Notes under the pieces: generated by a model
Database searches by the model: none
What the model was told of the DNA's origin: nothing
Seen by the model: the letters and a program-made list of their open reading frames with translations, nothing else
Position numbers and translations under genes: made by a program
Source: Sulfurovum lithotrophicum
GTDB taxonomy: Bacteria; Campylobacterota; Campylobacteria; Campylobacterales; Sulfurovaceae
DNA: 64,000 nt
NCBI RefSeq assembly: GCF_000987835.1
Contig: NZ_CP011308.1
Span: 434,001-498,000 of the forward strand
Direction: 5' to 3'
In this document: one piece after another, positions 1 to 64,000 of the stretch
Layout: every line of letters begins with the position of its first letter
Position numbering within the stretch: the first letter of the stretch is position 1

Positions 1-1196
1 ATACGCTCATCATCACTTTCTGGCAGGAGGATGCGCTTGCGTAAGGAACGTGCCTGTTCAAAAAGGCTGTACTGGAACATGAGGGGTGTCATTACATTGT
101 TTTGGCTCTGTCTGAATTTCTGGGCTATTCTCTCTTTGTCGACATATTTGTCGAAGAGCGCTTTGACCAGCGTGATCTTGTCTGTGTCTTCGGGACTGAT
201 CTTTGCCCGAACCTCCGCCACTGCAATTGCTGTTTCATAGCTGTCACTGTGTATGGTAAAAATGGGAATAGGAGCAGAAGTGGAAAAATCCTTGATCAGA
301 TCGATAATGGTATTGCTGGGTTCTATACCTCCACTGAGTATCATTCCGACGATGTTGGGATGATTCTTTGCTGCATAGGAGGTGAGAGAAGCCAGTATGA
401 TGTCATTACGGTCTGCGGGTACGATGATGAGGTCCTCGTCCGCAATGCGCTTGAGATAGTTTTCTACACCCATCGCCACGATCTTAGTGCTGCGCACCAA
501 ATGGTTGAGCTGCTCTTCTTCTCCCAAGATCATTTTGGCATCGAGTGTTTTGACGATCTGACGCAGTGTAGGTGTATCGACTTCCTTCACCTCGGGGAGA
601 ATATAGACCTGTTTCTCTTTTCCTGAATTTTCTACTTCCTGCAGTAGGGTTTCCATACAGTCCTCATCACAGCGGTTGACAAAGGTGGCAAGTTCGCCGC
701 AGCTTTCGGTTTTTATGGCCTCTGTGATGATCTGGATCTCATTGATGATCTCATCACTGTTCTTTTTCCAGGCATTGATCACAGGGATAAAAGCCGTACC
801 GAGATTTTTGGCGATCTTGAGGTTGATATCGAAATCAAAGGTAGAGGCAAACCGATTTCTCGGATACCCATCCATCATAACAAAATCATACTCCCTGTGC
901 AGCTTATCCACTTTGGCCATAAGCTCTTCAAAGAATGTCTCTTCACGGTCATCTGCAAAGGCCTGGATGACCTCTGACTCAGTGAATCCATAACAGGCTT
1001 CATAGGGGATTTTCAGCCCGAAATGTTCACGCATGAAACCGATGTGGGTCTCATCTTCTTTTCGGTCAGGAATGACGGGGCGGAAAAAAGCGACATTGGT
1101 ATAGCGCCCTTTCAGCATCTCCATGAAGCCTATAGCAATGATCATTGTGCCCGACTGGGGTTCCGTGGAAGCGATGTAGATGCTGGCATGTTGCAT
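1..1196 (-). CDS. pta: Phosphate acetyltransferase, N-terminal part (partial)
   Basis: The reverse frame is open from an ATG at 1196 to the left edge of the window, giving 398 codons without a stop, so the gene is cut by the window. The enzyme interconverts acetyl-CoA and acetyl phosphate in the cytoplasm. Residues 8-23 hold a P-loop-like start (STEPQSGT), as in the AAA_26/dethiobiotin-synthetase-like domain of long Pta proteins. A DRTGG-type domain follows at about 215-330 (NHLVRSTKIVAMGVEN, PADRNDIILASL). The last visible residues (MFQYSLFEQA, LLPESDDER) begin the catalytic PTA domain. The start is supported by AAAGGA about 5 bases upstream. The usual partner ackA would lie beyond the edge. 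The gene is divergent from the RSH-like gene at 1296. The identification is firm; the missing half cannot be judged. Confidence 0.88.
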   Translation of the reverse strand, partial: MQHASIYIASTEPQSGTMIIAIGFMEMLKGRYTNVAFFRPVIPDRKEDETHIGFMREHFGLKIPYEACYGFTESEVIQAFADDREETFFEELMAKVDKLHREYDFVMMDGYPRNRFASTFDFDINLKIAKNLGTAFIPVINAWKKNSDEIINEIQIITEAIKTESCGELATFVNRCDEDCMETLLQEVENSGKEKQVYILPEVKEVDTPTLRQIVKTLDAKMILGEEEQLNHLVRSTKIVAMGVENYLKRIADEDLIIVPADRNDIILASLTSYAAKNHPNIVGMILSGGIEPSNTIIDLIKDFSTSAPIPIFTIHSDSYETAIAVAEVRAKISPEDTDKITLVKALFDKYVDKERIAQKFRQSQNNVMTPLMFQYSLFEQARSLRKRILLPESDDER

Positions 1197-1248
1197 GCAG
1201 ATCCTTTTTCAAGATATAGGTATGATTTTAACATAAAACATCAAAAGG

Positions 1249-1254
1249 TATAAT
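1249..1254 (+). promoter_or_regulatory. Candidate -10 box for the RelA/SpoT-like gene
   Basis: A perfect TATAAT lies 41 bases upstream of the ATG at 1296, inside the 99-base divergent gap between pta and the RSH-like gene. No convincing -35 box is seen at the right distance. The gene itself has AGGA five bases before its start. Confidence 0.4.
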
Positions 1255-1295
1255 GTCACTATTGTTTCATTGCCGCACAAATATTTAGGATAATC

Positions 1296-3419
1296 ATGCA
1301 TTCATATATAGAGATCTTCAACTTTACGCCAACCCCAGAATATAGACCGCTTGAAAGCCTTGCCCCCATCATAAGGGAAAGTATGCTTAACCAAAAGGCA
1401 GCAGCTGTTCTGGGAGAAGGTGGGCTGGATACATTTGCGCTAAAGATCCTGGAATGCATGCAAGTCTATTACCGCCTTGTAGGCATCAATGAAGAGGTGA
1501 TAGCAGGGAAGGGCAGTGTAGTGCCGCAGGGAATACTGCCAAGGTTCACTGAAGGGCTGATACACTATTTTCAGGCTCTCAAAGAGGATATGGCAGGGAA
1601 CAAAGAGATCGCAGTTCTTCAGAATTCCGGGATCACGACGATCAAAATACGTTACAAATATACGGAGAGTGTGATCAAAAAACTCGTCAAACTGGGGCTT
1701 AATGATCCGGCTCTACTAGATGATCCTCTCAGTATATTTATGAAAGGCGGGGCACTGCATGACCTGATCGGTATGCTTTTTATCTGTTCAAGCCCCTATG
1801 AGCGCGAGTGGGCGGCAAGGGCACTTTACAGCTTTTTTGATTATGAGCACCGAACGGATGACCATTTGCTGTACGGGTTTTACAGTGTGAAAAGAAAGAG
1901 CGGATACCGTGGCCTGCACTGCGACCATACCCGTTTCTATCCTCGTTTCGATACACGTTTCAAAGAGGAAAAACCATTGGAAGATGATATTTTTGAACTG
2001 TATGATCCTGTGATGTCCGAAATTGAAATACTAGATCGTTTCAGATATTTCTTTAATATCGAGATACAGTTGCATACGGCGTTTGAAAACCTTTGGGCTG
2101 GTATGGAACATAGAAACAGTTACAATATTCAGGCCAAAGGGGCAGGCCGGAGTGAAAAGATCGCTGTGCAGTGGAACCTGCTTTCCGATACGATGAAAAA
2201 CCTTGAAATACAGTTTGAACGCTTACAGGTCGATACTGAACAGGCCCGTTTCGATGTAGGGTACCGTCAAGGATATACCTTTGTCAAAAATGTATTGGAA
2301 CGGTTGGATACGTCGGCATATCAGACCTATCTTTCGTATGTAAAAAAGAGTGAATCGCTTGAAACACTGCTCAAGGACCATGAGATCTCAAGACAGGGGT
2401 ATGTGGAAGAGGCTTATAGACTTTCAAAAGAACTTGAAGTGATCGCCAAAGTGCAGAACTACCCGACGGTGAAGATCCTTTTTTTAATGCAGAGTGCCTT
2501 TATGCATTATGGGCTGGCCAACCACCGAAGCTATTTCAACAGTGAAGATATCTACCGTTTTGTACAGGAGGCATTAAGACGTTATCTTGATATTTATGAA
2601 CTGCTCAAAGCAGATGAGAGTATCTATAAATGCAATCTTTTGATGATCATCGTGATCCTCCGCTATCATCAGTTGGCACAGCAGTATGGCCTGGGCCTGA
2701 TTCATACGGGAGAAGGGGTAATGAGTGAAGAGGAACTTGCTCTTGTCAATTATGCGACGAATCTCAGGCTTTTTAAAGACCTTCTGACCCAGCTCAATGA
2801 ATTGACACCTGAAGAGTTGAGTGAGATCAAAAATGATGATACCGCTTTTTTGAAAATGATACACCGTACCGATGTACTTGCCAGAGAGTGGGAACTGCTC
2901 ATGAATGAGTCACCGCAGGAGCATGCGCATATAGATAAAGAGGTGGCACGTTTCAGAACACGTTATGTTACGTCTGAACTCCTGGAACATTTTAAAACCC
3001 TGCTTGAGAATAATAAGATCAAAAATGTCAGTTACCTGGTGAAGTTCTATACAACGCTGGTATGGCATGGGCTGATCGTTCCTCTGGATGCACTTGTACA
3101 GATCATCCACTATTCTGCCTATGACAAGATTAAGACAAGTGATCTTTTTTATTATGAACTGGCTGCCTACAAGTTTTTGGTAGTGGAGGGGTGTGAAAGT
3201 ATGAAGGACTGTTCCATAAGGAAAGAGCTCCGTAAGATGCCTGAGGAGAGAAAAAGACACTTTGGAGATTTTCACCGTAAAAATATGATACGGCAGATTT
3301 TCAAAATTTATAAAAATGAACCGCATTTTACCTTTTTGCGGGCTAAGTTCCGTTTTGAGCAGCTCACAACGATCCCCTTCAAGATGGATCACTTCAGTGA
3401 AACAATAACGAATACATGA
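1296..3419 (+). CDS. RelA/SpoT-type nucleotide synthetase domain protein with long unknown C-terminus
   Basis: The protein has 707 residues. Residues about 100-280 carry the RelA/SpoT synthetase pattern in order: an R-x-K basic stretch (R119, K121, then K128/K129), an HDLIG segment with D156 at the place of the Mg-binding Asp, a G-loop-like KSGYRGLH at 201-208, and EIQLHT with E256, followed by WAGMEH at 267-272. These are the residues used for pyrophosphate transfer to GDP/GTP in RSH proteins, so (p)ppGpp or a related alarmone synthesis is the best guess. There is no HD hydrolase domain before it and no TGS or ACT domain after it. Residues 300-707 look mostly helical and I do not recognise them. 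The gene converges on ppx/gppA, with stop codons 20 bases apart. The domain call is good; activity and substrate are inferred. Confidence 0.72.
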   Translation: MHSYIEIFNFTPTPEYRPLESLAPIIRESMLNQKAAAVLGEGGLDTFALKILECMQVYYRLVGINEEVIAGKGSVVPQGILPRFTEGLIHYFQALKEDMAGNKEIAVLQNSGITTIKIRYKYTESVIKKLVKLGLNDPALLDDPLSIFMKGGALHDLIGMLFICSSPYEREWAARALYSFFDYEHRTDDHLLYGFYSVKRKSGYRGLHCDHTRFYPRFDTRFKEEKPLEDDIFELYDPVMSEIEILDRFRYFFNIEIQLHTAFENLWAGMEHRNSYNIQAKGAGRSEKIAVQWNLLSDTMKNLEIQFERLQVDTEQARFDVGYRQGYTFVKNVLERLDTSAYQTYLSYVKKSESLETLLKDHEISRQGYVEEAYRLSKELEVIAKVQNYPTVKILFLMQSAFMHYGLANHRSYFNSEDIYRFVQEALRRYLDIYELLKADESIYKCNLLMIIVILRYHQLAQQYGLGLIHTGEGVMSEEELALVNYATNLRLFKDLLTQLNELTPEELSEIKNDDTAFLKMIHRTDVLAREWELLMNESPQEHAHIDKEVARFRTRYVTSELLEHFKTLLENNKIKNVSYLVKFYTTLVWHGLIVPLDALVQIIHYSAYDKIKTSDLFYYELAAYKFLVVEGCESMKDCSIRKELRKMPEERKRHFGDFHRKNMIRQIFKIYKNEPHFTFLRAKFRFEQLTTIPFKMDHFSETITNT

Positions 3420-3438
3420 TGTGTATATGTGGTAAGAG

Positions 3439-4965
3439 TCAGGATATTCCCAATGCTTTGTTTTTAGGTATTTTATTTCTGTCTTTGATGATGATGGCGA
3501 AAGGTACAGGCTTTTCAAGTTTTCTGATCTTCTCTTTTGCCAGATAGAGTGGTTGGTCCGATGTGATCGTCAATGTTTTGTCTTTATAGCCGAAATCGAT
3601 CTGTGCGGAGTGTGACGTTTCATGCAGAAATACGGTTAGTGTATAGATGAAACTAAGCCAGAGAAGGGTCTTTTTTTCAGGAAGAATCACACTGTATTCC
3701 TCGACAAGCGGTTGGTAGAGTAGCTCTCTACCGTGTATACGCAGCAGTGAGGAGACAAGGACTATCTCTTCATGGGTGAATCCGTAGTTCAACTCCTGTA
3801 TAGCAATATAAAAGGCTGTTTCATGAGAGTTGTATACATTGAGTATTTCTCCGATATAGGAGAGTTTCAGTGCCCAGGTGAGCTCATTTTTATAACGTCT
3901 GTCATCTTTGATCTCTTTTTGCATGACCTTGTAGAGTCTTGAGGCGATCTTCAGTTTTCCACGGTTCTTCTGTTCCAGTTTGATGAGAGGATGAAAACGG
4001 TCCAGGATAGAGGTAACGCTAGGATTGATATCTTTGGGGAAAGCAAGGCCTTCGTTTCTGAGCATTTGTTCGAGAAAAACACCTTCACGTACTCCAACCG
4101 CACTACTGACTACTTTTTGGGTACCGAGACGAGAAAGGATCTCGCTAAAGATCAAAGTCCCCTCACGGATAGTATCGTAGCGGCTCTTTTTCAGGTTGAA
4201 TTTTTTAAGGCCTTTGGCAGAGCTTCTGGGAATGGCATCGAAATAGTTCCTCCATGCTTTAACCTCATAGGTAAAGGCGTGCAGTTTGTCCAGAGGATGC
4301 TTACTGCGTTTCATGACCCCTTTGCTGAGTGCCCTTGCCGTACCGCCTATGCCGACAGCTACACTATGCCTGAACTTGGCAGGCAGTTTTTCAAGCTCCT
4401 GATGTATGAATGCTTTGGCATGCATATTGCTCTCTTTAACAGAACACTCTTTGTCAAAGAAGAGTTCTTTAAGGCGGACGGTACCGAGATCGAGAGAATG
4501 GGTATCAATAATGCGTCCATTCTCGATCAGGGCGATATCGGAAGAGCCTCCGCCGATATCGATGGTAATGGCATCATTGAGGGGAAGCAGGTTGTTCGCG
4601 GCGATTGCACCGAGTTTGGCTTCCTCTTTCCCGTTGATGACCTTGATATGGAGCCCAAGTTCTTTTTTGATCCACTTGACAAATAGATTTCCGTTGGGTG
4701 CATCACGAAGTGCGGAGGTCGCCACACAGATCGTTTTGCGTACCTGATATTTATGGATGGTATAGATGAAAGACTGAAGTGCAAGAAAAGCACGTTCTAT
4801 GCCGGCAGGCTGGAGGTAGCCCTCTTTTTCATAAGCCCCTTCGCCTATACGTACCTTTGATTTCTGTTCACAGATGAGATGGAAGCCGTAATGGCTACTC
4901 CTTTCAAAAATGACCAGCCTGGCCGAGTTGGAACCGATATCGATGATCGCGGTCCGTTTGGCCAT
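3439..4965 (-). CDS. ppx: Ppx/GppA family exopolyphosphatase / pppGpp phosphohydrolase
   Basis: This 508-residue protein belongs to the ASKHA-fold Ppx/GppA phosphatases, which remove terminal phosphates from polyphosphate or turn pppGpp into ppGpp. The phosphate-binding loops are intact: DIGSNSARLVIF at 9-20, ATSALRDAPN at 82-91, a GKEEAKLGA segment at 112-120 with the catalytic Glu, and DIGGGSSD at 136-143. The C-terminal 200 residues fit the helical HD-like domain of the longer Ppx form. The gene lies seven bases after the ferredoxin gene on the same strand, so they are probably cotranscribed. It faces the RSH-like gene tail to tail. Ppx and GppA activities cannot be told apart from sequence here. 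Confidence 0.88.
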   Translation of the reverse strand: MAKRTAIIDIGSNSARLVIFERSSHYGFHLICEQKSKVRIGEGAYEKEGYLQPAGIERAFLALQSFIYTIHKYQVRKTICVATSALRDAPNGNLFVKWIKKELGLHIKVINGKEEAKLGAIAANNLLPLNDAITIDIGGGSSDIALIENGRIIDTHSLDLGTVRLKELFFDKECSVKESNMHAKAFIHQELEKLPAKFRHSVAVGIGGTARALSKGVMKRSKHPLDKLHAFTYEVKAWRNYFDAIPRSSAKGLKKFNLKKSRYDTIREGTLIFSEILSRLGTQKVVSSAVGVREGVFLEQMLRNEGLAFPKDINPSVTSILDRFHPLIKLEQKNRGKLKIASRLYKVMQKEIKDDRRYKNELTWALKLSYIGEILNVYNSHETAFYIAIQELNYGFTHEEIVLVSSLLRIHGRELLYQPLVEEYSVILPEKKTLLWLSFIYTLTVFLHETSHSAQIDFGYKDKTLTITSDQPLYLAKEKIRKLEKPVPFAIIIKDRNKIPKNKALGIS

Positions 4966-4972
4966 GACCTAG

Positions 4973-5224
4973 CTACTCTTCTTCCTGCAGTTTTTTATAT
5001 TTGAATTTCAGTTCTTCAATGTTCTCGACATTGTCCGGGTCAGAGATAATGCAGTCTACCGGGCACACAGCGATACACTGCGGTTCATCGAAATGTCCTA
5101 CGCACTCGGTACAGCGGTCTGCATCTATAATATAAATTGGGTCATTCTCTTCGATCGCCTCGTTGGGACACTCTTCTCTACACGCGTCACATGCTATACA
5201 TTCATCAGTTATTAAAAGCGCCAT
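4973..5224 (-). CDS. fdxA: 2[4Fe-4S] ferredoxin
   Basis: This is an 83-residue cytoplasmic electron carrier. Its first cysteine group is C9-x2-C12-x2-C15-x3-C19-P. The second is C38-x2-C41-x8-C50-x3-C54-P, with the eight-residue insertion between its second and third Cys that marks the Alvin/YfhL-type ferredoxins common in Campylobacterota. The C-terminus is a short acidic helix rich in Glu and Lys, also typical. AGAGGAAAT lies just before the ATG. It heads a two-gene unit with ppx. The electron donors and acceptors are unknown from context. Confidence 0.9.
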   Translation of the reverse strand: MALLITDECIACDACREECPNEAIEENDPIYIIDADRCTECVGHFDEPQCIAVCPVDCIISDPDNVENIEELKFKYKKLQEEE

Positions 5225-5361
5225 TATTTCCTCTGTTTTCGGCCTCTCTATGAGGACCGTTAGTTATGTATTCGAGTTATAACCCAATAAACCTTATGCT
5301 TTATTTAAAAAAAGGGTAAAAAAGAGCTTTGGGGAAAATTTGGAAAGCGAAGGAGCAGATT

Positions 5362-5388
5362 GGGGTACCTGTGGGTCAGGAGTACCCC
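5362..5388. terminator. Hairpin after hsrA, possible terminator
   Basis: GGGGTAC at 5362-5368 pairs with GTACCCC at 5382-5388, with a further CTG/CAG pairing inside the loop. It begins seven bases after the hsrA stop codon on the reverse strand. No T-run follows, so termination would be weak or factor-dependent. Confidence 0.4.
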
Positions 5389-5394
5389 GTATTA

Positions 5395-6066
5395 TTAGGA
5401 TATTTTTTTGGGAAAACAGAATCTGTAGCCGCGTCTTCTAACTGTTTCAATGGTAGTGATGTCAAGTGGTTTGTCCATCTTCTGGCGGATCTGGTTAATG
5501 GCGACCTCAATGACATTGGGGGTAACAAGTTCTGGTTCTTCCCAGATAGCATCGAGCAATTGCTCTTTGGAAACGATCTGGTCTTTATGCATAGCAAGGT
5601 GTGTCAATACTTCGAAGGGTTTTCCCTTGAGCTCTATCTCATTTCCCTGGTAAATGATCTTCTCTTCTTCCGGGTTAATGATTAGCTCTTCGATCTCGAT
5701 AATGTTGGAAATGCCGAAGCGCAGTTTGGCTTCGATACGGATGAGCAGTATATCCTCGTCGATCGGTTTGCGGATGAAATCGTCTGCACCGGAACGAAGC
5801 GCCTCTATTTCAGTCTCTTTGCTTGGATCTTCCGAGAGAATAATGACGGAAGTCTTGTGTGCCTCTTTTTTGATATCTGCAATGAGCGCGGTATTAGGTT
5901 TGCCTGTACCCCATCCTATCAGTACGAGATCGTAGTTACGGATATCGAGGTAGTATTTGGCATCACCCATGTTCTCAGCCAGATCACACTGGTAATTGTT
6001 CTCTACAAGTACTTTCTCCAGAGTGTTGCCCAGGATCTTGTCTTCTTCAATGATCAATACTCTCAT
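5395..6066 (-). CDS. hsrA: Orphan OmpR-family response regulator, HsrA/HP1043 type
   Basis: The 223-residue protein has a receiver-like domain (1-115) and a winged-helix DNA-binding domain (about 122-220). From GKPFEVLTH through QIVSKEQLLDAIWEEPE to RRRGYRFC it matches from memory the Helicobacter pylori HsrA (HP1043) winged helix almost residue for residue. HsrA is an essential regulator that works without phosphorylation. The phospho-acceptor Asp expected after YDLVLI is replaced by Gly (G51, in IGWGTG), although the acidic pocket EED at 7-9 remains. No histidine kinase gene is adjacent. In Helicobacter and Campylobacter (CosR) this family controls housekeeping, redox and stress genes. The neighbour is the ferredoxin-ppx unit, on the same strand. 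Confidence 0.92.
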   Translation of the reverse strand: MRVLIIEEDKILGNTLEKVLVENNYQCDLAENMGDAKYYLDIRNYDLVLIGWGTGKPNTALIADIKKEAHKTSVIILSEDPSKETEIEALRSGADDFIRKPIDEDILLIRIEAKLRFGISNIIEIEELIINPEEEKIIYQGNEIELKGKPFEVLTHLAMHKDQIVSKEQLLDAIWEEPELVTPNVIEVAINQIRQKMDKPLDITTIETVRRRGYRFCFPKKIS

Positions 6067-6154
6067 TTGAATCCTTTATTTTTTACGTGTTACGTGTATC
6101 ATATATAATCTGCTTACTCTCTTTAAACCTGCATTTCGTAATATTCGGATTAAA

Positions 6155-6175
6155 GTTAAACCATTCTTAATTATA
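6155..6175 (-). promoter_or_regulatory. Candidate hsrA promoter -10 with overlapping HsrA-like box
   Basis: On the reverse strand TATAAT occupies 6175-6170 and is followed at once by ATTAAG-N5-TTTAAC (6171-6155). This resembles, with two mismatches, the TTTAAG-N5-TTTAAG direct repeat I recall as the HsrA (HP1043) binding site. It would overlap the transcription start, giving a 5' leader near 97 bases. Autoregulation is an inference. Confidence 0.35.
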
Positions 6176-6195
6176 TCATAAAACAAGAGGTTCCT

Positions 6196-6219
6196 GAAAG
6201 TTTTTTTAAAAAAACTTTC
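6196..6219. terminator. Perfect 24-bp palindrome after folB
   Basis: GAAAG, seven T, seven A and CTTTC form a perfect palindrome just after the folB stop. As RNA it gives a 5-bp mixed stem plus A-U pairs and may end folB-plsY transcription ahead of the hsrA promoter. Confidence 0.45.
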
Positions 6220-6221
6220 TC

Positions 6222-6551
6222 TCAGTTCAAAATCCAGTGGTTACTCAGGGCAACATGGCATTGGGGAAGGATGTTCGGTTTTGTGATCTTCAGTGTAAGA
6301 TCCGTTATCTGTGGGTAGGTAGATGTGATAATGCTTTTCAGGCCAAGGAGGGCTTCCTCGAGCAGTTCGTAGCGCTTCTCTTTGAGCTCTTTTTCTATCA
6401 ATATGACAATATCGCCATAGTCGACAAAACTCTCTTCATTGTAGGCATAGTCCGCTGTCATATCGATAATAACCCTCTGTGTATGTTCGCGTTCAAAATC
6501 AAGAAGGCCGATAATGATATCGAGCGTCAGTGCTTCAATATGGATGGTCAT
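6222..6551 (-). CDS. folB: Dihydroneopterin aldolase
   Basis: This 109-residue enzyme splits 7,8-dihydroneopterin into 6-hydroxymethyl-dihydropterin and glycolaldehyde in folate synthesis. The family marks are present: an N-terminal IHIEALTLDIIIGLLDFERE strand with the conserved Glu near position 20-22, the DYGDI segment at 44-48, and LKITKPN at 87-93, whose Lys91 is at the catalytic lysine position. It starts directly on the base after the plsY stop region, so the two are cotranscribed. The length is normal to slightly short for the family. Confidence 0.85.
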   Translation of the reverse strand: MTIHIEALTLDIIIGLLDFEREHTQRVIIDMTADYAYNEESFVDYGDIVILIEKELKEKRYELLEEALLGLKSIITSTYPQITDLTLKITKPNILPQCHVALSNHWILN

Positions 6552-7163
6552 TTAGACTTTGGCCTCCTCGTGCTTGAAAAGACGGACAATGTTGGGAATA
6601 TGTTTGTAAAAGATGATAATAGCGATGATCCAGATAGGGGCATGTGAACCGATCCCCGGTACGACAGGGTAGAGGATGTACGAAGCGATGATAAATGCTG
6701 TCAGTGCAATGAGAGAAGAGAGAGAAGAGATCTTCAACCCTTTGCCTGCTGCGAGCCAGACAACAATGGCAATAAGGGCCGGGATCGGCATCATGACCAG
6801 CAGTACGCCAAAACCTGTCGCTACGCCTTTGCCACCTTCGAACATGAGAAAAGCAGAGAAGCAGTGGCCTACGACAGAGAGAACAGCTATCGTCCAGAGG
6901 ACGCTTTCCGGGGCACCGAGCATCTTGGCGACAAGGATGACGATGATCCCCTTGATCGCATCAAGGAAGAGTGTGGCTGCCCCGAGCTTTTTGGCAAGTT
7001 TGGGATCTTTCTCTTTGACGACACGCAGTACGTTCGTTGCACCGATGTTCCCGCTTCCCGCATTTTTGATATCCACACCGGCGAACTGTTTTGCCAGCAG
7101 GTAACCGAAAGGGATGCCTGCAATGAGATAGGCCGAGAGGTAGAGGATAAGATTGATGTTCAT
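6552..7163 (-). CDS. plsY: Glycerol-3-phosphate acyltransferase PlsY
   Basis: This membrane enzyme transfers an acyl group from acyl-phosphate to glycerol 3-phosphate, the first step of phospholipid synthesis. It has about five membrane segments and the three PlsY motifs: GIPFGYLLA near the N-terminus, GSGNIGATNVLR around 38-49, and FEGGKGVATG near residue 115. I chose the ATG at 7163 (203 residues) because GGA lies seven bases upstream and the protein begins with the first membrane helix. An in-frame ATG four codons earlier is possible. The much longer open frame reaching 7961 is only the antisense of nadA. The gene abuts folB and is divergent from nadA. Confidence 0.92.
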   Translation of the reverse strand: MNINLILYLSAYLIAGIPFGYLLAKQFAGVDIKNAGSGNIGATNVLRVVKEKDPKLAKKLGAATLFLDAIKGIIVILVAKMLGAPESVLWTIAVLSVVGHCFSAFLMFEGGKGVATGFGVLLVMMPIPALIAIVVWLAAGKGLKISSLSSLIALTAFIIASYILYPVVPGIGSHAPIWIIAIIIFYKHIPNIVRLFKHEEAKV

Positions 7164-7210
7164 TATGAATTCCATGATTTGAATTTGATGGTGCAATTTT
7201 AACCGAATTT

Positions 7211-7219
7211 TGATAAAAT
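7211..7219 (+). promoter_or_regulatory. Extended -10 promoter candidate for nadA
   Basis: TGATAAAAT matches an extended -10 box (TGnTAAAAT) and lies 74 bases before the nadA start, within the divergent plsY/nadA gap. A GAAGGA ribosome site precedes the nadA ATG. No NadR- or NiaR-type operator is evident. Confidence 0.45.
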
Positions 7220-7292
7220 AGCCAGAAATTGTCATCAAGCTGCATGATAGTGAAGGCAGTACAGGGTGAAATTCGGGTTTTGAAGGAAAGCT

Positions 7293-8288
7293 ATGGGCAT
7301 AGATTATAAAGCAGAGATAGAGCGACTCAAGCAGGAACTTCCTGTCACCGTGGTTGCACACTACTATCAGAGGGATGAAGTTTTTGAGATGGCGGATATT
7401 ACCGGGGACAGTCTTGAACTGGCACGCAAATGTAAAGCGGACGAGAATCCCTGGGTAGTCTTCTGCGGTGTCGGTTTTATGGGGCAGAGCGTCAAGGTGA
7501 TCGCACCGGAAAAACGTGTTTTGATGCCAAAGATCGCCTGCTGTGCAATGGCGCGTATGATCGATGGAAGTTATTTTGACGATTCGATCGATTATATGGT
7601 GAAACATGGCATTGAAAAAGAGAATATACTGCCTATTACCTACATCAACTCTGATGCGACGGTCAAAGCGAAGGTCGGAGAGATGGGAGGGATGGTCTGT
7701 ACCTCCTCCAACGCCTTCAAGATCATCGAAAAAGGTCTGGAGAGCGGCAAGAAGATCCTCTTTGTTCCCGACAGATGTCTCGGGCAGAATTTTGCTATAC
7801 AAATGGGGTTGAAATCCTGCGTGATCGGTGAGGGTGAATGTGACCCCAAAGAGGCCGATGTCATCTGTTTCAACGGTTTCTGTTCCGTACACCAGCTCTT
7901 TACCCTGGACGATATCGAATTCTACCGCAACAAATTTCCGGGCATCAAGATAGCAGTACACCCGGAGTGTGATCCCAAGATAGTAGCTGCCGCAGATTTT
8001 TCAGGTTCGACCTCCCAGCTCATCAAGTATGTCTCCGAGCTTGACCCGGAACAGAAAGTGGCGGTGGGAACGGAATACAACCTGGTCAACCGCATGCGAA
8101 AGAAGAATACCTATGTCCTCTCGTCCACCAAACCGGAGTGCCCGACGATGAACGAAACGACACTCGAAGATCTCTACAATACCCTCAAATCCATCGAGGA
8201 CGATCAGCCGATCAACGAGATCGTGGTGGACCCGCATACGGTCAAGTATGCCAACCTTGCACTCGAGAGAATGCTGGAAATTAAATAG
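7293..8288 (+). CDS. nadA: Quinolinate synthase A
   Basis: This 331-residue [4Fe-4S] enzyme condenses iminoaspartate with dihydroxyacetone phosphate to quinolinate in de novo NAD synthesis. The HYYQRDEV motif at 23-30, the NSDATVK stretch near 119 and the VGTEYNLVNRM segment near 258-268 are characteristic. Likely cluster ligands are a Cys in ACCAMA (83/84), C197 in GFCSVH and C283 in PECPTMNETTL. The ATG has a GAAGGA site seven bases upstream. nadC follows after a repeat-filled gap of about 80 bases. nadB is not in the window, so the iminoaspartate source is unseen. Confidence 0.95.
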   Translation: MGIDYKAEIERLKQELPVTVVAHYYQRDEVFEMADITGDSLELARKCKADENPWVVFCGVGFMGQSVKVIAPEKRVLMPKIACCAMARMIDGSYFDDSIDYMVKHGIEKENILPITYINSDATVKAKVGEMGGMVCTSSNAFKIIEKGLESGKKILFVPDRCLGQNFAIQMGLKSCVIGEGECDPKEADVICFNGFCSVHQLFTLDDIEFYRNKFPGIKIAVHPECDPKIVAAADFSGSTSQLIKYVSELDPEQKVAVGTEYNLVNRMRKKNTYVLSSTKPECPTMNETTLEDLYNTLKSIEDDQPINEIVVDPHTVKYANLALERMLEIK

Positions 8289-8354
8289 TGCTACGTGCTA
8301 CGTGCTACGTGCTACGAATATCTCGTAACACGTAACACGTAATCCGTAACACGT
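8289..8354. repeat. Inverted heptanucleotide repeat cluster between nadA and nadC
   Basis: Immediately after the nadA stop, TGCTACG is repeated four times (8289-8316). After a 7-base spacer come four related units (CGTAACA, CGTAACA, CGTAATC, CGTAACA; 8324-8351). The second unit is the reverse complement of the first except for one base, so the block forms a long hairpin. In RNA from the reverse strand that difference becomes a G-U pair. A two-unit version (ACACGTAACACGTAA) lies upstream of hsrA near 6079-6093. Confidence 0.8.
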
Positions 8355-8370
8355 CATTCAGGGAATGCAC

Positions 8371-9189
8371 ATGTTAAAAAAAAGATTTATAGAAGCCTTG
8401 GTTTCCGAAGATATCGGACGGGGGGACCTTTTTTCCCGTATCAGCGAGAGCAGGGATATCCGCGCCTATCTTATTGCCAAAAGTGATGGAGTGTTTGGGG
8501 GTCGGGAGTATGTTGAAGTATTGGCCGATATGTATGACCTGGCACTGAGTTGGGATATCAGGGATGGTGAGCCTTTTAAAAAAGGGCACAAACTGCTTCT
8601 GGTCAGTGGAGACTCCAAGCGCATTCTCTCTCTGGAGCGTTCCATGCTCGATATGGTACTGCACGCCTCTTCCATTGCTACACTGACGGCACAGTATGTC
8701 AAAGCAATTGAAGGTACGGGTGTCAAACTGCTTGATACAAGAAAAACGCGACCGCTGCTGCGTGAATTTGAAAAATATGCAGTACGGTGCGGAGGGGGAC
8801 TGAACCACCGTATGGGACTGGACGACTGTCTGATGCTCAAAGATACCCACCTCAAGACTATCGATGATCTGGATGCATTTATGCAGGAAGTACGGCAGAA
8901 GATTCCTTTTACCTCAAAAGTCGAAATTGAGTGTGAGAGTCTGGAGATGGTCAAAAAGGCAATGCAGGCAGGTGCAGATATAGTAATGTGTGACAATATG
9001 AGTCTTGAAGAGACAGGGGAAGTAGTGGCTTACAGAAATGAGAGCTACCCGCACATCCTGCTTGAGGCCAGTGGGAACGTTACACTTGAGACTATCACCC
9101 AAATCGCTGCTACAGGAGTAGATGCGATCTCTTCAGGATCTATCATCCATCAGGCCAACTGGATCGACCTTTCGATGAAAGTCGAATAG
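8371..9189 (+). CDS. nadC: Nicotinate-nucleotide pyrophosphorylase (carboxylating)
   Basis: The enzyme converts quinolinate and PRPP to nicotinate mononucleotide, CO2 and pyrophosphate, the step after NadA. The QPRTase signature DTRKTRP and the following GGGLNHRMGLDD and LKDTHL blocks (about residues 120-165) are intact, as are the later VEIECES and ASGNVTLET strands of the phosphate-binding barrel. I place the start at 8371 because AGGGA is then six bases upstream; an ATG two codons earlier (8365) would leave only one base of spacing. The N-terminal domain is slightly short but the total length (about 272) is usual. It sits in a forward run nadA-nadC-DHH-M23. Confidence 0.93.
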   Translation: MLKKRFIEALVSEDIGRGDLFSRISESRDIRAYLIAKSDGVFGGREYVEVLADMYDLALSWDIRDGEPFKKGHKLLLVSGDSKRILSLERSMLDMVLHASSIATLTAQYVKAIEGTGVKLLDTRKTRPLLREFEKYAVRCGGGLNHRMGLDDCLMLKDTHLKTIDDLDAFMQEVRQKIPFTSKVEIECESLEMVKKAMQAGADIVMCDNMSLEETGEVVAYRNESYPHILLEASGNVTLETITQIAATGVDAISSGSIIHQANWIDLSMKVE

Positions 9190-9205
9190 TGAATAGACCA
9201 GTGTT

Positions 9206-10189
9206 ATGATGACTGATAGCGGAAACCTCCCTTATGATGAAGCACAAAAACTGATAGAAGAAGCGGACTCTATTACCATACTCTCCCATCTCAACCCTGA
9301 TCCTGATGCTATCGGAACAGCATTGGGTATTTACAATATCCTGAAAGAATCGAAGAGAAAAAGAGTGGAGGTTGTGAACGCTTCGAACGAACTGCCGCGC
9401 TATCTTGATTTTCTGGCAGGATTTGAAAAGATCAAAACAAAAATGGAATACGGGAAGAGTCTGATCATTGCCTGTGACTGTGCAAACCTGGAGCGGCTTG
9501 GGTTTGACCTTAAAGGACGGCAGATACTCAATATCGACCATCATCGCAGCAATGAGGGGTACGGGACGCTCAATGTGGTCCTGCCGGAGTACGCTTCCTC
9601 TTCCCAGGTTGCATTTGAACTTTTTAAAAAGCATTATGCGATCTCTGCGAAGAGTGCAGAGTGTTTGTATGCCGCACTGCTTTCGGATACACGCTATTTC
9701 ACCACCTCTTCAGTGACAGCCCGTGTCTTTGAAGTGGCCAGAGAGATGGTAGAGATCGGGGTGGATCCTGCGAGAGTGGCCTACCACTTCACTCAGAGAC
9801 GCTCTCTTGCCTCATTTCGTATTCTGCAGCGGGCGCTGAAAAGTTTGAAACTTTACAGCGATGCCCGTATCGCCGTACTCTATGTGACCAAAGAAGATAT
9901 CGCCGCAACGGGTGCGACTGTACCCGATATGGATGGGATTGTGGACTATGCCCGTTCTCTGGCGACTGTGGAAGTGGCAGTCTTCCTGATGGAGCTCAAA
10001 GAGGGGATCAGAGTCTCTTTCCGCAGCAAAGGAATCGATGTCAACGTCATTGCCGCCGACTTTGGCGGCGGTGGGCATAAAGTAGCCGCAGGTGTGACCT
10101 TTAAAGCAGGTAACTTACAAGAAATAATAGATACAATAGTATTAAAAATTCAAGAAACAGGATTGAAAAATGGCAAAGAAAAGACGTAG
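9206..10189 (+). CDS. DHH/DHHA1 phosphoesterase, NrnA-like (oligoribonuclease / pAp phosphatase)
   Basis: The 327-residue protein has the order of the DHH superfamily: SHLNPDPDAIG with H28, D32 and D34, an acidic D91 strand, the name-giving DHH at 111-113, and a C-terminal DHHA1 domain ending in GGGGHKVAAG. These bind two metal ions in phosphodiesterases such as NrnA, which degrade nanoRNA and pAp. Cyclic-dinucleotide hydrolase activity is a less likely alternative because no extra sensory or membrane domain is present. A pAp phosphatase would fit a cell using PAPS sulfotransferases, as predicted at 53-59 kb, but that link is speculative. The 3' end overlaps the M23 gene by 20 bases. Confidence 0.82.
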   Translation: MMTDSGNLPYDEAQKLIEEADSITILSHLNPDPDAIGTALGIYNILKESKRKRVEVVNASNELPRYLDFLAGFEKIKTKMEYGKSLIIACDCANLERLGFDLKGRQILNIDHHRSNEGYGTLNVVLPEYASSSQVAFELFKKHYAISAKSAECLYAALLSDTRYFTTSSVTARVFEVAREMVEIGVDPARVAYHFTQRRSLASFRILQRALKSLKLYSDARIAVLYVTKEDIAATGATVPDMDGIVDYARSLATVEVAVFLMELKEGIRVSFRSKGIDVNVIAADFGGGGHKVAAGVTFKAGNLQEIIDTIVLKIQETGLKNGKEKT

Positions 10190-11570
10190 CGGAAATATTG
10201 CGAACAAGATATTTTCCCTGCTGCTGCTGGTCGGGATAGCCGCAGGTGCCTGGTATGTCTATACAGCACCGGAGTTCGAACGGGTCAAACCACAGATCGA
10301 AAGTGAAAAGCATGTGTTCTGGAACAGAAAAGAACCACTCAAGGTCAAAGTAACGGACAATGTCGGTCTAAATTCCTATGAGGTCAAACTCTCTGACGGG
10401 ACTAAAAGCGTGATACTCGACCAGGGCTTTTTCAACCAGGGGACCAAAGAAGCGCTCATAAAGGTGAAATACCCCAAAGGAAAAGTGTTTGATCCCAAAG
10501 CAAAAGAATACAGGCTGACCGTGACGGTAGGCGACAGAAGTATGTGGAATATGATGGAGGGGAATAGAGCGACAAAAACGGTTGATGTGACAATGGATTA
10601 TAAAAGGCCCAATGTCAATATCCTTGCCAATTCCCGTATGATAAACCAGGGCGGTTCCGCACTGGTGGTCTTCCAGGCGGATGATGAAAATATGGATGAG
10701 CTGTATGTACTTGCCAACAAGAACAGGTTCAAAGTACAGCCGTACAAAAAAGAGGGCTATTATGCCGCCCTGATCGCCTGGCCGTTCAAAGATGAGAGTT
10801 TCGATGCAAAGATCGTGGCAACGGACCTGGCAGGAAACAGACGTGAAGTGCATATTCCTTATTATCACGGTAACCCAAGATACAAGACTTCGTACATCAA
10901 AGCGACCGATAAATTCATCAACGGCAAGATCACCGATCTGGCTTCAAGTGATCCTGAATATGCCGATATCACTGACAAACTTGAAAAACTCAAAGCGATC
11001 AATGAGACTATGCGCCTGAAAAATGAAGTACTGATACACAAAAAGAGCAAACCTGTCTCAGATGAGATGGTTGACAACTGGAAGATCAAAAAGTTCTATC
11101 CACTGAGAAACGGGAAGAAAGTGGCAAGTTTCGGTGACCACCGTTACTATTATTACGGCAAGAAAGATAATGTTGTTTCGGAATCCTACCATGTAGGGTA
11201 TGACCTGGCAAGCAACAGTATGGCAGATATCAAAGTATCCAACTCCGGAAAAGTGGTCTTTGCCGAAGATAACGGTATTTACGGGAATATGCTCCTGATC
11301 GACCATGGTCTCGGTCTCTATACGCTTTATGGGCACTGTTCGAAGTTCCTGGTCAATGAGGGTGATGAGGTGCATGCAGGGCAGGCCATAGCCAAAACTG
11401 GAATGACCGGGCTTGCTTTGGGTGACCATCTGCATTTTGGTATACTGGTCCAAGGTATAGAGGTCAGGCCGATCGAATGGTTCGACAAGTCATGGATCAA
11501 CAAATTCATCAACAAACCTTTCAAGCAGGCTGATGCTATTATTTCTCCACCGGTAACAAAAGGAGGCTAA
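10170..11570 (+). CDS. Membrane-anchored M23 zinc endopeptidase (peptidoglycan)
   Basis: The 466-residue protein has a single N-terminal membrane helix (about 12-31) after a Lys/Arg-rich start, so most of it lies in the periplasm. A beta-rich middle region (about 45-235) is followed by a LytM/M23 domain with the zinc ligands H341 and D345 in SYHVGYD and H422 in HLHFG, plus H389 in YGHC. Such enzymes cut peptide cross-links in the cell wall; relatives in Helicobacter and Campylobacter help set cell shape. The start is supported by AGGA six bases before ATG. All catalytic residues are present, so it is probably active. The exact bond cut is unknown. Confidence 0.87.
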   Translation: MAKKRRSGNIANKIFSLLLLVGIAAGAWYVYTAPEFERVKPQIESEKHVFWNRKEPLKVKVTDNVGLNSYEVKLSDGTKSVILDQGFFNQGTKEALIKVKYPKGKVFDPKAKEYRLTVTVGDRSMWNMMEGNRATKTVDVTMDYKRPNVNILANSRMINQGGSALVVFQADDENMDELYVLANKNRFKVQPYKKEGYYAALIAWPFKDESFDAKIVATDLAGNRREVHIPYYHGNPRYKTSYIKATDKFINGKITDLASSDPEYADITDKLEKLKAINETMRLKNEVLIHKKSKPVSDEMVDNWKIKKFYPLRNGKKVASFGDHRYYYYGKKDNVVSESYHVGYDLASNSMADIKVSNSGKVVFAEDNGIYGNMLLIDHGLGLYTLYGHCSKFLVNEGDEVHAGQAIAKTGMTGLALGDHLHFGILVQGIEVRPIEWFDKSWINKFINKPFKQADAIISPPVTKGG

Positions 11571-11602
11571 AAAAAGTAAGGGTATACATTGAGTTCTATA
11601 CT

Positions 11603-11631
11603 TTGCAATTATTTATATTTTATAGTATAAT
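11603..11631 (+). promoter_or_regulatory. Sigma-70 promoter of the lpxC operon
   Basis: TTGCAA at 11603-11608 and a perfect TATAAT at 11626-11631 are spaced by 17 bases, 29 bases before the lpxC ATG, which has AAGGAG seven bases upstream. The surrounding AT-rich stretch is typical of Campylobacterota promoters. Confidence 0.7.
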
Positions 11632-11660
11632 AGCAAAAAATCAAACTAAGGAGTTTCTTT

Positions 11661-12545
11661 ATGCAGCAACGTACTATTCAAAAAGCTGTCGAAGTCATCG
11701 GTATCGGCCTGCATAAAGGTGAACCTATCAGGCTGAGACTCGAACCGCTCGCTGCAAATGCAGGTATTGTTTTTTACCGTGAAGATCTTGCCTTAAGTAT
11801 CCCGCTCTCTCCCGATGCTGTCATCGATACGCGTATGGCTACGGTCATAGGCAGTGAAAAAGGCTTCATCTCCACGATCGAACATTTTCTTTCAGCCATA
11901 TATGCCTATGGGATAGACAATATGCGTGTGGTAGTAGATGGGAATGAAATGCCCATCATGGACGGTTCGTCCATCTCCTTCTGTCTGCTCCTCGATGAAG
12001 CGGGTATAAAGGAACTGGATGTTCCCAAAAAGGTCATTCGTGTCAAAAAAGCCGTCGAGATCAAAGAGGGTGACAAATTTGTCCGCCTCCTGCCCTCCGA
12101 GAAAGCTACTTTTGATTTCAGAATTAAGTTTGACCACCCGGTCATCGGGGAACAGAGTGAACGCTTTGAATTCGGTACCCATAATTTCATCGAAGAGATC
12201 GCCAGAGCAAGGACCTTCGGCTTTGCCAAAGACATCCAGTATCTGCAAAGCCAGAACCTGGCACTTGGGGCGACCCTGCAGAATGCCATCGGCTTGGACG
12301 ACCATAAGGTACTCAACCCAGAAGGGCTTCGTTTCGAGAACGAATTTGCCAGACACAAGATCCTTGATGCCATGGGAGATATGATGGTTTCGGGACACAA
12401 CATTCTTGCAAAGTATGAATCATTCGCCGGCAGCCATAACCTGAACTACAGACTCACCTCCAAACTGCTTTCAGACAGTAGAAATTACGAGTTCGTTGCG
12501 GTCGAAGCGTTACAAAGCAGGGCTTTTGCAAAATCCTTCGCATAA
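11661..12545 (+). CDS. lpxC: UDP-3-O-acyl-N-acetylglucosamine deacetylase
   Basis: LpxC carries out the committed deacetylation in lipid A synthesis in the cytoplasm. The 294-residue protein has the zinc ligands at family positions: H75 in TIEHFLSA, H232 and D236 in RHKILDAMGD, and the general acid H259 in AGSHN. The catalytic Glu of the TIEH motif is E74, and the MDGSS loop is at 100-104. The length is within the usual range of about 295-305. It heads the cluster lpxC / tsaB-like / thrB / ylxR / infB / rbfA / rimP, an order also found in Campylobacter jejuni. Its end overlaps the next gene by about 50 bases if that gene starts at its first ATG. Confidence 0.96.
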   Translation: MQQRTIQKAVEVIGIGLHKGEPIRLRLEPLAANAGIVFYREDLALSIPLSPDAVIDTRMATVIGSEKGFISTIEHFLSAIYAYGIDNMRVVVDGNEMPIMDGSSISFCLLLDEAGIKELDVPKKVIRVKKAVEIKEGDKFVRLLPSEKATFDFRIKFDHPVIGEQSERFEFGTHNFIEEIARARTFGFAKDIQYLQSQNLALGATLQNAIGLDDHKVLNPEGLRFENEFARHKILDAMGDMMVSGHNILAKYESFAGSHNLNYRLTSKLLSDSRNYEFVAVEALQSRAFAKSFA

Positions 12546-12993
12546 ATTCCAACTGCTTATTATCTCTATTGCCACACCGCTTTTGGTAGGCGTTTACAGA
12601 GAAGGTGAACTGATCGAAGAGATCAGCTCAGATCAAAAAACCTCTGAAATCCTGCTTCCTCTGATTACTGAGATCATGGAACGTTACTCTATAGAGAGTA
12701 TCATTTACACCAGAGGACCGGGTTCATACATGGCCATCAAGCTGACCTATATCATGCTTAAGACCATCGAGATCCTGCGTGATATCCCCTGTTATGGATG
12801 CAGTGCTTTTCTCCTGAACGGGGGTCGACCCATCAAAGCCATAGGCAAACTCTATTTTATCAAGGAAAAAGAGACTATAATTACAAAAAAATATGAACAG
12901 CCGCCTGAAACGGAGTTTGGATTACCCCAGCGTATTCATGATCTTGAATTGGATGAAGAATCGACACCTGAGTATCTGCTCCCGGCCGTTTGA
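12496..12993 (+). CDS. TsaB-like protein (tRNA t6A synthesis), divergent
   Basis: The protein has at most 165 residues and resembles the N-terminal ASKHA half of TsaB/YeaZ. It has a beginning ISIATPLLVGVYREGELIEE strand pair, a YTRGPGSYMAIKLTYIMLKTI helix that corresponds to the GPGSFTGLR motif, and a central CYGCSAFLL strand. TsaB supports TsaD in making threonylcarbamoyl-adenosine at tRNA position 37. It is shorter than most TsaB proteins, as in other Campylobacterota, where it holds the same place between lpxC and thrB. The true start may be TTG at 12526, since the first 10 residues overlap lpxC and look unlike the family. The call depends strongly on gene order. Confidence 0.68.
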   Translation: MRSKRYKAGLLQNPSHKFQLLIISIATPLLVGVYREGELIEEISSDQKTSEILLPLITEIMERYSIESIIYTRGPGSYMAIKLTYIMLKTIEILRDIPCYGCSAFLLNGGRPIKAIGKLYFIKEKETIITKKYEQPPETEFGLPQRIHDLELDEESTPEYLLPAV

Positions 12994-13007
12994 TAAAGTA
13001 GCAACAG

Positions 13008-13886
13008 ATGTTAATAAGTGTACCGGCAACCAGCGCAAATCTTGGACCGGGGTTCGATACCCTGGGACTCGCAGTCGATCTTCGCAACGAGATCGTTATC
13101 AAACCTTCGAAATTCCTGAGCCTCTCAACACACGGTGAAGGTGCGGAGAATCCCAAGATCAAGAAGAATTCACTTTTTTTGAGTATTTTCAACGAGAACT
13201 ACAAACGTTTGAGTGGGAAGACAGATAACTTTAGGTTTGAGTTTACCAACCGCATTCCTATCTCACGCGGTCTGGGCAGTTCCTCTGCAGTGATTGTAGC
13301 GGCCCTGAGCGGTGCCTACACTATGGCGGGAGTGAAGTACAACAAGCGGGAGATACTCAACCAGGCGCTGCGTTATGAACACCACCCCGATAATATCACT
13401 CCGGCAGTGATGGGTGGTTTCAATGTTGCCTGTGTGGAAGGGGACAGGGTTTATAGTAAAAAGCGCCGTATGCCCGACTACCTCCGTGCGGTTGTGGTGG
13501 TACCAAACAGGACGATTTCTACGGCGCGTTCACGTACCGTACTGCCAAAAATGTACAAAAAGGAGGAGACGGTCTATTCCCTTTCACGTGCAGCCTATAT
13601 GACGGCACTTTTCATGAGTGAATCCTGGGATCTGCTCCGTATCGCCTCCAAAGACAAACTACACCAGGCAAGACGTATGAAGATGATGCCTGAACTCTTC
13701 GATGTACAGAAACTGGCACTTAAGCAGGGTGCACTGATGAGTACACTTTCAGGTTCTGGTTCTACTTTCTTTAACCTTGCCTATGAAAAAGATGCCGACA
13801 AGATCGCCCAGAGTCTGCGTGACAGATTTCCCCATTTCAGGGTTTTTGTACTCGCTTTGGACAATAATGGCGCTATCGCCAGATAA
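13008..13886 (+). CDS. thrB: Homoserine kinase (GHMP family)
   Basis: This enzyme phosphorylates L-homoserine with ATP in threonine synthesis. The 292-residue sequence has the GHMP-kinase opening [15 protein letters not shown] (6-20), the ATP-binding glycine-serine loop [12 protein letters not shown] (84-95), a [12 protein letters not shown] segment and the C-terminal LSGSGSTFF motif. Length and domain order are normal. It follows the TsaB-like gene after 14 bases. No threonine-type leader or operator is seen, so it is probably transcribed with the lpxC operon. Confidence 0.95.
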
Positions 13887-13924
13887 TAGCCTGCAGGCTT
13901 AATCTCTTTTTAGGTATAATACGC

Positions 13925-14158
13925 ATGAAAAAATCACAGCCCATTCGAATGTGCATCATCTGCCGCAGTAGACATCCTCAAAAAAGTTTGATCAGATTAA
14001 AACAGAACGGTAAAGAGGTTATCGCATTTAACGGTATGGGTAGAAGTTTTTACCTCTGTAGAAACTGTGTGAATGACAAAAAAAAGCTCAAAGGTCTTGC
14101 CAAACGTTTCAAACAGGATTTGGAACAATTGGCAAGACTTTTGGGAACGCTGGCCTAA
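13925..14158 (+). CDS. ylxR: YlxR/DUF448 family RNA-binding protein
   Basis: This is a 77-residue basic protein with the DUF448 pattern: RMCIICRSRHPQKSLIRL near the start, GMGRSFYLCRNC in the middle and a Lys/Arg-rich C-terminal helix. The two CxxC-like pairs (C10/C13 and C46/C49) are typical. YlxR-like proteins sit next to infB or nusA in many bacteria and bind RNA or affect gene expression; the role here is not certain. A TATAAT at 13914-13919 lies very close to the start, and no ribosome site is evident, so the gene may instead rely on read-through from thrB. Confidence 0.82.
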   Translation: MKKSQPIRMCIICRSRHPQKSLIRLKQNGKEVIAFNGMGRSFYLCRNCVNDKKKLKGLAKRFKQDLEQLARLLGTLA

Positions 14159-14206
14159 AGCCGGTCTATGCGCAAAGACGCAGTATATTAAAGGAGTTAA
14201 TCAAGT

Positions 14207-16933
14207 ATGGATAAAGTGAAAATCCAGGAGATAGCAGAAGAAGCAGGATTGTCGAACGGCGAACTGATAGAGAAGGCCAAAGAGCTAGGGTTCAATGTAA
14301 AGGCAGCCAACAGTGCCATCAATGTAAATGATGCCGGTATTCTTGTTGACTATGCTATCAGCGGAACTCTGCCTAAAAGTTTCAAAAAACCGGGCGACAA
14401 ACCAAAACTGAAAGTCGTAAAGAAAAAAGAGGTTGAAAAAGTACCCGAAAAGAGTGTTGAAACCCCTGCTGAAGAAGTTCCTGTTGTGGTGGAAGAAGCT
14501 GCAGTTGAAACGACAGAAGTAGCCGTAGAGGAAGTCCCGGCAGCAGAAGTAGCTGAAAGTAAAGAAGAGGCTGTTGCGGAAGAGAGCCCTGAAGTGCTTG
14601 AAGAAAAAAGTTCTGAAGTGGACAAAGAGGAGAGTGTGGAGACAGCACCTGCGGTTAAAGAGGTGAAGCAGCGCAAAGGTATTTCCGTTGTCAGTAAAAA
14701 AATAGAATCCGGCTCTGACAAGGAATCGGCAGAAGAGAAGCCAAAGCGCAGAGTACTTTCCCGTACAGGGATCAAGATCGTCAGAAAGGCGAAACCTGCA
14801 CCTGTCAGAGCGGCAACAAAGATATCAATGGGCAGTGGAGCACCGACACCTCCAAGCAAGAAGAAGGTCAAAAAAGGGCCTGCGGAAGCAAGAGAGACCG
14901 GCAAGAAGATCGATATCTTCAATCATGACAGCATGAGCGGAGATATCGACAGCGGCTTTGGCGAAGAAGAAGTCGTACTGCTTGACTTCTCTGACAAGAA
15001 TATCTATGAAGATATGATGCGCCAGGAGCAGAAGCGTAGAGAAGAAGCGAAGAAAAGAGAAGCGGCGAACGGCGGGCCTGCAAAAGGCAGACAGCCTTTT
15101 CGTCCCCAGCAGAGACGTTCACTTAAGCGTGGCGGAAAGCGCAAGAAGTATACTAAAGAAGAGAGCAGCGAGGTTGTAACATCAGTGGAGATCCCGGAAA
15201 ATGTAAGAGTATATGAATTCGCCGAGAAGGTGAACCGCTCCGTAGGTGAAGTGGTAAAAGTCCTCTTCGCCCTTGGAATGATGGTGACGAAGAACGACTT
15301 CCTCTCCAAAGATGAGATCGAGATTCTGGCAGAAGAGTTTGGTGTGGAAGTCAGTACGATGAACCCGCTTGACGAGCTTGACTATGTTCAGGCATACGAT
15401 GAGGTGGAAGATACACATCTTGAAGAGAGACCGCCGGTCATTACGATCATGGGTCACGTTGACCACGGTAAGACCTCTCTGCTTGACAGAATTCGTTCAG
15501 CCAAAGTGGCAGACAGGGAAGCGGGCGGCATTACGCAGCATGTCGGTGCCTACCAGGTAGAGAAAAACGGTAAGAAGATTACGTTCGTAGATACCCCGGG
15601 TCACGAAGCCTTTACCGAAATGCGTGCACGTGGTGCACAGGCGACCGATATCGTTATTATCGTCGTTGCGGCCGATGACGGTGTTATGCCTCAAACCAAA
15701 GAGGCGATCGCGCATACTAAAGCGGCAGGTGTTCCTTTTATCATTGCAATCACTAAAATGGATAAAGAAGGTGCAAATCCCGATAATGTCAAGTCTCAGC
15801 TTGCAGAGATGGATGTCATGGCAACAGACTGGGGTGGAGAATATGAATTTGTACCGGTTTCTGCATATACGGGAATGGGCATAGATGAACTGCTCGAAAC
15901 AATTTTGCTTCAAGCTGAAGTCATGGAACTTAAGGCAGATCCTACAAGGAAAGCAAAAGCGGTCGTAGTTGAGAGCTCACTTGAAAAAGGCTTTGGTCCT
16001 GTCGCCAATGTGATCATCAAGAACGGTACACTGCATGTAGGTGACAATGTGATCGCAGGGAAGACTTACGGACGTATCAAGGCGATCAAGATGGATGACG
16101 GATCTTCGGTCAAAGAGATAGGTCCAAGCACACCTGCAGCGATTGTTGGACTCCATGATGTTCCTGGTGCGGGGGATGTCCTTGTTGCCATGGATACAGA
16201 AAAAGAAGTACGTGAACTTGCTGAAAAAAGAGCTGAATATGACAGAGCAAAACAACTTTCGAAAACTACAAAAGCATCTCTGGATGATCTTTCTGCTCTG
16301 ATCGCAGAAGGACAGCTCAAGTCACTTCCTGTGATCATCAAAGCAGATGTACAAGGTTCTCTTGAAGCGATTAAGGGCAGTCTGGAGAAACTTAGAAATG
16401 AAGAAGTGAAAGTAAACATTATTCATGAAGGTGTAGGTGGAGTCACAGAGAGTGATCTTACACTTGCGGATGCAAGTGAGCATGCTGTGGTTCTCGGATT
16501 TAATGTACGCCCTACCGGTGCAGTGAGGAAGAAAGCAAAAGAGCTTGGCATTGAGATCAGATCATACAATATTATCTATGATCTTCTTGATGACGTCAAG
16601 GCACTGCTTGGCGGTATGATGAGTCCGGTGATCAAAGAAGAGGTGACAGGACAGGCAGAGGTCAGAGAGACATTCGTAGTCGGGAAAGTCGGTACCATTG
16701 CAGGAGCCAAGGTCATTGACGGTGTCATCACCAGAAATGCCAAAGCAAGACTGATCCGTGACGGTGTCGTTGTGTATGAAAGTACTATCTCTTCTCTCAA
16801 GCGTTTCAATGAAGATGCAAGAGAGGTTAAGAACGGATATGAATGTGGTATCATGCTTGAGAACTTCAACGATATCAAAGAGGGTGATGTGATCGAAACC
16901 TTCAAAGATGTTGAAGAGCAGGTCTCATTGTAA
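14207..16933 (+). CDS. infB: Translation initiation factor IF-2
   Basis: This 908-residue GTPase delivers initiator tRNA to the ribosome. The N-terminal IF2_N helix bundle (1-60) is followed by a low-complexity, Glu/Val/Ala- and Lys-rich linker (about 65-320) and a second IF2_N-like helix set (about 325-400). The G domain starts near residue 412 (IMGHVDHGKTSLLDRI), with DTPGHEAF, ITKMDKEGAN and the later domains II, III and C-terminal initiator-binding domain all visible to the end. AAGGAG stands ten bases before the ATG. It is followed by rbfA with one base between stop and start, so coupling is likely. Confidence 0.97.
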   Translation: MDKVKIQEIAEEAGLSNGELIEKAKELGFNVKAANSAINVNDAGILVDYAISGTLPKSFKKPGDKPKLKVVKKKEVEKVPEKSVETPAEEVPVVVEEAAVETTEVAVEEVPAAEVAESKEEAVAEESPEVLEEKSSEVDKEESVETAPAVKEVKQRKGISVVSKKIESGSDKESAEEKPKRRVLSRTGIKIVRKAKPAPVRAATKISMGSGAPTPPSKKKVKKGPAEARETGKKIDIFNHDSMSGDIDSGFGEEEVVLLDFSDKNIYEDMMRQEQKRREEAKKREAANGGPAKGRQPFRPQQRRSLKRGGKRKKYTKEESSEVVTSVEIPENVRVYEFAEKVNRSVGEVVKVLFALGMMVTKNDFLSKDEIEILAEEFGVEVSTMNPLDELDYVQAYDEVEDTHLEERPPVITIMGHVDHGKTSLLDRIRSAKVADREAGGITQHVGAYQVEKNGKKITFVDTPGHEAFTEMRARGAQATDIVIIVVAADDGVMPQTKEAIAHTKAAGVPFIIAITKMDKEGANPDNVKSQLAEMDVMATDWGGEYEFVPVSAYTGMGIDELLETILLQAEVMELKADPTRKAKAVVVESSLEKGFGPVANVIIKNGTLHVGDNVIAGKTYGRIKAIKMDDGSSVKEIGPSTPAAIVGLHDVPGAGDVLVAMDTEKEVRELAEKRAEYDRAKQLSKTTKASLDDLSALIAEGQLKSLPVIIKADVQGSLEAIKGSLEKLRNEEVKVNIIHEGVGGVTESDLTLADASEHAVVLGFNVRPTGAVRKKAKELGIEIRSYNIIYDLLDDVKALLGGMMSPVIKEEVTGQAEVRETFVVGKVGTIAGAKVIDGVITRNAKARLIRDGVVVYESTISSLKRFNEDAREVKNGYECGIMLENFNDIKEGDVIETFKDVEEQVSL

Positions 16934-16934
16934 A

Positions 16935-17324
16935 ATGACACAAGAAGAGATTAAACGGCACAGGGTCGAGTCCGTTCTCAAAGAGATCATTCCGGAAGCA
17001 TTGAGTACCCTGGATGATGAGCGTATCAATGCGCTGGTAGTCACCGATGTCGTCTGTTCAAAAGGACGTTCAGATGCCAAGGTCTATCTGGATAAATCCT
17101 TTCTCTCTCCCAAAGAACAGGGCGAAGCACTTAGACAGCTCAGAACAGTGGCGGGCTATATCCAGAACCACTGTAAACAGAGTGAAGGGTGGTTCAAGGC
17201 ACCACGATTCACTTTTGAATTCGATGAGCAGTTGGAAAAAGTAAGCCGTATGGAAGAGCTGTTCAAACAGATCAGCAGAAAAAACGAGAACAGTGAAGAA
17301 AAGGATGATTCGGATGAATCTTGA
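16935..17324 (+). CDS. rbfA: Ribosome-binding factor A
   Basis: RbfA is a 30S assembly factor that helps 16S rRNA 5'-end maturation. I start it at ATG 16935 (129 residues), one base after the infB stop, because the sequence MTQEEIKRHRVESVLKEII opens like other RbfA proteins; the longer in-frame version inside infB is not supported. The KH-like core contains VTDVVCSKGRSDAKVYLDKSF and a TFEFDEQLEKVSRMEELF end, followed by a charged tail of about 15 residues. It overlaps rimP by 11 bases. Confidence 0.93.
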   Translation: MTQEEIKRHRVESVLKEIIPEALSTLDDERINALVVTDVVCSKGRSDAKVYLDKSFLSPKEQGEALRQLRTVAGYIQNHCKQSEGWFKAPRFTFEFDEQLEKVSRMEELFKQISRKNENSEEKDDSDES

Positions 17325-17742
17325 AACACAAATTGCAAAGATCGTAGAAGCCAACGGTGCAGCGCTTTACGATATTGAGACAGCAAATGAATTCGATGAA
17401 ACCATCTACCGTGTACTGATCACAAAAACAGGTGGTGTGAACCTTGATCTGTGTGCAACGATTTCCAATGAGCTTTCTCCTTTTCTGGATGTGCATCCAC
17501 CTATGAGCGGGCACTATCGCCTGGAGGTCAGCTCTCCCGGCATCGAGAGAAAACTCTCCAAGCCGGTACATTTTCAGAATGCCATCGGTGAAAAGGTCAA
17601 GGTGAAACTTCTGGGGGGAGACAAACTCAAAGGTGTCTTGAAAGCTGCCGATGATAAGGGTATTACTCTTGAAACAAAACAGGGTGAAGAGAGCTACTCA
17701 TACAGTGATCTTGGTACAGTAAAAACCTATTATGAGTGGTGA
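17314..17742 (+). CDS. rimP: Ribosome maturation factor RimP
   Basis: RimP is needed for 30S subunit assembly. The product is about 142 residues from ATG 17314, which has AGGA eight bases upstream; earlier in-frame ATGs at 17293 and 17305 lie within rbfA. The RimP core is clear: YDIETANEFDETIYRVLIT, LDLCATISNELSPFLD, and the signature LEVSSPGIERKLSKP around residues 71-86, followed by the SH3-like C-terminal domain. It closes the infB-rbfA-rimP assembly unit. A structured repeat begins at its stop codon. Confidence 0.93.
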   Translation: MNLETQIAKIVEANGAALYDIETANEFDETIYRVLITKTGGVNLDLCATISNELSPFLDVHPPMSGHYRLEVSSPGIERKLSKPVHFQNAIGEKVKVKLLGGDKLKGVLKAADDKGITLETKQGEESYSYSDLGTVKTYYEW

Positions 17743-17800
17743 GAACCGTTAAACAAAGGACAACTGCTTGTCCTTTGTAGGTTTGAAACCGAAGTGGTGG
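17740..17800 (+). repeat. Post-stop structured repeat, copy B (after rimP)
   Basis: Directly from the rimP stop the sequence reads TGAGAACCGTTAA, then a perfect 11-bp stem (17753-17763 with 17768-17778) closed by the loop CTGC, then TAGGTTTGAAACCGAAGTGGT. The same order occurs on the reverse strand after groEL, with GAACCGTAAA, the same CTGC loop flanked by AA and TT, and TAGGTTCGAAACCGAAGCGGT. Only the stem bases differ, and both stems remain fully paired. It may act as a terminator or processing hairpin, or be a dispersed repeat. There is no T-run. Confidence 0.75.
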
Positions 17801-17842
17801 AGCAAAGAGACCCACGAAGGCAAAGCATAAAAAGGAGTGGCA

Positions 17843-18835
17843 ATGAACGATGAATTTTATATGCAACTCGCACTCGATAAAGCCTGGGAGTATCAGCTTC
17901 TTACCTATCCGAACCCCGCCGTTGGTGCCGTAGTAACACTTAATGGTACTATTCTTGCTGTTGAAGCCCACAAAAAGGCAGGAACTTCACATGCAGAAGT
18001 ACTTGCCCTGCTTAAAGCCTATGAAACACTTTCCAAAAGTACTGTCGATTTCGACCGGATGGATGCCCAAAAGGCACATAATTTTCTTCATACCATACCT
18101 AAAGATTTCTTTTCGGAATGCAGTATTTACGTGACACTTGAACCCTGTTCCCATGAAGGTAGAACACCGTCCTGTGCAACACTTCTTGAAACACTGGATC
18201 TCAAAAAAGTCATCATCGGGACAAAAGACCCTATTGAAGGGCATGGCGGAGGAATGGAATACCTGAAACATTGTACTTCTGGTATACTTGAAGAGGCCTG
18301 CCAGGCACTCATAGAACCTTTTATGATATGGCAAAAGAGAGCTTTTGTACTTTTCAAGCTGGCACAGACGACCAATGGACGTATCGGCGGCGGGTATCTC
18401 AGTTCAAAAAGTTCACTCAGGCATGTGCATCAATTCAGAGAAAAATGTGATACGCTGCTCATTGGAGGCAATACGGTACGAACAGACAGGCCGACATTGG
18501 ATTGCCGATTTACAGGTGGTGCGGCACCGGATGTCATGATCTATTCAAAAAAAGATGATATAGACAGACAAATGCCACTTTTTACTATCAAGAATAGAAC
18601 GGTCACTGTTACAGATAATTTAAACTTTTTGGAAAAACCTTCTTTTGTTCTTGTGGAAGGGGGTGAGGGTATGCTTAATGCACTTAAAGAGAAAATAGAT
18701 TGGATGCTGATCTATCAGACACCTAAGCTCTCTACCAACCAATTATCCTATAATATCGACATGAATTTGGCATTTTTGCATCAGGATAAAAAAGATGTGG
18801 ATCTGTTACTATGGAGTAGAAGAATTGGGCATTGA
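17843..18835 (+). CDS. ribD: Riboflavin biosynthesis deaminase/reductase RibD
   Basis: RibD performs deamination and reduction of the pyrimidine intermediate in riboflavin synthesis. The N-terminal zinc deaminase has TSHAEVLAL (His and catalytic Glu near 47-49) and the ligand pair in LEPCSHEGRTPSC near 100-112, but with an extra stretch between them (about 66-90). The C-terminal reductase half shows LLIGGNTVRTDRPTLDCR and LVEGGEGMLN. The ATG at 17843 has AGGA six bases upstream and is preferred to the in-frame GTG two codons earlier. The end overlaps the ubiE-like gene. The reductase half is somewhat short (about 330 residues in total), though its main motifs are present. Confidence 0.88.
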   Translation: MNDEFYMQLALDKAWEYQLLTYPNPAVGAVVTLNGTILAVEAHKKAGTSHAEVLALLKAYETLSKSTVDFDRMDAQKAHNFLHTIPKDFFSECSIYVTLEPCSHEGRTPSCATLLETLDLKKVIIGTKDPIEGHGGGMEYLKHCTSGILEEACQALIEPFMIWQKRAFVLFKLAQTTNGRIGGGYLSSKSSLRHVHQFREKCDTLLIGGNTVRTDRPTLDCRFTGGAAPDVMIYSKKDDIDRQMPLFTIKNRTVTVTDNLNFLEKPSFVLVEGGEGMLNALKEKIDWMLIYQTPKLSTNQLSYNIDMNLAFLHQDKKDVDLLLWSRRIGH

Positions 18836-19562
18836 AAAACTGACGGACAAAGAGGAAAAACAGGAAAAGATCGTACATATGTTCGATGATATCGCATCGA
18901 CCTACGATAAAGCCAACAGGGTACTCAGTATGGGTATCGATATACAGTGGCGTAAAAAAGGTTGTGACAAAGCCTTTGAAATTCTGGGAAAAGAGAATCT
19001 GGGGCAGATCACAGATGTGGCGACAGGTACAGGTGACCTGCTGATCTATTGGAAAGAACAGGCGGCAAAGCAGGGTGTCAACATAGAGAAGTTCGTAGGG
19101 ATCGATCCCTCTGTAGGTATGCTTGATGTGGCCCGCCAAAAAGTGGATTTTGCCGAGTTCATAGAAGGCAAAGCACAGGAACTGCCTATAGGCGACGGGA
19201 GTACAGATGTGATCTCCATCTCTTACGGTATACGGAATGTCGTTGACAGAGTTGAGGCACTGGAGGAGTTTCACCGGGCATTGAGGCCGGAGGGTATTGT
19301 GATGATACTCGAGTTCACAAAACAGGAACGCAGCGGACTGGTAGACAAAGTGGTGGATTTCGGAATGAAAAACATACTTCCAAGAGTAGGCGGTTTTATC
19401 TCCAAAAACTATGAAGCATACAAATATCTGCCCGATTCCATAGAAGAGTTTCTGACTACGGAGATGTTGGCCAAAGAGTTGGAAGAGGCAGGTTTTGAAA
19501 TGAAATATACCAAGTCTTTTTCAATGGGTATTTCAACATTGCTGGTTGCACAAAAGAAATAA
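18825..19562 (+). CDS. ubiE: UbiE/MenG quinone C-methyltransferase
   Basis: This SAM-dependent enzyme adds the ring methyl group to demethylmenaquinone (or the ubiquinone precursor). Campylobacterota use menaquinone, so the menaquinone role is inferred. The family motifs are present: FDDIASTYDKANRVLSMGID, the SAM site DVATGTGDLLI, GIDPSVGMLDVARQK, and ISISYGIRNVVDR. I favour the TTG start at 18825, with GGAG eight bases upstream; the ATG at 18795 lies deep in ribD and its first residues are not family-like. Product about 245 residues, normal length. Confidence 0.9.
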   Translation: MGIEKLTDKEEKQEKIVHMFDDIASTYDKANRVLSMGIDIQWRKKGCDKAFEILGKENLGQITDVATGTGDLLIYWKEQAAKQGVNIEKFVGIDPSVGMLDVARQKVDFAEFIEGKAQELPIGDGSTDVISISYGIRNVVDRVEALEEFHRALRPEGIVMILEFTKQERSGLVDKVVDFGMKNILPRVGGFISKNYEAYKYLPDSIEEFLTTEMLAKELEEAGFEMKYTKSFSMGISTLLVAQKK

Positions 19563-19563
19563 C

Positions 19564-19628
19564 GTAGGGTGTGCAACTGCACACCAGATAAAAATGAATA
19601 CACAGAGGTGTGCTATTGCACACCCTAC
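19564..19628. repeat. Paired GTAGGGTGTGC palindromes (REP-like)
   Basis: Two 22-bp palindromic units (GTAGGGTGTGC...GCACACC) lie head to head, about 20 bases apart, filling the gap between the ubiE stop and xseA. The pair can fold as two small hairpins or one large one. Related pairs are at 26860-26947, with a single unit at 33113-33134. Confidence 0.8.
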
Positions 19629-19638
19629 AAGGTAAATA

Positions 19639-20898
19639 ATGTCAAATATGATGACAGTATCTTCCCTAAATACCAAGATAAAATCCCTGCTTGAAGCTAC
19701 CTTTATGCATATTCTTGTCGAGGGGGAAGTGGCTTCTGTGACCTATCACTCCTCAGGACATCTCTATTTTTCCATCAAGGATGACAAAAGTGCTATTAAA
19801 TGTGTGATGTGGCGATCTTCGGTTGCCAGGATGAAATTCCATATTGAAAAAGGGATGCACATCGTTGTGGAAGGTTCGGTCTCTGTCTATACGCCCAGAG
19901 GAGAATACCAGTTTCAGACGGTACGTATCGAACCCTATGGCAAAGGGGCACTGGCACTGGCCTATGAGCAGCTCAAAGAGCGTCTTAAAGCTAAAGGCTA
20001 TTTCGATGCCCATAGAAAAAAACCTATGCCCAAAAGCATACAGAAGATCGTACTGGTGACAGCCAAAGAGAGTGCTGCTCTTTACGATATGCTCAAAATT
20101 ATAGAGAAGCGCTGGCCACTGCTGGAAGTTACGATCGTTGATACGCTGGTACAGGGCGAGTCTGCAGCAGACCAGATCGCCAATTCTCTTCGCTATGCCG
20201 ACACTCTCGGTGCAGATGTCATTGTAGTTGGACGGGGTGGGGGCAGTACGGAAGATCTATGGTGTTTCAATGAAGAGCTTGTGGCTGATGCGATCTTCGC
20301 CATGCAGACGCCTGTGGTCTCTGCAGTCGGGCATGAAGTGGATGTACTTATCAGTGATCTTGTAGCGGACCTTCGTGCACCGACACCCAGTGCTGCGATG
20401 GAAATGATACTTCCCGATCTTCAGGAAATTCTTTACACTCTTTCGGAGTATGAGGAGCGTTTCAAACAGGTGATCACTTCCAGACTCAATCAATCGATAC
20501 GTGAACTCAAACATGTGGAGGAAATGCTTTATCGTTCATCACCGCTGCGAAGGCTGGAAGAGTCCAAAATGGAATTCAAACGTATGGAGGAAGAATTCAG
20601 ACGTATAATCTCCTATAGAATGGAACGTTTCGAATCAGCATTGCCAAGCATGAGAAATACTTACATACAGACAATGCAGTTCATACTACAGCGAAAAGAG
20701 CAGCATCTCGACCATTTGATGCAAAAATTCCAGATGAATGACCCGCGCTCACAGTGCCGTCCGGGATGGGCACAGATATCACAGAATGGAAAGCCCGTTG
20801 CACTTGCATCGATCGACAAAGATACACGTTTCATTCTTGAAGATGCCTCTATCAGAATCGAAGCGGTATGTGTCAATAAACAAAAATTGTATGAATAG
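19639..20898 (+). CDS. xseA: Exodeoxyribonuclease VII large subunit
   Basis: XseA with XseB forms exonuclease VII, which degrades single-stranded DNA in repair. The 419-residue protein has the N-terminal OB-fold (SLNTKIKSLLEATFMHILVEGE to about 100) and the catalytic domain with IVLVTAKESAALYDM, VVGRGGGSTEDLWCFN and SAVGHEVDVLISD around 140-240. A coiled-coil region (about 255-360) and a short basic end follow. AAGG stands six bases before ATG. xseB is not next to it. Confidence 0.93.
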   Translation: MSNMMTVSSLNTKIKSLLEATFMHILVEGEVASVTYHSSGHLYFSIKDDKSAIKCVMWRSSVARMKFHIEKGMHIVVEGSVSVYTPRGEYQFQTVRIEPYGKGALALAYEQLKERLKAKGYFDAHRKKPMPKSIQKIVLVTAKESAALYDMLKIIEKRWPLLEVTIVDTLVQGESAADQIANSLRYADTLGADVIVVGRGGGSTEDLWCFNEELVADAIFAMQTPVVSAVGHEVDVLISDLVADLRAPTPSAAMEMILPDLQEILYTLSEYEERFKQVITSRLNQSIRELKHVEEMLYRSSPLRRLEESKMEFKRMEEEFRRIISYRMERFESALPSMRNTYIQTMQFILQRKEQHLDHLMQKFQMNDPRSQCRPGWAQISQNGKPVALASIDKDTRFILEDASIRIEAVCVNKQKLYE

Positions 20899-20944
20899 GT
20901 ATAGGTATGAATAAGACAATGCGACCCTTTTACGTAGGGTATGA

Positions 20945-20950
20945 TATAAT
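20945..20950 (+). promoter_or_regulatory. Candidate -10 box for the GGDEF/EAL gene
   Basis: TATAAT lies 28 bases before the ATG at 20978. Just upstream an ACCCT...AGGGT inverted repeat (20924-20940) could end xseA transcription. No good -35 is seen. Confidence 0.4.
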
Positions 20951-20977
20951 GAGCATTCACTCTTCCAAAGGCAGGGT

Positions 20978-22792
20978 ATGGGTACTCAAGAAATAGGCGG
21001 AATCATCATGCAGCAATTTATTTCGATACCTTTTACTGTTTTGGCAGTCATACTGATCCTTTTGATATTGCTGTATATCTTTTTCATCAAGCATGCAAAA
21101 AATAAGCTTCAGGCATTGGCTTCTGGCGAGGTATCGGTGATGCAAAAGGCACTTGAAACCTGTACGGATGCCGTTCTGATCCTTTCAATGGATCAGAAAG
21201 TACTCTATGCCAATAAATCAATGAGAACATTACTCCATTTACATGAAAAGTATGAAAATAGTATTTTGAACAATACACTCAAGGTCAAGGTAGGAAAAGA
21301 GTGGCGTACATTGGGACGAGTGATCAAAGAGAAACTTTCAGAAAGTGAAGCTTCACATTTTACACTGCTTCGAACAGAACTGTTGACACAAGACAAGCAT
21401 GAATTGCCTGTCGATATTTGTATTGACAGGATAGAGGAAGAAGGTGTTTCAAGTCTGGTATGGAGTATTGTATCGATACATGATCTTAGTCAGAAAAAGG
21501 CAAAGGAGGATGCAGAATACTACCACCGGCTTACACACTTGCCAAACCAGATAAAAGCGCAGTATGACCTTAATGCGCTCAATGCCAGGCTGCATCTTTC
21601 AGATGACAAACTGGCTGTAATGGTGATCGATATTGACAACTTGTCTGTGTTGCGCTCTATCATAGGCGTTAGTCAGAGCAATTTGATACTCAAAAAGTTT
21701 GCCAGTTACCTTACCGAATTGTCAGTCAAGACAGGCTTTAAGACATACCATACCTTTTACAATAATTTTTTGCTGATCATTCCTGATGTGAAAGACATTA
21801 AAGAGTTGAATGATCTGGCACAGAGGATCCAAAAAGAGTTAAGCAGGTTCTATAAACTGGGTGAGAGCAGGCTACATCTTTCCGCATCCATAGGTATTGG
21901 TGTGTATCCGGATAGTGGTCCGGTTGCAAAACTCTTTGATCTTGCCTATAGGGCTTTGACCCAGGCAGAGAAGAGCGGCTATGGGAGAGTAGAGTTTTTC
22001 CTGAAGGAGACTGAAAAGAATAACTATGACGAACTGATACTCTACAATGATATGCATGCAGCCATAGAACGAAAACAATTTGAAGTGTACTATCAGCCCA
22101 TTGTCGACACCCGGAATAAAGAGGCAGTCAAGGCAGAAGCCCTGATCAGATGGCATCATCCTGAGTATGGACTGGTTCCTCCAGATCTTTTTGTTTCAAT
22201 TGCAGAAAAGACCGGTTTTATTGTAGAGTTGGGTAAATTTGTACTGGATGAGGTGCTTAAACAGCAAAAAAGATGGGAACTGTTCAAGTTCAGACAGATA
22301 GTCGTTTCGATCAACCTTTCTTTACTTGAGATAGAGACGGGCCATTTTGTTAAAGAGGTAGTCCAGCGTCTTGAGCACCATCAGGTCAACCCGGAGTTGA
22401 TCCAGTATGAGATAACCGAGGGTTTGGCAATGCAGAATGAGAAACATTCAGCCAAAATATTTTATGAACTTAGAAAACTGGGTATAGGTGTTGTACTGGA
22501 TGATTTTGGGACAGGCTATACCTCTTTTTCCTATCTGAAAAGGTTTCCGGCCAGTATTTTGAAAATTGACAAGATACTCATTGACAATATAGTGATGAAT
22601 GAGGAGGATCAGCGTATTGTAAAAGCGATTATCGATCTTGGACACAGTCTGGGAATGAAGGTGGTTGTCGAAGGGGTGGAAACCAGCCTAATGGTAGAGC
22701 TTCTTGAGGGGTATGGCTGTGATTACATGCAGGGATATTATTTCTCGAAACCCTTACCGGTCGTTGAGTTTCAGAAGATGTTGCGGCAATAG
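20978..22792 (+). CDS. Membrane PAS-GGDEF(degenerate)-EAL protein, likely c-di-GMP phosphodiesterase
   Basis: The 604-residue protein has one membrane helix (about 15-38), a PAS-like domain (about 52-170), a GGDEF-fold domain (about 185-345) and an EAL domain (about 355-600). The cyclase signature is lost: the expected GGDEF reads FYNNF at 260-264, so both acidic residues are Asn. The EAL domain keeps the catalytic set: EALIRW (E387), SINLS (N446), EITEG (E478), DDFGTGY (508-514), LKIDK (K529) and VEGVET (E565). It should therefore hydrolyse c-di-GMP, perhaps with the GGDEF part as a GTP sensor. The PAS input is unknown. An ATG at 21008 is an alternative start. It converges on groEL. Confidence 0.87.
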   Translation: MGTQEIGGIIMQQFISIPFTVLAVILILLILLYIFFIKHAKNKLQALASGEVSVMQKALETCTDAVLILSMDQKVLYANKSMRTLLHLHEKYENSILNNTLKVKVGKEWRTLGRVIKEKLSESEASHFTLLRTELLTQDKHELPVDICIDRIEEEGVSSLVWSIVSIHDLSQKKAKEDAEYYHRLTHLPNQIKAQYDLNALNARLHLSDDKLAVMVIDIDNLSVLRSIIGVSQSNLILKKFASYLTELSVKTGFKTYHTFYNNFLLIIPDVKDIKELNDLAQRIQKELSRFYKLGESRLHLSASIGIGVYPDSGPVAKLFDLAYRALTQAEKSGYGRVEFFLKETEKNNYDELILYNDMHAAIERKQFEVYYQPIVDTRNKEAVKAEALIRWHHPEYGLVPPDLFVSIAEKTGFIVELGKFVLDEVLKQQKRWELFKFRQIVVSINLSLLEIETGHFVKEVVQRLEHHQVNPELIQYEITEGLAMQNEKHSAKIFYELRKLGIGVVLDDFGTGYTSFSYLKRFPASILKIDKILIDNIVMNEEDQRIVKAIIDLGHSLGMKVVVEGVETSLMVELLEGYGCDYMQGYYFSKPLPVVEFQKMLRQ

Positions 22793-22832
22793 AAGTTTGT
22801 GTTGTTTTAACGGCTTTCACAGTTTCGACACT

Positions 22833-22961
22833 ATAGACGTGAAACTATTCACGTCTATTTACGTATCTTCCAGCCTACGCGGCTACATTCCCGATGGTCA
22901 TTCCGACCGCTTCGGTTTCGAACCTAAAAACGTGAAGCAGTTCACGTTTTCTTTACGGTTC

Positions 22962-22962
<1 letters not shown>
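22833..22962 (-). repeat. Post-stop structured repeat, copy A (after groEL)
   Basis: Read on the reverse strand from the groEL stop it gives TGAGAACCGTAAA, a perfect 10-bp stem with CTGC loop (22950-22927), then TAGGTTCGAAACCGAAGCGGT and about 65 further bases. A second perfect hairpin (11-bp stem, 22858-22833) shares the ACGTGAA/TTCACGT arms. The first 60 bases match copy B after rimP except for the stem bases. It fills the convergent gap between groEL and the EAL gene and could act as a terminator. Confidence 0.75.
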
Positions 22963-24596
<1,634 letters not shown>

Positions 24597-24635
24597 CTAT
24601 CCTTTTATGTAGTTCTTATTAGATTATTTTAAATG

Positions 24636-24896
24636 TTATACGAGTATTCCAAAGATGTCGGAGCTCTCCATTATGAGAAACTCTTCTCCATCCAGGATGA
24701 TCTCATTTCCGGAATATTTTCCGAATACGACAGTGTCGTCCACATTGATATCTTCAACTTCGCTGCCTACAGCGATCACTTTACCTTTTGACGGTTTCTC
24801 TTTTGCATTATCAGGTATAATGATTCCTGAAGCCGTTGTATTGGCCTCTTCAACTCTTTGGATCAAAAGTCTGTCACCTAATGGCTTAAAATTCAT
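24636..24896 (-). CDS. groES: Co-chaperonin GroES
   Basis: This 86-residue lid protein of the GroEL chamber has the conserved N-terminus [14 protein letters not shown], the mobile loop around [19 protein letters not shown] (18-37), and the [22 protein letters not shown] end. AAGGAGA lies just before the ATG. It heads the groES-groEL operon; promoter and operator lie 36-89 bases upstream. Confidence 0.97.
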
Positions 24897-24931
24897 GATA
24901 TCTCCTTACGATTTATAATTTATGTAATGCA

Positions 24932-24960
24932 ATCATACAAAAAAATGTCTGTTTTGTCAA
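24932..24960 (-). promoter_or_regulatory. groESL sigma-70 promoter
   Basis: On the reverse strand a perfect TTGACA (24960-24955) is followed after 17 bases by TATGAT (24937-24932). The predicted start is near 24925, leaving a leader of about 30 bases before groES. Confidence 0.75.
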
Positions 24961-24964
24961 TAGT

Positions 24965-24985
24965 CTTTAGTCATTATCACTAAAG
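24965..24985. promoter_or_regulatory. HAIR-like operator (HspR-type) upstream of groESL
   Basis: CTTTAGT-N7-ACTAAAG is a perfect 7-bp inverted repeat with a 7-base spacer. It equals the HspR HAIR consensus (CTTGAGT-N7-ACTCAAG) apart from one symmetric change per half-site. It ends four bases upstream of the groES -35 box. Repression of groESL by an HspR-type MerR protein, as in Helicobacter, is the likely role. It could also affect the divergent glutaredoxin promoter. Confidence 0.6.
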
Positions 24986-25014
24986 TTTTTTAACAAATAT
25001 CTTTAAGATATATA

Positions 25015-25043
25015 TTGAATTCATTTTGTAAATGTTGTATAAT
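25015..25043 (+). promoter_or_regulatory. Promoter of the glutaredoxin-like gene
   Basis: TTGAAT at 25015-25020 and TATAAT at 25038-25043 are spaced by 17 bases. The ATG follows at 25079 after an AAAGGAGA ribosome site. It is divergent from the groESL promoter. Confidence 0.65.
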
Positions 25044-25078
25044 CTTTTTAAAAATCAATAAAGGAGATAGTATATATT

Positions 25079-25321
25079 ATGGAAAAAAAACAAAAAAAAG
25101 TAGTACTCTTCACTACACCGACGTGTAAATGGTGTACGACGGCAAAAAACCACCTGAAATCACACGGCATCAAATTCAAGGTCATTGACATTTCAAAAGA
25201 CCAGAAAGCGGCAAAAGACTGTGAACAGCATGGGTGCAGAGGAGTTCCTGTTTATCTGATCGGCTCACAATGGATCTGCGGATTCGATCAGAAAAAAGTG
25301 GAAAAAGTGTTAAATTTATGA
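25079..25321 (+). CDS. Glutaredoxin-like (NrdH-type) thiol-disulfide protein
   Basis: The 80-residue thioredoxin-fold protein has a redox motif C16-K-W-C19, the cis-proline region GVPVYLIG near 55-62 and a C-terminal WICGFDQKKVEKVL helix, as in small glutaredoxins or NrdH-redoxins. It would reduce disulfides in the cytoplasm. It stands alone behind its own promoter. Its partner reductase is not in the window, so NrdH and glutaredoxin roles cannot be separated. Divergence from groESL may link it to stress, but this is inference. Confidence 0.82.
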   Translation: MEKKQKKVVLFTTPTCKWCTTAKNHLKSHGIKFKVIDISKDQKAAKDCEQHGCRGVPVYLIGSQWICGFDQKKVEKVLNL

Positions 25322-25337
25322 TTTTTTTAAAAAACTA

Positions 25338-25366
25338 TTGACAATAAAGCAAACTTTAGCTAAAAT
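25338..25366 (+). promoter_or_regulatory. Promoter of tRNA(CAU)
   Basis: TTGACA (25338-25343) and TAAAAT (25361-25366) are spaced by 17 bases, 18 bases before the tRNA. Confidence 0.7.
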
Positions 25367-25384
25367 TCCGGTCTCTTCATTAGT

Positions 25385-25461
25385 GGCAAGATAGCTCAGT
25401 TGGTTAGAGCGCTGCTCTCATAAGGCGGAGGTCCGGGATTCGAGTTCCCGTCTTGCTACCA
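25385..25461 (+). tRNA. tRNA with CAU anticodon (elongator Met most likely)
   Basis: The 77-base gene folds as a full cloverleaf: acceptor GGCAAGA with TCTTGCT (a G-U at the first pair), a D arm GCTCAGTTGGTTAGAGC, anticodon loop CTCATAA with anticodon CAT, variable loop AGGTC and T arm CGGGA-TTCGAGT-TCCCG. The CCA end is encoded. The first pair and D arm are not those of the initiator type. Elongator methionine is preferred, but a lysidine-modified isoleucine tRNA with the same anticodon cannot be fully excluded. Confidence 0.9.
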
Positions 25462-25540
25462 CTTAGAACACTTTTTAAACCCCATGAGTCTTATCTATCT
25501 ACTTTCAAAATTTTTTAAAATATCGTACATCAATCTTCTA

Positions 25541-25560
25541 TCTGATTAATTTTAATCAGA
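25541..25560. terminator. Hairpin between the tRNA and serS
   Basis: A 9-bp inverted repeat (TCTGATTAA / TTAATCAGA) is followed by a T-rich stretch (CTCTATTTCTTTTT). It probably ends the tRNA transcript. A TATAAT at 25579-25584 just after it may serve serS. Confidence 0.55.
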
Positions 25561-25618
25561 CTCTATTTCTTTTTACTCTATAATTCCCCTAACATAAACC
25601 ACATATCAGGCAAGACTC

Positions 25619-26859
<1,241 letters not shown>

Positions 26860-26863
<4 letters not shown>

Positions 26864-26947
26864 GGTGTGCAATTGCACACCAATTTAAATATGATCAAAA
26901 ATATAACACAATTATTTATATATGAGGTGTGCAACTGCACACCCTAC
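26860..26947. repeat. Paired GTAGGGTGTGC palindromes overlapping the serS stop
   Basis: Two palindromic units of the family seen at 19564 lie head to head, separated by about 44 AT-rich bases, in the convergent gap between serS and leuA. The serS TAG stop is bases 2-4 of the first unit. Confidence 0.8.
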
Positions 26948-26959
26948 GCAAAAATATAA

Positions 26960-28516
26960 TCATATTGTTTTCGAACTGTCACTGTGACGTGATTTCAATT
27001 TCCCTTCCATGCTCAAGTAGCTGTTGAGTGCACCTATATAGGCTCTGGCAGAGGCCAGCATCGTATCGATATTCAATCCGTGCCCTATAATGGCAGGTTC
27101 TCCGTTGAAGGATACTTTGACTGTCACGTTTGCAAGAGCATCTTTTCCCTTGCTGACCGATTTGACCTTATAGTCCAACAACTGACCGTCATAGCCGGAT
27201 ATACGGTCAATGGTCTTGAAAATGGCATCCATAGTCCCGTCACCGATACTCGCATCAATGATCTCATTGTCATCTTTCTTGATGCTTACCGCCGCTGAAG
27301 GCATACCATTGGAGCAGTCCATCAACTGCAGAGAGATCAATTCGAAAATCTTCGGAGCAGAGGTCATCTCGTTGGTGACCAATGCTCTCAAGTCATCATC
27401 GTAGATATCTTTTTTCCTGTCCGCAAGTATCTTGAAACGCTCGAAAGAACTGTTCAATGCTTCATCTGTCAATGTAAAGCCCAGTTTGCTCAATTTGTCC
27501 TTGAATGCTGCACGGCCCGAATGTTTACCCAGGACCAGAGTGTCTTCCATATCCAAACCGATATCTGCGGGACGGATGATCTCGTAGGTCTCTTTGTTCT
27601 TTAGCATACCGTCCTGGTGTATGCCGCTCTCATGGGCGAAAGCATTTTTTCCGACGATCGCCTTGTTCGGCTGTGGTTCGATACCTGTGATGCTTGCGAT
27701 CAAACGGCTGGAAGGGTAGATCTCTTTAGTGTTGATGTTTGTTTCAAAGCCCTTAAAGACATCCTGTCTGGTTCTCAATGCCATGACGATCTCTTCCAAT
27801 GCGGCATTCCCGGCGCGTTCACCCAAGCCGTTTATGGTACATTCAACCTGTCTGGCACCGTTGATGACGGCTTCAAGCGAGTTGGCCACACCCAGGCCCA
27901 AATCATTATGGTTGTGCACGGAGATGATAGCACGCCCTTTGACATATTCGCTCATCTCTTTGACCATGGCACCGATCTCGAAGGGAAGTCTGAAGCCTAC
28001 GGTGTCGGGCAAGTTGATGGTCGTAGCACCTGCTTGGATGACCGCATCGGATATCTCTTTCATGAAGCCTATGTCTGAGCGTCCGGCATCTTCACAGGAG
28101 AACTCTACATCCTCAACGAAAGTACGGGCGTACTCTACCGCTCTGACCGCTCTTTTGATGACTTCGTCAGGAGACATTTTCAGTTTGTGTTCCATATGTA
28201 TCTTTGAAGTCGCGATGAAGGTATGGATACGCTTCATTCTGGCTTTGGCCACCGCTTCGCCTGCTGCTTTGACATCCGAGTCTATCGCTCTTGCCAAAGA
28301 ACAGACAGTAGAGTTGCTTACACGCTGTGCGATCTTTTCAATGGCGTCAAAGTCTCCCGGGCTTGCTGCTGCGAATCCTGCTTCGATAATGTCCACCCCT
28401 AAACGCTCCAACTGCGCCGCGATCTGGATCTTCTCTTCTGTGTTCATGGAAGCCCCGGGACTCTGTTCACCGTCTCTCAATGTTGTGTCAAATATTTTAA
28501 TGGTCTCTTTGTTCAT
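26960..28516 (-). CDS. leuA: 2-isopropylmalate synthase
   Basis: LeuA condenses acetyl-CoA with 2-oxoisovalerate, the first step of leucine synthesis. From ATG 28516 it has 518 residues, with AAGG eight bases upstream. The TIM-barrel signatures are clear: [15 protein letters not shown] near the start, the [14 protein letters not shown] metal-binding segment near 200-215, and [12 protein letters not shown]. The C-terminal regulatory domain (about 380-518), which binds leucine for feedback control, is present. The longer open frame to 28609 has no family likeness. Upstream are a leucine-rich leader peptide and a promoter, so the gene is probably under attenuation. Confidence 0.96.
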
Positions 28517-28540
28517 TATATTTACCTTGAAAATGATAAG

Positions 28541-28595
28541 AACGCCTAAAACGAAACTGTTTTCGTAAGCTTGCTGATGAAGTAAACTTGGCGTT
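28541..28595 (-). promoter_or_regulatory. Candidate attenuator hairpin between leader peptide and leuA
   Basis: In the leuA leader RNA, AACGCC (28595-28590) can pair with GGCGTT (28546-28541), enclosing a 6-bp ACGAAA/TTTCGT hairpin (28566-28551). The following CTTATCATTTT is only moderately U-rich. Another hairpin (TCTAATT/AATTAGA) lies nearer the leader peptide. The details of an attenuation switch cannot be settled by eye. Confidence 0.35.
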
Positions 28596-28704
28596 AGCGC
28601 AGCCCGCATAGAACTTTGTTCTGTGGCATTGCATAAATGGTAGTCTAATTTTACCGAAATAGTGGTTAATTAGAAATGCGTTGTGTATATTTAAAATATG
28701 GGAA

Positions 28705-28776
28705 TTAGAGTGAGAGAAGTAGGAGGAGTCTGTCAACTTGTGTGAAAATGGTTCTGTTTCTTGTGTATGTTTTCAT
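28705..28776 (-). CDS. leu operon leader peptide (leuL-like)
   Basis: This small frame, too short for usual gene calls, encodes 23 residues with AGGAG before its ATG. It ends in five consecutive Leu codons (CTC, CTC, CTA, CTT, CTC), then Ser, Leu and TAA. It lies between a good promoter and leuA, 188 bases before the leuA start, exactly as in leu operons controlled by ribosome stalling at leucine codons. Slow reading of the Leu run under leucine shortage would favour leuA transcription. The peptide likeness is striking; the mechanism is inferred. Confidence 0.75.
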   Translation of the reverse strand: MKTYTRNRTIFTQVDRLLLLLSL

Positions 28777-28800
28777 AATGTACTCCTGTAATTTTTGGAA

Positions 28801-28829
28801 AGTATATCCAAAATCCTGTAAAATAGCAA
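28801..28829 (-). promoter_or_regulatory. Promoter of the leader-leuA transcript
   Basis: Reverse strand TTGCTA (28829-28824) and TATACT (28806-28801) are spaced by 17 bases. The predicted start near 28794 is about 18 bases before the leader peptide ATG. It lies just after the pssA stop. Confidence 0.6.
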
Positions 28830-28839
28830 GGGATAAAGA

Positions 28840-29559
28840 TTATCTTTTAAAATGAATTTTACGGATGTTATAGGTGTAAAGTGCGCGAATCGGTCCATAC
28901 AGTACATAGAGAAGAATGATCAAAGCAAATCCTTCTGTAGAGAAAAGGTAAAGCAGGGAGGTGGCAAGCACCAGGGTGATCATGGTCTTAAAAAGCATCG
29001 GTCTGTCAAGCTGTATTTTCTTGAAAGAGGGATAGCGAAAATTGCTGACCATCAAAAGGGAAATACCAAGACAAAGAAACAGAAGTAAGATACTGTAGTT
29101 TTCCAGTGCATATTTATGAAAAAGAAGTATCCACATCGAGATAAAGATCGCGGCTGTTGGAATGGGCAAGCCAATGAAAACATTGGGATCTGCTTTGGCT
29201 GTGCAGATGTTGAAACGTGCCAGACGAATGGCACCGAAGATGACATAAAGCGCCGATACCAGTATTCCGAAACGTCCAAACTCGTTCCCTGTGAAAAAAT
29301 AGAGCAGCATGGCCGGTGCGATACCGAAAGAGATGATGTCGGCAAGTGAGTCGAACTCCACTCCGAACTGGCTGGTGGTATTGGTCATACGGGCAACACG
29401 TCCGTCCAGGCCGTCAAAGACCAGTGCAAGCAGGATCAGCCATGCGGCAGAGTTGAAATCTTCTTTACTGGCTTCAACAATACTGAGTACACCGATAAAG
29501 ATACTGCTTGCGGTAAAGAGATTCGGCAGTAGGTAGATCAGCTTTATGTTGCGTTTCAT
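28840..29559 (-). CDS. pssA: CDP-diacylglycerol-serine O-phosphatidyltransferase
   Basis: This integral membrane enzyme makes phosphatidylserine, the precursor of phosphatidylethanolamine. The 239-residue protein has about seven to eight hydrophobic segments and the CDP-alcohol phosphotransferase motif with D49, D52, R57, D70 and D74 in DGLDGRVAR...FDSLAD. The pattern PNLFTASSIFIG near the N-terminus is typical of the bacterial type II enzyme. It starts on the base next to the ftsH stop, so it belongs to the hisH-hisA-prmA-ftsH-pssA run. psd is not seen nearby. Confidence 0.93.
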   Translation of the reverse strand: MKRNIKLIYLLPNLFTASSIFIGVLSIVEASKEDFNSAAWLILLALVFDGLDGRVARMTNTTSQFGVEFDSLADIISFGIAPAMLLYFFTGNEFGRFGILVSALYVIFGAIRLARFNICTAKADPNVFIGLPIPTAAIFISMWILLFHKYALENYSILLLFLCLGISLLMVSNFRYPSFKKIQLDRPMLFKTMITLVLATSLLYLFSTEGFALIILLYVLYGPIRALYTYNIRKIHFKR

Positions 29560-31575
29560 CTAGGCTTCTTTGTTGTTATCACTCTCTTCGGATATCTCTT
29601 TTTTTAATGCTTCTTCTTTTTTTTCTGCCTCTGCTTTGTTTTTGGCGACCTTGTCTTTATGGGCAAGACGGCTAGGCATACCTTTTTCTTTTTCGTACTC
29701 TTCGATGATCCTGCGGACTGTTTTTCCTTCGATCACTTCCGTTCCCAAAAGTTCTTTGGCCATATTGTCGATAGCGCCATAATAATCCTGGAGTGTTTCC
29801 TTTACATAGCCGTAGCGTTCGTTCAGAGTGGATTTGATATAGCTGTCCATAGCCTCAGCTGTCTTATCACTGTAATCGGTCGATACCGCTCCGGCACCGA
29901 GGAAAGAGTTTTGACTGCGGGAAAGGACCATGAGCCCGGCTACATCGGTCATTCCGTACACTGAGACCATATCTTTTAAGATGGCAGTAGCACGGTCAAG
30001 GTCATTTCCTGCTCCCGTAGAGATCTCTCCAATGAATACATCTTCAGCCGCGCGTCCGCCAAGGAGTACATCGACTTCTGCCATCAGTTCATGTTTCTGT
30101 TTCAGAAAACGCTCTTCATCTTCGGGAAGATGCAGCGTATAGCCAAGTGCGCCCAGCCCGCGTGGGATGATGGAGACCTTGGTGACACGGGTAGCGCCTT
30201 CGCTGAGTTCAGACATGAGTGCATGTCCGCTCTCGTGATAGGCAACGATCTTCTTTTCCGTCTCGTTGATCTTGCGATTCTTTTTCTCAAGTCCTACAAA
30301 GGAACGTTCAATGGCTTCAAGCAAGTCTGACTGTTCGATCTGTTTCTTGTTCTGGCGTCCCGCAAGCAGGGCCGCTTCATTGATAATGTTGGCAAGATCG
30401 GCCCCGGCCAGCCCGGCAGTCTGTTTGGCAACGATTTCAAGATCGACATTGGGAGCGAGTTTGACATCTTTAGAGTGTACTTTGAGGATAGCTAAACGAC
30501 CTTCATAATCAGGTTTATCTACAAGTACCTGTCTGTCGAAACGTCCTGCTCTAAGTAAAGCAGCATCAAGTGTTTCCGGCCTGTTGGTGGCTGCAAGTAC
30601 GATGACAGGGGTATCGGTTCCGAAGCCGTCCATTTCTGCAAGAAGCTGATTGAGGGTTTGTTCTCTCTCGTCATTTCCGCCCATTTGTCCCCCACTTGCA
30701 CGGCTTTTACCGATGGCGTCGATCTCATCGATGAAGATGATGGAAGGTGCTTCTTTCTTTGCCTGTGCAAAAAGGTCACGCACACGGCTGGCACCGACCC
30801 CGACGAACATCTCTATGAATCCGGAACCGCTTACGGAGAAGAACGGTACCGAGGCCTCTCCCGCCACCGCTTTGGCAAGCAGGGTCTTACCGGTACCCGG
30901 AGGGCCCACAAGCAGGACCCCTTTGGGGATCTTGGCGCCGAGTTCTATGTACCGTTCCGGGAATTTGAGGAAATCGACGATCTCTTTGACTTCGTCTTTT
31001 GCCTCTTCTACTCCCTGGACATCGTCAAAACGTGTATCGGGTTTCTCGGAGTTGATGAGTTTATCGGCTTTTCCTGCTCCCAGAATGCCTCCCCCCATAC
31101 CTTTACTCATCTTTTTGGCAAGGAAGATCCAGATAGCGAAGAAGATGAGGATAGGCAGCATCATGCTGATCAGTTCAGAAAAGAAACCGTTACCCACCAC
31201 ACCTTCGTAGGCGATACCTTTTTTGTCAAGCAGTGGAATGAGGTCTCTGTCGTATGTTGGGACATTCTGTGCCACATAGCGGACTTTACGCCCGTTGTCC
31301 TCAATGATCGCTTCGACCATTGAGGGAGTCAATTTGACACTTTTAACCGCTCCCTCTTCGATTCTCTTCTTGATCTCCGAATATTTTACCTGTTTTGTCT
31401 GCGCTACACCCTGTGTATTCATCATAGTGCCGAGACTGTCTCCTTCACCGACGAAGGATTTGAAGATCAGGATGATGACAATGGAGAAGATCGCAAAGGC
31501 GAGCAGGGGATTGTCATTGAAAAAGTTGTTATTATTGTTTTGCTTATTATCATTGTTATTGTTTGGATTAGCCAT
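29560..31575 (-). CDS. ftsH: ATP-dependent zinc metalloprotease FtsH
   Basis: FtsH is a membrane-bound AAA protease that degrades misfolded membrane proteins and regulatory targets. The 671-residue chain has two membrane helices (about 24-41 and 131-153) around a periplasmic domain, Walker A GPPGTGKT at 224-231, Walker B FIDEID at 281-286, the SRH region, and the zinc site HESGH at 447-451. The N-terminus is an unusual Asn-rich run (11 Asn in the first 17 residues). A charged Lys/Glu tail closes it. It overlaps prmA by eight bases. Confidence 0.96.
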
Positions 31576-32398
31576 TTATTTTTTCCTTTTTGTAGACGAG
31601 TGTTACCCATTCGTCTTTTAGGGTTCTTTTTTCTAAAGTCAGATCTTGAAAAGATGCTTTTACCAGTTCTTCTTTTTTATCTAAAATACCTGAAAGTATC
31701 AGGTATCCACCTTCTTGTACTGCGGCTTTAAGATCCTTGGAGATGAATCTTAACACATCTGCAATGATATTGGCGATGACCACATCATACGTACCTTCAG
31801 CTTTATCGATAGAGCCTTCCCAGAGTTTGTCGTACTGCGCTTCATTGAGCTTGAAGTTCTCTTTGCAGCTTTTAACTGAAAGTGGGTCGGTATCACACAA
31901 TTCGACAGTGGCACCCAGTTTTTTTGCCGCAAGACCCAAAATACCTGAACCGCAACCGACATCGATGATGCGGTCTCCCTCTTTGACAGTTTCACTGATC
32001 GCTTCAAGACAGGAGAATGTCGTGGCATGATGACCGGAACCAAAGGCCAACGCAGGGTCTATTTTAATGTTGATGAATCTCTCTTTTGGTTCGTACCAGC
32101 TGGGAAAGATATAGAACTTTCCCGCTTCAATAGGCTGAATGGACTCCTGATAACTCTTGATCCAGTCAATATTCTCTTTCTCTTCCAAGTTGAAATCCAT
32201 ATGGATGTCACTCTCAAGCTCATCCTGTAAGGCTACCAGTGCATCTTTAACGAAAGTTAAATCAGACTCGCTTCGTATGACGATCTTCCCTGTACCGAAC
32301 TCCAAGCCTTCATCATGGATATTCATAATGTAATCAGAAATAAGATCGACATACTGATCATCCAGAGTAATCGTCAGTTCATAATACTTATCCTGCAT
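31568..32398 (-). CDS. prmA: Ribosomal protein L11 methyltransferase
   Basis: PrmA methylates ribosomal protein L11 using SAM. The 276-residue protein has the small N-terminal substrate domain (about 1-80), the linker [10 protein letters not shown], the segment [14 protein letters not shown] near 113-126 and the SAM site [19 protein letters not shown] near 145-163, followed by the [10 protein letters not shown] motif. It overlaps hisA by 11 bases and ftsH by eight bases, so the three genes are translationally coupled. The adjacency prmA-ftsH-pssA is also found in Campylobacter. Confidence 0.92.
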
Positions 32399-33101
32399 TT
32401 ACAGTCCTAAACGCTTCTTCGAGGTCGAGGGTACCTTCATAGAATGCTTTGCCGACAATAGTGCCGTCAATGCCTGCTTCAATGAGCGCATTGATATCCG
32501 TCATATCTTTCAATCCGCCGCTTGCGATGGTCTCCAGTCCGGAGGCTTCCTTAATGGCAAGAGTGAAGTCAATGTTCACACCGGTCATCATCCCGTCGCG
32601 TCCCACATCGGTACAGATAATGGCTTCAACACCGGCATCGGCGAATTCCTTTGCAAGGTCGGTGGCTTTCATATCGGACACTTCTCCCCAGCCTTCGACT
32701 GCAACCATGCCGTCAATCGCATCGATACCGACAACGATCGGGTATTTGGCTGCCATCTCTCTGACGAATTTCGGGTCTTTGACCGCAATGGAACCGAGAA
32801 TGAGTCTGTCGATGCCGAGATCAAGATACATTTTGATGGTCTCTTCATCCCTGATCCCTCCTCCAAGTTCAAGTTTGAGGTTGCAGTTCTCCCTGATCTT
32901 CTTGATCTGTTCAAGGTTTTCAGGTTTTCCGGCAAAGGCACCGTTAAGGTCGACAAGGTGTACCCATTCGCTTCCGAGTTCTTCAAAACGCTTGGCAACT
33001 TGCCAGGGTTCATCACTGTAGATCTTGGCGGACTCCATGAGCCCTTTGCTTAGTCTGACTGCTTTTCCGTCTTTTAAATCAATAGCGGGCAATATTGTCA
33101 T
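32388..33101 (-). CDS. hisA: Phosphoribosylformimino-5-aminoimidazole carboxamide ribotide isomerase
   Basis: HisA performs the Amadori-type isomerisation in histidine synthesis. The 237-residue TIM barrel has the catalytic Asp near the start ([15 protein letters not shown]8), the second catalytic Asp in [13 protein letters not shown] near residue 130, and phosphate-binding loops GGGIRDEET and ASGGLKDM. It is the second gene after hisH, separated by 36 bases that hold half of a GTAGGGTG repeat. Other his genes are absent from the window. Confidence 0.95.
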
Positions 33102-33112
33102 TGTTTTCCTTC

Positions 33113-33134
33113 GTAGGGTGCATAATCACGCACC
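33113..33134. repeat. Single GTAGGGTG palindromic unit between hisH and hisA
   Basis: GTAGGGTGCATAATCACGCACC-like unit (22 bases) with imperfect inner pairing, related to the paired units at 19564 and 26860. It occupies most of the 36-base gap. Confidence 0.6.
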
Positions 33135-33137
33135 GTA

Positions 33138-33749
33138 TTATGATTTTGTAAAATTTTCTATGATCTTCAAACCGTTCTCATGGCTTTTTTCCGGGTGTGG
33201 CTGAATACCGTATATATTCCCGTTCTGTACGGCTGAAACAAACTCGTATCCGTAATGTGTTTTTCCTATAGCATACCTGTCATCACAGACAGCATGGAAT
33301 GAATGTACAAAGTAAAGATAGATTTCTTGAGGCAGTCCTTCAAATATAGGTGTTTCTTTTTGCACAAAAAGCTCATTCCATCCCATATGCGGCACTTTCT
33401 GGGGATGATCGAACTTGTTTTCATCAAAAGCCACCACTTTCCCGGGGATGAGACCAAGACCTTCTGTTTTGCCAAATTCCTCGGAACTCTCAAAAAGCAG
33501 CTGCATTCCCAGACAAATACCCAACAGCGGTTTTTCGGAAGCCGCAAATACTTTGACTGCTTCATCCATACCGTTACTTTTCAAATGCGCCATCGCATCA
33601 CCGAAAGCCCCCACACCGGGGAGAATGAGTTTGTCATATTGCTGCAGTTTGGAAGGATCGCTTTCCAGCCTGGCATCCGCACCCACTTTTTTGAATGCAT
33701 TGATGACAGAGGCAAGGTTCCCCATATTGTAGTCGACGATACCGATCAT
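33138..33749 (-). CDS. hisH: Imidazole glycerol phosphate synthase, glutamine amidotransferase subunit
   Basis: HisH releases ammonia from glutamine for HisF in histidine and purine-linked synthesis. The 203-residue class I amidotransferase has the oxyanion strand PGVGAFGDAM near 45-54, the nucleophile Cys in LLGICLGMQLLFESS near residue 79, and the His-Glu pair in GIQPHPEKSHENG near 182-194. Length is standard. It begins the reverse-strand run toward pssA. It is divergent from waaC. hisF is not nearby. Confidence 0.95.
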   Translation of the reverse strand: MIGIVDYNMGNLASVINAFKKVGADARLESDPSKLQQYDKLILPGVGAFGDAMAHLKSNGMDEAVKVFAASEKPLLGICLGMQLLFESSEEFGKTEGLGLIPGKVVAFDENKFDHPQKVPHMGWNELFVQKETPIFEGLPQEIYLYFVHSFHAVCDDRYAIGKTHYGYEFVSAVQNGNIYGIQPHPEKSHENGLKIIENFTKS

Positions 33750-33831
33750 GATTTGGTATTCCTTGTTGAGTTAAATAACTGTGATTATAGCCAATTAAAT
33801 TGAAAGAGGTTATCCACCTTTAGGATATTTT

Positions 33832-33840
33832 GATAAAATG
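33832..33840 (+). promoter_or_regulatory. Extended -10 promoter candidate for the waaC operon
   Basis: TGATAAAAT has the same form as the box before nadA and lies 36 bases upstream of the waaC ATG at 33877. It makes the earlier in-frame ATG at 33838 unlikely as a start. Confidence 0.45.
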
Positions 33841-33876
33841 ATACAAATTCAAGGTTCCCTAAAAATAAGGCAGTGT

Positions 33877-34872
33877 ATGAAAGTTGCGATCGTAAAACTC
33901 TCCGCTATGGGTGATATTATTCATGCAATGGCGGCACTGCAATTTATGAAAGCGTATGATCCTTCCCTCCGGATCGACTGGATCGTGGAAGAGGTCTTTG
34001 CTCCGATACTTGAACACAACCCTGATATCGACCATATCCTGCCCGTGAATTTGAAAGGTTTGAAAAAAAAACGTAGGCAATTTCTGTCTGAAGTGCAAAA
34101 AGTTCGTGAATATGCCACAAACAATTATGATGTGGTCATCGATGCGCAGGGGCTTATCAAATCGGCCATTGTTTCAAGAATGCTTGGCAGTACAACAGGT
34201 TTTGACAGGCACTCCATCCGTGAAAGTATGGCCGCATTCTTCTATGGTAAGACTTTTTTCATACCTTATGAAATGAATGTGATAGAAAGGAATATGAAAT
34301 TGATGATGCAGGCAATAGGCAGCAGTGATGAATCTGTTTCGTTGGCACAAAAAAAGCCCTTTTTGTTTTTTACCGAGGAAAACAGGCAAAAAACAGTTCC
34401 TTTTTTGGAACAGGAGGATAAAAATATTGTCTATATTCTGGGTTCGAGCTGGGAAAGCAAGATCTATCCACGGGAGAAATTTTTGGAAGTGATCAAACAA
34501 TTGACAGGGAACCATCTGTTGGTATGGGGAAATGAGAGTGAGAAGAAAAGCGCGGAGTATATTGCACAGCATAGCGAAGCGAAGGTATTGCCGGAAATGA
34601 CACTGAATGAGCTTAAAGCATTGATTGCTTCATCCGATCTGGTCATAGGCGGTGACAGCGGCCCTACACATATGGCCTGGGCACTCAATCGGCCAAGCAT
34701 CACCCTTTTTGGCCCTACACCGGCCAAGCGGAATACTTTGGAGACAGAGTTCAACAGGGTACTGGATTGCGGCAAGGCAATAGACCCAAAACGGTTGGAC
34801 AGAGAAGATCTCTGCATTGCAGATATCCCGGTTGATCAAGTGGTGATTTTGGCAAAGGAGTTGTGTAAATGA
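33877..34872 (+). CDS. waaC: Lipopolysaccharide heptosyltransferase I
   Basis: WaaC adds the first heptose from ADP-heptose to Kdo of the LPS inner core on the cytoplasmic face. From ATG 33877 it has 331 residues. The GT9 opening VAIVKLSAMGDIIHAMAAL, the central LGSSWESKIYPREKF site and the nucleotide-binding VIGGDSGPTHMAWAL near 258-272 are typical. It leads a seven-gene forward cluster in which each gene overlaps the next. The upstream ATG at 33838 would sit inside the -10 box and adds residues that do not look like the family. Confidence 0.92.
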   Translation: MKVAIVKLSAMGDIIHAMAALQFMKAYDPSLRIDWIVEEVFAPILEHNPDIDHILPVNLKGLKKKRRQFLSEVQKVREYATNNYDVVIDAQGLIKSAIVSRMLGSTTGFDRHSIRESMAAFFYGKTFFIPYEMNVIERNMKLMMQAIGSSDESVSLAQKKPFLFFTEENRQKTVPFLEQEDKNIVYILGSSWESKIYPREKFLEVIKQLTGNHLLVWGNESEKKSAEYIAQHSEAKVLPEMTLNELKALIASSDLVIGGDSGPTHMAWALNRPSITLFGPTPAKRNTLETEFNRVLDCGKAIDPKRLDREDLCIADIPVDQVVILAKELCK

Positions 34873-35762
34873 AAGATCTCTTGTATCTGGGTGTGTTCAA
34901 TCTTTTCAAATTCTTTGTCTGGATCATTCCTGACCGTTTGCTGGTTTGGCTGATGAGAGGTTTTTCCTACCTTGTTTACATCGTCGACAGGAAGCACAGG
35001 AAGATAGCTAAAGTCAATCTTGACCTTGCATACGGAAATACATTGACAGAAGCAGAAAAAGAGCATATTGTCAGAGAATGCTACTTTTATCTGGCAATGA
35101 CACTGGCGGATTTTGTCAAGAACCAGGGGATCTCGAGGGAAAGACTGCTTTCGAAGGTCACTTTTAAAAATTCGTATATTCTTGAGGATGCACTGAAAGA
35201 GGGCAGAAAAGTGATCCTTGTGACAGCCCATTACAGTAACTGGGAACTGGTGGCACTCTCAATCGCTGCCAAATTTGGTCCATTGACAGGAGTGGGAAGA
35301 AAACTTGATTCGCCTACCATGGATGAAATTCTTAACCAGAACCGTCAACAGTTCGATATAGAGATGCTTGATAAAAAAGGTGCGATGAAATCCATGATAC
35401 AAGCTTTGAAACATAATCGCATGCTTGGATTGCTGGTCGATCAGAATACGAGTGAAAATGAAGGTGTGTTGATAGACTTTTTTGGAAAACCGGTCAGACA
35501 TACACCTTCTGCAGCTATTTTAAGCAGGCGTTTTGATGCGGTGATCATTCCGGTTTTCATTACGACAGAGGATCACAAGCACTACGAATTGACATTTTAT
35601 GATCCGATACAAACAGAAAAAACAGAAGACAAAGAGGGAGATATCCTCCGTTCGGTACAGCAACAGGCCAATATTACGGAAGAGATCATCAGAAAAAAGC
35701 CCGAAGAGTGGTTTTGGCTGCACCAGCGATGGAAGAACCAGTTTGAGAAATATTATGAATAG
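34869..35762 (+). CDS. lpxL: Lipid A biosynthesis acyltransferase (HtrB/LpxL type)
   Basis: The 297-residue protein belongs to the late lipid A acyltransferases that place a secondary acyl chain. It has an N-terminal membrane helix (about 8-25), the catalytic motif HYSNWE near residue 121-126, and downstream VDQNTSENEGVLIDFFGK with the expected acidic and Arg residues. The end WFWLHQRWK is typical. It overlaps waaC by four bases. Which acyl chain or position it uses (LpxL or LpxM) cannot be told, so the symbol is provisional. Confidence 0.85.
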   Translation: MKDLLYLGVFNLFKFFVWIIPDRLLVWLMRGFSYLVYIVDRKHRKIAKVNLDLAYGNTLTEAEKEHIVRECYFYLAMTLADFVKNQGISRERLLSKVTFKNSYILEDALKEGRKVILVTAHYSNWELVALSIAAKFGPLTGVGRKLDSPTMDEILNQNRQQFDIEMLDKKGAMKSMIQALKHNRMLGLLVDQNTSENEGVLIDFFGKPVRHTPSAAILSRRFDAVIIPVFITTEDHKHYELTFYDPIQTEKTEDKEGDILRSVQQQANITEEIIRKKPEEWFWLHQRWKNQFEKYYE

Positions 35763-36978
35763 TGCTATGATGAACATATTGCCAAAATTGAAAAGTGAAC
35801 AACTTGGATCATGGTTAGTGATCTTGTATGCTTTTACTTTACCAATTTCCGTAGCGATCAATAATATATTTGCAGCATTCATCTTACTTTTCTGGCTTTT
35901 GAAGGGAAATTATAAACAGACGTGGCAATTGATCAAAGACTCTAAAGTATTACAGGCATTTTTACTTTTTTTCCTGCTTCATATCGTAGGGTTGCTTTGG
36001 ACGGAAGATTTCTCCTGGGGACTGCATATGATCAAAAAGGAATGGATGTTCCTTTTTGCCCCTATAATTATGAGTCTGGTCAAAAAAGAACATATCCGTT
36101 ACTATGTTTCTGCCTTTTTGCTTGCTATGACGCTATCTGAGATTATCTCCTATCTGATCTGGTTCAAAGTTATTCCCCCCATTTTTCATGCAAGCGTATA
36201 TGATCCTACACCTTTTATTCATCATACTTCCTATAATCCCCTCCTGGCAGTTGCTATCTATTTGATGGGGTATTTTATTCTGTTTGACAAAACATTAAAT
36301 ATCAAAGAGAAAGCTGTACTTGGATTATTTATTGTGACGATGAGCATCAATATGTTCATTACGGGAGGGAGGGCAGGACAGGTCGGCTATCTTGTTGCCG
36401 TTATCATACTTTTTTTTCAATATTTCGATAAAAATTTTTTCAAAGCCCTTTTGGTTTCTTTCTTGGTAGTCGGAGGTGTTTCTCTTACAGCCTATTTTGG
36501 CAGTCAGATCTTTCAGGATAGAATTAAGCTGGCGGTCAGCCAGATAGAAAATTTTGATTCTGATACGAATAGCAGTGTAGGTTTGCGAATTAATTTTGCG
36601 ATCAATACGCTTGAAATGATCAAAGAGGACCCGCTTATAGGGGTGGGGACCGGGGATTTTAAAAAACGTTATGAAGAGATAAATATGGAAAAAACTCCTA
36701 ACATTGCAAGCACAAAACAACCACATAATATGTATTTACTGGAAATGGCCCAGTTCGGATTAGTGGGCCTTTTTATTTTGCTATATATTTTTTATTCACA
36801 GATCAGGTTTGCACAACGTGAAATGAATGATTTGCGCAAGAAAATAGGTATTTTTCTTCCGCTTTTTTTCATGGTGATCATGCTAAGTGATTCCTATTTA
36901 TTGGGACATCATACAACAAACCTTTTTGTATTGTTCAGTGCATTCCTGTATAGGCCTTTCAATGAAAAAAGTGAATAG
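35755..36978 (+). CDS. O-antigen ligase / polymerase family membrane protein (WaaL-like)
   Basis: From ATG 35755, which overlaps the lpxL stop, the protein has about 407 residues and 10-12 predicted membrane segments. The Wzy_C/WaaL pattern is seen in the large periplasmic loop: GGRAGQVGYL near 240, then LIGVGTGDFKKRYEEI and PHNMYLLEMAQFGLVG near 320-350. Such proteins join undecaprenyl-linked glycan to the lipid A core, or polymerise it. Its place between core transferases favours a ligase. The extra 52 codons upstream belong to the lpxL region. Confidence 0.78.
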   Translation: MNSAMMNILPKLKSEQLGSWLVILYAFTLPISVAINNIFAAFILLFWLLKGNYKQTWQLIKDSKVLQAFLLFFLLHIVGLLWTEDFSWGLHMIKKEWMFLFAPIIMSLVKKEHIRYYVSAFLLAMTLSEIISYLIWFKVIPPIFHASVYDPTPFIHHTSYNPLLAVAIYLMGYFILFDKTLNIKEKAVLGLFIVTMSINMFITGGRAGQVGYLVAVIILFFQYFDKNFFKALLVSFLVVGGVSLTAYFGSQIFQDRIKLAVSQIENFDSDTNSSVGLRINFAINTLEMIKEDPLIGVGTGDFKKRYEEINMEKTPNIASTKQPHNMYLLEMAQFGLVGLFILLYIFYSQIRFAQREMNDLRKKIGIFLPLFFMVIMLSDSYLLGHHTTNLFVLFSAFLYRPFNEKSE

Positions 36979-38053
36979 AATACTTGTCATTATCCGTCGC
37001 TATAATGGAGATGTACTTCTTTCCTCTCCATTGATCGATGCACTTTACAAGCATTATGAGGCACCACAAATAGATCTGCTGGTCAATGACGATACTTTGG
37101 GAATAGCTAAAACGATCAGGTATATCCATCAGGTATATACTTATAGCTATAAATGGCGTGAACTGCCGTTATTCTCCCGTATAAAAAATGAATTTGATCT
37201 TTTCAGAACACTTTATAGAAAATATGACCTAAGTATTAATTTGACTGCAAACGACAGAAGCATTCTTTATGCCGCTACTGCCAGTCCATATGCTGTCAGC
37301 GCAAGGGAAGCGGAACATAAAAAATCTTGGTGGAAAAAAATATTTTTAAAGCACAGTTATACTTTTAAGAATGATCGGCATATTCTGTTGAACAATCTTG
37401 CTCCACTAAAGCCGCTTGGTATAGAGCTGTCGCATATTGAACTGCGGACGAACTATACACAGGAAGCTAAAGAAAAAATAGCTGCACAACTCAAAGAGAA
37501 AGGTATTGATAAATTTATAATATACCACCCCTCTGCACAGCATGAGTACAAAGTCTATCCCGAAGAATTAAGAAACAGACTGCTTAAACTATTGAATCAG
37601 TTAAAGATCCCTGTGATCATAACAGGTGCAAACAGCCCACTGGAAGTACAGATCAAGAATTCTTTACCTGAACTGGAATACATTTATGATTTTATGGGTG
37701 ATACATCATTGGATGAATATATTGCATTAAGCGATCTTTCACTGGCCTATATCGGTATGGATACACTCAATATGCATATTGCTTCGGGGCAGAATAAAAG
37801 AATATTTGCCATCTTTGGTCCTACATTGCCGCAGATATGGTCTCCGTGGTCCAATCAGTCACAGAGTTATGCTGCAGAGAGCAAACCGGTTCAAACATAT
37901 GGAAATGTAACACTTTTTCAGGCAGATATGCCCTGTGTTGCCTGTGGTCTGGCGGGTTGTGACGATAAGGGCGGTAGAAGCGATTGTCTCTATCAGATCG
38001 ATCCTCATGTCATTTTCAGGGAGGTGTCTGAATGGATAAGAAAATCAGTGTAG
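36962..38053 (+). CDS. GT9 heptosyltransferase-like protein
   Basis: The 363-residue protein starts MKKVNRILVIIRRYNGDVLLSSPLIDAL, the opening of ADP-heptose:LPS transferases. It has IIYHPSAQHEYKVYP in the middle, LAYIGMDTLNMHIASG at the nucleotide site and a Cys-rich end (MPCVACGLAGCDDKGG) similar in layout to WaaF's. The usual GDSGP reads GMDTL here, so the site is altered. It may add a third or branching sugar (WaaQ-like). It overlaps both neighbours by 17-22 bases. Confidence 0.8.
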   Translation: MKKVNRILVIIRRYNGDVLLSSPLIDALYKHYEAPQIDLLVNDDTLGIAKTIRYIHQVYTYSYKWRELPLFSRIKNEFDLFRTLYRKYDLSINLTANDRSILYAATASPYAVSAREAEHKKSWWKKIFLKHSYTFKNDRHILLNNLAPLKPLGIELSHIELRTNYTQEAKEKIAAQLKEKGIDKFIIYHPSAQHEYKVYPEELRNRLLKLLNQLKIPVIITGANSPLEVQIKNSLPELEYIYDFMGDTSLDEYIALSDLSLAYIGMDTLNMHIASGQNKRIFAIFGPTLPQIWSPWSNQSQSYAAESKPVQTYGNVTLFQADMPCVACGLAGCDDKGGRSDCLYQIDPHVIFREVSEWIRKSV

Positions 38054-38778
38054 TAATGCTGACGAAAAATTCATCTGTTTATTTGGAGCAGGTTTTGAAT
38101 GCTTTAAAGTTGTTCGATGAAGTTATTATTTTGGATAACGGATCTTCAGACAATACTGTTGAAATCGCACAGACATATAAAAATGTAAGGGTCCATGAAC
38201 ATGAGTTCATCGGATTCGGACCGATGAAGCAGCTTGCCGTATCGTTTGCAAGAAATGACTGGATACTCTCTATTGACAGTGATGAAGTGCTGGAAGAAGA
38301 ACTGATAGATGAGATCACTTCACTTCCTTTAAATGAAAACAATGTCTATGCGATCAAGCGGGATAACTATTATGCCGGGCGTTTGATCCGATGCTGCGGC
38401 TGGGAAAATGATTATGTACGGCGGCTTTTTAACAGAGAAAAGGTTCAGTTTGACAGTAAACAGGTGCATGAAAGCCTTATATTGAACGGTATTGAGGTAC
38501 AAAAACTGCGTTATCCCATGAAGCATTACTCTTTTAATAATGCAGAAGAACTGATCTCTAAAATGCAACACTACTCCACTTTATATGCCCAGGAGAATCA
38601 GAAGAAAAAAAAGAGCTCTACATTCAAGGCATTCAGCAGGGCACTCTTTTCTTTTATAAAAAATTATATTTTTCAAAAAGGTTTTTTGTATGGGTATGAA
38701 GGGCTGCTTATTTCCGTATCCAATGCGAATGGAGTGTTTTATAAATATATTAAATTATTGGAAAAAAATAGAAAATGA
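38032..38778 (+). CDS. GT2 core glycosyltransferase, WaaE/LgtF-like
   Basis: The 248-residue protein has a GT-A fold: SVVMLTKNSSVYLEQVL, LDNGSSDNT near 35-43, and the metal-binding SIDSDEVL near 80-87. The sequence around FGPMKQLAVSFARNDW and WENDYVRRLFNRE resembles the WaaE/LgtF group, which adds beta-glucose to inner-core heptose. A C-terminal basic and hydrophobic stretch may bind the membrane. The neighbours are heptosyltransferases, which fits. The sugar is inferred. Confidence 0.78.
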   Translation: MDKKISVVMLTKNSSVYLEQVLNALKLFDEVIILDNGSSDNTVEIAQTYKNVRVHEHEFIGFGPMKQLAVSFARNDWILSIDSDEVLEEELIDEITSLPLNENNVYAIKRDNYYAGRLIRCCGWENDYVRRLFNREKVQFDSKQVHESLILNGIEVQKLRYPMKHYSFNNAEELISKMQHYSTLYAQENQKKKKSSTFKAFSRALFSFIKNYIFQKGFLYGYEGLLISVSNANGVFYKYIKLLEKNRK

Positions 38779-39551
38779 CTGTTTCCCTGATCATTACGAC
38801 CTATAACTGGCCACAGGCACTGGAACTTGTGCTGAAAAGCGTGATGGAACAAAGTATAGTACCCAATGAGATCGTTATTGCAGATGACGGTAGTGGTCCC
38901 GGAACCGCAGAGCTTATTCAGCGTATTGCAAAAGAGTGTATCGTACCGGTCTATCATGCCTGGCAGGAAGATGAAGGATTCCGTGCAGCCAGTGTGAGAA
39001 ACAAGGCAATACGTCAGGCAAACAGTGACTATCTTGTCCTGATAGATGGAGACATGATACTTCATCCGAAATTCATGGAAGACCATTTGAAACAGGCGAA
39101 AAGCAATACCTTTATTCAGGGCTCGAGAGTACTGTTGACAGAGCATAGAACACAAGAGGTGTTACTGCATAAAGTATACCGTTTTTCTTTTTTTTCACAG
39201 GGACTTCAAAATCGTAAAAATGCAATTCATTCGAATATATTATCGAAAATATTCTCACAAAGGCGAAGTACTCTCAAAGGGATCAAGACATGCAATTTTT
39301 CCCTCTATAAAGAGGATGCCTATAAGGTAAACGGTTTTAATGAAGCATTTATAGGATGGGGGAGAGAAGACAGTGAGTTCGCTGCAAGACTGATGAATGC
39401 AGGTATTGAAAGAAAGGATGTGAGGTTTAATGCAATTGCATATCACCTGTATCATCGTGAAAATACTCGTGTATCTCTACCGCTGAATGATCAGATACTG
39501 GAGGATACGATTGTATTAAAAGAAAAGTGGTGTGCTAAGGGACTGGTATGA
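38775..39551 (+). CDS. GT2 glycosyltransferase with GT7-type C-terminal region
   Basis: The 258-residue protein opens VSLIITTYNWPQALELVL with IADDGSGPGT near 34-43 and a DGDMILHP motif near 92-99. A later stretch (GFNEAFIGWGREDSEFAARL) matches the C-terminal region of galactosyltransferase-like GT2/GT7 proteins. It overlaps both neighbours by four bases within the core cluster. The donor sugar is unknown. Confidence 0.78.
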   Translation: MTVSLIITTYNWPQALELVLKSVMEQSIVPNEIVIADDGSGPGTAELIQRIAKECIVPVYHAWQEDEGFRAASVRNKAIRQANSDYLVLIDGDMILHPKFMEDHLKQAKSNTFIQGSRVLLTEHRTQEVLLHKVYRFSFFSQGLQNRKNAIHSNILSKIFSQRRSTLKGIKTCNFSLYKEDAYKVNGFNEAFIGWGREDSEFAARLMNAGIERKDVRFNAIAYHLYHRENTRVSLPLNDQILEDTIVLKEKWCAKGLV

Positions 39552-40492
39552 AAATATTCATTGAACTCCCTACCTGGCTCGGTGATGCAGTGATGGCTAC
39601 ACCTGCTATTGAAAATATTGTCAGGCACTATCCGGAATGTGAGCTTATTATTTTCGGTTCCTTTCTCTCCACTCAGCTGTTCCTGGATCACCCCAATGTC
39701 AAAGAGATCGTTGTGGACAAAAGCCGAAGCGAGGGGAACAGGTATCTAAACCTTTACAAACAGGCCAGGGAGATAGGCAAGATTGACATCGCCATATCGT
39801 TCAGAAGCAGTTTCAGTACGAAGTTCCTCTTCTGGTTTCTTGATGCATCCCAAAAATGCATCTATCGCAAAGATAAACATATCGAAAAGCATCAGGTGCT
39901 GCGTTACAACGATCTTATCAACAGCTGTCTGGGTTTACAAACCACACCGGGTACATTGAAGATATATCAACGGAAAGTGTTATCGAAAAAAAGTGATAGA
40001 AAAACATTGGGTATCAACCCCGGTGCAACGTATGGAAGTGCCAAGCGCTGGTACCCTGAAAAGTTTGCCGAGGTAGCCATTGTGCTTTCCGACAGGTATG
40101 ATATTGTGATCTTTGGTGGCCCGAATGAAACAGATATCGCAGTAGATATAGAAGAAGAATTGAGAAAATCCGGTGTCCAGAATTATATGAACCTTGCCGG
40201 AAAAACAACTATTCCGGAACTGATAGACCGAATATCGCAGCTGGATCTTTTTATTACCGGAGACAGCGGTCCGATGCATGTAGCAGCAGCATTCCAGGTA
40301 TCTACTGTAGCATTGTTCGGCCCCACGAAAGATAAAGAGACCAGCCAATGGAAAAACCCCAAAGGGATCATTGTTAAAAAAGAGATGGCATGTGCGCCGT
40401 GTATGAAGCGGACCTGTCCTTTGAAACATCATGAGTGTATGAAGTTCATAAAAGCGGAAGATGTGCTAAAGGCAGTTAAGCAGTTAACTTAA
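39548..40492 (+). CDS. waaF: Lipopolysaccharide heptosyltransferase II
   Basis: WaaF adds the second heptose to the inner core. The 314-residue GT9 protein shows [19 protein letters not shown] at the start, [21 protein letters not shown] near 155-175, the ADP-heptose site [12 protein letters not shown] near 237-248, and the [19 protein letters not shown] segment. It ends the forward core cluster and its last nine bases overlap the convergent gmhA. Function is clear from motifs and context. Confidence 0.94.
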
Positions 40493-41050
40493 TTCGTTAT
40501 CTACTGCCTGACAGAGTGTATGCCCTATGAGTATGTGCATCTCCTGTATGCGGGGAGTATCGTTAGAGGGTACTACAATGTTAATGTCGCATACTTCATT
40601 CATTTCTCCGCCGTCTCTCCCCGACAGACCCAGACAGTCGCAGCCAAGTGTTTTAGCCACCTTGAAAGCGGAGAGAACATTTTTGGAATTCCCACTGGTC
40701 GAAATACCGATGAGCAGGTCTCCTTTGTTTGCCAATGCCTCGACCTGCCGGTCGAAGACACGGTCATATCCGTAATCATTGGAGATTGCAGTGAGTGCCG
40801 AAGTGTCTGTAGTCAAGGCAATACCGGGAAGACCTCTGCGCTCGCTTTTGTACCGTCCCGTCAGTTCTGCTGCGATATGCTGGGCATCGGCAGCCGAACC
40901 GCCGTTTCCGCATAAAAGGACCTTGTGACCGTTCCTCAGTGTATCCACAAGCATACGCGAAGCCTTTTCTACAGAAGGGATCAGTATGTCAATCGTTTTT
41001 TCAATCGTTTTTCTGTGTGCTTCGAATTCGGCCTGTATCATCTCTTTCAT
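40484..41050 (-). CDS. gmhA: Phosphoheptose isomerase (sedoheptulose 7-phosphate isomerase)
   Basis: GmhA converts sedoheptulose 7-phosphate to D-glycero-D-manno-heptose 7-phosphate, the first step of ADP-heptose synthesis. From ATG 41050, with GGAG six bases upstream, it has 188 residues. The SIS-domain motifs are intact: [20 protein letters not shown] near 53-72, [10 protein letters not shown] near 118-127, and the C-terminal [13 protein letters not shown] with the active-site Glu and His. The 32 codons upstream in the same frame lack family likeness. It is divergent from the msbA-like gene. Confidence 0.95.
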
Positions 41051-41113
41051 GGGCACTCCTTGAACATTATGGTAGCAAAGTTTCACATAATCCGGGATAA
41101 TGGAATACTTCTG

Positions 41114-41119
41114 TATAAT
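41114..41119 (+). promoter_or_regulatory. Candidate -10 box for the msbA-like gene
   Basis: TATAAT lies 26 bases before the ATG at 41146 in the divergent gmhA gap. No clear -35 is found at 16-18 bases. Confidence 0.4.
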
Positions 41120-41145
41120 TAACCTAAAAAAGAATTTAACATACA

Positions 41146-42852
41146 ATGAAACAACTCATTAAATATTTTCTGCCCTATATGCTTGATTATAAAAGAGAAT
41201 TCATCTTTGCTATTCTCGGTATGATCGCCGTGGCAGTGGGTACGACACTCTCGGCACACCTTCTTAAACCTGTACTGGATGATATTTTCATCAACAAGGA
41301 CCAGGAGATGCTGAAATTGATCCCCTTTGCCATCGTTGGGGTCTTTATGCTGAAGTCTACCGGACGTTTTGTGCAGACCTACTATACGGTCTATATCGGA
41401 GATGACATCGTCCGGAAACTGCGTGACAGATTAGCTCTCCATTTGATGTATCAGGATATCGACTATCTCAACAAAATGCGAAGCGGGGAACTGTTGAGCC
41501 GTGTCACCAATGACATCAATCGTATCCAGTCCGTTGTCTCTTCCATGATTCCGACACTGATGGTCAAAGCCATGCTGATCGTCACACTGACAGCCTATGT
41601 GATCTACCAGAGTCCGAAGCTGGCATTTTATTTTCTGGTGATTATGCCGCTGGCACTTCTGCCGCTTCAGATTCTGGCGCGTAAAATGAAAAAATATTCC
41701 AAACGTTCCCAGGAGAGCAATTCCGACCTGACATCACGCCTGACCGAGATATTCAATAATATCGAAGTGATCAAATCAAGTTCTTCCCAGGAGTACGAGT
41801 ATGAGCGCTTCTCCAAAGAGAATATGAATTTCTTCCAGCTGGCCATCAAGCAGATGAGGGTCAATGCACTGGTGGGCCCCTCTTTAGAGGTTTTCGGTTC
41901 TGTAGCCATTGCTGTCGCCATTTATGTCGGTGCACTTCAGGTCATTCATGATGAGATCACCGTAGGTACTTTTTTTGCTTTTGTAACGGCACTCTTCATG
42001 CTCTATGATCCCATAAAGGTACTCTCCAATATTCACAATCGTATTCAGGATGCAGTAGCGGCGACGGAGCGGATGAGCGAATTGTTTGAAAGTGCCCCGA
42101 CGATCGTTTCGGGGAACAAAGAACTGCAATATGTTGAAAAAGTCATCTTTGAAAACGTTTCACTGGACTATGGCGGTAAAAAAGCACTTGAGGGGATTAG
42201 CCTTGAAGCCCGGAAAGGAAAAGTATATGCATTGGTAGGGGACAGTGGAGCGGGGAAAAGCAGCTTTGTCAATCTTCTGGTACGTTTCTATGAACCGACT
42301 TTGGGGGAACTGAAGATCAATGATCTCAATATTGCCGAGTACACGCTTGATTCCCTGCATCGGAAGATCGCCTATGTGACACAGCGTATCTATATCTTTC
42401 AGGACACAGTGCTTGCCAATGTGGCCTATGGAAGCGAGGCTGATGAAGAACAGGTCATTGCTGCATTGAAAAAAGCACAGGCATGGGAATTTGTGAAAGA
42501 GATGGACGAGGGGATATATACCTCCCTGGACGAATTTGGTGTCAACCTGAGCGGCGGGCAGAGACAGCGTATCGCTCTGGCAAGGGCACTTTACAAATCA
42601 CCGGAGATCCTCATACTTGACGAGGCAACCTCTGCACTGGACAACAAGAGTGAAAAAGCCATTCAAAAAGCGCTTGAAGGGATCAAAAATGAAATGGTCA
42701 CCTTCATTGTGGCACACAGGCTCAGCACTGTGGAGAATGCCGATACGATCCTGCTTTTTGAAGAGGGCAGGATCATAGATAGGGGGAGTTACAGTGAACT
42801 TCTTTCCCGTTCGGAAGCGTTCAGGAGATTGGCAAATAAGGGTGAAGAATAA
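41146..42852 (+). CDS. msbA: ABC transporter, MsbA-like lipid A flippase
   Basis: The 568-residue half-transporter fuses six membrane helices (about 15-300) to an ATPase domain. It has Walker [10 protein letters not shown] near 365-373, the Q-loop [11 protein letters not shown], the signature LSGGQRQR near 468-475, Walker [10 protein letters not shown] and the switch His in VAHRLST. As a homodimer it should flip lipid-linked core or lipid A across the inner membrane. Its place beside lipid A and heptose genes supports MsbA rather than a drug exporter. It converges on hldE, with stop codons five bases apart. Confidence 0.87.
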
Positions 42853-42856
42853 CCTT

Positions 42857-44287
42857 TCAGCAACTGTTTCCGGAGATCTTCCCGATGATCGATGAGGTAC
42901 TTTTCCCCTCAACGAAGCTGATGAGCTTCACTTCTTTGGCAATATCGCTGCCGACCACCTCTTTACCTTCATAATCCGCACCTTTGACAAGTACGTCAGG
43001 CATAACGCGTTTGATCAGTTCGTAAGGGGTGTCTTCCGTAAAGGGTACGACATAGTCGACACTTTCAAGAGCAGCCAGAAGAAAGGCTCTGTCCTCAAGG
43101 TCGTTGATAGGCCTTGACTCGCCCTTTAGTCTGGTAATACTCTCATCGGAGTTGAGGCCAACGATAAGGAAATCTCCCAATGCCTTGGCCTGTTGAAGGT
43201 AGCTTGCATGTCCGCGGTGAAGGATATCAAAACAGCCGTTGGTAAAGATGATCTTCCTCCCCTGTGCTCTCAGGCGCTTGGCTATTCGTTTTATCTGTGT
43301 GAAATCCTTGATCTTGCTTTCCGCCTGTCCTTTGTTGAGGGAGTGTTCATACTCTTCTATCTCGTTGAGCGTTGCCGTAGCCGAACCGACCTTTGCCACA
43401 ACGATAGCGGCCGCCTTGTTGGCAAATTCACAGGCTTCGGTAATATCAAGCCCGCTTGCCATGGCAATGCCCAGTGAGGCCAGTACTGTATCTCCTGCAC
43501 CTGTGACATCATAGACTTCTCTTGCAACCGTGGGGATGATGTGCATCCCGTCATTGAATATGGCGATCCCTTCTTCGCTCAGCGTGATGATACCGTAAGT
43601 AAGTGAGAGTTCGTTCTTGAGTTTGAAACCGGCTTCTCTGAGCGTATCCTGATCAGAAAGCTCAATGCCTGTGGCCAGGGATGCCTCTTTTTTGTTCGGT
43701 GTCAGAAGCGTGGCACCTTCGTATTTGCCGTAGTCAGTCCCTTTGGGATCTACCAATACCGGTTTGTCATGTGCTTTGGCCAGAGAGATGATGTCCCGTG
43801 TAAGCGTTGGAGTGAGCACACCTTTGCCATAATCGGAGAGCAGTACTGCATCACAGGAGAAGATGTTCTTCTGAAGGTCTGTGAGCAACGCATACTGTGA
43901 GCCCAAAGAGATATCTTCCCGGCTTTCATCATCAAAACGTATGATCTGCTGGTTGGAAGCGATTACGCGGCTCTTTCTGGTCGTTACACGTTTCTCCTGA
44001 CGAATGACGGCATCACAGTTTGCACCCGCCTCTCTAAGAAGCCTTTCTGCAAGTGCGGCATTGGCATCTTCCCCCAGTACTGTATAGACAGAAACTTCCG
44101 CATCCAGCGCAGTAAGGTTGTTGATGACATTTCCCGCCCCACCGAGTACATTGCTCTCTTTGGAAACTTCCAGTACCTGTACCGGTGCTTCAGGGGAAAT
44201 GCGTTCACACTCTCCCCAGATATAGTGGTCGATCATCAGATCACCCACTACGGCGATCTTCGCTTTTTTGGCCCGTATCTTATCCAT
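42857..44287 (-). CDS. hldE: Bifunctional heptose kinase / adenylyltransferase
   Basis: HldE phosphorylates heptose 7-phosphate at C1 and later couples the heptose 1-phosphate to AMP. The 476-residue chain has an N-terminal PfkB-type kinase (1-315: GDLMIDHYIWGE, GGAGNVINNLTALDAE, and the catalytic DVTGAGDTVLASLG near 253-266) and a C-terminal nucleotidyltransferase (345-476: FTNGCFDILHRGHASYL, the HxGH site). Both domains are complete. It overlaps hldD by eight bases. Confidence 0.95.
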   Translation of the reverse strand: MDKIRAKKAKIAVVGDLMIDHYIWGECERISPEAPVQVLEVSKESNVLGGAGNVINNLTALDAEVSVYTVLGEDANAALAERLLREAGANCDAVIRQEKRVTTRKSRVIASNQQIIRFDDESREDISLGSQYALLTDLQKNIFSCDAVLLSDYGKGVLTPTLTRDIISLAKAHDKPVLVDPKGTDYGKYEGATLLTPNKKEASLATGIELSDQDTLREAGFKLKNELSLTYGIITLSEEGIAIFNDGMHIIPTVAREVYDVTGAGDTVLASLGIAMASGLDITEACEFANKAAAIVVAKVGSATATLNEIEEYEHSLNKGQAESKIKDFTQIKRIAKRLRAQGRKIIFTNGCFDILHRGHASYLQQAKALGDFLIVGLNSDESITRLKGESRPINDLEDRAFLLAALESVDYVVPFTEDTPYELIKRVMPDVLVKGADYEGKEVVGSDIAKEVKLISFVEGKSTSSIIGKISGNSC

Positions 44288-45290
44288 GTGCCACTTCTGT
44301 CTTGTAGAGAGTTTTGATTTCGTCTATATACTCTTTGATCCCCGCTTCGAGTTCCCACTCCGGTGTATACCCGAGATACTCTTTTGAGGTACTGATATCC
44401 GCCTGTGTATGCATCTGGTATCCGGTGAAGGGGTTGGGGAAGTATTCGGTACCGTAGTCAGTACCCAGTTCTTTCTGGAGGATGTCGGCAATATCCTGAA
44501 AACTTCTCGGTTTGGAAGTTCCCACATTGTAGACACCGTTCTTTTTAGGTGCGCAGGCTTTGATGTTCGCCTGTATCACATCTTTGATATAGACGAAGTC
44601 ACGGACGATTTTATCGCTTCCTTCAAAGAGTCTCGGTGCTTTGCCCGAGAGTATTTGGTGGCCGAACTGAATGACCGTCGAAGCGGTTTTGTCCTTGAAG
44701 AATTCTCTTGCGCCGTAGACATTGAAGTACTTCAGTCCCACGATGGTCATATCGGGGTAGATATTCATATATCGGTAGGCTATCTGGTCCATGGCATATT
44801 TACTGAAACCATAAGGGTTCTCGGGATGTTCTTTGCCTACAGTCTGTGGGGAGGGCAGGGAGCCGTAAGTCGCGGCCGAAGAGGCATAGACCAGAACGGC
44901 GTTCATGCGTCTGGCCATTTCCAGTATGTCATAAAAAGAGTTGACATTGGTCTGCATGATGATCTCCTGATCATACACACGTGTATCGGAGATGGCGGCT
45001 TCATGGAATATGTAGTCAAAGTCGTAGGCTTCAAGTGCCTTGATGTCTTCCTTGGAATTGAGGTCGCCGCAGATCACGTCGCCATGAAAGCCTATCAGGT
45101 TCTTGTAGTGTCCGAAGCTTTTCAGGTTGCCGTTGGAAAACTTCTCTTCGCTTCTGAATTTGTCAAAGACGACAATGCTGCTTTGGGGAAAGTTCTCCTG
45201 AAAGTAGAATGCCAGGTTCGAGCCGATGAAACCGGCACCGCCGGTAATAAGTATGGTTTTGCCGTTAAAGTCTATATCATTGTATTTCAT
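44280..45290 (-). CDS. hldD: ADP-L-glycero-D-manno-heptose 6-epimerase
   Basis: HldD converts ADP-D,D-heptose to the L,D form used by WaaC and WaaF. From ATG 45290 it has about 336 residues. The Rossmann motif ILITGGAGFIGSNLA is near the start and a YGFSKYAMDQ active site near 160-169 gives the Tyr-x3-Lys pair. The longer frame to 45332 lies within gmhB. Its ATG shares bases with the gmhB TGA (ATGA overlap). The order gmhB-hldD-hldE makes one heptose operon. Confidence 0.95.
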   Translation of the reverse strand: MKYNDIDFNGKTILITGGAGFIGSNLAFYFQENFPQSSIVVFDKFRSEEKFSNGNLKSFGHYKNLIGFHGDVICGDLNSKEDIKALEAYDFDYIFHEAAISDTRVYDQEIIMQTNVNSFYDILEMARRMNAVLVYASSAATYGSLPSPQTVGKEHPENPYGFSKYAMDQIAYRYMNIYPDMTIVGLKYFNVYGAREFFKDKTASTVIQFGHQILSGKAPRLFEGSDKIVRDFVYIKDVIQANIKACAPKKNGVYNVGTSKPRSFQDIADILQKELGTDYGTEYFPNPFTGYQMHTQADISTSKEYLGYTPEWELEAGIKEYIDEIKTLYKTEVAHG

Positions 45291-45814
45291 GCAGTTATTA
45301 TAGCCGGATTTTCCTCTAAAAAGCGTTTGCACTCTGCTATTGCAGGAAAAAAATAGTCCGCCTTCTCGATCTTCTTATTGCCGATTGCAATGCTGTGGCC
45401 GATACCGGCATTTCCCGCAAGATCGATGTCGCTCTGTTTGTCGCCGATCATCCAGGAACGGGACAGGTCGATATCGTAGGTTGCCATTATTGCTTCTATC
45501 ATACCTGTTTCCGGTTTTCTGCAGCAGCAGTTTTCTTCCGGTGCATGGGGGCAGTGCTTTACCTCTTCTATGTGAATACCCTGCTGTTCAAACTTCTCTT
45601 TCATCCAGCTTGTCACTTTCTGAAAGTCCCTTTCACCATAATATCCCCGGCCGATCCCGGACTGGTTGGTCACCACAAAGATCTGATACCCCGCATCGGA
45701 AAAAAACCTGACGAGATCGAAGATTCCCTCGACGAATTTGAAATCTTCTATCTTGTGTACATAGCCATGGTCCACATTGATGACCCCGTCACGGTCCAGA
45801 AAGAGTGCTTTCAT
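45287..45814 (-). CDS. gmhB: D-glycero-D-manno-heptose 1,7-bisphosphate 7-phosphatase
   Basis: GmhB removes the 7-phosphate between the two HldE reactions. From ATG 45814 it has 175 residues. The HAD-family motif FLDRDGVINVDHGYV (D7 and D9) is followed by VVTNQSGIGRGYY, a zinc-binding CPHAPEENCCCRKP loop near 91-104, and the late acidic motif MIGDKQSDIDLA. The in-frame extension to 45967 is antisense-like and overlaps wbaP. Five bases separate it from the wbaP-like gene upstream. Confidence 0.94.
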   Translation of the reverse strand: MKALFLDRDGVINVDHGYVHKIEDFKFVEGIFDLVRFFSDAGYQIFVVTNQSGIGRGYYGERDFQKVTSWMKEKFEQQGIHIEEVKHCPHAPEENCCCRKPETGMIEAIMATYDIDLSRSWMIGDKQSDIDLAGNAGIGHSIAIGNKKIEKADYFFPAIAECKRFLEENPAIITA

Positions 45815-45819
45815 ATGAT

Positions 45820-47139
45820 TCAGCTTGCCCCTTCCCGAACGAGAACGGTTTTGATGGTCTTGATAAGGATGACAAGGTCCATCCACAGGTTCCAGTTCCT
45901 TATATACCAGACATCCAATTCCACACGTGTCTGAAAATCCACATCCGACCTGCCACTGACCTGCCATAGGCCTGTGATGCCCGGTTTTACAGAAAGTATA
46001 GTTTCGATCTCTTCGCCTATGATCTCTTTTTCGTCAAGCATATAGGGACGGGGACCTATGAAGCTCATGTCACCTCTGAATACATTGAAGATCTGCGGCA
46101 GTTCGTCCAGAGAAGTACGGCGAAGGAAGTGCCCGACCTTCGTAACACGGGGGTCATGTTCATACTTATGGTATTTTTGATAATAGTCTATCTCTTCAGG
46201 GTGCTCTTTCAGATACGTTTCGAGCATTGCGTCACTGTTCTCATACATAGTTTGGAATTTATAGCAGTTGAAGGGTTTCCCGTGCTTTCCCAGGCGTTTC
46301 TGCTTGAAAAATATTTTTTCATCAGGGTTTTCACGTTTAATTTTGTAAGCGACTGCAAGCATGACCGGGATCAGAAAAGGAAACATCAAGAGTGAGAGCA
46401 TGAAATCAGATATGTTTTTGAATTCTGTTCTGAGTGGGCTTTTCAGACGGTTCTGAAAGACGATGAGATTGGTGCGGGTATTGGAAAGTTCATAGATGAA
46501 TGAATGGGTCAGATTATATTCGTTGATCAAAGGAATGAATATAACTTCATGGTGTTTTTTGACTTCTTTATGCAAGATAGCCTGTGTAGCATCTATACCC
46601 AGCTCTGTCGAATTGATAAAAACGGTCTTGGGCTCTTCCTTGTGTACTTCAATGTACCCCAGGTAATGATTGGTTTTTATCTCCTCCGATAGGAATGTAT
46701 CATGACTGTAAATTTTGACTTTACGTTGCCATAGACCTATTTTGTAGAGATATTTCTTTCCGATGTTCTTGAAGAGAGGTATGAAAAAAGAGATGGACAG
46801 GAAAATGAATATGATAGTGGCGCGTGAATATTCATTGATCGTTTTGGTCATCGCAAGAATGGCAAGAATGAGAATCAGTGACATGAAAAGTGCTTTAAGC
46901 ACAAGCCGGCTTTCATGCCAAAAATCATATCGTCTGGTATAGATGCCCTCATTGAACATCAAACCTATGGGAAAAACATAGATCATCCACAATGAAAGAT
47001 AGAGTGAAAGTGTATGGCCGAATTGATGTTCAAAGGAAGCACCCAGAAAATAACGTATCTCATAGCCTATCACTATTGAAATAAATATCGCGAGCAGGTC
47101 AAGCAATAATAGAATGATTTTACTATAAAGTTCTTTCAC
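45820..47139 (-). CDS. Polyprenyl-phosphate sugar-phosphotransferase (WbaP/WcaJ type)
   Basis: The 439-residue protein starts a glycan by moving a sugar-phosphate (often Gal-1-P or Glc-1-P) to undecaprenyl phosphate. It has four to five N-terminal membrane helices (about 7-125), a middle CoA-binding-like domain, a further helix near 245-265, and the catalytic bac_transf domain: [21 protein letters not shown] near 276-296, [27 protein letters not shown] near 340-366, and [17 protein letters not shown] near 384-400. All catalytic motifs are present. It lies at the end of the polysaccharide locus, just before gmhB. The sugar is not known. Confidence 0.88.
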
Positions 47140-47218
47140 ACGCTACCCTCCATATTTCAAAAGTTATTGTAGCAAAAAAAATATTTTTTTAGATTGGGCA
47201 AGCATACCATTTCCCTTG

Positions 47219-48445
47219 CTAGTCCCGGATCATTTCTTTGACCTTCTCTCCAAAAGCAGTGAGGACTTTGGTAGCAGAGTAGTACTGTATAACATAATCC
47301 CGTGCATTTTGGCCTGTCTCTGCACAGCTGCTTTTATCTGAAGAAAGATGTTCTATGGTCTTTACCGCATGATCAAAATCGTTACTGTCGTAAAAGTATC
47401 CTCCTTTGGATCTTTCAAAAACCCTGGCTACTTCCGAAGCCGTGTTGCCGGTTACAAGTGACGGCTTTGCACTGGCCATCATACCGAGCAGTTTCGAAGG
47501 CATGACCGTATCGAGAACATTGTTTTTCTGAAACAATATATGCAGGTCTGCGCTGCACAGAAGGTCTGGAAGAATATTGTATGCCACAGGAGATGCATGC
47601 CGTACGTTCTTTAGTTTTTTAGTGTTCTGTACCAACCATTCTTTCTTTGCGCCGGCACCTACAACAATGAACTCTATATTGTCATTCTCTGTAAAATATT
47701 CAGCGATCCGTATGAAAAAATCCCAATCCTGTTTTGCTCCGATGCTACCGCTGTACAGTATTTTGAATTTTGCTGATCTCAAAAGGGCATGTTGCCCAGC
47801 CTTCATCGGATCTATGAATGTTTCATCAACCCAATTCGGGAAAAAATAGTTTTTGGTACGGGTTTTGCTTTTTAGCTTTTCGATCATGGCATGACTGATC
47901 GTACTAACGATATTTGCTTTATCCAGAAGTGTCTTTTCCAGCTGGAAGAGTAGATTGAAGATCTTTGTTTTGAAACCTTTCTCTTCACCGGCCAGACCGG
48001 ATTCGATGGCCGCATCAAATTCGAAATCCTGTATGTGTACCCATACCTTTGCACCGCGAAGTTTTGCAAGGAGCAGACCCAGCAGGATAGAACTCGTGAA
48101 AGGAACGATGCAGATCACCAGATCACTTTGTTTGACCCTGAACAGATTGCGTATACTTCCCAAGGTAAAATCAAGGAGATGAAGGGTACGCGTCTTGAAG
48201 GTAGGGTTCTTCGGTACATATTGTCTGTATCTGTGTATGGTTATACTATTTTTTTTCTCCGTCATAAAAACAGGTTTCTTCCGATACTCTTCCGCTATTT
48301 CCCACTCAGGATAATAGGGGAATCCGGTGATGACATCTACCTGATATGTTTGGGAAAGGTACTCGGCCATTTGCGTACTGTAGAGTCCTGTCGCACTCTC
48401 TTCAGGATAGAAATTGATACCTATGACAGTAATGTGTTTATCCAA
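47219..48445 (-). CDS. GT4 glycosyltransferase (WbuB-like)
   Basis: The 408-residue GT-B protein starts ITVIGINFYPEESATGLYSTQMAEYL, the opening of WbuB-like and colanic-acid WcaI-like transferases. A central hydrophobic strand (SDLVICIVPFTSSILLGLLLAKLRG) may touch the membrane. The nucleotide-sugar half shows KILYSGSIGAKQDWDF near 225-240 and PSKLLGMMASAKPSLVTG near 330-347. Its beginning overlaps the acetyltransferase gene by eight bases. The donor sugar is unknown. Confidence 0.82.
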   Translation of the reverse strand: MDKHITVIGINFYPEESATGLYSTQMAEYLSQTYQVDVITGFPYYPEWEIAEEYRKKPVFMTEKKNSITIHRYRQYVPKNPTFKTRTLHLLDFTLGSIRNLFRVKQSDLVICIVPFTSSILLGLLLAKLRGAKVWVHIQDFEFDAAIESGLAGEEKGFKTKIFNLLFQLEKTLLDKANIVSTISHAMIEKLKSKTRTKNYFFPNWVDETFIDPMKAGQHALLRSAKFKILYSGSIGAKQDWDFFIRIAEYFTENDNIEFIVVGAGAKKEWLVQNTKKLKNVRHASPVAYNILPDLLCSADLHILFQKNNVLDTVMPSKLLGMMASAKPSLVTGNTASEVARVFERSKGGYFYDSNDFDHAVKTIEHLSSDKSSCAETGQNARDYVIQYYSATKVLTAFGEKVKEMIRD

Positions 48446-48983
48446 CAGTCCTGTCCTTTATAGGCAATGCGGGTGACCCGACACATACCTTTGCGGCAGG
48501 AAGATCCTTGAATACACTGCTTCTTGCACCGACCACCGTTCCTCTGCCGACAGTGATTCCCGGAGCGACATAGACATCTGTTGCAAGCCAGCATTCATCT
48601 TTTATGATGATCTTTTGACTGAAGATGGGAAAATTTTCTCTGTCATATCGGTGTGATGCAGCGCACAGATAGGATCTTTGCGATATGACGACATTCTTTC
48701 CTATCTCTATGGGGCCAAGGCTGTACAGTTCCACATTGTCACCGATCCAGCTGTCATCTCCTATACTGACCTTCCATGGGTAGGTGATCGTGACATTCGG
48801 ACGTATAATGACGTTTTTCCCTATTTTTGCGCCGAACATACGGAGCAGAAAGCGTCTCCAGCCGTAAAATATCTGCGGGGAGGGGCGGAAGAGAAGTGTC
48901 TGGGTGAACCACCATAATTGTACCGTGATACCGGACCGTCCTCTGAAGTTTTTCGGTAACGTGAAGTCTTTCAATGTCTGCAT
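48438..48983 (-). CDS. Hexapeptide-repeat acetyltransferase (WcaF-like)
   Basis: The 181-residue protein has left-handed beta-helix repeats: GKNVIIRPNVTITYPWKVSIGDDSWIGDNVELY and a later DVYVAPGITVGRGTVVGARSSVF stretch. It begins LPKNFRGRSGITVQLWWFTQTLLFRPSPQ, as in WcaF-type colanic acid acetyltransferases, which move acetyl from acetyl-CoA to a sugar. It overlaps both neighbouring glycosyltransferase genes. It predicts that the glycan is O-acetylated. Confidence 0.85.
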   Translation of the reverse strand: MQTLKDFTLPKNFRGRSGITVQLWWFTQTLLFRPSPQIFYGWRRFLLRMFGAKIGKNVIIRPNVTITYPWKVSIGDDSWIGDNVELYSLGPIEIGKNVVISQRSYLCAASHRYDRENFPIFSQKIIIKDECWLATDVYVAPGITVGRGTVVGARSSVFKDLPAAKVCVGSPALPIKDRTVG

Positions 48984-50101
48984 GATGCTACACCTTCATA
49001 TAGTTCTTTCCATTTGTATACATTGTTCTCCCAGCTGTAGTGTTCAATGATGAACGCTTTGAGTTTTCTCCCTCTTTCATTTCGTTCCGATTCTGACCAG
49101 GATACCGCTTCCTGAAGGCTCTTTTTCAATGCCTCTATATTCGGATCGATCAGCATACCGCCGTTCTCCTGCCATTCAGGATAGATCCCTGTCTGATGGG
49201 TTGTGATAACTGGTGTTTCAAGTATACCCGCTTCCAGGTTAACCATACCTATCACTTCAGAATAAGAGGGGAGAACGAATACCCAGGCATTTTTATAGAG
49301 CTGATATTTCTCCCTTTTGGAGACCAGACCCAGAAATTCAACTTTCGCTTCCACTCCCAATGCTTTTATCAGGCCGTCAAGCGTCTCTTTATACTCATTG
49401 ATCGGACCGGCGATCTTCAGCTTCATTTCTTTTGCGTTTAACTGGGCAAAGGCTTTGATAAGCAGGTCAATCCCTTTTACTTTGTGCAGTCTGCCCAGGA
49501 ATAGAATATATTTCTCTTTCTCTTCTTTTTGTATATTATATGATTCTATCTCTTTGTAAGAGATGGAGTTAGGGATCACTTCAATGTTTTGGTGAGGGAA
49601 TTCCTGAAAGAGGTTCTCTTTTTCATTGGGTGTAATGGCGTGGATAACTGTGCTCTGTTGAAAATATTTTTTGACCAGTATTTCAAAGTAGATCCTTTTT
49701 TTGAGGGTTCCCTGTTCCCAGAGCCAAGGTTGCAGCATACCATGGGGAGAGAGAACGGAGGGTACGTTTTCCTGTTGTGCGATCTTGGATGCAATGTATT
49801 GGGGATACATCCAGATGCCGTGGATATGGAATATCGCATCTGTATGTTTTTTTAAATAGCTTTCCAGTTCACCGGCATGATCCCAGAGCCCTTTGGGCCA
49901 GTCCCTGGGATAGAGTATTACATTGTCGTCTTTTTCAGACAGGGTCGTAACAATACTGCTTTCTACGGAATGTTGCCGTAAATGTCCGTTCAGGTCACTG
50001 ATGACCGTGCGTAATCCTCCGCTCATTTTTGAGAAATCTTCTGTGATATGTATGACTGGTGTATCTATCGTATGAGTATGCTGCAATGTGTCTTTTTTCA
50101 T
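48971..50101 (-). CDS. GT4 glycosyltransferase
   Basis: The 376-residue GT-B protein has an N-terminal half with MSGGLRTVISDLNGHL and FHIHGIWMYPQYIASKIA, and a GT4 C-terminal half with KYILFLGRLHKVKGIDLLIKAFAQL near 200-225 and the donor-site PSYSEVIGMVNLEAGILETPVIT near 283-305. In this last motif the usual EGFG is EVIG, and the second Glu remains. It overlaps the upstream GT2 by one base and the acetyltransferase by 13 bases. The sugar is unknown. Confidence 0.82.
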   Translation of the reverse strand: MKKDTLQHTHTIDTPVIHITEDFSKMSGGLRTVISDLNGHLRQHSVESSIVTTLSEKDDNVILYPRDWPKGLWDHAGELESYLKKHTDAIFHIHGIWMYPQYIASKIAQQENVPSVLSPHGMLQPWLWEQGTLKKRIYFEILVKKYFQQSTVIHAITPNEKENLFQEFPHQNIEVIPNSISYKEIESYNIQKEEKEKYILFLGRLHKVKGIDLLIKAFAQLNAKEMKLKIAGPINEYKETLDGLIKALGVEAKVEFLGLVSKREKYQLYKNAWVFVLPSYSEVIGMVNLEAGILETPVITTHQTGIYPEWQENGGMLIDPNIEALKKSLQEAVSWSESERNERGRKLKAFIIEHYSWENNVYKWKELYEGVASCRH

Positions 50102-50928
50102 TATTTATGCTTTATGAACAGATGTGTTACGTACATACCAAGATACTTTTTGATAATGTTTTTGACAAAGATCTTTGTTTTCTGCATTTTAAAATAGAGT
50201 TTCTCTCTATCGCTTGTTTCTTCCGTACTGACTTTCCTGTATTCGTCAATGACCCGCATTCTATCCGTGTAGGAGACACCGCCGATATATATTCTGGCGA
50301 TGGGCATGGGTATGTATTTGAATATGAGACCGTTCAGATAGGCATGATAGATAAAATGAAAATCGGAAGCGATCCTGTAGCTACGGTCAAAAAGGTATTT
50401 TTTATGGTAGGAAACCGGAGAAAAGGTGCTTTGATGCGAGAACTGCATCCCTTTCCAGAGTGCAGTGGGATCATAGGAAACCTTGGAATATTTTTCAAAA
50501 CCTGGGTAGACATCTATGCTGTCGCCAAAGATGAGTGTATTATCCGTAAAATCATGCTTTTTAAAAATGTTGGAGAGAACATGACTGTCGGCAAAGGTGT
50601 CCTCGGCATTCATGAAGTTGATCCACTTTCCCTTTGCCAGTTTGATGGCTTTGTTCATCGCATCGTATATGCCGTTGTCCTTTTCACTGACCCAGTAGTC
50701 GATGTTATGATCATATTTTTGAATGACCTCTACAGTGCCGTCCATTGAACCACCGTCAATGACAATGTACTCAATATGTTCATAGTCCTGATCAATGACA
50801 CTTCGGATCGTATTTTCAATACCGTTCACAGTATTGAAAACGACGGTCACGACAGTAATAAGAGGTAACTGGGAATGATGATCTTCATCGACGGTTTCTT
50901 TTTGAATAATGTGCTCCTTTGCTCTCAT
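50101..50928 (-). CDS. GT2 glycosyltransferase (WcaA-like), paralogue of 55240-55968
   Basis: The 275-residue GT-A enzyme has ITVVTVVFNTVNGIENTIRS, IDGGSMDGT near 57-65, and the conserved EKDNGIYDAMNKAIKLAKG and FMNAEDTF stretch near 80-112 with the metal-binding region. It is clearly similar over most of its length to the GT2 at 55240, so the locus contains a duplicated transferase. It is followed by the GT4 with a one-base overlap. Basic C-terminus of about 30 residues may contact the membrane. Confidence 0.82.
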   Translation of the reverse strand: MRAKEHIIQKETVDEDHHSQLPLITVVTVVFNTVNGIENTIRSVIDQDYEHIEYIVIDGGSMDGTVEVIQKYDHNIDYWVSEKDNGIYDAMNKAIKLAKGKWINFMNAEDTFADSHVLSNIFKKHDFTDNTLIFGDSIDVYPGFEKYSKVSYDPTALWKGMQFSHQSTFSPVSYHKKYLFDRSYRIASDFHFIYHAYLNGLIFKYIPMPIARIYIGGVSYTDRMRVIDEYRKVSTEETSDREKLYFKMQKTKIFVKNIIKKYLGMYVTHLFIKHK

Positions 50929-50949
50929 GTTTTCTGACCAGTAGATTTT

Positions 50950-51840
50950 TTACTTGTCCAAATAGAGATTTTGAATTGCATTGAGAAAATCCTTTGTATA
51001 GTTATAGGCGCTTTTATGGGTCAAGTGGTGACCATCTGCAGTCACATACTGTGTATAATCCGGTAATGGAAGCCATGGGTCCTTGAAAATACTTTTGATG
51101 ATCGCCCTGCGCTTCTGTGCCTGGGGCGTGTTCGCCAATTCTGGATCTATTGGCATTTCGAAAAATACGATCTGAGTTCCTTGCTTTTCAAAATAATGTA
51201 TCAGTCTTTTCACCGCTTTCAGATTTCTGGTATTCAAAGGCTTGGCATATGCTGCTTTCCGCTGCTTCATCATAAGGTTGAAACGCTGTATGTTGATATC
51301 TCTTTTTGAATCCCTGTAGCGTTTTGGACCTTTTGGCCTGGCAGGAGTCTGGCTGTTCTGTTTGGAACAAAAAGATTTGGACAACAGTACATTGAGAGGC
51401 TGGTATTTTTCCTGAAGTGCAGGAAGGTATGCCTTGACCCTCCACCAGACAGGATAAAAAAGCGTGTTGATCATTTTTGTACTTTTAAATCGAAAAATAA
51501 GGTTTGTTTCAACATAGAGACGTTTGGGTATATAGCCTGTTTTTTTGATGATCTCAAGTCCGGTCAGTACACTTCCTCCGGAAAAAGAGAGATTGAAAAA
51601 GGTTGGTGGCAGCAGTGTCGGATTGAGCCGGGCGCTCAATGAGGAACCTACAATGATATTTTCTGCTTTTGGGCTGTAAATAAACTCCTGTGCAACAGCG
51701 GTGTTCCTTTGCCACTGGTTCTGATAATGAGTGATCTTTGGCGTACATACGGCTATATAGATGTTATAGAGTAGGAACATTGCCAAAAAACTCCAGAATA
51801 TCCCGGAGATCTTTTTAAAATTGGAAATAAATAAATTCAC
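50950..51840 (-). CDS. SGNH-like membrane-anchored partner of MBOAT protein
   Basis: The 296-residue protein has one N-terminal membrane helix (about 12-32) and a periplasmic domain. A strand ENIIVGSSLSARLNP near 60-74 fits the GSS/GDS-type beginning of AlgJ/AlgX/DltD-like SGNH domains, and HHLTHKSAYNYTKDFL near 270-285 gives a late DGHH element. It overlaps the MBOAT gene by 26 bases; this pairing is usual for O-acylation of surface glycans, with the MBOAT protein passing acyl groups outward. Overall family likeness is weak, so the call rests largely on context. Confidence 0.6.
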   Translation of the reverse strand: MNLFISNFKKISGIFWSFLAMFLLYNIYIAVCTPKITHYQNQWQRNTAVAQEFIYSPKAENIIVGSSLSARLNPTLLPPTFFNLSFSGGSVLTGLEIIKKTGYIPKRLYVETNLIFRFKSTKMINTLFYPVWWRVKAYLPALQEKYQPLNVLLSKSFCSKQNSQTPARPKGPKRYRDSKRDINIQRFNLMMKQRKAAYAKPLNTRNLKAVKRLIHYFEKQGTQIVFFEMPIDPELANTPQAQKRRAIIKSIFKDPWLPLPDYTQYVTADGHHLTHKSAYNYTKDFLNAIQNLYLDK

Positions 51841-53230
51841 CGCTGCTCCCGCTATTGATAAAAATGTTTAAAAGCATGATCGCATAGACAATGCTTGTAT
51901 CAAGATAATTTTTCCCTGTTCTTGTCCGAAGCAGATAGTTCACATAGTACAGTGCGACAGGGAAAGTGTAAAGTGCCACATAGGTAATGATCGTTTGATT
52001 GACCGGGTAGTTGAAGTTATGTATCATCGCATTACAATAAAGTATGACCTGTGGGAATTCAGGCAGTTTGAACAGCAGCCATCCCAGTGTAACCAGTATA
52101 AAGACCATCAATATCCTCACTATATCGAGGTATCTGTTGTTTGGTATTCCGTAGCGTTGAAGAATGAACCGCTCTCCTGCAAGAAGGATACCGTGGTAGG
52201 CACCCCAGAACATGTAGCTCCATGCGGCGCCATGCCACAAACCACCCAGAAGCATGACAATGAAGAGGTTAATATAGGTCCGGACCCTGCCACGTCTATT
52301 TCCTCCCAGAGGGATATAGAGGTATTCTTTCAACCATGTGGACAGCGTAATATGCCATCGGGTCCAGAACTCGGAAAAACTTTTGGATATATAGGGGAAG
52401 TTGAAGTTTTTGGGAAGATCATACCCATAGAGTTTCGCCACACCGATAGCGATCAGGCTGTATCCTGCGAAGTCGGTGAATATCTGTATCGAGTATCCGA
52501 ACAGCATGGTCATAAGAGTATAGGATGAATGTACCTGGAAGTAGGGGAACATCATCCAGAATGTCTGGTCTTTAAGGTTGTCAGCAATGACCATTTTCAA
52601 AAAATAGCCGATGATCAATATCTTGAAAGCAGATTCAAAATTTATCTCTTCAAGGTATTTGGTTTTGATCTGAGGATAGAACTCATATGCCTTGACGATA
52701 GGCCCGGCAACCAGTTGTGGGAAGAAAGAGATGAAAAAGATGGTATGGATATAGTGACGGATAAAATTTCTGTCTACCTTGAACAAAGGACATTCGCTTT
52801 GATGGTTGGAGCGGTACAGGTCTACAACCAGACTGATACCCTGAAAGGTATAGAATGAGATACCTACAGGCAGAGGAATGGAAACAAGGAAGTCGCCTAT
52901 GCCGTCGAGTGACCGGAAGTGTTCAAGTGCCCGTCCGAACAGAGGACTGTATTTGAAGAACGATAGGACAGCCAGGTTGAAAGCAACCCCCAGAAATGCA
53001 TACTGTTTTTTTCTTCTTTTATTGTTTTCAAAATATACAAAATAACTTGCCACAGCATTGATGGAGGCTGAACTGAGAAGAAGGAGGGACAGAATAGGCT
53101 GACCGTAGGTATAGAAAACAAAACTCGATATGATCAAAATATATATTTGGTATTTCCGAAGGAACTTATTGTAATAAAGTACGAGTGTTACTATCACCAA
53201 AAATAAAAACGGAAAACTATTGAAAAGAAT
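51815..53230 (-). CDS. MBOAT family O-acyltransferase (AlgI-like), AUU start likely
   Basis: This membrane O-acyltransferase has about ten helices and the AlgI motifs: PVGISFYTFQGISLVVDLYR near 110-130, FWTRWHITLSTWLKEYLYIPLGGNRRG near 285-310, and the catalytic His in GGLWHGAAWSYMFWG near 325. The first usual start (TTG, 53200) would remove the conserved opening LFNSFPFLFLVIV. This stretch is encoded in frame just upstream, beginning after an ATT at 53230 that has AAAAGG seven bases before it. No ATG, GTG or TTG lies upstream before the in-frame stop at 53269-53267. An AUU start (471 residues) is therefore most likely. It pairs with the SGNH-like gene. Confidence 0.85.
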   Translation of the reverse strand: MLFNSFPFLFLVIVTLVLYYNKFLRKYQIYILIISSFVFYTYGQPILSLLLLSSASINAVASYFVYFENNKRRKKQYAFLGVAFNLAVLSFFKYSPLFGRALEHFRSLDGIGDFLVSIPLPVGISFYTFQGISLVVDLYRSNHQSECPLFKVDRNFIRHYIHTIFFISFFPQLVAGPIVKAYEFYPQIKTKYLEEINFESAFKILIIGYFLKMVIADNLKDQTFWMMFPYFQVHSSYTLMTMLFGYSIQIFTDFAGYSLIAIGVAKLYGYDLPKNFNFPYISKSFSEFWTRWHITLSTWLKEYLYIPLGGNRRGRVRTYINLFIVMLLGGLWHGAAWSYMFWGAYHGILLAGERFILQRYGIPNNRYLDIVRILMVFILVTLGWLLFKLPEFPQVILYCNAMIHNFNYPVNQTIITYVALYTFPVALYYVNYLLRTRTGKNYLDTSIVYAIMLLNIFINSGSSGEFIYFQF

Positions 53231-53287
53231 AATACAGCCTTTTGTTTGATAGATCGTTCTGTTTTTTTATAAAAAACCAATAACATT

Positions 53288-53314
53288 ATTATAGGATAAT
53301 TTGAGTTTTTGCAA
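53288..53314 (-). promoter_or_regulatory. Promoter candidate for the MBOAT half of the locus
   Basis: Reverse-strand TTGCAA (53314-53309) and TATAAT (53293-53288) are spaced by only 15 bases. It lies in the 142-base gap between the sulfotransferase stop and the MBOAT start, the largest gap in the locus. Confidence 0.4.
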
Positions 53315-53372
53315 GCTTGAAGATAACTTTCTTTTCCATTCATTCCAAAACCCGTAATTTTATTTTTATTCT

Positions 53373-54401
53373 TTAACGCTTTTTGAAATATCCAAATAAT
53401 TTTTGTAAGAATGGTAAAGGTTCAACGGCAGTATTGTCGTTCAGCTGACTGAGATAGCCGAGAAGATTTTCTTTGAAATCATCATTGAGGTCTGCTATAT
53501 CGTTGACACTGTTCTCGATCTTGTGCATGCTTTTGGGCGCAATGGACAATTGTGTATTGTTTTTTATTTTATAGTCGTTGAAATCCATGTCGACCAAAGT
53601 ATAGTCATGAATTTTTGTTTTGACCTCTTCCAGATATGCCTGGTCGTAATTCAGTTTGTCCATATCCACTATCAGGTTGGCATGATCGTTCGCAAGCTGA
53701 AACGAAGAGACCCAGATATAGTAGAAGAATTTATAGTGCTCTTTGATCGTAAAGTTTTTGGACAGGTCCATGCAGACACTCAAGTCGGCACCGACATTAT
53801 CACTGCTGTTAAAATCCACTCTTTTATCGAGGAGTAGGTCAGACACTTTTGGGTCCAGCAGAACGATATAGAGATTGATTGTGAGAAATACGTTTTTCCC
53901 AGCTTTTCCTCTTTGATAATACGACTCGAACTGGTCCCTGGGGTTCCTGAGAAGAAAAAGGTTCAAACTGTCGGCATAATGCTGTTTGAACCAGTCTATT
54001 CTCATGGAAGTTCTGTTGAACTGCAGTACCGGTATCTTCTCTTTAGGTGTTGTGTCAATGAGGTTGTCAATATAGTGTTTCAGTACATCGGATTTTTGGA
54101 CCTTGAAAAACTCTTTGTACGCAAAATCAGTATCGTAGAACGGCAGGCATTCACTGCCGGGACCGAATGCCGTATGGAATTCATAGAAATGCGGCTTCCC
54201 CAACTCCGGATGGTTCATGACATCCGTAGCTTTTTTATCATAGTTCCATATATCCAGTGATTCTTTTTTCAGTCGCACCAGGTCATGGTGCAACGGTTCG
54301 TAATAGGTATAAAACGCATCATAGGACCTGAATTTGTTGAATATATAGGTACTTCCGGCTCTAAACATGCTGTGTAAAAATACAGTCTTTCTATTTTCCA
54401 T
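53373..54401 (-). CDS. Sulfotransferase-like protein 1
   Basis: The 342-residue protein has a PAPS-type P-loop near the start (HSMFRAGSTYIFNKF, 10-24) and a 3'-phosphate-binding element FLLRNPRDQFESYY near 149-162 with the Arg and Ser expected of carbohydrate sulfotransferases. The rest is not closely like a family I can name. It is the last gene of an eight-gene overlapping operon with wzm-wzt and shares its first base region with a GT2. It probably sulfates a sugar of the exported glycan, but a substrate cannot be read from sequence. Confidence 0.68.
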   Translation of the reverse strand: MENRKTVFLHSMFRAGSTYIFNKFRSYDAFYTYYEPLHHDLVRLKKESLDIWNYDKKATDVMNHPELGKPHFYEFHTAFGPGSECLPFYDTDFAYKEFFKVQKSDVLKHYIDNLIDTTPKEKIPVLQFNRTSMRIDWFKQHYADSLNLFLLRNPRDQFESYYQRGKAGKNVFLTINLYIVLLDPKVSDLLLDKRVDFNSSDNVGADLSVCMDLSKNFTIKEHYKFFYYIWVSSFQLANDHANLIVDMDKLNYDQAYLEEVKTKIHDYTLVDMDFNDYKIKNNTQLSIAPKSMHKIENSVNDIADLNDDFKENLLGYLSQLNDNTAVEPLPFLQKLFGYFKKR

Positions 54402-55243
54402 TATTTTCTTCCTATCAAAGTTTTTATTTTATCTTTTAATTTTGTTTTTATACTGCCGGCAAAGGCTTTCTGCATGAATCTATCCAACGCTTTGTCTATA
54501 TAGGCTTTATCCTCTTTGTCGATGAGCCCGGAATTCTTTTTATAAATGTATTTGAGCCATTTGACATGTTTGTTGTTGTTTGCAGCGGACAGGCCTTCTC
54601 CATGCCTTCTGTAGCCTATCCCTTCCACACCGGTAAAATAGAATGCATTATGCTTTGCCAGTCTCAGTTTCAAGTCCCAGTCCTCATATATCGGGATGTC
54701 GATATCAAATCCACCTGTATCGAAATACTGCTGTTTTGTAAATATGAAATCTCTGGGTACCATACAGTCCCTCGCAAAGATATTTTTAAAGATATTTCCC
54801 TCTTTTACAGTGTTCTTTGCATTAGGGAATAGCCGTTCGCCCTCTTTATCGACCAGAACAATATCTGAAAAAGCAATGATGTTGGAACGACCTTCGTTGC
54901 GATACTTTTTGAGGATGGTCATCTCTTTTTCGAGTTTACGCGCATCCATATAGTAGTCGTCACTGTCAAGCGTCGTAATGTAGTCTCCGGAAGCGAGCCG
55001 GATCGCGGTATCCCTGTTCCTGGTCACTCCCTGGTTCTTTTCGTTGAAAATGACTTTGATGAAAGGGTATTCTGCCTCATACTTTTTTAAAATCTCCTGT
55101 GAACCGTCGGTGGAAGCATCATCGATGATAATGATTTCAATGTTCTTGTAGGTCTGCGCCAAGACACTGCCGATACACTCATCTATGTATCTGCTATTGT
55201 TGTAATTGGGCACAATGACCGATAATGGGGGATTGTTTGTCAT
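54401..55243 (-). CDS. GT2 glycosyltransferase
   Basis: The 280-residue GT-A protein has LSVIVPNYNNSRYIDECIGSVLAQ, IIDDASTDGSQE near 40-51, TTLDSDDYYMDARKLEKEM with the DSD metal motif near 91-95, and GIGYRRHGEGLSAA near 205-218. The end is Lys-rich. It overlaps the next GT2 by four bases and the sulfotransferase by one. Donor and acceptor are unknown. Confidence 0.85.
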   Translation of the reverse strand: MTNNPPLSVIVPNYNNSRYIDECIGSVLAQTYKNIEIIIIDDASTDGSQEILKKYEAEYPFIKVIFNEKNQGVTRNRDTAIRLASGDYITTLDSDDYYMDARKLEKEMTILKKYRNEGRSNIIAFSDIVLVDKEGERLFPNAKNTVKEGNIFKNIFARDCMVPRDFIFTKQQYFDTGGFDIDIPIYEDWDLKLRLAKHNAFYFTGVEGIGYRRHGEGLSAANNNKHVKWLKYIYKKNSGLIDKEDKAYIDKALDRFMQKAFAGSIKTKLKDKIKTLIGRK

Positions 55244-55968
55244 TTTATCCGCTTTTTTATTTTATTCAAATAGTATTGTACTATTGTATTCAGATAATAT
55301 TTTTTTACTTTGAAACTGTTATGGTATTGCGATACCACTTTGTATCGTTCCTTCGTTCTTCCCATGAAATTGATATCCGAGAAGCCGCCGGCAAGAAATA
55401 CCGCTATGGGAAAATCGACTTTGAGAAACTTTTTGCCTTCCATATACCGTGAAAAGTAGTTTTCATAATCACATACTATCTTATAGGCCAGATCATAGGG
55501 TTTGTCTTTCATGAGGTTAGTTCTGGAAAACAGACTTTGATGGGAAAAACATATCTTTTGCCACATCAGTTCCAGAGGTCTGGTCTTGACAAGATGCTTT
55601 GTGTCGCTATCTTTCCAGTAATGTTCACCGTAAATGAAATCATAGTCCGAAACGTCGTGCCCTTCAAATATTTTTGACAATACATCATCGGAGGCAAAGC
55701 TGTCCCCGGCATTCATGAAATTGATCCACTCACCTGTTGCCATCTGTATGGCTTTGTTCATAGCATCATAGATCCCCTTGTCTTTTTCACTCACTATGAC
55801 ATCGATCTGGTCTTCATACTTGTTGATGATATCTAGTGTGTTGTCTTTTGATGCACCGTCGATGATGATGTACTCTATATGAGGATACGTTTGGGACAGA
55901 ACGCTTTTGATCGTTTCTTCTATAGTATCTTCGCAGTTATACACAACGGTTACGACAGTGACTGTCAT
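55240..55968 (-). CDS. GT2 glycosyltransferase, paralogue of 50101-50928
   Basis: The 242-residue GT-A protein shares VSEKDKGIYDAMNKAIQMATGEWINF-like core stretches (about 73-105) and SHQSLFSR with the GT2 at 50101. Its opening VTVVTVVYNCEDTIEETIKSVL and IIDGASKDNT near 37-46 are typical. It overlaps both neighbours by four bases. Two related transferases at two ends of the locus suggest duplication and possibly similar linkages made at different positions. Confidence 0.83.
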   Translation of the reverse strand: MTVTVVTVVYNCEDTIEETIKSVLSQTYPHIEYIIIDGASKDNTLDIINKYEDQIDVIVSEKDKGIYDAMNKAIQMATGEWINFMNAGDSFASDDVLSKIFEGHDVSDYDFIYGEHYWKDSDTKHLVKTRPLELMWQKICFSHQSLFSRTNLMKDKPYDLAYKIVCDYENYFSRYMEGKKFLKVDFPIAVFLAGGFSDINFMGRTKERYKVVSQYHNSFKVKKYYLNTIVQYYLNKIKKRIK

Positions 55969-57518
55969 TGCACGATCCTTTTGATGAGTGTAAACGGATA
56001 GGCCAGTAATTTGGCAAGTTTATATTTTTTTGAATTCAATATCTGGGATAGTTGCAGGTCCCTCTTATCGATTTCTTTTTGTTTTTTTGTTAATAACTCA
56101 TTCTTTTCCTGCAGTTTTTCAAGCAGGAATTTGTTTTCTTCGCCTATCTTGGAATGGTTACCGAGATATTTTTCGTACGTATCCTGGTTCTCTGGTGACA
56201 TGGCTTGGACAAACTGCGATAAAGACTGCTGCACGGCTATGAGTTTCAGGATGTCCGATTCTTCGTCAAAAGGTTTGACGATCTTGTCTTTATGCAGTTC
56301 CCTTCTGCTGAGCCGTATCAGTTCTCTGAGCCATTTTCTCCTGAAAAATATATTTTCTTCAATCAGAGGTATCACTGCCTGTTTGCCGTCTATTACTTCT
56401 TCAAAAAGTGTTTTCCATTGTGTGACGATCGTTTCATAATCAAACTTCCTGCTGACAAACTCCCTGCCGGCTTTGCCATACCGGTATGCCTCTTGTGGGT
56501 TTTTCAGGAAAAAAAGTATATTGTCCACAAGTGCATCTTCTGTCGTTCCAAGGCGACCTGTTTTGTTGTTGATCACCGTATCCAGAAGTCCCCAGTCACA
56601 CCGTGAGACCACCGGTGTGTTCGAAGCCTGGAATTCCAGAGCACTTCCGGGACAGTTCTCCGTCAGTGCGCTCGGATTCACAACACCGACCTGTGCTTTG
56701 GCCAGATATTCATTTTTTTCTTTTCCGAGCACACCCAGAAAATGTACGGAGGGCAGTATGCCGCCCTTTTCATCCGAGAGGAAAGGTCTGATCTCCTGAC
56801 TTTCGAATGCTTCATCAGCCACATTCCACGGACCCAGCTGCTGATCACGGTTGTAAAGTTTTCCGCTGCCTATGACATAAAGCTGTGCAGAGGGATGCTG
56901 CAATAAAATTTTTTTCCAGGCTCTTGCCAAAAGTCCAAAACCTTTTGCCTTGATCATACTGCCGACATAGACTACCATATTCGGATCTTTTTCTGTGATG
57001 GGCCTGGTTTCCACGGTATCTGGGTCAAAACCATTGTAAATGGTACATGCTTTATTGATGATCGGATGGTGACGCAAAATGTCAAGCTGCTCCTGACTTA
57101 CAGTCACATATCGTTTTATATTCGTTTTTTCCGCCAGAGTGTTCAGCATCTTTTCCGACAAGGTATTGTGGACCCATGCTATTGCAGGCAGTTTGAATTT
57201 ATCTATATTGTGGATGAGATACCAATTCTCTTTATTCTCAACAGGCCGCCATATAAAGATATCGCAGTCGCTTTGACTGCATTTTACATAAGCATCATAG
57301 CAGTCATCACATCGCACAGTAGAGAATTTGCCATCGAGCTGAGTCTCATTCAGTGTATAATAGACGAATTCAGTATCATCCGAAATAAGTTTTTTGAAGT
57401 AGTAGGGCATACTGACGAACATATATTCGGTCCCGCCTATTCCCGGGTTCCCTTCCTCCGGCCTTGACAGGTCTATATTTCTGATCTTCCGGTTTTCCAG
57501 GAACAATCCTATCTTCAT
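55965..57518 (-). CDS. GT4 glycosyltransferase with C-terminal coiled coil
   Basis: The 517-residue protein has a GT-B fold with NPGIGGTEYMFVSMPYYF near 24-41, VVYVGSMIKAKGFGLLARAWKKI near 183-205 and the donor-site ENCPGSALEFQASNTPVVSR near 290-309. Residues about 400-500 are Glu/Lys-rich and should form a coiled coil (EKLQEKNELLTKKQKEIDKR), perhaps holding the glycan enzymes together. It overlaps both neighbours by four bases. The donor is unknown. Confidence 0.8.
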   Translation of the reverse strand: MKIGLFLENRKIRNIDLSRPEEGNPGIGGTEYMFVSMPYYFKKLISDDTEFVYYTLNETQLDGKFSTVRCDDCYDAYVKCSQSDCDIFIWRPVENKENWYLIHNIDKFKLPAIAWVHNTLSEKMLNTLAEKTNIKRYVTVSQEQLDILRHHPIINKACTIYNGFDPDTVETRPITEKDPNMVVYVGSMIKAKGFGLLARAWKKILLQHPSAQLYVIGSGKLYNRDQQLGPWNVADEAFESQEIRPFLSDEKGGILPSVHFLGVLGKEKNEYLAKAQVGVVNPSALTENCPGSALEFQASNTPVVSRCDWGLLDTVINNKTGRLGTTEDALVDNILFFLKNPQEAYRYGKAGREFVSRKFDYETIVTQWKTLFEEVIDGKQAVIPLIEENIFFRRKWLRELIRLSRRELHKDKIVKPFDEESDILKLIAVQQSLSQFVQAMSPENQDTYEKYLGNHSKIGEENKFLLEKLQEKNELLTKKQKEIDKRDLQLSQILNSKKYKLAKLLAYPFTLIKRIVQ

Positions 57519-58528
57519 GATGTCGCCTTGTCTGTACTGCCCGGGTAGTTGTATTTATCTACAGGAAGAGCAAGTGTCTCTTTTAAAAAGAGGTTTCCTT
57601 TGGAAAACTTTTGAGTGAGTCTTGTCCTGATTTCCTCTGTCATTGTCAATTCTTTGTCTCCTTTTTCTTTTAAGAACCGTTCGATAGTACGATTTATTCT
57701 GCTGTGGTCCAACTTGTGTAGAAATGACTTTGATATATATTTTTCTTTCAGTGTCCTGTAGGTATTGAATCTGTTTGACACCCCTTTATTCTCATGTGCT
57801 TCTTTAAGAAGGTTGTATGTCTCGTTAGCAGAAATTCCCATGAATGAAGAGATATCATCGGCAAATTTTCTTTTTTCGAACACCAGGTCTTCAAATAAAA
57901 AGACGCCGACCCTGTCCTTACCGAATAGCTTCTGATAGTAGCGAATAATCTTGTCGTATTCCAGCATGGATATCTGTTTGATACTTTGATCCCAATAGAT
58001 CATTTTGACCCATTTGTCAAATTCCATCGGTATGGATGTGTCAAAGCATCTGGGGTCGAAAGGTCTGTCTCTGTACTGCGACCTGAGCCATTCGATCTGG
58101 TTTCTGAGAATGATGATGATCTTTGCCTCCGGAAAGAAGGCATGAAGACGTTGTGCTTTCACACCATTGTCCTTATGGGCGTAAAATACCGAGGCAAATC
58201 GTTCGTTGCTCAAAACGATCTTTCTGTCCCGTACCCGTTCCTGATCCGTTATATAGGGACGTACGCTTTTGCTATAGAGTACCGTAGTGTCATTGTAATC
58301 ATACTCTATGCTGTCCATCTGTATGAGGTTGTCATAGAATGTACGGAGATACGGATCTTTCTCATACAGGGAAGCTTCATGTGCTTCTTCTGTATCGATA
58401 CCTATATTCGTCCCCGGGTACAATCCCAGATTGAATAGTTGTGAATGTTTGTGGAACAGGTGTTTCTGCAGGGTGGTACTCGCAGCTTTCGGATAACCGA
58501 TATGGATCAGGATATTGTTTCCCATCAT
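57515..58528 (-). CDS. Sulfotransferase-like protein 2
   Basis: The 337-residue protein has a clear PAPS P-loop IGYPKAASTTLQKHLF (10-25) and the second phosphate element IIIILRNQIEWLRSQYRD near 137-154. The middle holds NERFASVFYAH and VFLFEDL, also frequent in bacterial sulfotransferases. It overlaps the GT4 by four bases and is separated from the third sulfotransferase by three. Likely role is transfer of sulfate from PAPS to a sugar hydroxyl. Start may be the second Met. Confidence 0.78.
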   Translation of the reverse strand: MMGNNILIHIGYPKAASTTLQKHLFHKHSQLFNLGLYPGTNIGIDTEEAHEASLYEKDPYLRTFYDNLIQMDSIEYDYNDTTVLYSKSVRPYITDQERVRDRKIVLSNERFASVFYAHKDNGVKAQRLHAFFPEAKIIIILRNQIEWLRSQYRDRPFDPRCFDTSIPMEFDKWVKMIYWDQSIKQISMLEYDKIIRYYQKLFGKDRVGVFLFEDLVFEKRKFADDISSFMGISANETYNLLKEAHENKGVSNRFNTYRTLKEKYISKSFLHKLDHSRINRTIERFLKEKGDKELTMTEEIRTRLTQKFSKGNLFLKETLALPVDKYNYPGSTDKATS

Positions 58529-58531
58529 CCG

Positions 58532-59158
58532 CTACCCGATATGAAAGTCATAGTCAAACAATTCGAAATCTTTTTGATAAAGCCTGTATACCGTTTCCTG
58601 CATATCTTCGGTATACAATGTTCTGTAATCTTTTTTATTCGATGTTTTATTCTGATGAGAGAGATGAACTGGGATACCCAATGTGTCGGCTACATGGGAA
58701 AAATCATTGTGGAGCGTTTCAAATTTTCCTATATAATCCACAATAATCTCTCCTTTTTGGTCACAGACATATTTGTATTGCGGAATGAAGTGTGTCCATT
58801 TCAGGACTTTTTCTCTGAAGACCTCATTTTGCAGGTTTTGGATGAAATGTGTGAAGTCCTCTATGGCGGACAAATTCTCTTCCGACCATTTCTTATCGAA
58901 CTCATTCCGTCCTCCGTTCTTTAGAAAGAAGAAAGCGGATGCCAGGCGGTCGTAAGGATTTCGCACAAATGAGAATTTGAAATAATCGTTGAACTTCTGT
59001 TTGTCTTCGCCTTTGTACATCAACGCCCATTTGTGACCGACCTTTTCCCGGAACAATGCCTCTTCTATACTGATGCCCGCCACCTTCGGAATATGGATAT
59101 AGATACATTTACATAGATCGTTATAAGGTTTGAAAATAGATATTTTTTTTTCCTTCAT
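58532..59158 (-). CDS. Sulfotransferase family 2 protein
   Basis: The 208-residue protein matches the Sulfotransfer_2 pattern of carbohydrate sulfotransferases: IYIHIPKVAGISIEEALF (19-36) as PAPS loop, KFSFVRNPYDRLASAFFFL (61-79) for 3'-phosphate binding, and DYIGKFETLHNDF near 141-153. It directly follows wzt with no gap. Together with the other two it predicts a sulfated exported polysaccharide. PAPS-forming genes are not in the window. Confidence 0.83.
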   Translation of the reverse strand: MKEKKISIFKPYNDLCKCIYIHIPKVAGISIEEALFREKVGHKWALMYKGEDKQKFNDYFKFSFVRNPYDRLASAFFFLKNGGRNEFDKKWSEENLSAIEDFTHFIQNLQNEVFREKVLKWTHFIPQYKYVCDQKGEIIVDYIGKFETLHNDFSHVADTLGIPVHLSHQNKTSNKKDYRTLYTEDMQETVYRLYQKDFELFDYDFHIG

Positions 59159-60511
59159 TCAGCTGTCCTTTTCCAGTAGCCGGTAGTCCGGTACCTGCTG
59201 GAGCGAAACGATCCCGTGAACTGTATGGGAAAGAGGCAGGACTTTGAAGGCCAGGCCGTCGATGACCCGGTTCAGTAGTTGTCTCTCTCCGTCTAGCATG
59301 TAGGTTGTACCCGCATTGGCATAATATACGCCTGCTGTCAGCAAACAGATGAATTCCCATTTTGCAGCATAGGTATCGCCACTATGAGCTTCTTCGATGA
59401 GCATATCGTAATTCAAACTTCCCGTCGATGTGATCTGAAACCCCTTTTCATTCTGTATGCTCATTCCGAATGCCACCTCTTCACACGTTTCCTTGAATGT
59501 GAGTTGATAGCAATAGTAATACTTTTCTCCGTGTACCAGCGCATTCACTGTTTCGCCTTCAATGGTTTCGATACGGATGTCCGCTATTTCCACTTTGCTA
59601 TCATCATAGACCGTTCTTGATTTTGGAGTAAAGTTGGGAATGAAATATGGGTGATCACCTTTCTTTTCCGAATTTTCTGATCTGTCGGAAGGTTTTTTTC
59701 TTTCAACACTCTGTTTTGCAGTTTTTGCTTTTTTGGTCCTCTGCAGAGAATGTTTCAGCTCCTTCTGTTGCTGTTTTGGTGCAAAGAGAAATTTTTCATA
59801 ATGTGTCGTAACTGTTTTTGCGTCAGCATCGAGCAATATGTTCCCGTCAGACAGGAAGATAGCTCTAGTACACAACTGTTTGATGGAGTTGGCATCATGT
59901 GAAACGTACAGGATGGTCTTGCCACTTTGAAAGAATTCTTCCATCTTGGCATAACATTTGCGTTTGAACAGTACATCACCTACCGCAAGTACTTCATCGA
60001 GTATCAGTATTTCCGGGTCTATGTGTACGGCCACGGCAAAACCGAGCCTGGATTTCATGCCGCTTGAGTATGTCTTCAGTGGCTGGTAGATGAAATCACC
60101 GATATCGGCAAACGCGAGGATGTCATCAAGCTTCTCTGCTATCTCCTCTCTGCAGAATCCCAGAATAGTCCCGTAGAAAAAGATATTCTGCATCCCTGTG
60201 AACTCAGGGTTGAATCCCGAACCGAGTTCCAGCAGGGCGGAGATCTTTCCGTTGACCGCAATGGAGCCTTCATCAGGGGTAAGGACCCCGGTGATCAGCT
60301 TGAGCAGGGTCGACTTTCCGCTTCCGTTCTTACCCACGATACCGAGGATCTCCCCTTTTTGTATTTGGAGGTTAAGGTTTCTGGTAGCATAGAACTTTTT
60401 ATGATACTGTTTCCCACTGAAGCTCAGTGCCTCTTTCAGTCTGTCTTTGGGGGAGTTATACAGTTTGTAATACTTCGAAACATTTCTGATCGATATGGCA
60501 ATATCGTTCAT
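59159..60511 (-). CDS. wzt: Wzt-type ABC transporter ATPase with glycan-binding domain
   Basis: The 450-residue protein has an ATPase domain (1-250) with Walker A VGKNGSGKSTLL near 59-70, signature YSSGMKSRLGFA near 148-159 and Walker B ILILDEVLAVGD, the last typical of O-antigen/teichoic acid exporters. A Lys/Ser-rich linker (about 255-290) leads to a beta-rich Wzt_C-like domain (about 300-435), which in known systems recognises the glycan end. The Wzm permease gene overlaps it by one base. Export of a finished polymer across the inner membrane is predicted. Confidence 0.92.
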   Translation of the reverse strand: MNDIAISIRNVSKYYKLYNSPKDRLKEALSFSGKQYHKKFYATRNLNLQIQKGEILGIVGKNGSGKSTLLKLITGVLTPDEGSIAVNGKISALLELGSGFNPEFTGMQNIFFYGTILGFCREEIAEKLDDILAFADIGDFIYQPLKTYSSGMKSRLGFAVAVHIDPEILILDEVLAVGDVLFKRKCYAKMEEFFQSGKTILYVSHDANSIKQLCTRAIFLSDGNILLDADAKTVTTHYEKFLFAPKQQQKELKHSLQRTKKAKTAKQSVERKKPSDRSENSEKKGDHPYFIPNFTPKSRTVYDDSKVEIADIRIETIEGETVNALVHGEKYYYCYQLTFKETCEEVAFGMSIQNEKGFQITSTGSLNYDMLIEEAHSGDTYAAKWEFICLLTAGVYYANAGTTYMLDGERQLLNRVIDGLAFKVLPLSHTVHGIVSLQQVPDYRLLEKDS

Positions 60512-61317
60512 TATGCCACCTCTGCAAAGTGTGGCCTGAGCCTTTTGAATACGGTAATGCCGGACCAGAGCATTACTGCCGTGAAGGTCCAGTAGTAGAG
60601 GGTTTCATACGGTTTTTCCCAAAAACCGATATGGTTGATGATAGAATCCCTGTACCCTTCTACAATATAGACGGCGGGATTGAGTTTGATGATCCACTGA
60701 TACCGTTCCGGAATTCTGGAAAGATCCCAGAAGATGGGTGTAAGCCAGAAACCGAAGGTAACAAGGACGCCGACGAACTTGGAGATGTCCGGTACGAAGA
60801 TATTGGTCGATGAGGTCAGCCACCCGATACCGAGGAGCAAAGCAAGCATGGCGGTGAAGTAGTAAATGATCTGCAGGGTATAGAGGGTAGGGTATATGCC
60901 GTTCAGTGCGGCAATGAAGATCGCGATGAAAATAAAAAAGAGATGCGGTATGGAGGAGCTCATCAGCTTGACGATAGGTAGTATACTGAGCCGGAAATCG
61001 ACTTTTTTCAGGAGGAAAGCATGTTTTTTGATAATGGCTGCCCCCGCATTCAGATTTTCAGCAAGGTACATCCATGCGATCATACCGCCGATAAGATAAA
61101 CAGCAAAAGGCACGCCTTCACTGCCTCCACCGCTTTTGAAACCCATGGTGAAAACGAGGTAGAGTACGCCAATAAAAAGCAGGGGTTGGAGATAGACCCA
61201 GACAACGCCAAGATAGGATCCCATATACTGCTGCTGGAAATCACGCTTCGCCAATTCAAAGAGTATATCACGCTTATTGTAAATATCATGCAGGAAGTTT
61301 TGGGTTCGTTTAATCAT
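60511..61317 (-). CDS. wzm: Wzm-type polysaccharide ABC permease
   Basis: The 268-residue ABC-2 permease has six hydrophobic segments and the family opening ELAKRDFQQQYMGSYLGVVWVYLQPLLF near 20-48. SSTNIFVPDISKFVGVLVTFGFWLTPIFW near 170-198 is also characteristic. It works with Wzt. It heads the operon wzm-wzt-two sulfotransferases-GT4-GT2-GT2-sulfotransferase. No ribosome site precedes the ATG and the promoter is close, so its leader is short. Confidence 0.93.
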   Translation of the reverse strand: MIKRTQNFLHDIYNKRDILFELAKRDFQQQYMGSYLGVVWVYLQPLLFIGVLYLVFTMGFKSGGGSEGVPFAVYLIGGMIAWMYLAENLNAGAAIIKKHAFLLKKVDFRLSILPIVKLMSSSIPHLFFIFIAIFIAALNGIYPTLYTLQIIYYFTAMLALLLGIGWLTSSTNIFVPDISKFVGVLVTFGFWLTPIFWDLSRIPERYQWIIKLNPAVYIVEGYRDSIINHIGFWEKPYETLYYWTFTAVMLWSGITVFKRLRPHFAEVA

Positions 61318-61330
61318 AAGATATTATACA

Positions 61331-61360
61331 CTTATAATGTTGAATATTGAATGTTTGCAA
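61331..61360 (-). promoter_or_regulatory. Promoter candidate for the wzm-wzt operon
   Basis: Reverse-strand TTGCAA (61360-61355) and TATAAG (61336-61331) are spaced by 18 bases. A further TATAAT at 61328-61323 is too near the ATG. The leader would be under ten bases. Confidence 0.45.
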
Positions 61361-61365
61361 GAGCC

Positions 61366-61382
61366 TCCCGCCCCTGGCGGGA
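61366..61382. terminator. GC-rich hairpin after the S74 gene
   Basis: TCCCGCC and GGCGGGA form a perfect 7-bp stem with a three-base loop, eight bases after the S74 stop on the reverse strand. No T-run follows. It may end transcription or protect the RNA end. Confidence 0.5.
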
Positions 61383-61389
61383 AGAAGTT

Positions 61390-62715
61390 TTATTTCTGGT
61401 TCAAAGAGACCTTCTCTTTCGTGCTTCTCGAAGTGTCAAGTGCAAGGTTGGTCAGAATGGACTCCATCATGGCGACTTTTTTCTCCATTTTTTCCAGTCT
61501 GGCGATCTTTTCCTGAGCCTCTTTCAGTTCTTTTCTCGTCTGGGAAAGTACTTTGTCCTGCTCCTGAACGACCTTGGTCAGCAAAGCTGTCACTTCAGCC
61601 GAGTCAAACGTCTTTCTTGAAGGCATGGCAACAAGCTCGGGGACATCTTCCGCAATGAAACCGACTACAGGTTCGCCTTTCTGCGCCTTGTATTCGTAAC
61701 TTACAGGCTGGAGTTTGTGGAAAGCATCCATCGCTGCCTGTGTGTCGAGCGGTTTGATGTCCGTTTTGAGCTCTCTGCTCGATGCGGTGACAAGGTGGCC
61801 GTTCTCAAAGACGGTCACCCCGCCCATTTTGACTCTTGCATTGCGAAAATCTGTTGTAGTGTTATAAACGTTGAATTCATTTCCTCCGGTATTTCTTTTC
61901 GTTGCACTGAATGAATTACCGTTGTCATTGAGCCTGAAATCCCATCTGAGGTTGTCACGGCTGTTGACCAGTGAAAAACCTACTTCGGAGTTTGCGGCTG
62001 CGTTGGTGTTGTAACTCTCAAGTACCAGCCCCTGGTGCAGCCATGCAGTTGAGGAACCTGTCCAGGATGAGGTAATTGTATCGGTGTTACGTAGGGTCCC
62101 CCCCACATCAAGTTTGGCACTAGGGCTAAAACCGACCCCTATACCAACATCCCCGTTTGCAAGCATATAGAAGTTATTGGCGGGAGCATTTGTATTCAAT
62201 GTAAATACTCTATTTACAGACCCCCCAATATTAAACCAATCGTTATTGTTATCCAGATACCATGTACTAGTTCCATTAGTCATACCAATATCACCTCCAC
62301 CGGCTACATGTAATGGATACGATGGAGTCGTTGTCCCGATCCCTACACGATCTGCAGATCTATCGACAAAGACAGAACCGTCTGCAAGGCTGATATCACC
62401 TGCTGTGTCTACAATGAAGCTGTTTTCATTGTATAATGAATGAGTAATAGAAAAGACCGTTGTATAATCGTGATTGGTGTCATCTACATCATCAATCATT
62501 GTAATACTGCTTCCTCGACTATCATTTGGAGATGTTGCACGAAGATACCATTCCTGGTCGGTACCATAAGTTGTTTGATCAAAATACACATATTGAAACG
62601 CGCTTGTCGATTGAATATCTGCTCTATCCGTTAGAACAGTAGCATTTCCTTGTGATAAAATACTTACTGATGCAATCATAATGGATGCAAGTGTTGAAAT
62701 TTGTAAATTTTTCAT
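61390..62715 (-). CDS. Secreted protein with peptidase S74 (endosialidase chaperone) domain
   Basis: The 441-residue protein has a signal peptide (about 1-25, cut near GNA-TV). Beta-rich repeats contain VGIGTTTP (124-131) and VGIGVGFSP (190-198), as in tail-spike stems. The S74 intramolecular chaperone begins near 310 with S312-S-R-E-L-K317, keeping the Ser-x4-Lys pair of the self-cleaving family, and GFIAEDVPELV follows. A coiled coil occupies about 383-425. In phage spikes this domain trimerises the stem and then cuts itself off. No other phage genes are near, so it is likely a cellular surface or released protein. It shares a unit with the small secreted protein upstream. Confidence 0.8.
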   Translation of the reverse strand: MKNLQISTLASIMIASVSILSQGNATVLTDRADIQSTSAFQYVYFDQTTYGTDQEWYLRATSPNDSRGSSITMIDDVDDTNHDYTTVFSITHSLYNENSFIVDTAGDISLADGSVFVDRSADRVGIGTTTPSYPLHVAGGGDIGMTNGTSTWYLDNNNDWFNIGGSVNRVFTLNTNAPANNFYMLANGDVGIGVGFSPSAKLDVGGTLRNTDTITSSWTGSSTAWLHQGLVLESYNTNAAANSEVGFSLVNSRDNLRWDFRLNDNGNSFSATKRNTGGNEFNVYNTTTDFRNARVKMGGVTVFENGHLVTASSRELKTDIKPLDTQAAMDAFHKLQPVSYEYKAQKGEPVVGFIAEDVPELVAMPSRKTFDSAEVTALLTKVVQEQDKVLSQTRKELKEAQEKIARLEKMEKKVAMMESILTNLALDTSRSTKEKVSLNQK

Positions 62716-62719
62716 GACC

Positions 62720-63091
62720 TTATTCCTTCTCTTTAGTATCTGTTGTCATCTGAGCATTTCTAACCTCTACCGAACCGCCGGCATAGTCACTTTTGGCTCC
62801 TGTTGCTTTATTGGCCGAGGCAATTGCCTTCTCCACTTTGGGAACGACCCTTACATTATATCTGTAGGCACCGTCCGGACCGGAAGGTGTCCAGCTGAAA
62901 GAATTGCCTTCATATGTCTTATTGACGATGACTTCGCCATTGGGTCCCATGACTTTGGCAATGACCGTACCGCTTATGTCTGACGTAATGGTCAGACTTC
63001 CGTTCGTCTTTTCTACCGTCATTTCTGCAAATGCACCCACACTTGCAACTGCTCCTATGAGCAAACATTTTAATAAAAAATTTCGTTTCAT
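62720..63091 (-). CDS. Small secreted protein, Ig-like fold possible
   Basis: The 123-residue protein has a signal peptide (about 1-22, ending GAFA). The mature part is beta-rich with GTVIAKVMGPNGEVIVN and SWTPSGPDGAYRYNVRV, a pattern like small Ig-like domains (FlgD-like or related). The last 35 residues are Ala/Lys/Thr-rich. I do not recognise a named family. Four bases separate it from the S74 gene and a candidate sigma-54 promoter lies upstream, so the two proteins are likely made together. AAAGGAG precedes the ATG. Confidence 0.7.
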   Translation of the reverse strand: MKRNFLLKCLLIGAVASVGAFAEMTVEKTNGSLTITSDISGTVIAKVMGPNGEVIVNKTYEGNSFSWTPSGPDGAYRYNVRVVPKVEKAIASANKATGAKSDYAGGSVEVRNAQMTTDTKEKE

Positions 63092-63137
63092 ACTAACTCC
63101 TTTTAGTTTATTACAATTATATTATGACATAAAAATG

Positions 63138-63154
63138 TGCCAAAAATGTGCCAA
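63138..63154 (-). promoter_or_regulatory. Candidate sigma-54 (RpoN) promoter
   Basis: Reverse-strand TTGGCACATTTTTGGCA has GG and GC exactly ten bases apart, matching the -24/-12 pattern TGGCACG-N4-TTGCA at all but two positions. It predicts a start near 63127 and a leader of about 36 bases before the small secreted protein. No sigma-70 box at good spacing competes. In Campylobacterota sigma-54 mainly serves flagellar genes. Confidence 0.55.
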
Positions 63155-63335
63155 AACAGTAAAAAAACAAAAAAAACAGCCTGAGAGGATATTGAAGTCA
63201 GGTTATCATCAAATTTAATTATGATTTTATGTGAAAAACAAGACGGAATATTATAAATCTATAATATTCCTTTTGAAAAAGTAAATGGAATAGAGAATGA
63301 GAAGGTTCTTTGGGTGATATACAGGTACCCGAGGG

Positions 63336-64000
63336 TCAACTTTGTTCTTTGTACCACTGATACATCTTCTCTATGCCTTCCGTCAGGCCGATGCTGTGTT
63401 GCCATCCCAGTCCATGAAGCTTGGAAACATCTGTCAGCTTCTTCATGGTTCCGTCGGGTTTGTCCGTATTGAAATAGAGCTCCCCTTTGAAGCCGACGAT
63501 CCCTTTAATGGTCTCTGCCAGTTCTTTGATGGAGATATCCACACCGGTACCGATATTGATGTGGGTGTTCCTGACCTCCTGGTTTTTGACTTCGGTGGGA
63601 GTACAGGTAGTGTTAGCGCCTTCAGAAACGCTGTAGGTATCTTTGAAGTCACGGTTCTCCATAAGGAAAACGCAGGCATCTGCCATATCTTCAGACCAGA
63701 GGAATTCCCGCATCGGTTTTCCGGAACCCCAGATCTCCACTCTGTTGCCGTCAACACCGAATTTTGCCAGATACTCTTTTGCCTCATCGATGCTTTCTGC
63801 CTTTAGGTCCTTGACCACTTCTTCCTCTTTGCCTTCGTTGAGAAGTTTCGCGCAGTGGATCTTTCTGATGAGTGCCGGAAGTACATGGGACTTCTCAAGA
63901 TCGAAGTTGTCGTTGGGGCCGTAAAGGTTGGTCGGCATGACGGAGATATAGTTGGTTCCGTACTGCAGGTTGTAACTCTCACACATCTTGATACCCGCGA
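63336..64000 (-). CDS. fcl: GDP-L-fucose synthase, C-terminal part (partial)
   Basis: The frame is open to the right edge, so the 5' part is outside. GDP-L-fucose synthase (GDP-4-keto-6-deoxymannose epimerase/reductase) makes GDP-L-fucose from the Gmd product. The visible 220 residues begin AGIKMCESYNLQYG after the active-site Tyr-Lys region and contain VMPTNLYGPNDNFD, a Glu/Lys-rich insertion of about 30 residues, EIWGSGKPMREFLWSEDMADA and INIGTGVDISIKELAE. It suggests fucose in a surface glycan, matching the neighbouring locus. The insertion is seen in some members of the family. gmd is not visible. Confidence 0.88.
   Translation of the reverse strand, partial: AGIKMCESYNLQYGTNYISVMPTNLYGPNDNFDLEKSHVLPALIRKIHCAKLLNEGKEEEVVKDLKAESIDEAKEYLAKFGVDGNRVEIWGSGKPMREFLWSEDMADACVFLMENRDFKDTYSVSEGANTTCTPTEVKNQEVRNTHINIGTGVDISIKELAETIKGIVGFKGELYFNTDKPDGTMKKLTDVSKLHGLGWQHSIGLTEGIEKMYQWYKEQS

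Follow-up and report, generated by a model that had tools for sequence, protein, structure and literature searches.

A palindromic repeat of Campylobacterota, probably mobile, that occupies stop codons in unrelated genes and brings its own TGA

Small palindromic repeats are often concentrated downstream of genes; whether they are tolerated there, targeted there or functional has long been asked. The attC sites of integrons combine variable stems with conserved unpaired letters and lie close behind stop codons; in Azotobacter, a group II intron occupies the termination codon of groEL. De Gregorio and co-workers reportedly described, in 2006, insertion of the repeat YPAL close behind stop codons. 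YPAL (RU-2) of Yersinia is a folded element of ∼168 bp with internal inverted repeats and with termini that lack TA; it has empty and filled sites and target duplications of 3–26 bp, and is reported to be translated together with the genes upstream (Delihas 2007, PMC2229807, in the part of the article available). ERIC (RU-1), RUP and other bacterial MITEs, in the accessible parts of two accounts, are repeats that fold, are small and non-autonomous, and can become fused to ORF ends (PMC2229807, PMC2759123). GTAG and CGTC REPs are interspersed palindromes of 20–40 bp that carry the tag GTAG or CGTC and lie mostly downstream of genes; the termini of GTAG REPs often supply a stop (TAG), and Sulfurovum NBC37-1 is named with both classes (Di Nocera et al. 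2013, PMC3733652, from the available excerpt). Among the literature matches listed for such repeats in Sulfurovum, Campylobacterota or Epsilonproteobacteria, that paper, as excerpted, was the sole close one.

The repeat described here occurs twice in the window, by which we mean the whole stretch of 64,000 nucleotides of Sulfurovum lithotrophicum DNA that was analysed. Copy A lies behind rimP (17740–17821, forward strand) and copy B behind groEL (22964–22873, reverse strand), and an inverted-repeat search returns the two as 60-nt arms, 80% alike (17739–17798 and 22906–22965). A preliminary description of this DNA had noted both copies and their inner stems, paired for 10–11 bp around the loop CTGC, and was right on each count. 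It had also assigned a second hairpin to copy A; this belongs to the groEL copy (TAGACGTGAATAGTTTCACGTCTA; Table 1), and no such hairpin comes after the rimP copy. The letters adjoining TGA, taken there for fixed sequence, form an outer covarying stem, GNNNC/GNNNY, which appeared fixed because both window copies have AACC/GGTT. GTAG REPs proper are also present in this window.

Table 1. Features of the two copies in the window
Feature	Positions	Strand	Evidence
TGA, rimP stop codon, element-supplied	17740..17742	+	ORF terminus at this point; stop tally of rimP sites
Copy A, outer stem 5' arm GAACC	17743..17747	+	pairs with 17780-17784; covaries among copies
Copy A, inner stem 5' arm ACAAAGGACAA	17753..17763	+	pairs with 17768-17778
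Copy A, loop CTGC	17764..17767	+	CTGC in 101/139 distinct model matches
Copy A, inner stem 3' arm TTGTCCTTTGT	17768..17778	+	pairing and covariation
Copy A, outer stem 3' arm GGTTT	17780..17784	+	pairing and covariation
Copy A, second domain GAAACCGAAGTGG...CCACGAAGGC	17785..17821	+	stem GYGG/CCRC
TGA, groEL stop codon, element-supplied	22962..22964	-	ORF terminus; stop tally of groEL sites
Copy B, TGA, outer stem, inner hairpin, GAAACCGAAGCGGT	22906..22964	-	model R1, 87.3 bits, G000:C1:456906-456964
Copy B, second domain, long variant GAAACCGAAGCGG...CCGCGTAGGC	22873..22919	-	overlaps R1 model match
Copy B, extra downstream hairpin module, outer GATAC/GTGTC, loop TAGT	22810..22870	-	R1, E=1.4e-7, G000:C1:456810-456870

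A covariance-model search of the genome and its relatives found further copies: 22 matches in this genome at E≤1.5e-5, nine of them by construction, since the model was built from them, and matches in 29 of 58 sampled genera of Campylobacterota. Some genomes carry at least 15 matches, whereas two members of the genus, G019 and G251, carry none. Carriage on viral contigs was rejected, one pattern having 0 exact matches in IMG/VR. The consensus, of ∼80–90 nt, reads TGA followed by G-NNN-C, GTTAA, a hairpin of 11 bp that has CTGC as its loop, A, G-NNN-Y, GRAACCG and one further stem. Standalone copies start with TGAG and end with GGC(TG); the left end of the element, TGAGNNNCGTTAA, supplies TGA at once. 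To judge from the aligned copies, the two arms change together and the fold survives: paired letters drift and unpaired letters stay. Among the nine copies from this genome, 12 of 16 pairs covary. Of 79 standalone copies, the 47 that match a single second-domain pattern were aligned: double compensatory changes occur at 16 of 22 pairs, and 98.7% of cells are paired; none of 500 shuffles, and no slide, comes close. The second-domain stem GYGG/CCRC (helix 4) covaries in two of its four pairs in these copies, and the other two never vary. A pattern scan over 84,980 named genomes gave 63 distinct sequences in which the free arm positions are paired in 419 of 441 cells (best of 300 shuffles, 254). 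Even copies at one locus, fabG, differ in both arms (ACGC/GCGT, CAGC/GCTG, ACCC/GGGT). Covariation thus demonstrates the predicted fold, and the compensatory stem changes that the preliminary description had proposed from two copies are supported. The internal-loop letters are GTTAA in 66, GTAA in 24 and GTAAA in 13 of the 139 matches, and the facing letter is A in 134.

The element has landed repeatedly on the exact stops of unrelated genes, in sense orientation at ORF 3' ends. Among 96 first copies, 45 have the gene's exact stop as their first codon (43 TGA, 2 TAA). Seventeen of the 96 lie inside a separate intergenic palindrome; the other 79, with nine loci chosen by hand from the survey, make a set of 88 standalone copies. 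Collapsed by gene, these give 40 loci: the element's opening codon is the exact stop in 23, and the element starts ≤40 nt after a stop in three. The letters immediately upstream are only weakly constrained (D-K-R: A/G/T, G/T, A/G), and D-K-R^T sites predict a ratio of exact to downstream positions of 14:161, against the observed 23:3 (p about 1e-22). Frame 0 is used in 23 of the 34 loci with a stop inside the element (p 4.5e-5). In the pattern scan, 33 of 76 evaluated hits (of 80 listed loci, 89 found) fall on an exact stop versus one within 40 nt downstream; these hits overlap genomes used before and are not gene-collapsed. Placement is clearly non-random, and stop codons of unrelated genes were correctly named as the site. 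As a general rule this stands for many copies and fails for others, namely the 17 in the intergenic palindrome and 13 of the 88 standalone copies, near which no ORF end lies; a crude ORF rule finds none near 28 of the 76 pattern hits. In this genome, 10 of 15 loci, read by eye from the gene map, lie between co-directional genes, four are convergent and one is in a divergent gap. Among 79 standalone copies, just 32 close each of the three frames within 36 nt (56 close frame 1 and 41 close frame 2), and the general claim that the element stops every frame was dropped. SECIS-type readthrough of UGA was likewise rejected: copy B, like other GTAAA copies, reads TGA GAA CCG TAA and is closed, copy A is open behind TGA, and the frame is therefore not conserved. 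A likeness, judged by eye, of TGA-stem-GAAAC to hammerhead or K-turn motifs was rejected, the upstream letters not being conserved.

The same stops occur with and without the element, as both locus alignments and the species tree show. At four genes (groEL, fabG, rimP and radA), empty sites end in TAA or TAG in 84 of 85 cases and filled sites in TGA in 25 of 28; 20 empty rimP sites of the genus end in TAA or TAG and seven filled ones in TGA, and 22 empty groEL sites end in TAA or TAG. The element therefore brings its own stop. The preliminary description had suggested a mobile element that uses the stop codon; the element does not depend on a pre-existing one. The tally covers 27 of 30 rimP and 28 of 30 radA loci, with presence assigned by hand from searches and sequences. 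Most genomes are without the element at each of the four stops, and the minimum numbers of changes on the species tree are five for groEL (filled in 8/27 genomes), five for fabG (9/25), three for rimP (6/23) and three for radA (3/26). Degenerate copies at groEL (G015, G016) and fabG (G012) were counted as filled; truncated radA remnants in G000 and G046 stand outside the stop tally and count as absent on the tree, and the radA copy of G001 lies outside the panel. The element also occupies a groEL-like end (..MPGMM) in a different family (L341 and L343, from the 29 loci shown of 31 chosen). Mean similarity is 0.825 between copies at the same locus, 0.739 within one genome and 0.731 between unrelated copies; many copies are therefore inherited rather than fresh. 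Recurrence at one stop could partly reflect loss or exchange of genes between species.

The intergenic palindrome that houses the 17 nested copies is 84 nt long, occurs with and without the insert, and has terminal inverted repeats; standalone copies have none. A larger autonomous version of it was rejected from paired ends in four genomes, whose starts are separated by about 70 or 150 nt. A general target duplication is not apparent: none is evident at rimP or radA, though the flank GAGCACCGC recurs on both sides at grpE. A Y1/RAYT partner was rejected for the 12 Y1 transposase loci scanned (of 35 listed matches, in 6 of 7 genomes), the best match of the R1 model having E 0.23, which is not credible; at one locus, L313, a GTAG REP flanks the Y1 gene. 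All-versus-all comparison of 278 neighbouring ORFs listed, as clusters of at least three, orthologous neighbourhoods plus a single pair of paralogues lying side by side.

We think this is probably a non-autonomous mobile palindromic repeat of Campylobacterota, ∼80–90 nt in length, that enters at ORF 3' ends and is folded on the coding strand. With TGA built into its left end, the protein would end where it did before, or close to it. The coding strand, as mRNA or single-stranded DNA, folds: a 5-bp outer stem leads through an asymmetric internal loop to the 11-bp hairpin with CTGC, and the second domain follows. Two radA junctions suggest entry between T and AA of the stop codon; the element may move by means of a borrowed enzyme, in folded single-stranded form, and its effect at the mRNA 3' end may be neutral to mildly useful. 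A bolder version, which we regard as unlikely, is stop-codon homing that needs no intron: in place of a long DNA target, the message, an R-loop or single-stranded DNA of the coding strand behind the ribosome would steer entry to sites of translation termination. Possible, if doubtful, is the converse, that selection and not an insertion rule accounts for placement and covariation, the fold being a cis-acting mRNA element that shields the 3' end, insulates the cistron that follows, or senses a terminating ribosome that would melt the outer stem. Exact stops so far exceed the next 40 nt that tolerance alone fails to explain them, the fabG copies vary in both arms at one locus, and most loci here lie between co-directional genes, all of which suits such an element; but most genomes do without it at each of the four stops, the genes share no common class by eye, and the nested copies and those near no ORF end also tell against it. 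On the coding strand G-T mismatches outnumber A-C by 34 to 17 (p 0.012, two closing pairs excluded), which also speaks for RNA, yet G-T pairs fit single-stranded DNA as well.

There are two further explanations. Replication template switching, in which one arm serves as template for the other (quasipalindrome correction), is a documented process, in the excerpts available (PMC8604942, PMC7202029), and would produce matching arms with no need for a fold. In its favour, host coding sequence forms the 5' arm at grpE, and the 3' arm there tracks a synonymous ACC/ACT difference (G018, G022). The process also inverts the spacer, according to the excerpt of PMC8604942, yet the loop is CTGC in 101 and GCAG in 0 of 139 distinct matches (to a model trained on CTGC and so favouring it), and the asymmetric internal loop, which full correction would erase, persists; we consider this origin improbable. 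Least probable is an ordinary intrinsic terminator, also raised in the preliminary description. A hairpin behind genes with some T after it recalls one, but the terminator scan lists neither inner hairpin and finds 4 sites where 4.2 are expected, one of them (22895–22909) in the second domain of copy B on the strand opposite groEL. Behind the stem of copy A stands TTTGTAGG; copies lie between co-directional neighbours such as grpE–dnaK and rimP–ribD; and termination needs neither a conserved loop, nor an internal loop, nor a second domain. Because the position is exact, the target letters are weak, the fold covaries strongly and the same core-gene stops have many alleles with the element and many without, experiments could separate tolerance, targeting and function. 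Targeting, if real, would open a way into genomes that leaves host protein largely intact.

The preliminary description recognized no named family, and Rfam 15 agrees: no match falls on the element, in the window at gathering thresholds or at seven loci at E≤5. An intron piece was rejected on this result, which extends to group II introns; the Azotobacter intron, also mobile and also seated in the stop codon of groEL, is a parallel, but the present element is far too short. It resembles attC in its variable stems, kept unpaired letters and stop-adjacent site, and differs in lying behind genes shared across the genus in the locus panels compared. Bacterial MITEs, in the available accounts, typically have terminal inverted repeats and TA termini; standalone copies have neither. 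With the GTAG and CGTC REPs, as excerpted, it shares interspersed palindromes behind genes and a stop supplied by the terminus. It differs in its 80–90 nt, its two domains and its TGAG start and GGC end in place of a tag at the end of a 20–40 bp palindrome, and no copy flanks a Y1 gene in the 12 of 35 listed matches scanned. From YPAL, compared by description and with no sequences aligned, it differs in that duplications of 3–26 bp are reported there and the part of the account available does not name the exact stop as the target. The two have in common a folded repeat, filled and empty sites and insertion next to stops, the last reportedly so for YPAL and observed here. The element is probably best read as REP/YPAL-like in placement.

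The preliminary description placed a repeat at the stops of rimP and groEL; both copies are present, each starting on the stop codon (gene names here and below are presumed, from recognition of the proteins). A search with a 14-base core recovered additional copies in this 2.22-Mb, single-contig genome (G000, in which the window is C1:434001-498000; G-numbers denote genomes compared, L-numbers loci read), and nine copies were aligned. Common to these are TGA, G-NNN-C, GT(T)AA, an 11-bp hairpin with the loop CTGC, A, G-NNN-Y and GAAACC. Outer-stem letters vary between copies (AACC, ACGC, CAGC, ATGC, AAGC, CACC, CCCC), and the partner letters vary too. The model built from the nine, 59 positions long, finds 22 matches in G000 at E<=1.5e-5, and 143 distinct matches across 95 loci of the genus. 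Several units stand head-to-tail in arrays at grpE-dnaK of G015 (L190, L136) and at fabG of G053 (L122).

Copies A and B, and other repeats in the window and in G000
Feature	Position	Strand	Remark
Copy A	window, start 17740	+	first codon is the rimP stop
Copy B	window, start 22964	-	first codon is the groEL stop
GTAG-type REPs (GTAGGGTGTGCAAYTGCACACC and variants)	window 19564-19585, 19607-19628, 26860-26881, 26926-26947		
Direct repeat, 257 nt	window 50522-50778 and 55625-55881		71% identical
Y1 transposase match (L313)	G000:C1:1537733		flanked by the same GTAG-type REP in inverted orientation
Tandem array (L022)	G000:C1:156900-157110		four 50-bp units, each built from the element's second domain

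That changes in the stems keep pairing was borne out. Double changes occur in 12 of 16 pairs among the nine aligned copies. Across 47 of the 79 standalone copies, the latter being those outside a separate intergenic palindrome, both sides have changed in 16 of the 22 pairs and 98.7% of cells are paired, and no shuffle and no slide came near the observed covariation. A pattern scan with arm letters free gave 419 of 441 cells paired, against a maximum of 254 in 300 shuffles. In the second domain the stem GYGG/CCRC covaries in two of four pairs; the proposed CC/GG pairs are invariant and hence uninformative on pairing. The loops are not inverted (CTGC 101/139, GCAG 0/139). The predicted fold of copy B with its adjoining module beats all 200 shuffles (z -4.64), and that of copy A beats 195 of 200 (z -2.19). 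Judged from the sequences, the element's fold is under constraint. The G-T excess over A-C on the coding strand (34:17, two closing pairs excluded) weakly favours folding of that strand.

Placement at stop codons of unrelated genes, as first proposed, is seen in 23 of 40 gene loci (collapsed) in the strictest form, the exact stop; in 11 others the stop lies 4-20 nt inside the element, in three the element lies 4-36 nt past the stop, and in three farther. Thirteen copies beyond these loci have no nearby ORF end. Before collapsing, 45 of 96 first copies begin with the exact stop (43 TGA, 2 TAA) of an ORF at least 70 codons long. The pattern-scan set of 76 copies, drawn in part from the same genomes and without collapsing by gene, gives 33 exact, three with the stop within the element, one at most 40 nt downstream, 11 farther and 28 with no nearby ORF end. 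Constraint on the letters preceding the TGA is weak (n = 45: position -3 is C once, position -2 is G in 25 and position -1 is A or G in 43). From sites with such letters in the 58 window ORFs, a ratio of 14 exact to 161 downstream would be expected, so the exact position is enriched far above tolerance (p about 1e-22, taking loci as independent and ORFs as crudely called), and tolerance alone does not explain it. A general stop in all three frames within 36 nt was rejected, being present in 32 of 79 standalone copies; frame 0 is stopped immediately in all 79, for which the model selects, frame 1 in 56 and frame 2 in 41. The exact-stop result is independent of the three-frame claim, and the weight given to the explanations is therefore unchanged.

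Gene panels in the genus (groEL, fabG, grpE, rimP, radA and an nrdB-like gene; a search of 41 genomes gave matches in 22-38, and at most 30 loci were read per gene) contain filled and empty alleles at one and the same codon. At groEL, fabG, rimP and radA, the 85 empty sites end in TAA (68), TAG (16) or TGA (one), and the 28 filled sites in TGA (25) or TAA (three). Empty rimP relatives end TGG-Asn-stop in 13 of 20 printed, and filled rimP in G014 and G049 has TGAG directly after TGG. At the right radA junctions of G055 and G014 host sequence resumes AA.. past GGCTG(G), which fits entry at T^AA; remnants at radA in G000 and G046 show decay through deletion. On a species tree (29 genomes, four proteins) parsimony requires at least five presence/absence changes for groEL, five for fabG, three for rimP and three for radA. 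Parsimony by itself does not distinguish gains from losses or exchange; the TAA and TAG of the empty sites argue against frequent loss.

In the simplest reading, the element would be a mobile repeat, small and non-autonomous, with a ready-made stop codon as its left end; insertion at ORF ends would then do little harm. Since tolerance leaves the exact position unexplained, the element either is directed to stop codons on entry or is retained mainly where it has landed on them, and the data do not separate the two. Unpaired letters that are conserved beside matched but freely drifting helices are the trace to be expected of a shape-reading partner, acting on single-stranded DNA during movement or on mRNA afterwards. 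As to a mobilising enzyme, 12 of the 35 Y1 transposase matches listed were scanned at their loci, and none carries the element. At grpE the left arm doubles as the native protein end (..STAK* or ..STCK*), and native codons appear again on the element's right side; for G018 and G022, the gene shows a synonymous ACC/ACT difference that the other arm mirrors. The nrdB-like locus shows an unusual T at position 4 (TGATCTCC) in G024, G020 and G015, opposite an A of the partner arm; in G000 and G052, where this site is empty, TGATCT stands at the stop. Either the element entered these two sites through shared letters, or its arms were fitted later by selection or template switching.

Matches at E<=1e-5 occur in 54 of 298 genomes of the phylum (at least 90% complete) and 29 of 58 genera. 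Nine of the 29 phylum loci read are on exact stops, spread over six other families, two of them at a groEL-like end. Other loci are not on exact stops, among them three matches in other families (L062, L063, L357); the second domain of these three differs (GCACGRCG...), they have no nearby ORF end by our rule, and L062 and L357 begin GGAG in place of TGAG. A strict single-pattern scan of 84,980 named genomes found 89 stretches, with Campylobacterota names on 80 of the 80 listed; a scan of IMG/VR gave none. In G009 and G002 the unit is nested in an intergenic palindrome (GGTTTCACTCGAT...ATCGAGTGAAACC), of which an 84-nt form lacking it occurs as well; two loci of another genus (L338, L342) look similar. 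This palindrome (L314-L333) has 13-bp terminal inverted repeats and, both forms counted, more than 20 copies per genome; some copies carry matched arm variants (AGGTGCA/TGCACCT, AGATGCA/TGCATCT).

The preliminary description recognized no named family, and comparison with Rfam likewise gave no match. Nor did we find a description of the family among the literature matches listed, a coverage outside which most subscription journals lie. Palindromic repeats behind genes that lend stop codons are already known: GTAG REPs supply TAG (PMC3733652), and the Yersinia repeat YPAL behaves partly like the element (PMC2229807). The GTAG/CGTC tag belongs to REPs, whereas the element is without it, and its standalone form is without terminal repeats. 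We call the family new, within the known class of palindromic repeats that stand behind genes and lend them a stop codon.

Follow-up and report, generated by a model that had tools for sequence, protein, structure and literature searches.

Why should an operon for the assembly and export of a surface polysaccharide carry three genes for sulfotransferase-like proteins, and which glycan might receive their sulfate? The question is raised by a chromosomal region of Sulfurovum lithotrophicum and is considered here for a window of 64,000 nucleotides, i.e., the whole stretch analysed (contig NZ_CP011308.1, positions 434,001 to 498,000), and for the rest of the genome and other genomes of the order. 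The lipopolysaccharide (LPS) of this bacterium is probably sulfated, because three sulfotransferases are predicted in a surface-glycan operon and the genome encodes a full and apparently dedicated supply of activated sulfate.

The sulfotransferase genes and their operon

The three open reading frames, here termed ST1, ST2, and ST3 (Table 1), were singled out in the preliminary description for their PAPS-type loops, and all three withstand closer analysis with their motifs intact: each keeps a PAPS 5'-phosphosulfate loop near the N-terminus and an R-x7-S 3'-phosphate motif. As read from the sequence, these are HSMFRAGSTY (loop FRAGST) and LLRNPRDQFES in ST1, GYPKAASTTL (loop YPKAAST) and ILRNQIEWLRS in ST2, and HIPKVAGISI (loop IPKVAGIS) and FVRNPYDRLAS in ST3. 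That the proteins are not close copies of each other, as also described earlier, agrees with BLASTP among the three, which gave no relevant match; the sole one, between ST1 and ST3, is a 35-residue motif match with an E value of about 0.4–0.6, and since no kinship extends past it, an origin as gene duplicates was rejected. By motif and family, ST1, ST2, and ST3 are mutually unrelated, predicted PAPS-dependent sulfotransferases.

ST1 has no match in Pfam or NCBIfam, a sequence-profile search of the PDB found no relative, and single-sequence scans of genome contigs, viral contigs, and a phage collection gave no match. A tblastn search of plasmids retrieved relatives from Ensifer and Methylocystis, which seeded an alignment of 16 sequences in which R152/S160 and T18 are invariant and R14/S17 nearly so. 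The fold model of ST1, computed from an alignment of the window sequence and related-locus sequences that left out those from plasmid records, is of moderate confidence (pLDDT 76, pTM 0.79). Its best 50 structure matches are all PAPS sulfotransferases (Z 10–14), the first being 5wrj (Z 14.0, rmsd 3.3, 208 residues); TPST, SULT, NDST, and 3-OST structures, the majority of them complexes with PAP or PAPS, match over about 190–245 residues, and protein-tyrosine sulfotransferases reach the highest Z. On this model, ST1 folds as a sulfotransferase, of a family absent from Pfam and NCBIfam that occurs in several phyla and is often fused to glycosyltransferases; in relatives from other phyla, fusions with glycosyltransferase and methyltransferase domains are seen.

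ST2 lies at the edge of two Pfam families, namely Sulfotransfer_1 (22.5 bits, cut-off 22) and Sulfotransfer_3 (26.5 bits, cut-off 27), and matches the PDB sulfotransferase 3rnl with E=3.6e-8 by sequence and E=1.4e-9 by profile; K14 and R142/S150 are invariant across the aligned set. ST3 belongs to Sulfotransfer_2, with R66/S74 conserved in its family and K25 in at least 90% of the set. Its model (pLDDT 91) is best matched by heparan sulfate 6-O- and 2-O-sulfotransferases (Z 9.5–10.1), which resemble it in structure but are longer, animal enzymes sharing 14–17% identity with its 208 residues. Structure prediction, suggested in the preliminary description as a check of the PAPS pockets, yielded a sulfotransferase fold for the ST1 and ST3 models; ST2 was assigned by sequence match alone.

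A tight operon of these genes with wzm, wzt, and three glycosyltransferases had also been described. Pfam confirms the genes, and the intergenic spacings from wzm to ST1 (-1, 0, +3, -4, -4, -4, and -1 bases) fall between -4 and +3; judged by this layout, all eight share one predicted operon. A role of the locus in defence was rejected, as PADLOC returned no match.

Table 1. Genes of the sulfotransferase operon and of its surroundings, numbered from the first base of the window
Feature	Coordinates	Strand	Description	Evidence
O-antigen ligase	35677..36978	+	WaaL type	PF04932 E=7.3e-22
ADP-heptose supply	42857..45967	-	HldE-, HldD-like epimerase-, and GmhB-like genes	HldE read from sequence
Initiating transferase	45820..47139	-	polyprenyl-phosphate sugar transferase	PF02397 E=3.7e-66
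Protein overlapping the MBOAT gene	50950..51840	-		no Pfam or NCBIfam match
MBOAT O-acyltransferase	51815..53200	-	DltB/AlgI-like; 172 bases after ST1	PF03062 E=1.3e-26
ST1	53373..54401	-	342 aa; predicted sulfotransferase, family outside Pfam	ORF, conserved motif residues, fold model
GT2 glycosyltransferase	54401..55243	-		PF00535 E=2.3e-36
GT2 glycosyltransferase	55240..55968	-	WcaE-like	PF00535 E=2e-30
GT4 glycosyltransferase	55965..57518	-	517 aa	PF00534 E=1.8e-16
ST2	57515..58528	-	337 aa; predicted Sulfotransfer_3/1-type sulfotransferase	Pfam, PDB match 3rnl
ST3	58532..59158	-	208 aa; predicted Sulfotransfer_2 sulfotransferase	PF03567 E=1.2e-23
Wzt	59159..60511	-	ABC ATPase with C-terminal carbohydrate-binding domain	PF00005, PF14524 (Wzt_C) E=8.9e-20
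Wzm	60511..61317	-	ABC-2 permease	PF01061 E=8.6e-16

The supply of activated sulfate

A search of the genome for a PAPS source, another check put forward with the preliminary description, found the full pathway and a pAp phosphatase. About 190 kb from the window locus on the same chromosome, an operon at C1:295077-302819 encodes cysD, cysN, an APS-kinase-like protein, cysC, cysQ, rmlA, rmlC, rmlD, and rmlB, with CysD, CysN, CysC, and CysQ all above the NCBIfam cut-offs. The genome has no PAPS/APS reductase: a PF01507 search, which gave matches in all 14 of 14 control genomes, finds only CysD, MnmA, and GuaA. With no such enzyme to compete for it, PAPS appears dedicated to sulfation, and a use in assimilation was rejected on the same ground. 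Relatives of ST3 are encoded immediately after cysQ in one related genome (G173) and after cysC in another (G199).

The PAPS operon also stands beside capsule genes, since those for KpsC and KpsS (C1:304007-306911) follow it directly. PAPS could therefore serve mainly the capsule, an observation that was counted against sulfation of the O-antigen.

O-antigen or capsule

The exported polymer had been taken for a capsule, which we revise: it is more likely to be an LPS O-antigen, since a Wzt_C domain is predicted on Wzt and the surrounding block also encodes WaaL, the initiating transferase, and proteins for the LPS core and lipid A, including HldE, heptosyltransferases, a lipid A acyltransferase, and an MsbA-type ABC exporter. 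That it is instead a capsule or a free exopolysaccharide, perhaps the same sulfated material as the product of the Kps locus, we consider unlikely. The position of the Kps genes after the PAPS-rml operon speaks for this alternative, as do KpsM/T-like genes at about C1:179.6-181.0 kb, which adjoin another sulfotransferase-like gene; against it stand the Wzt_C domain on the window transporter, the LPS genes in its block, and the finding that the KpsC/S family occurs only at C1:304-307 kb and not within the window. From the same two Kps neighbourhoods, it follows that a sulfated capsule is likely to exist in this strain besides the window polymer.

Two of the closest known systems, which share the main parts of the present one (PAPS genes, rml, sulfotransferases, and ABC export) and count in favour of a sulfated product here, are capsular. 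Vibrio sp. KMM 8419, whose capsular polysaccharide is proven by NMR to be sulfated, has dedicated cysD/N/C and rml genes, several sulfotransferases, and ABC export, as here, but it is a gammaproteobacterium with a Kps-type group 3 capsule and PAPS genes present as second copies (PMC11641403); in S. lithotrophicum, by contrast, the sulfotransferase genes belong to a probable O-antigen operon of the Wzm/Wzt type, and the PAPS is not divided with an assimilatory reductase. In Cobetia marina KMM 1449, which has a chemically proven sulfated capsule, PAPS genes and cysQ lie between kps operons, with rhamnose genes and a sulfotransferase, an arrangement resembling the Kps-PAPS-rml block here (PMC11766843), whereas the operon in the window is a separate locus of the O-antigen type.

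In the reading that we favour, with a probability of about 0.78, ST1, ST2, and ST3 would be cytoplasmic enzymes that sulfate the undecaprenyl-linked O-polysaccharide during its assembly on the inner membrane face; the sulfated chain would be exported by Wzm/Wzt and then attached to lipid A-core by the O-antigen ligase, while the cysD-cysN-cysC operon would provide PAPS and CysQ would remove the product pAp. We infer here the sulfotransferase activity, the acceptor sugars, the O-antigen identity of the product, and one common polymer for all three enzymes. Sulfation at several positions, proposed earlier as the simplest explanation, is possible; the action of one or more of these enzymes may be confined to the chain end or directed at another acceptor. 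If the favoured reading is true, these bacteria make sulfated surface glycans from a PAPS pathway kept only for them, which bears on biofilms and on attachment to animals.

Chain ends, acceptors, and related loci

A different division of labour would have one of the sulfotransferases next to wzt (ST3, perhaps ST2) cap the non-reducing end with sulfate and halt growth, with Wzt, through its carbohydrate-binding domain, exporting only the capped chains and the other enzymes decorating them. Where Wzt has a binding domain, that domain reads the terminal moiety of the chain, and in Escherichia coli O8/O9a, whose Wzm/Wzt and WbdD terminator resemble the present system in the carbohydrate-binding domain of Wzt and in the export of a lipid-linked chain, methyl or methyl-phosphate caps work as the chain-end signal; some Klebsiella types use Kdo, and the accessible portions of these two sources describe no sulfate cap (PMC3482155, PMC11231755). 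In the present operon and in four further genomes of the order (wzm-wzt-ST-ST in G109 and G126, wzm-wzt-ST in G120, and wzt-ST in G242), the gene right after wzt encodes a sulfotransferase, the enzymes belonging to different subfamilies, and the second sulfotransferase of G109 and G126 has a long heptad-repeat C-terminus like those of known terminators (PMC11231755). In this operon, however, ST2 and ST3 have no coiled coil visible by eye, and only the GT4 enzyme, with its heptad-rich C-terminal stretch and basic amphipathic tail, appears to have one. Relatives of ST3 in Roseobacteraceae and others occupy flippase-type or other loci with no wzt alongside. Furthermore, the adjacency count is biased, as the regions were picked for holding sulfotransferases, and the rough chance estimate of 7e-5 was made after the fact. 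The Wzt binding domains of the four other loci, just 16–31% identical to that of this Wzt, are too diverged to show a shared ligand. A sulfate cap set by ST3 or ST2 is a tentative proposal that we would not expect to hold, and the wider one, of a widespread class of loci in which the sulfotransferase encoded right after wzt would place sulfate on the non-reducing end, to be read by the Wzt domain as an export signal, is likewise doubtful; even so, the window locus offers a testable case of such a signal in O-antigen export.

In the wb cluster of Aeromonas salmonicida A450, the gene for a 438-aa Wzt stands immediately before one for a 216-aa protein with a sulfotransferase domain, as here but with one sulfotransferase against three, and the repeat unit shows no sulfate (PMC4483657). 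Such a unit is expected if sulfate sits only at the chain end; at the same time, that nothing in the established O-antigen structure corresponds to this gene counts against O-antigen sulfation.

It is rather improbable that at least one of the three proteins lacks sulfotransferase activity or acts on a lipid, a protein, or a small molecule, although a sulfotransferase fold does not reveal its acceptor and the highest Z of the ST1 model falls on protein-tyrosine sulfotransferases. In the 5'-loop of ST3 (PKVAGIS), Ile also takes the place of the Thr found in most relatives, a change shared by its close relatives L024 and L025, and some viral relatives vary at the same site. The binding motifs are nevertheless kept across relatives of all three proteins, whose genes lie, with overlaps, among wzt and glycosyltransferase genes. 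Least probable by far is that the "APS kinase" genes make a phosphoramidate nucleotide rather than PAPS: kinases of that sort are known from the group (a cytidine diphosphoramidate kinase is named in the literature, and in Campylobacter jejuni a CysC-like kinase makes a phosphoramidate nucleotide for capsule modification), but CysC here shares an operon with CysD, CysN, and CysQ, each above its cut-off.

The locus belongs to a type of system that is already known but has seldom been described in this group. The earlier statement that sulfated capsules are little known in Campylobacterota holds for the searchable literature, in which searches on sulfotransferases with Campylobacterota or Sulfurovum, covering few subscription papers, yielded no sulfated glycan from any of its members; it does not extend to the genes themselves. 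An order free of sulfotransferases was rejected, as they are scattered through it: Sulfotransfer_3 occurs in 25 and Sulfotransfer_2 in 7 of the 249 genomes, and 63 of the 249 have a strong APS kinase match.

Sulfotransferase-like proteins of the export operon

The three sulfotransferase-like genes, here ST1, ST2, and ST3, were found as open reading frames where the preliminary description had placed them, all on the minus strand, and the glycan-export operon that it had drawn around them was borne out, as Wzm, Wzt with its carbohydrate-binding domain (Wzt_C), and all three glycosyltransferases were matched by Pfam. The gene order on that strand is wzm, wzt, ST3, ST2, GT4, GT2, GT2, ST1, and the intervals between neighbours are -1, 0, +3, -4, -4, -4, and -1 bases; a 172-base gap downstream of ST1 is followed by an MBOAT O-acyltransferase and more glycosyltransferases on the same strand. 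The G+C content is mostly 38-43% across 46-60 kb of the window, versus 45-49% at 40-46 kb and 45-47% at 59-63 kb, so horizontal acquisition of this stretch fits, without being proven. Just upstream of wzm lies the gene for a possible surface fibre, whose C-terminal domain belongs to Peptidase_S74 (endosialidase chaperone).

ST3 is a Sulfotransfer_2 protein (Pfam, E=1.2e-23), and the structures nearest to its predicted model (pLDDT 91) are heparan sulfate 6-O- and 2-O-sulfotransferases (Z 9.5-10.1 over 174-177 aligned residues); plain Foldseek was weaker (best E 7e-3), with the top 13 matches all sulfotransferase-family structures. ST2 lies at the Pfam cut-offs, with 22.5 bits for Sulfotransfer_1 (cut-off 22) and 26.5 for Sulfotransfer_3 (cut-off 27), and matches the solved sulfotransferase 3rnl with E=3.6e-8, or 1.4e-9 using a four-sequence profile. 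ST1 had no match in Pfam or NCBIfam, and the best 50 structure matches of its model (pLDDT 76, pTM 0.79) are PAPS sulfotransferase-fold proteins only (Z 10.0-14.0). All three keep the R-x7-S motif and, beyond motifs, are unrelated to each other, in agreement with the earlier view that they are not close copies.

The first ST1 relatives came from Ensifer and Methylocystis plasmids, and their alignment, used as a search query, found 14 further loci (Rhodospirillales, Nitrosomonas, Desulfocapsa, Nitrospirota, Actinomycetes, and others). In 16 aligned family sequences, little or no variation is seen at R14, S17, and T18 of the loop, at the pair R152/S160, or at Y33, E35, H38, and H64. Several relatives are fusions with glycosyltransferase and methyltransferase domains, those of Nitrosomonas and Nitrospirota reaching ~1500 aa. 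A search of 249 genomes of the order found ST1 in none of the others.

Features by position in the window, on the genome's single contig (C1), or in retrieved loci (L numbers)
Feature	Position	Genome position
ST1, 342 aa	53373-54401 (-)
ST2, 337 aa	57515-58528 (-)
ST3, 208 aa	58532-59158 (-)
Peptidase_S74-domain protein	61390-62715
PAPS-rml operon		C1:295077-302819
DUF2061-APS kinase fusion	L009:13427-14152	C1:297426-298151
KpsC, KpsS genes		C1:304007-306911
Methyltransferase-glycosyltransferase-like copies	L009:5332-9214
Second sulfotransferase-like cluster	L020, L021	C1:2066772-2080221
Repeat protein, second cluster	L021:1792-3300
Ensifer ST1-like/GT4 protein	L067:7941-11687
Sulfotransferase-like gene near KpsM/T-like genes	L135:14043-15428	about C1:184042-185427
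ST1-like fusion	L100:8001-12497
ST1-like fusion	L105:3831-8360
PDDEXK_2 gene pair	L138:6377-8355

Sulfate supply and the exported polymer

A source of PAPS, the activated sulfate donor, and a pAp phosphatase are both encoded in the genome (2,217,891 bases, one contig, completeness rated 100%), with cysD, cysN, cysC, and cysQ in one operon, which runs cysD, cysN, a DUF2061-APS kinase fusion, cysC, cysQ, rmlA, rmlC, rmlD, rmlB and is followed by KpsC and KpsS genes. A genome search for the PAPS-reductase family matched CysD, MnmA, and GuaA only; because PAPS/APS reductase is absent, the PAPS seems to serve sulfation. The DUF2061 fusion occurs in PAPS operons of at least 12 genomes, mostly directly adjoining cysC (relatives in L113, L118, L119, L121-L125, L127, L129, L130); the CysC motif DGDN[IV]R is replaced by DSKD[IV]R in 12/12, and the protein could be a kinase that is bound to the membrane or has a changed substrate. 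Locus L009, with this genome's copy of the fusion gene, also holds two near-identical adjacent methyltransferase-glycosyltransferase-like gene copies, the second split across two frames.

Other genes in the window encode heptosyltransferases, a lipid A acyltransferase, an O-antigen ligase, an initiating transferase (PF02397), an exporter resembling MsbA, HldE and HldD-like proteins, and a SIS-domain protein resembling GmhA. From this gene content and the Wzt_C domain, it reads as a putative LPS O-antigen locus; the Kps genes probably give the strain a sulfated capsule too. In Vibrio and Cobetia, sulfated capsules are chemically established and involve PAPS genes, rhamnose genes, sulfotransferases, and ABC export (PMC11641403, PMC11766843). 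The window locus would be the same kind of system but differs from those capsule clusters in its putative O-antigen setting. A search of the available literature found no published sulfated glycan in Campylobacterota, and AstA, the known Campylobacter sulfotransferase, is an arylsulfate sulfotransferase, a different enzyme.

Elsewhere in the genome, a second cluster contains six sulfotransferase-like genes, one protein of 778 aa having two such domains, together with a PIG-L deacetylase-GT2 fusion and a protein formed of FDPEYYL..NPLxHYxxxGxKExRxPN repeats; similar-looking repeats join the ST1-like and GT4 parts of an Ensifer protein. Another sulfotransferase-like gene, without a Pfam match, lies downstream of KpsM/T-like genes.

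Chain sulfation, capping, and distribution

For an ABC-exported polysaccharide, possibly sulfated at several positions as had been proposed, the simplest mechanism would be that the chain receives its sulfate in the cytoplasm, while still lipid-linked, and is then exported. An unlikely alternative is that the sulfotransferase next to wzt adds a terminal sulfate cap for export; Wzt-binding-domain systems export only chains that end in a cap (PMC11231755, PMC3482155). The gene directly after wzt is a sulfotransferase in the window and in four other genomes of the order (G109, G126, G120, G242), of differing subfamilies, and likewise in Aeromonas salmonicida, whose O-antigen repeat shows no sulfate (PMC4483657); G109 and G126 also encode a second sulfotransferase-like protein with a long heptad-rich tail, resembling known terminators. 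However, ST3 relatives also occur in loci without wzt, and the loci compared for wzt adjacency are a sample selected for sulfotransferases.

Sulfotransfer_2 was found in 7/249 genomes of the order (0/6 congeners searched), Sulfotransfer_3 in 25, and a strong APS kinase match in 63. In G173 and G199, the gene immediately after cysQ or cysC encodes a relative of ST3, and other sulfotransferases lie within ~10 kb of PAPS genes in G141, G196, G125, G212, G053, and G066. In G242, two PDDEXK_2 transposase-family genes beside wzt and a sulfotransferase point to mobility. Sulfotransferase genes are also carried by viruses, as ST3 relatives occur at 39 loci on viral contigs (IMG/VR; L165-L203) and in a few phage records.
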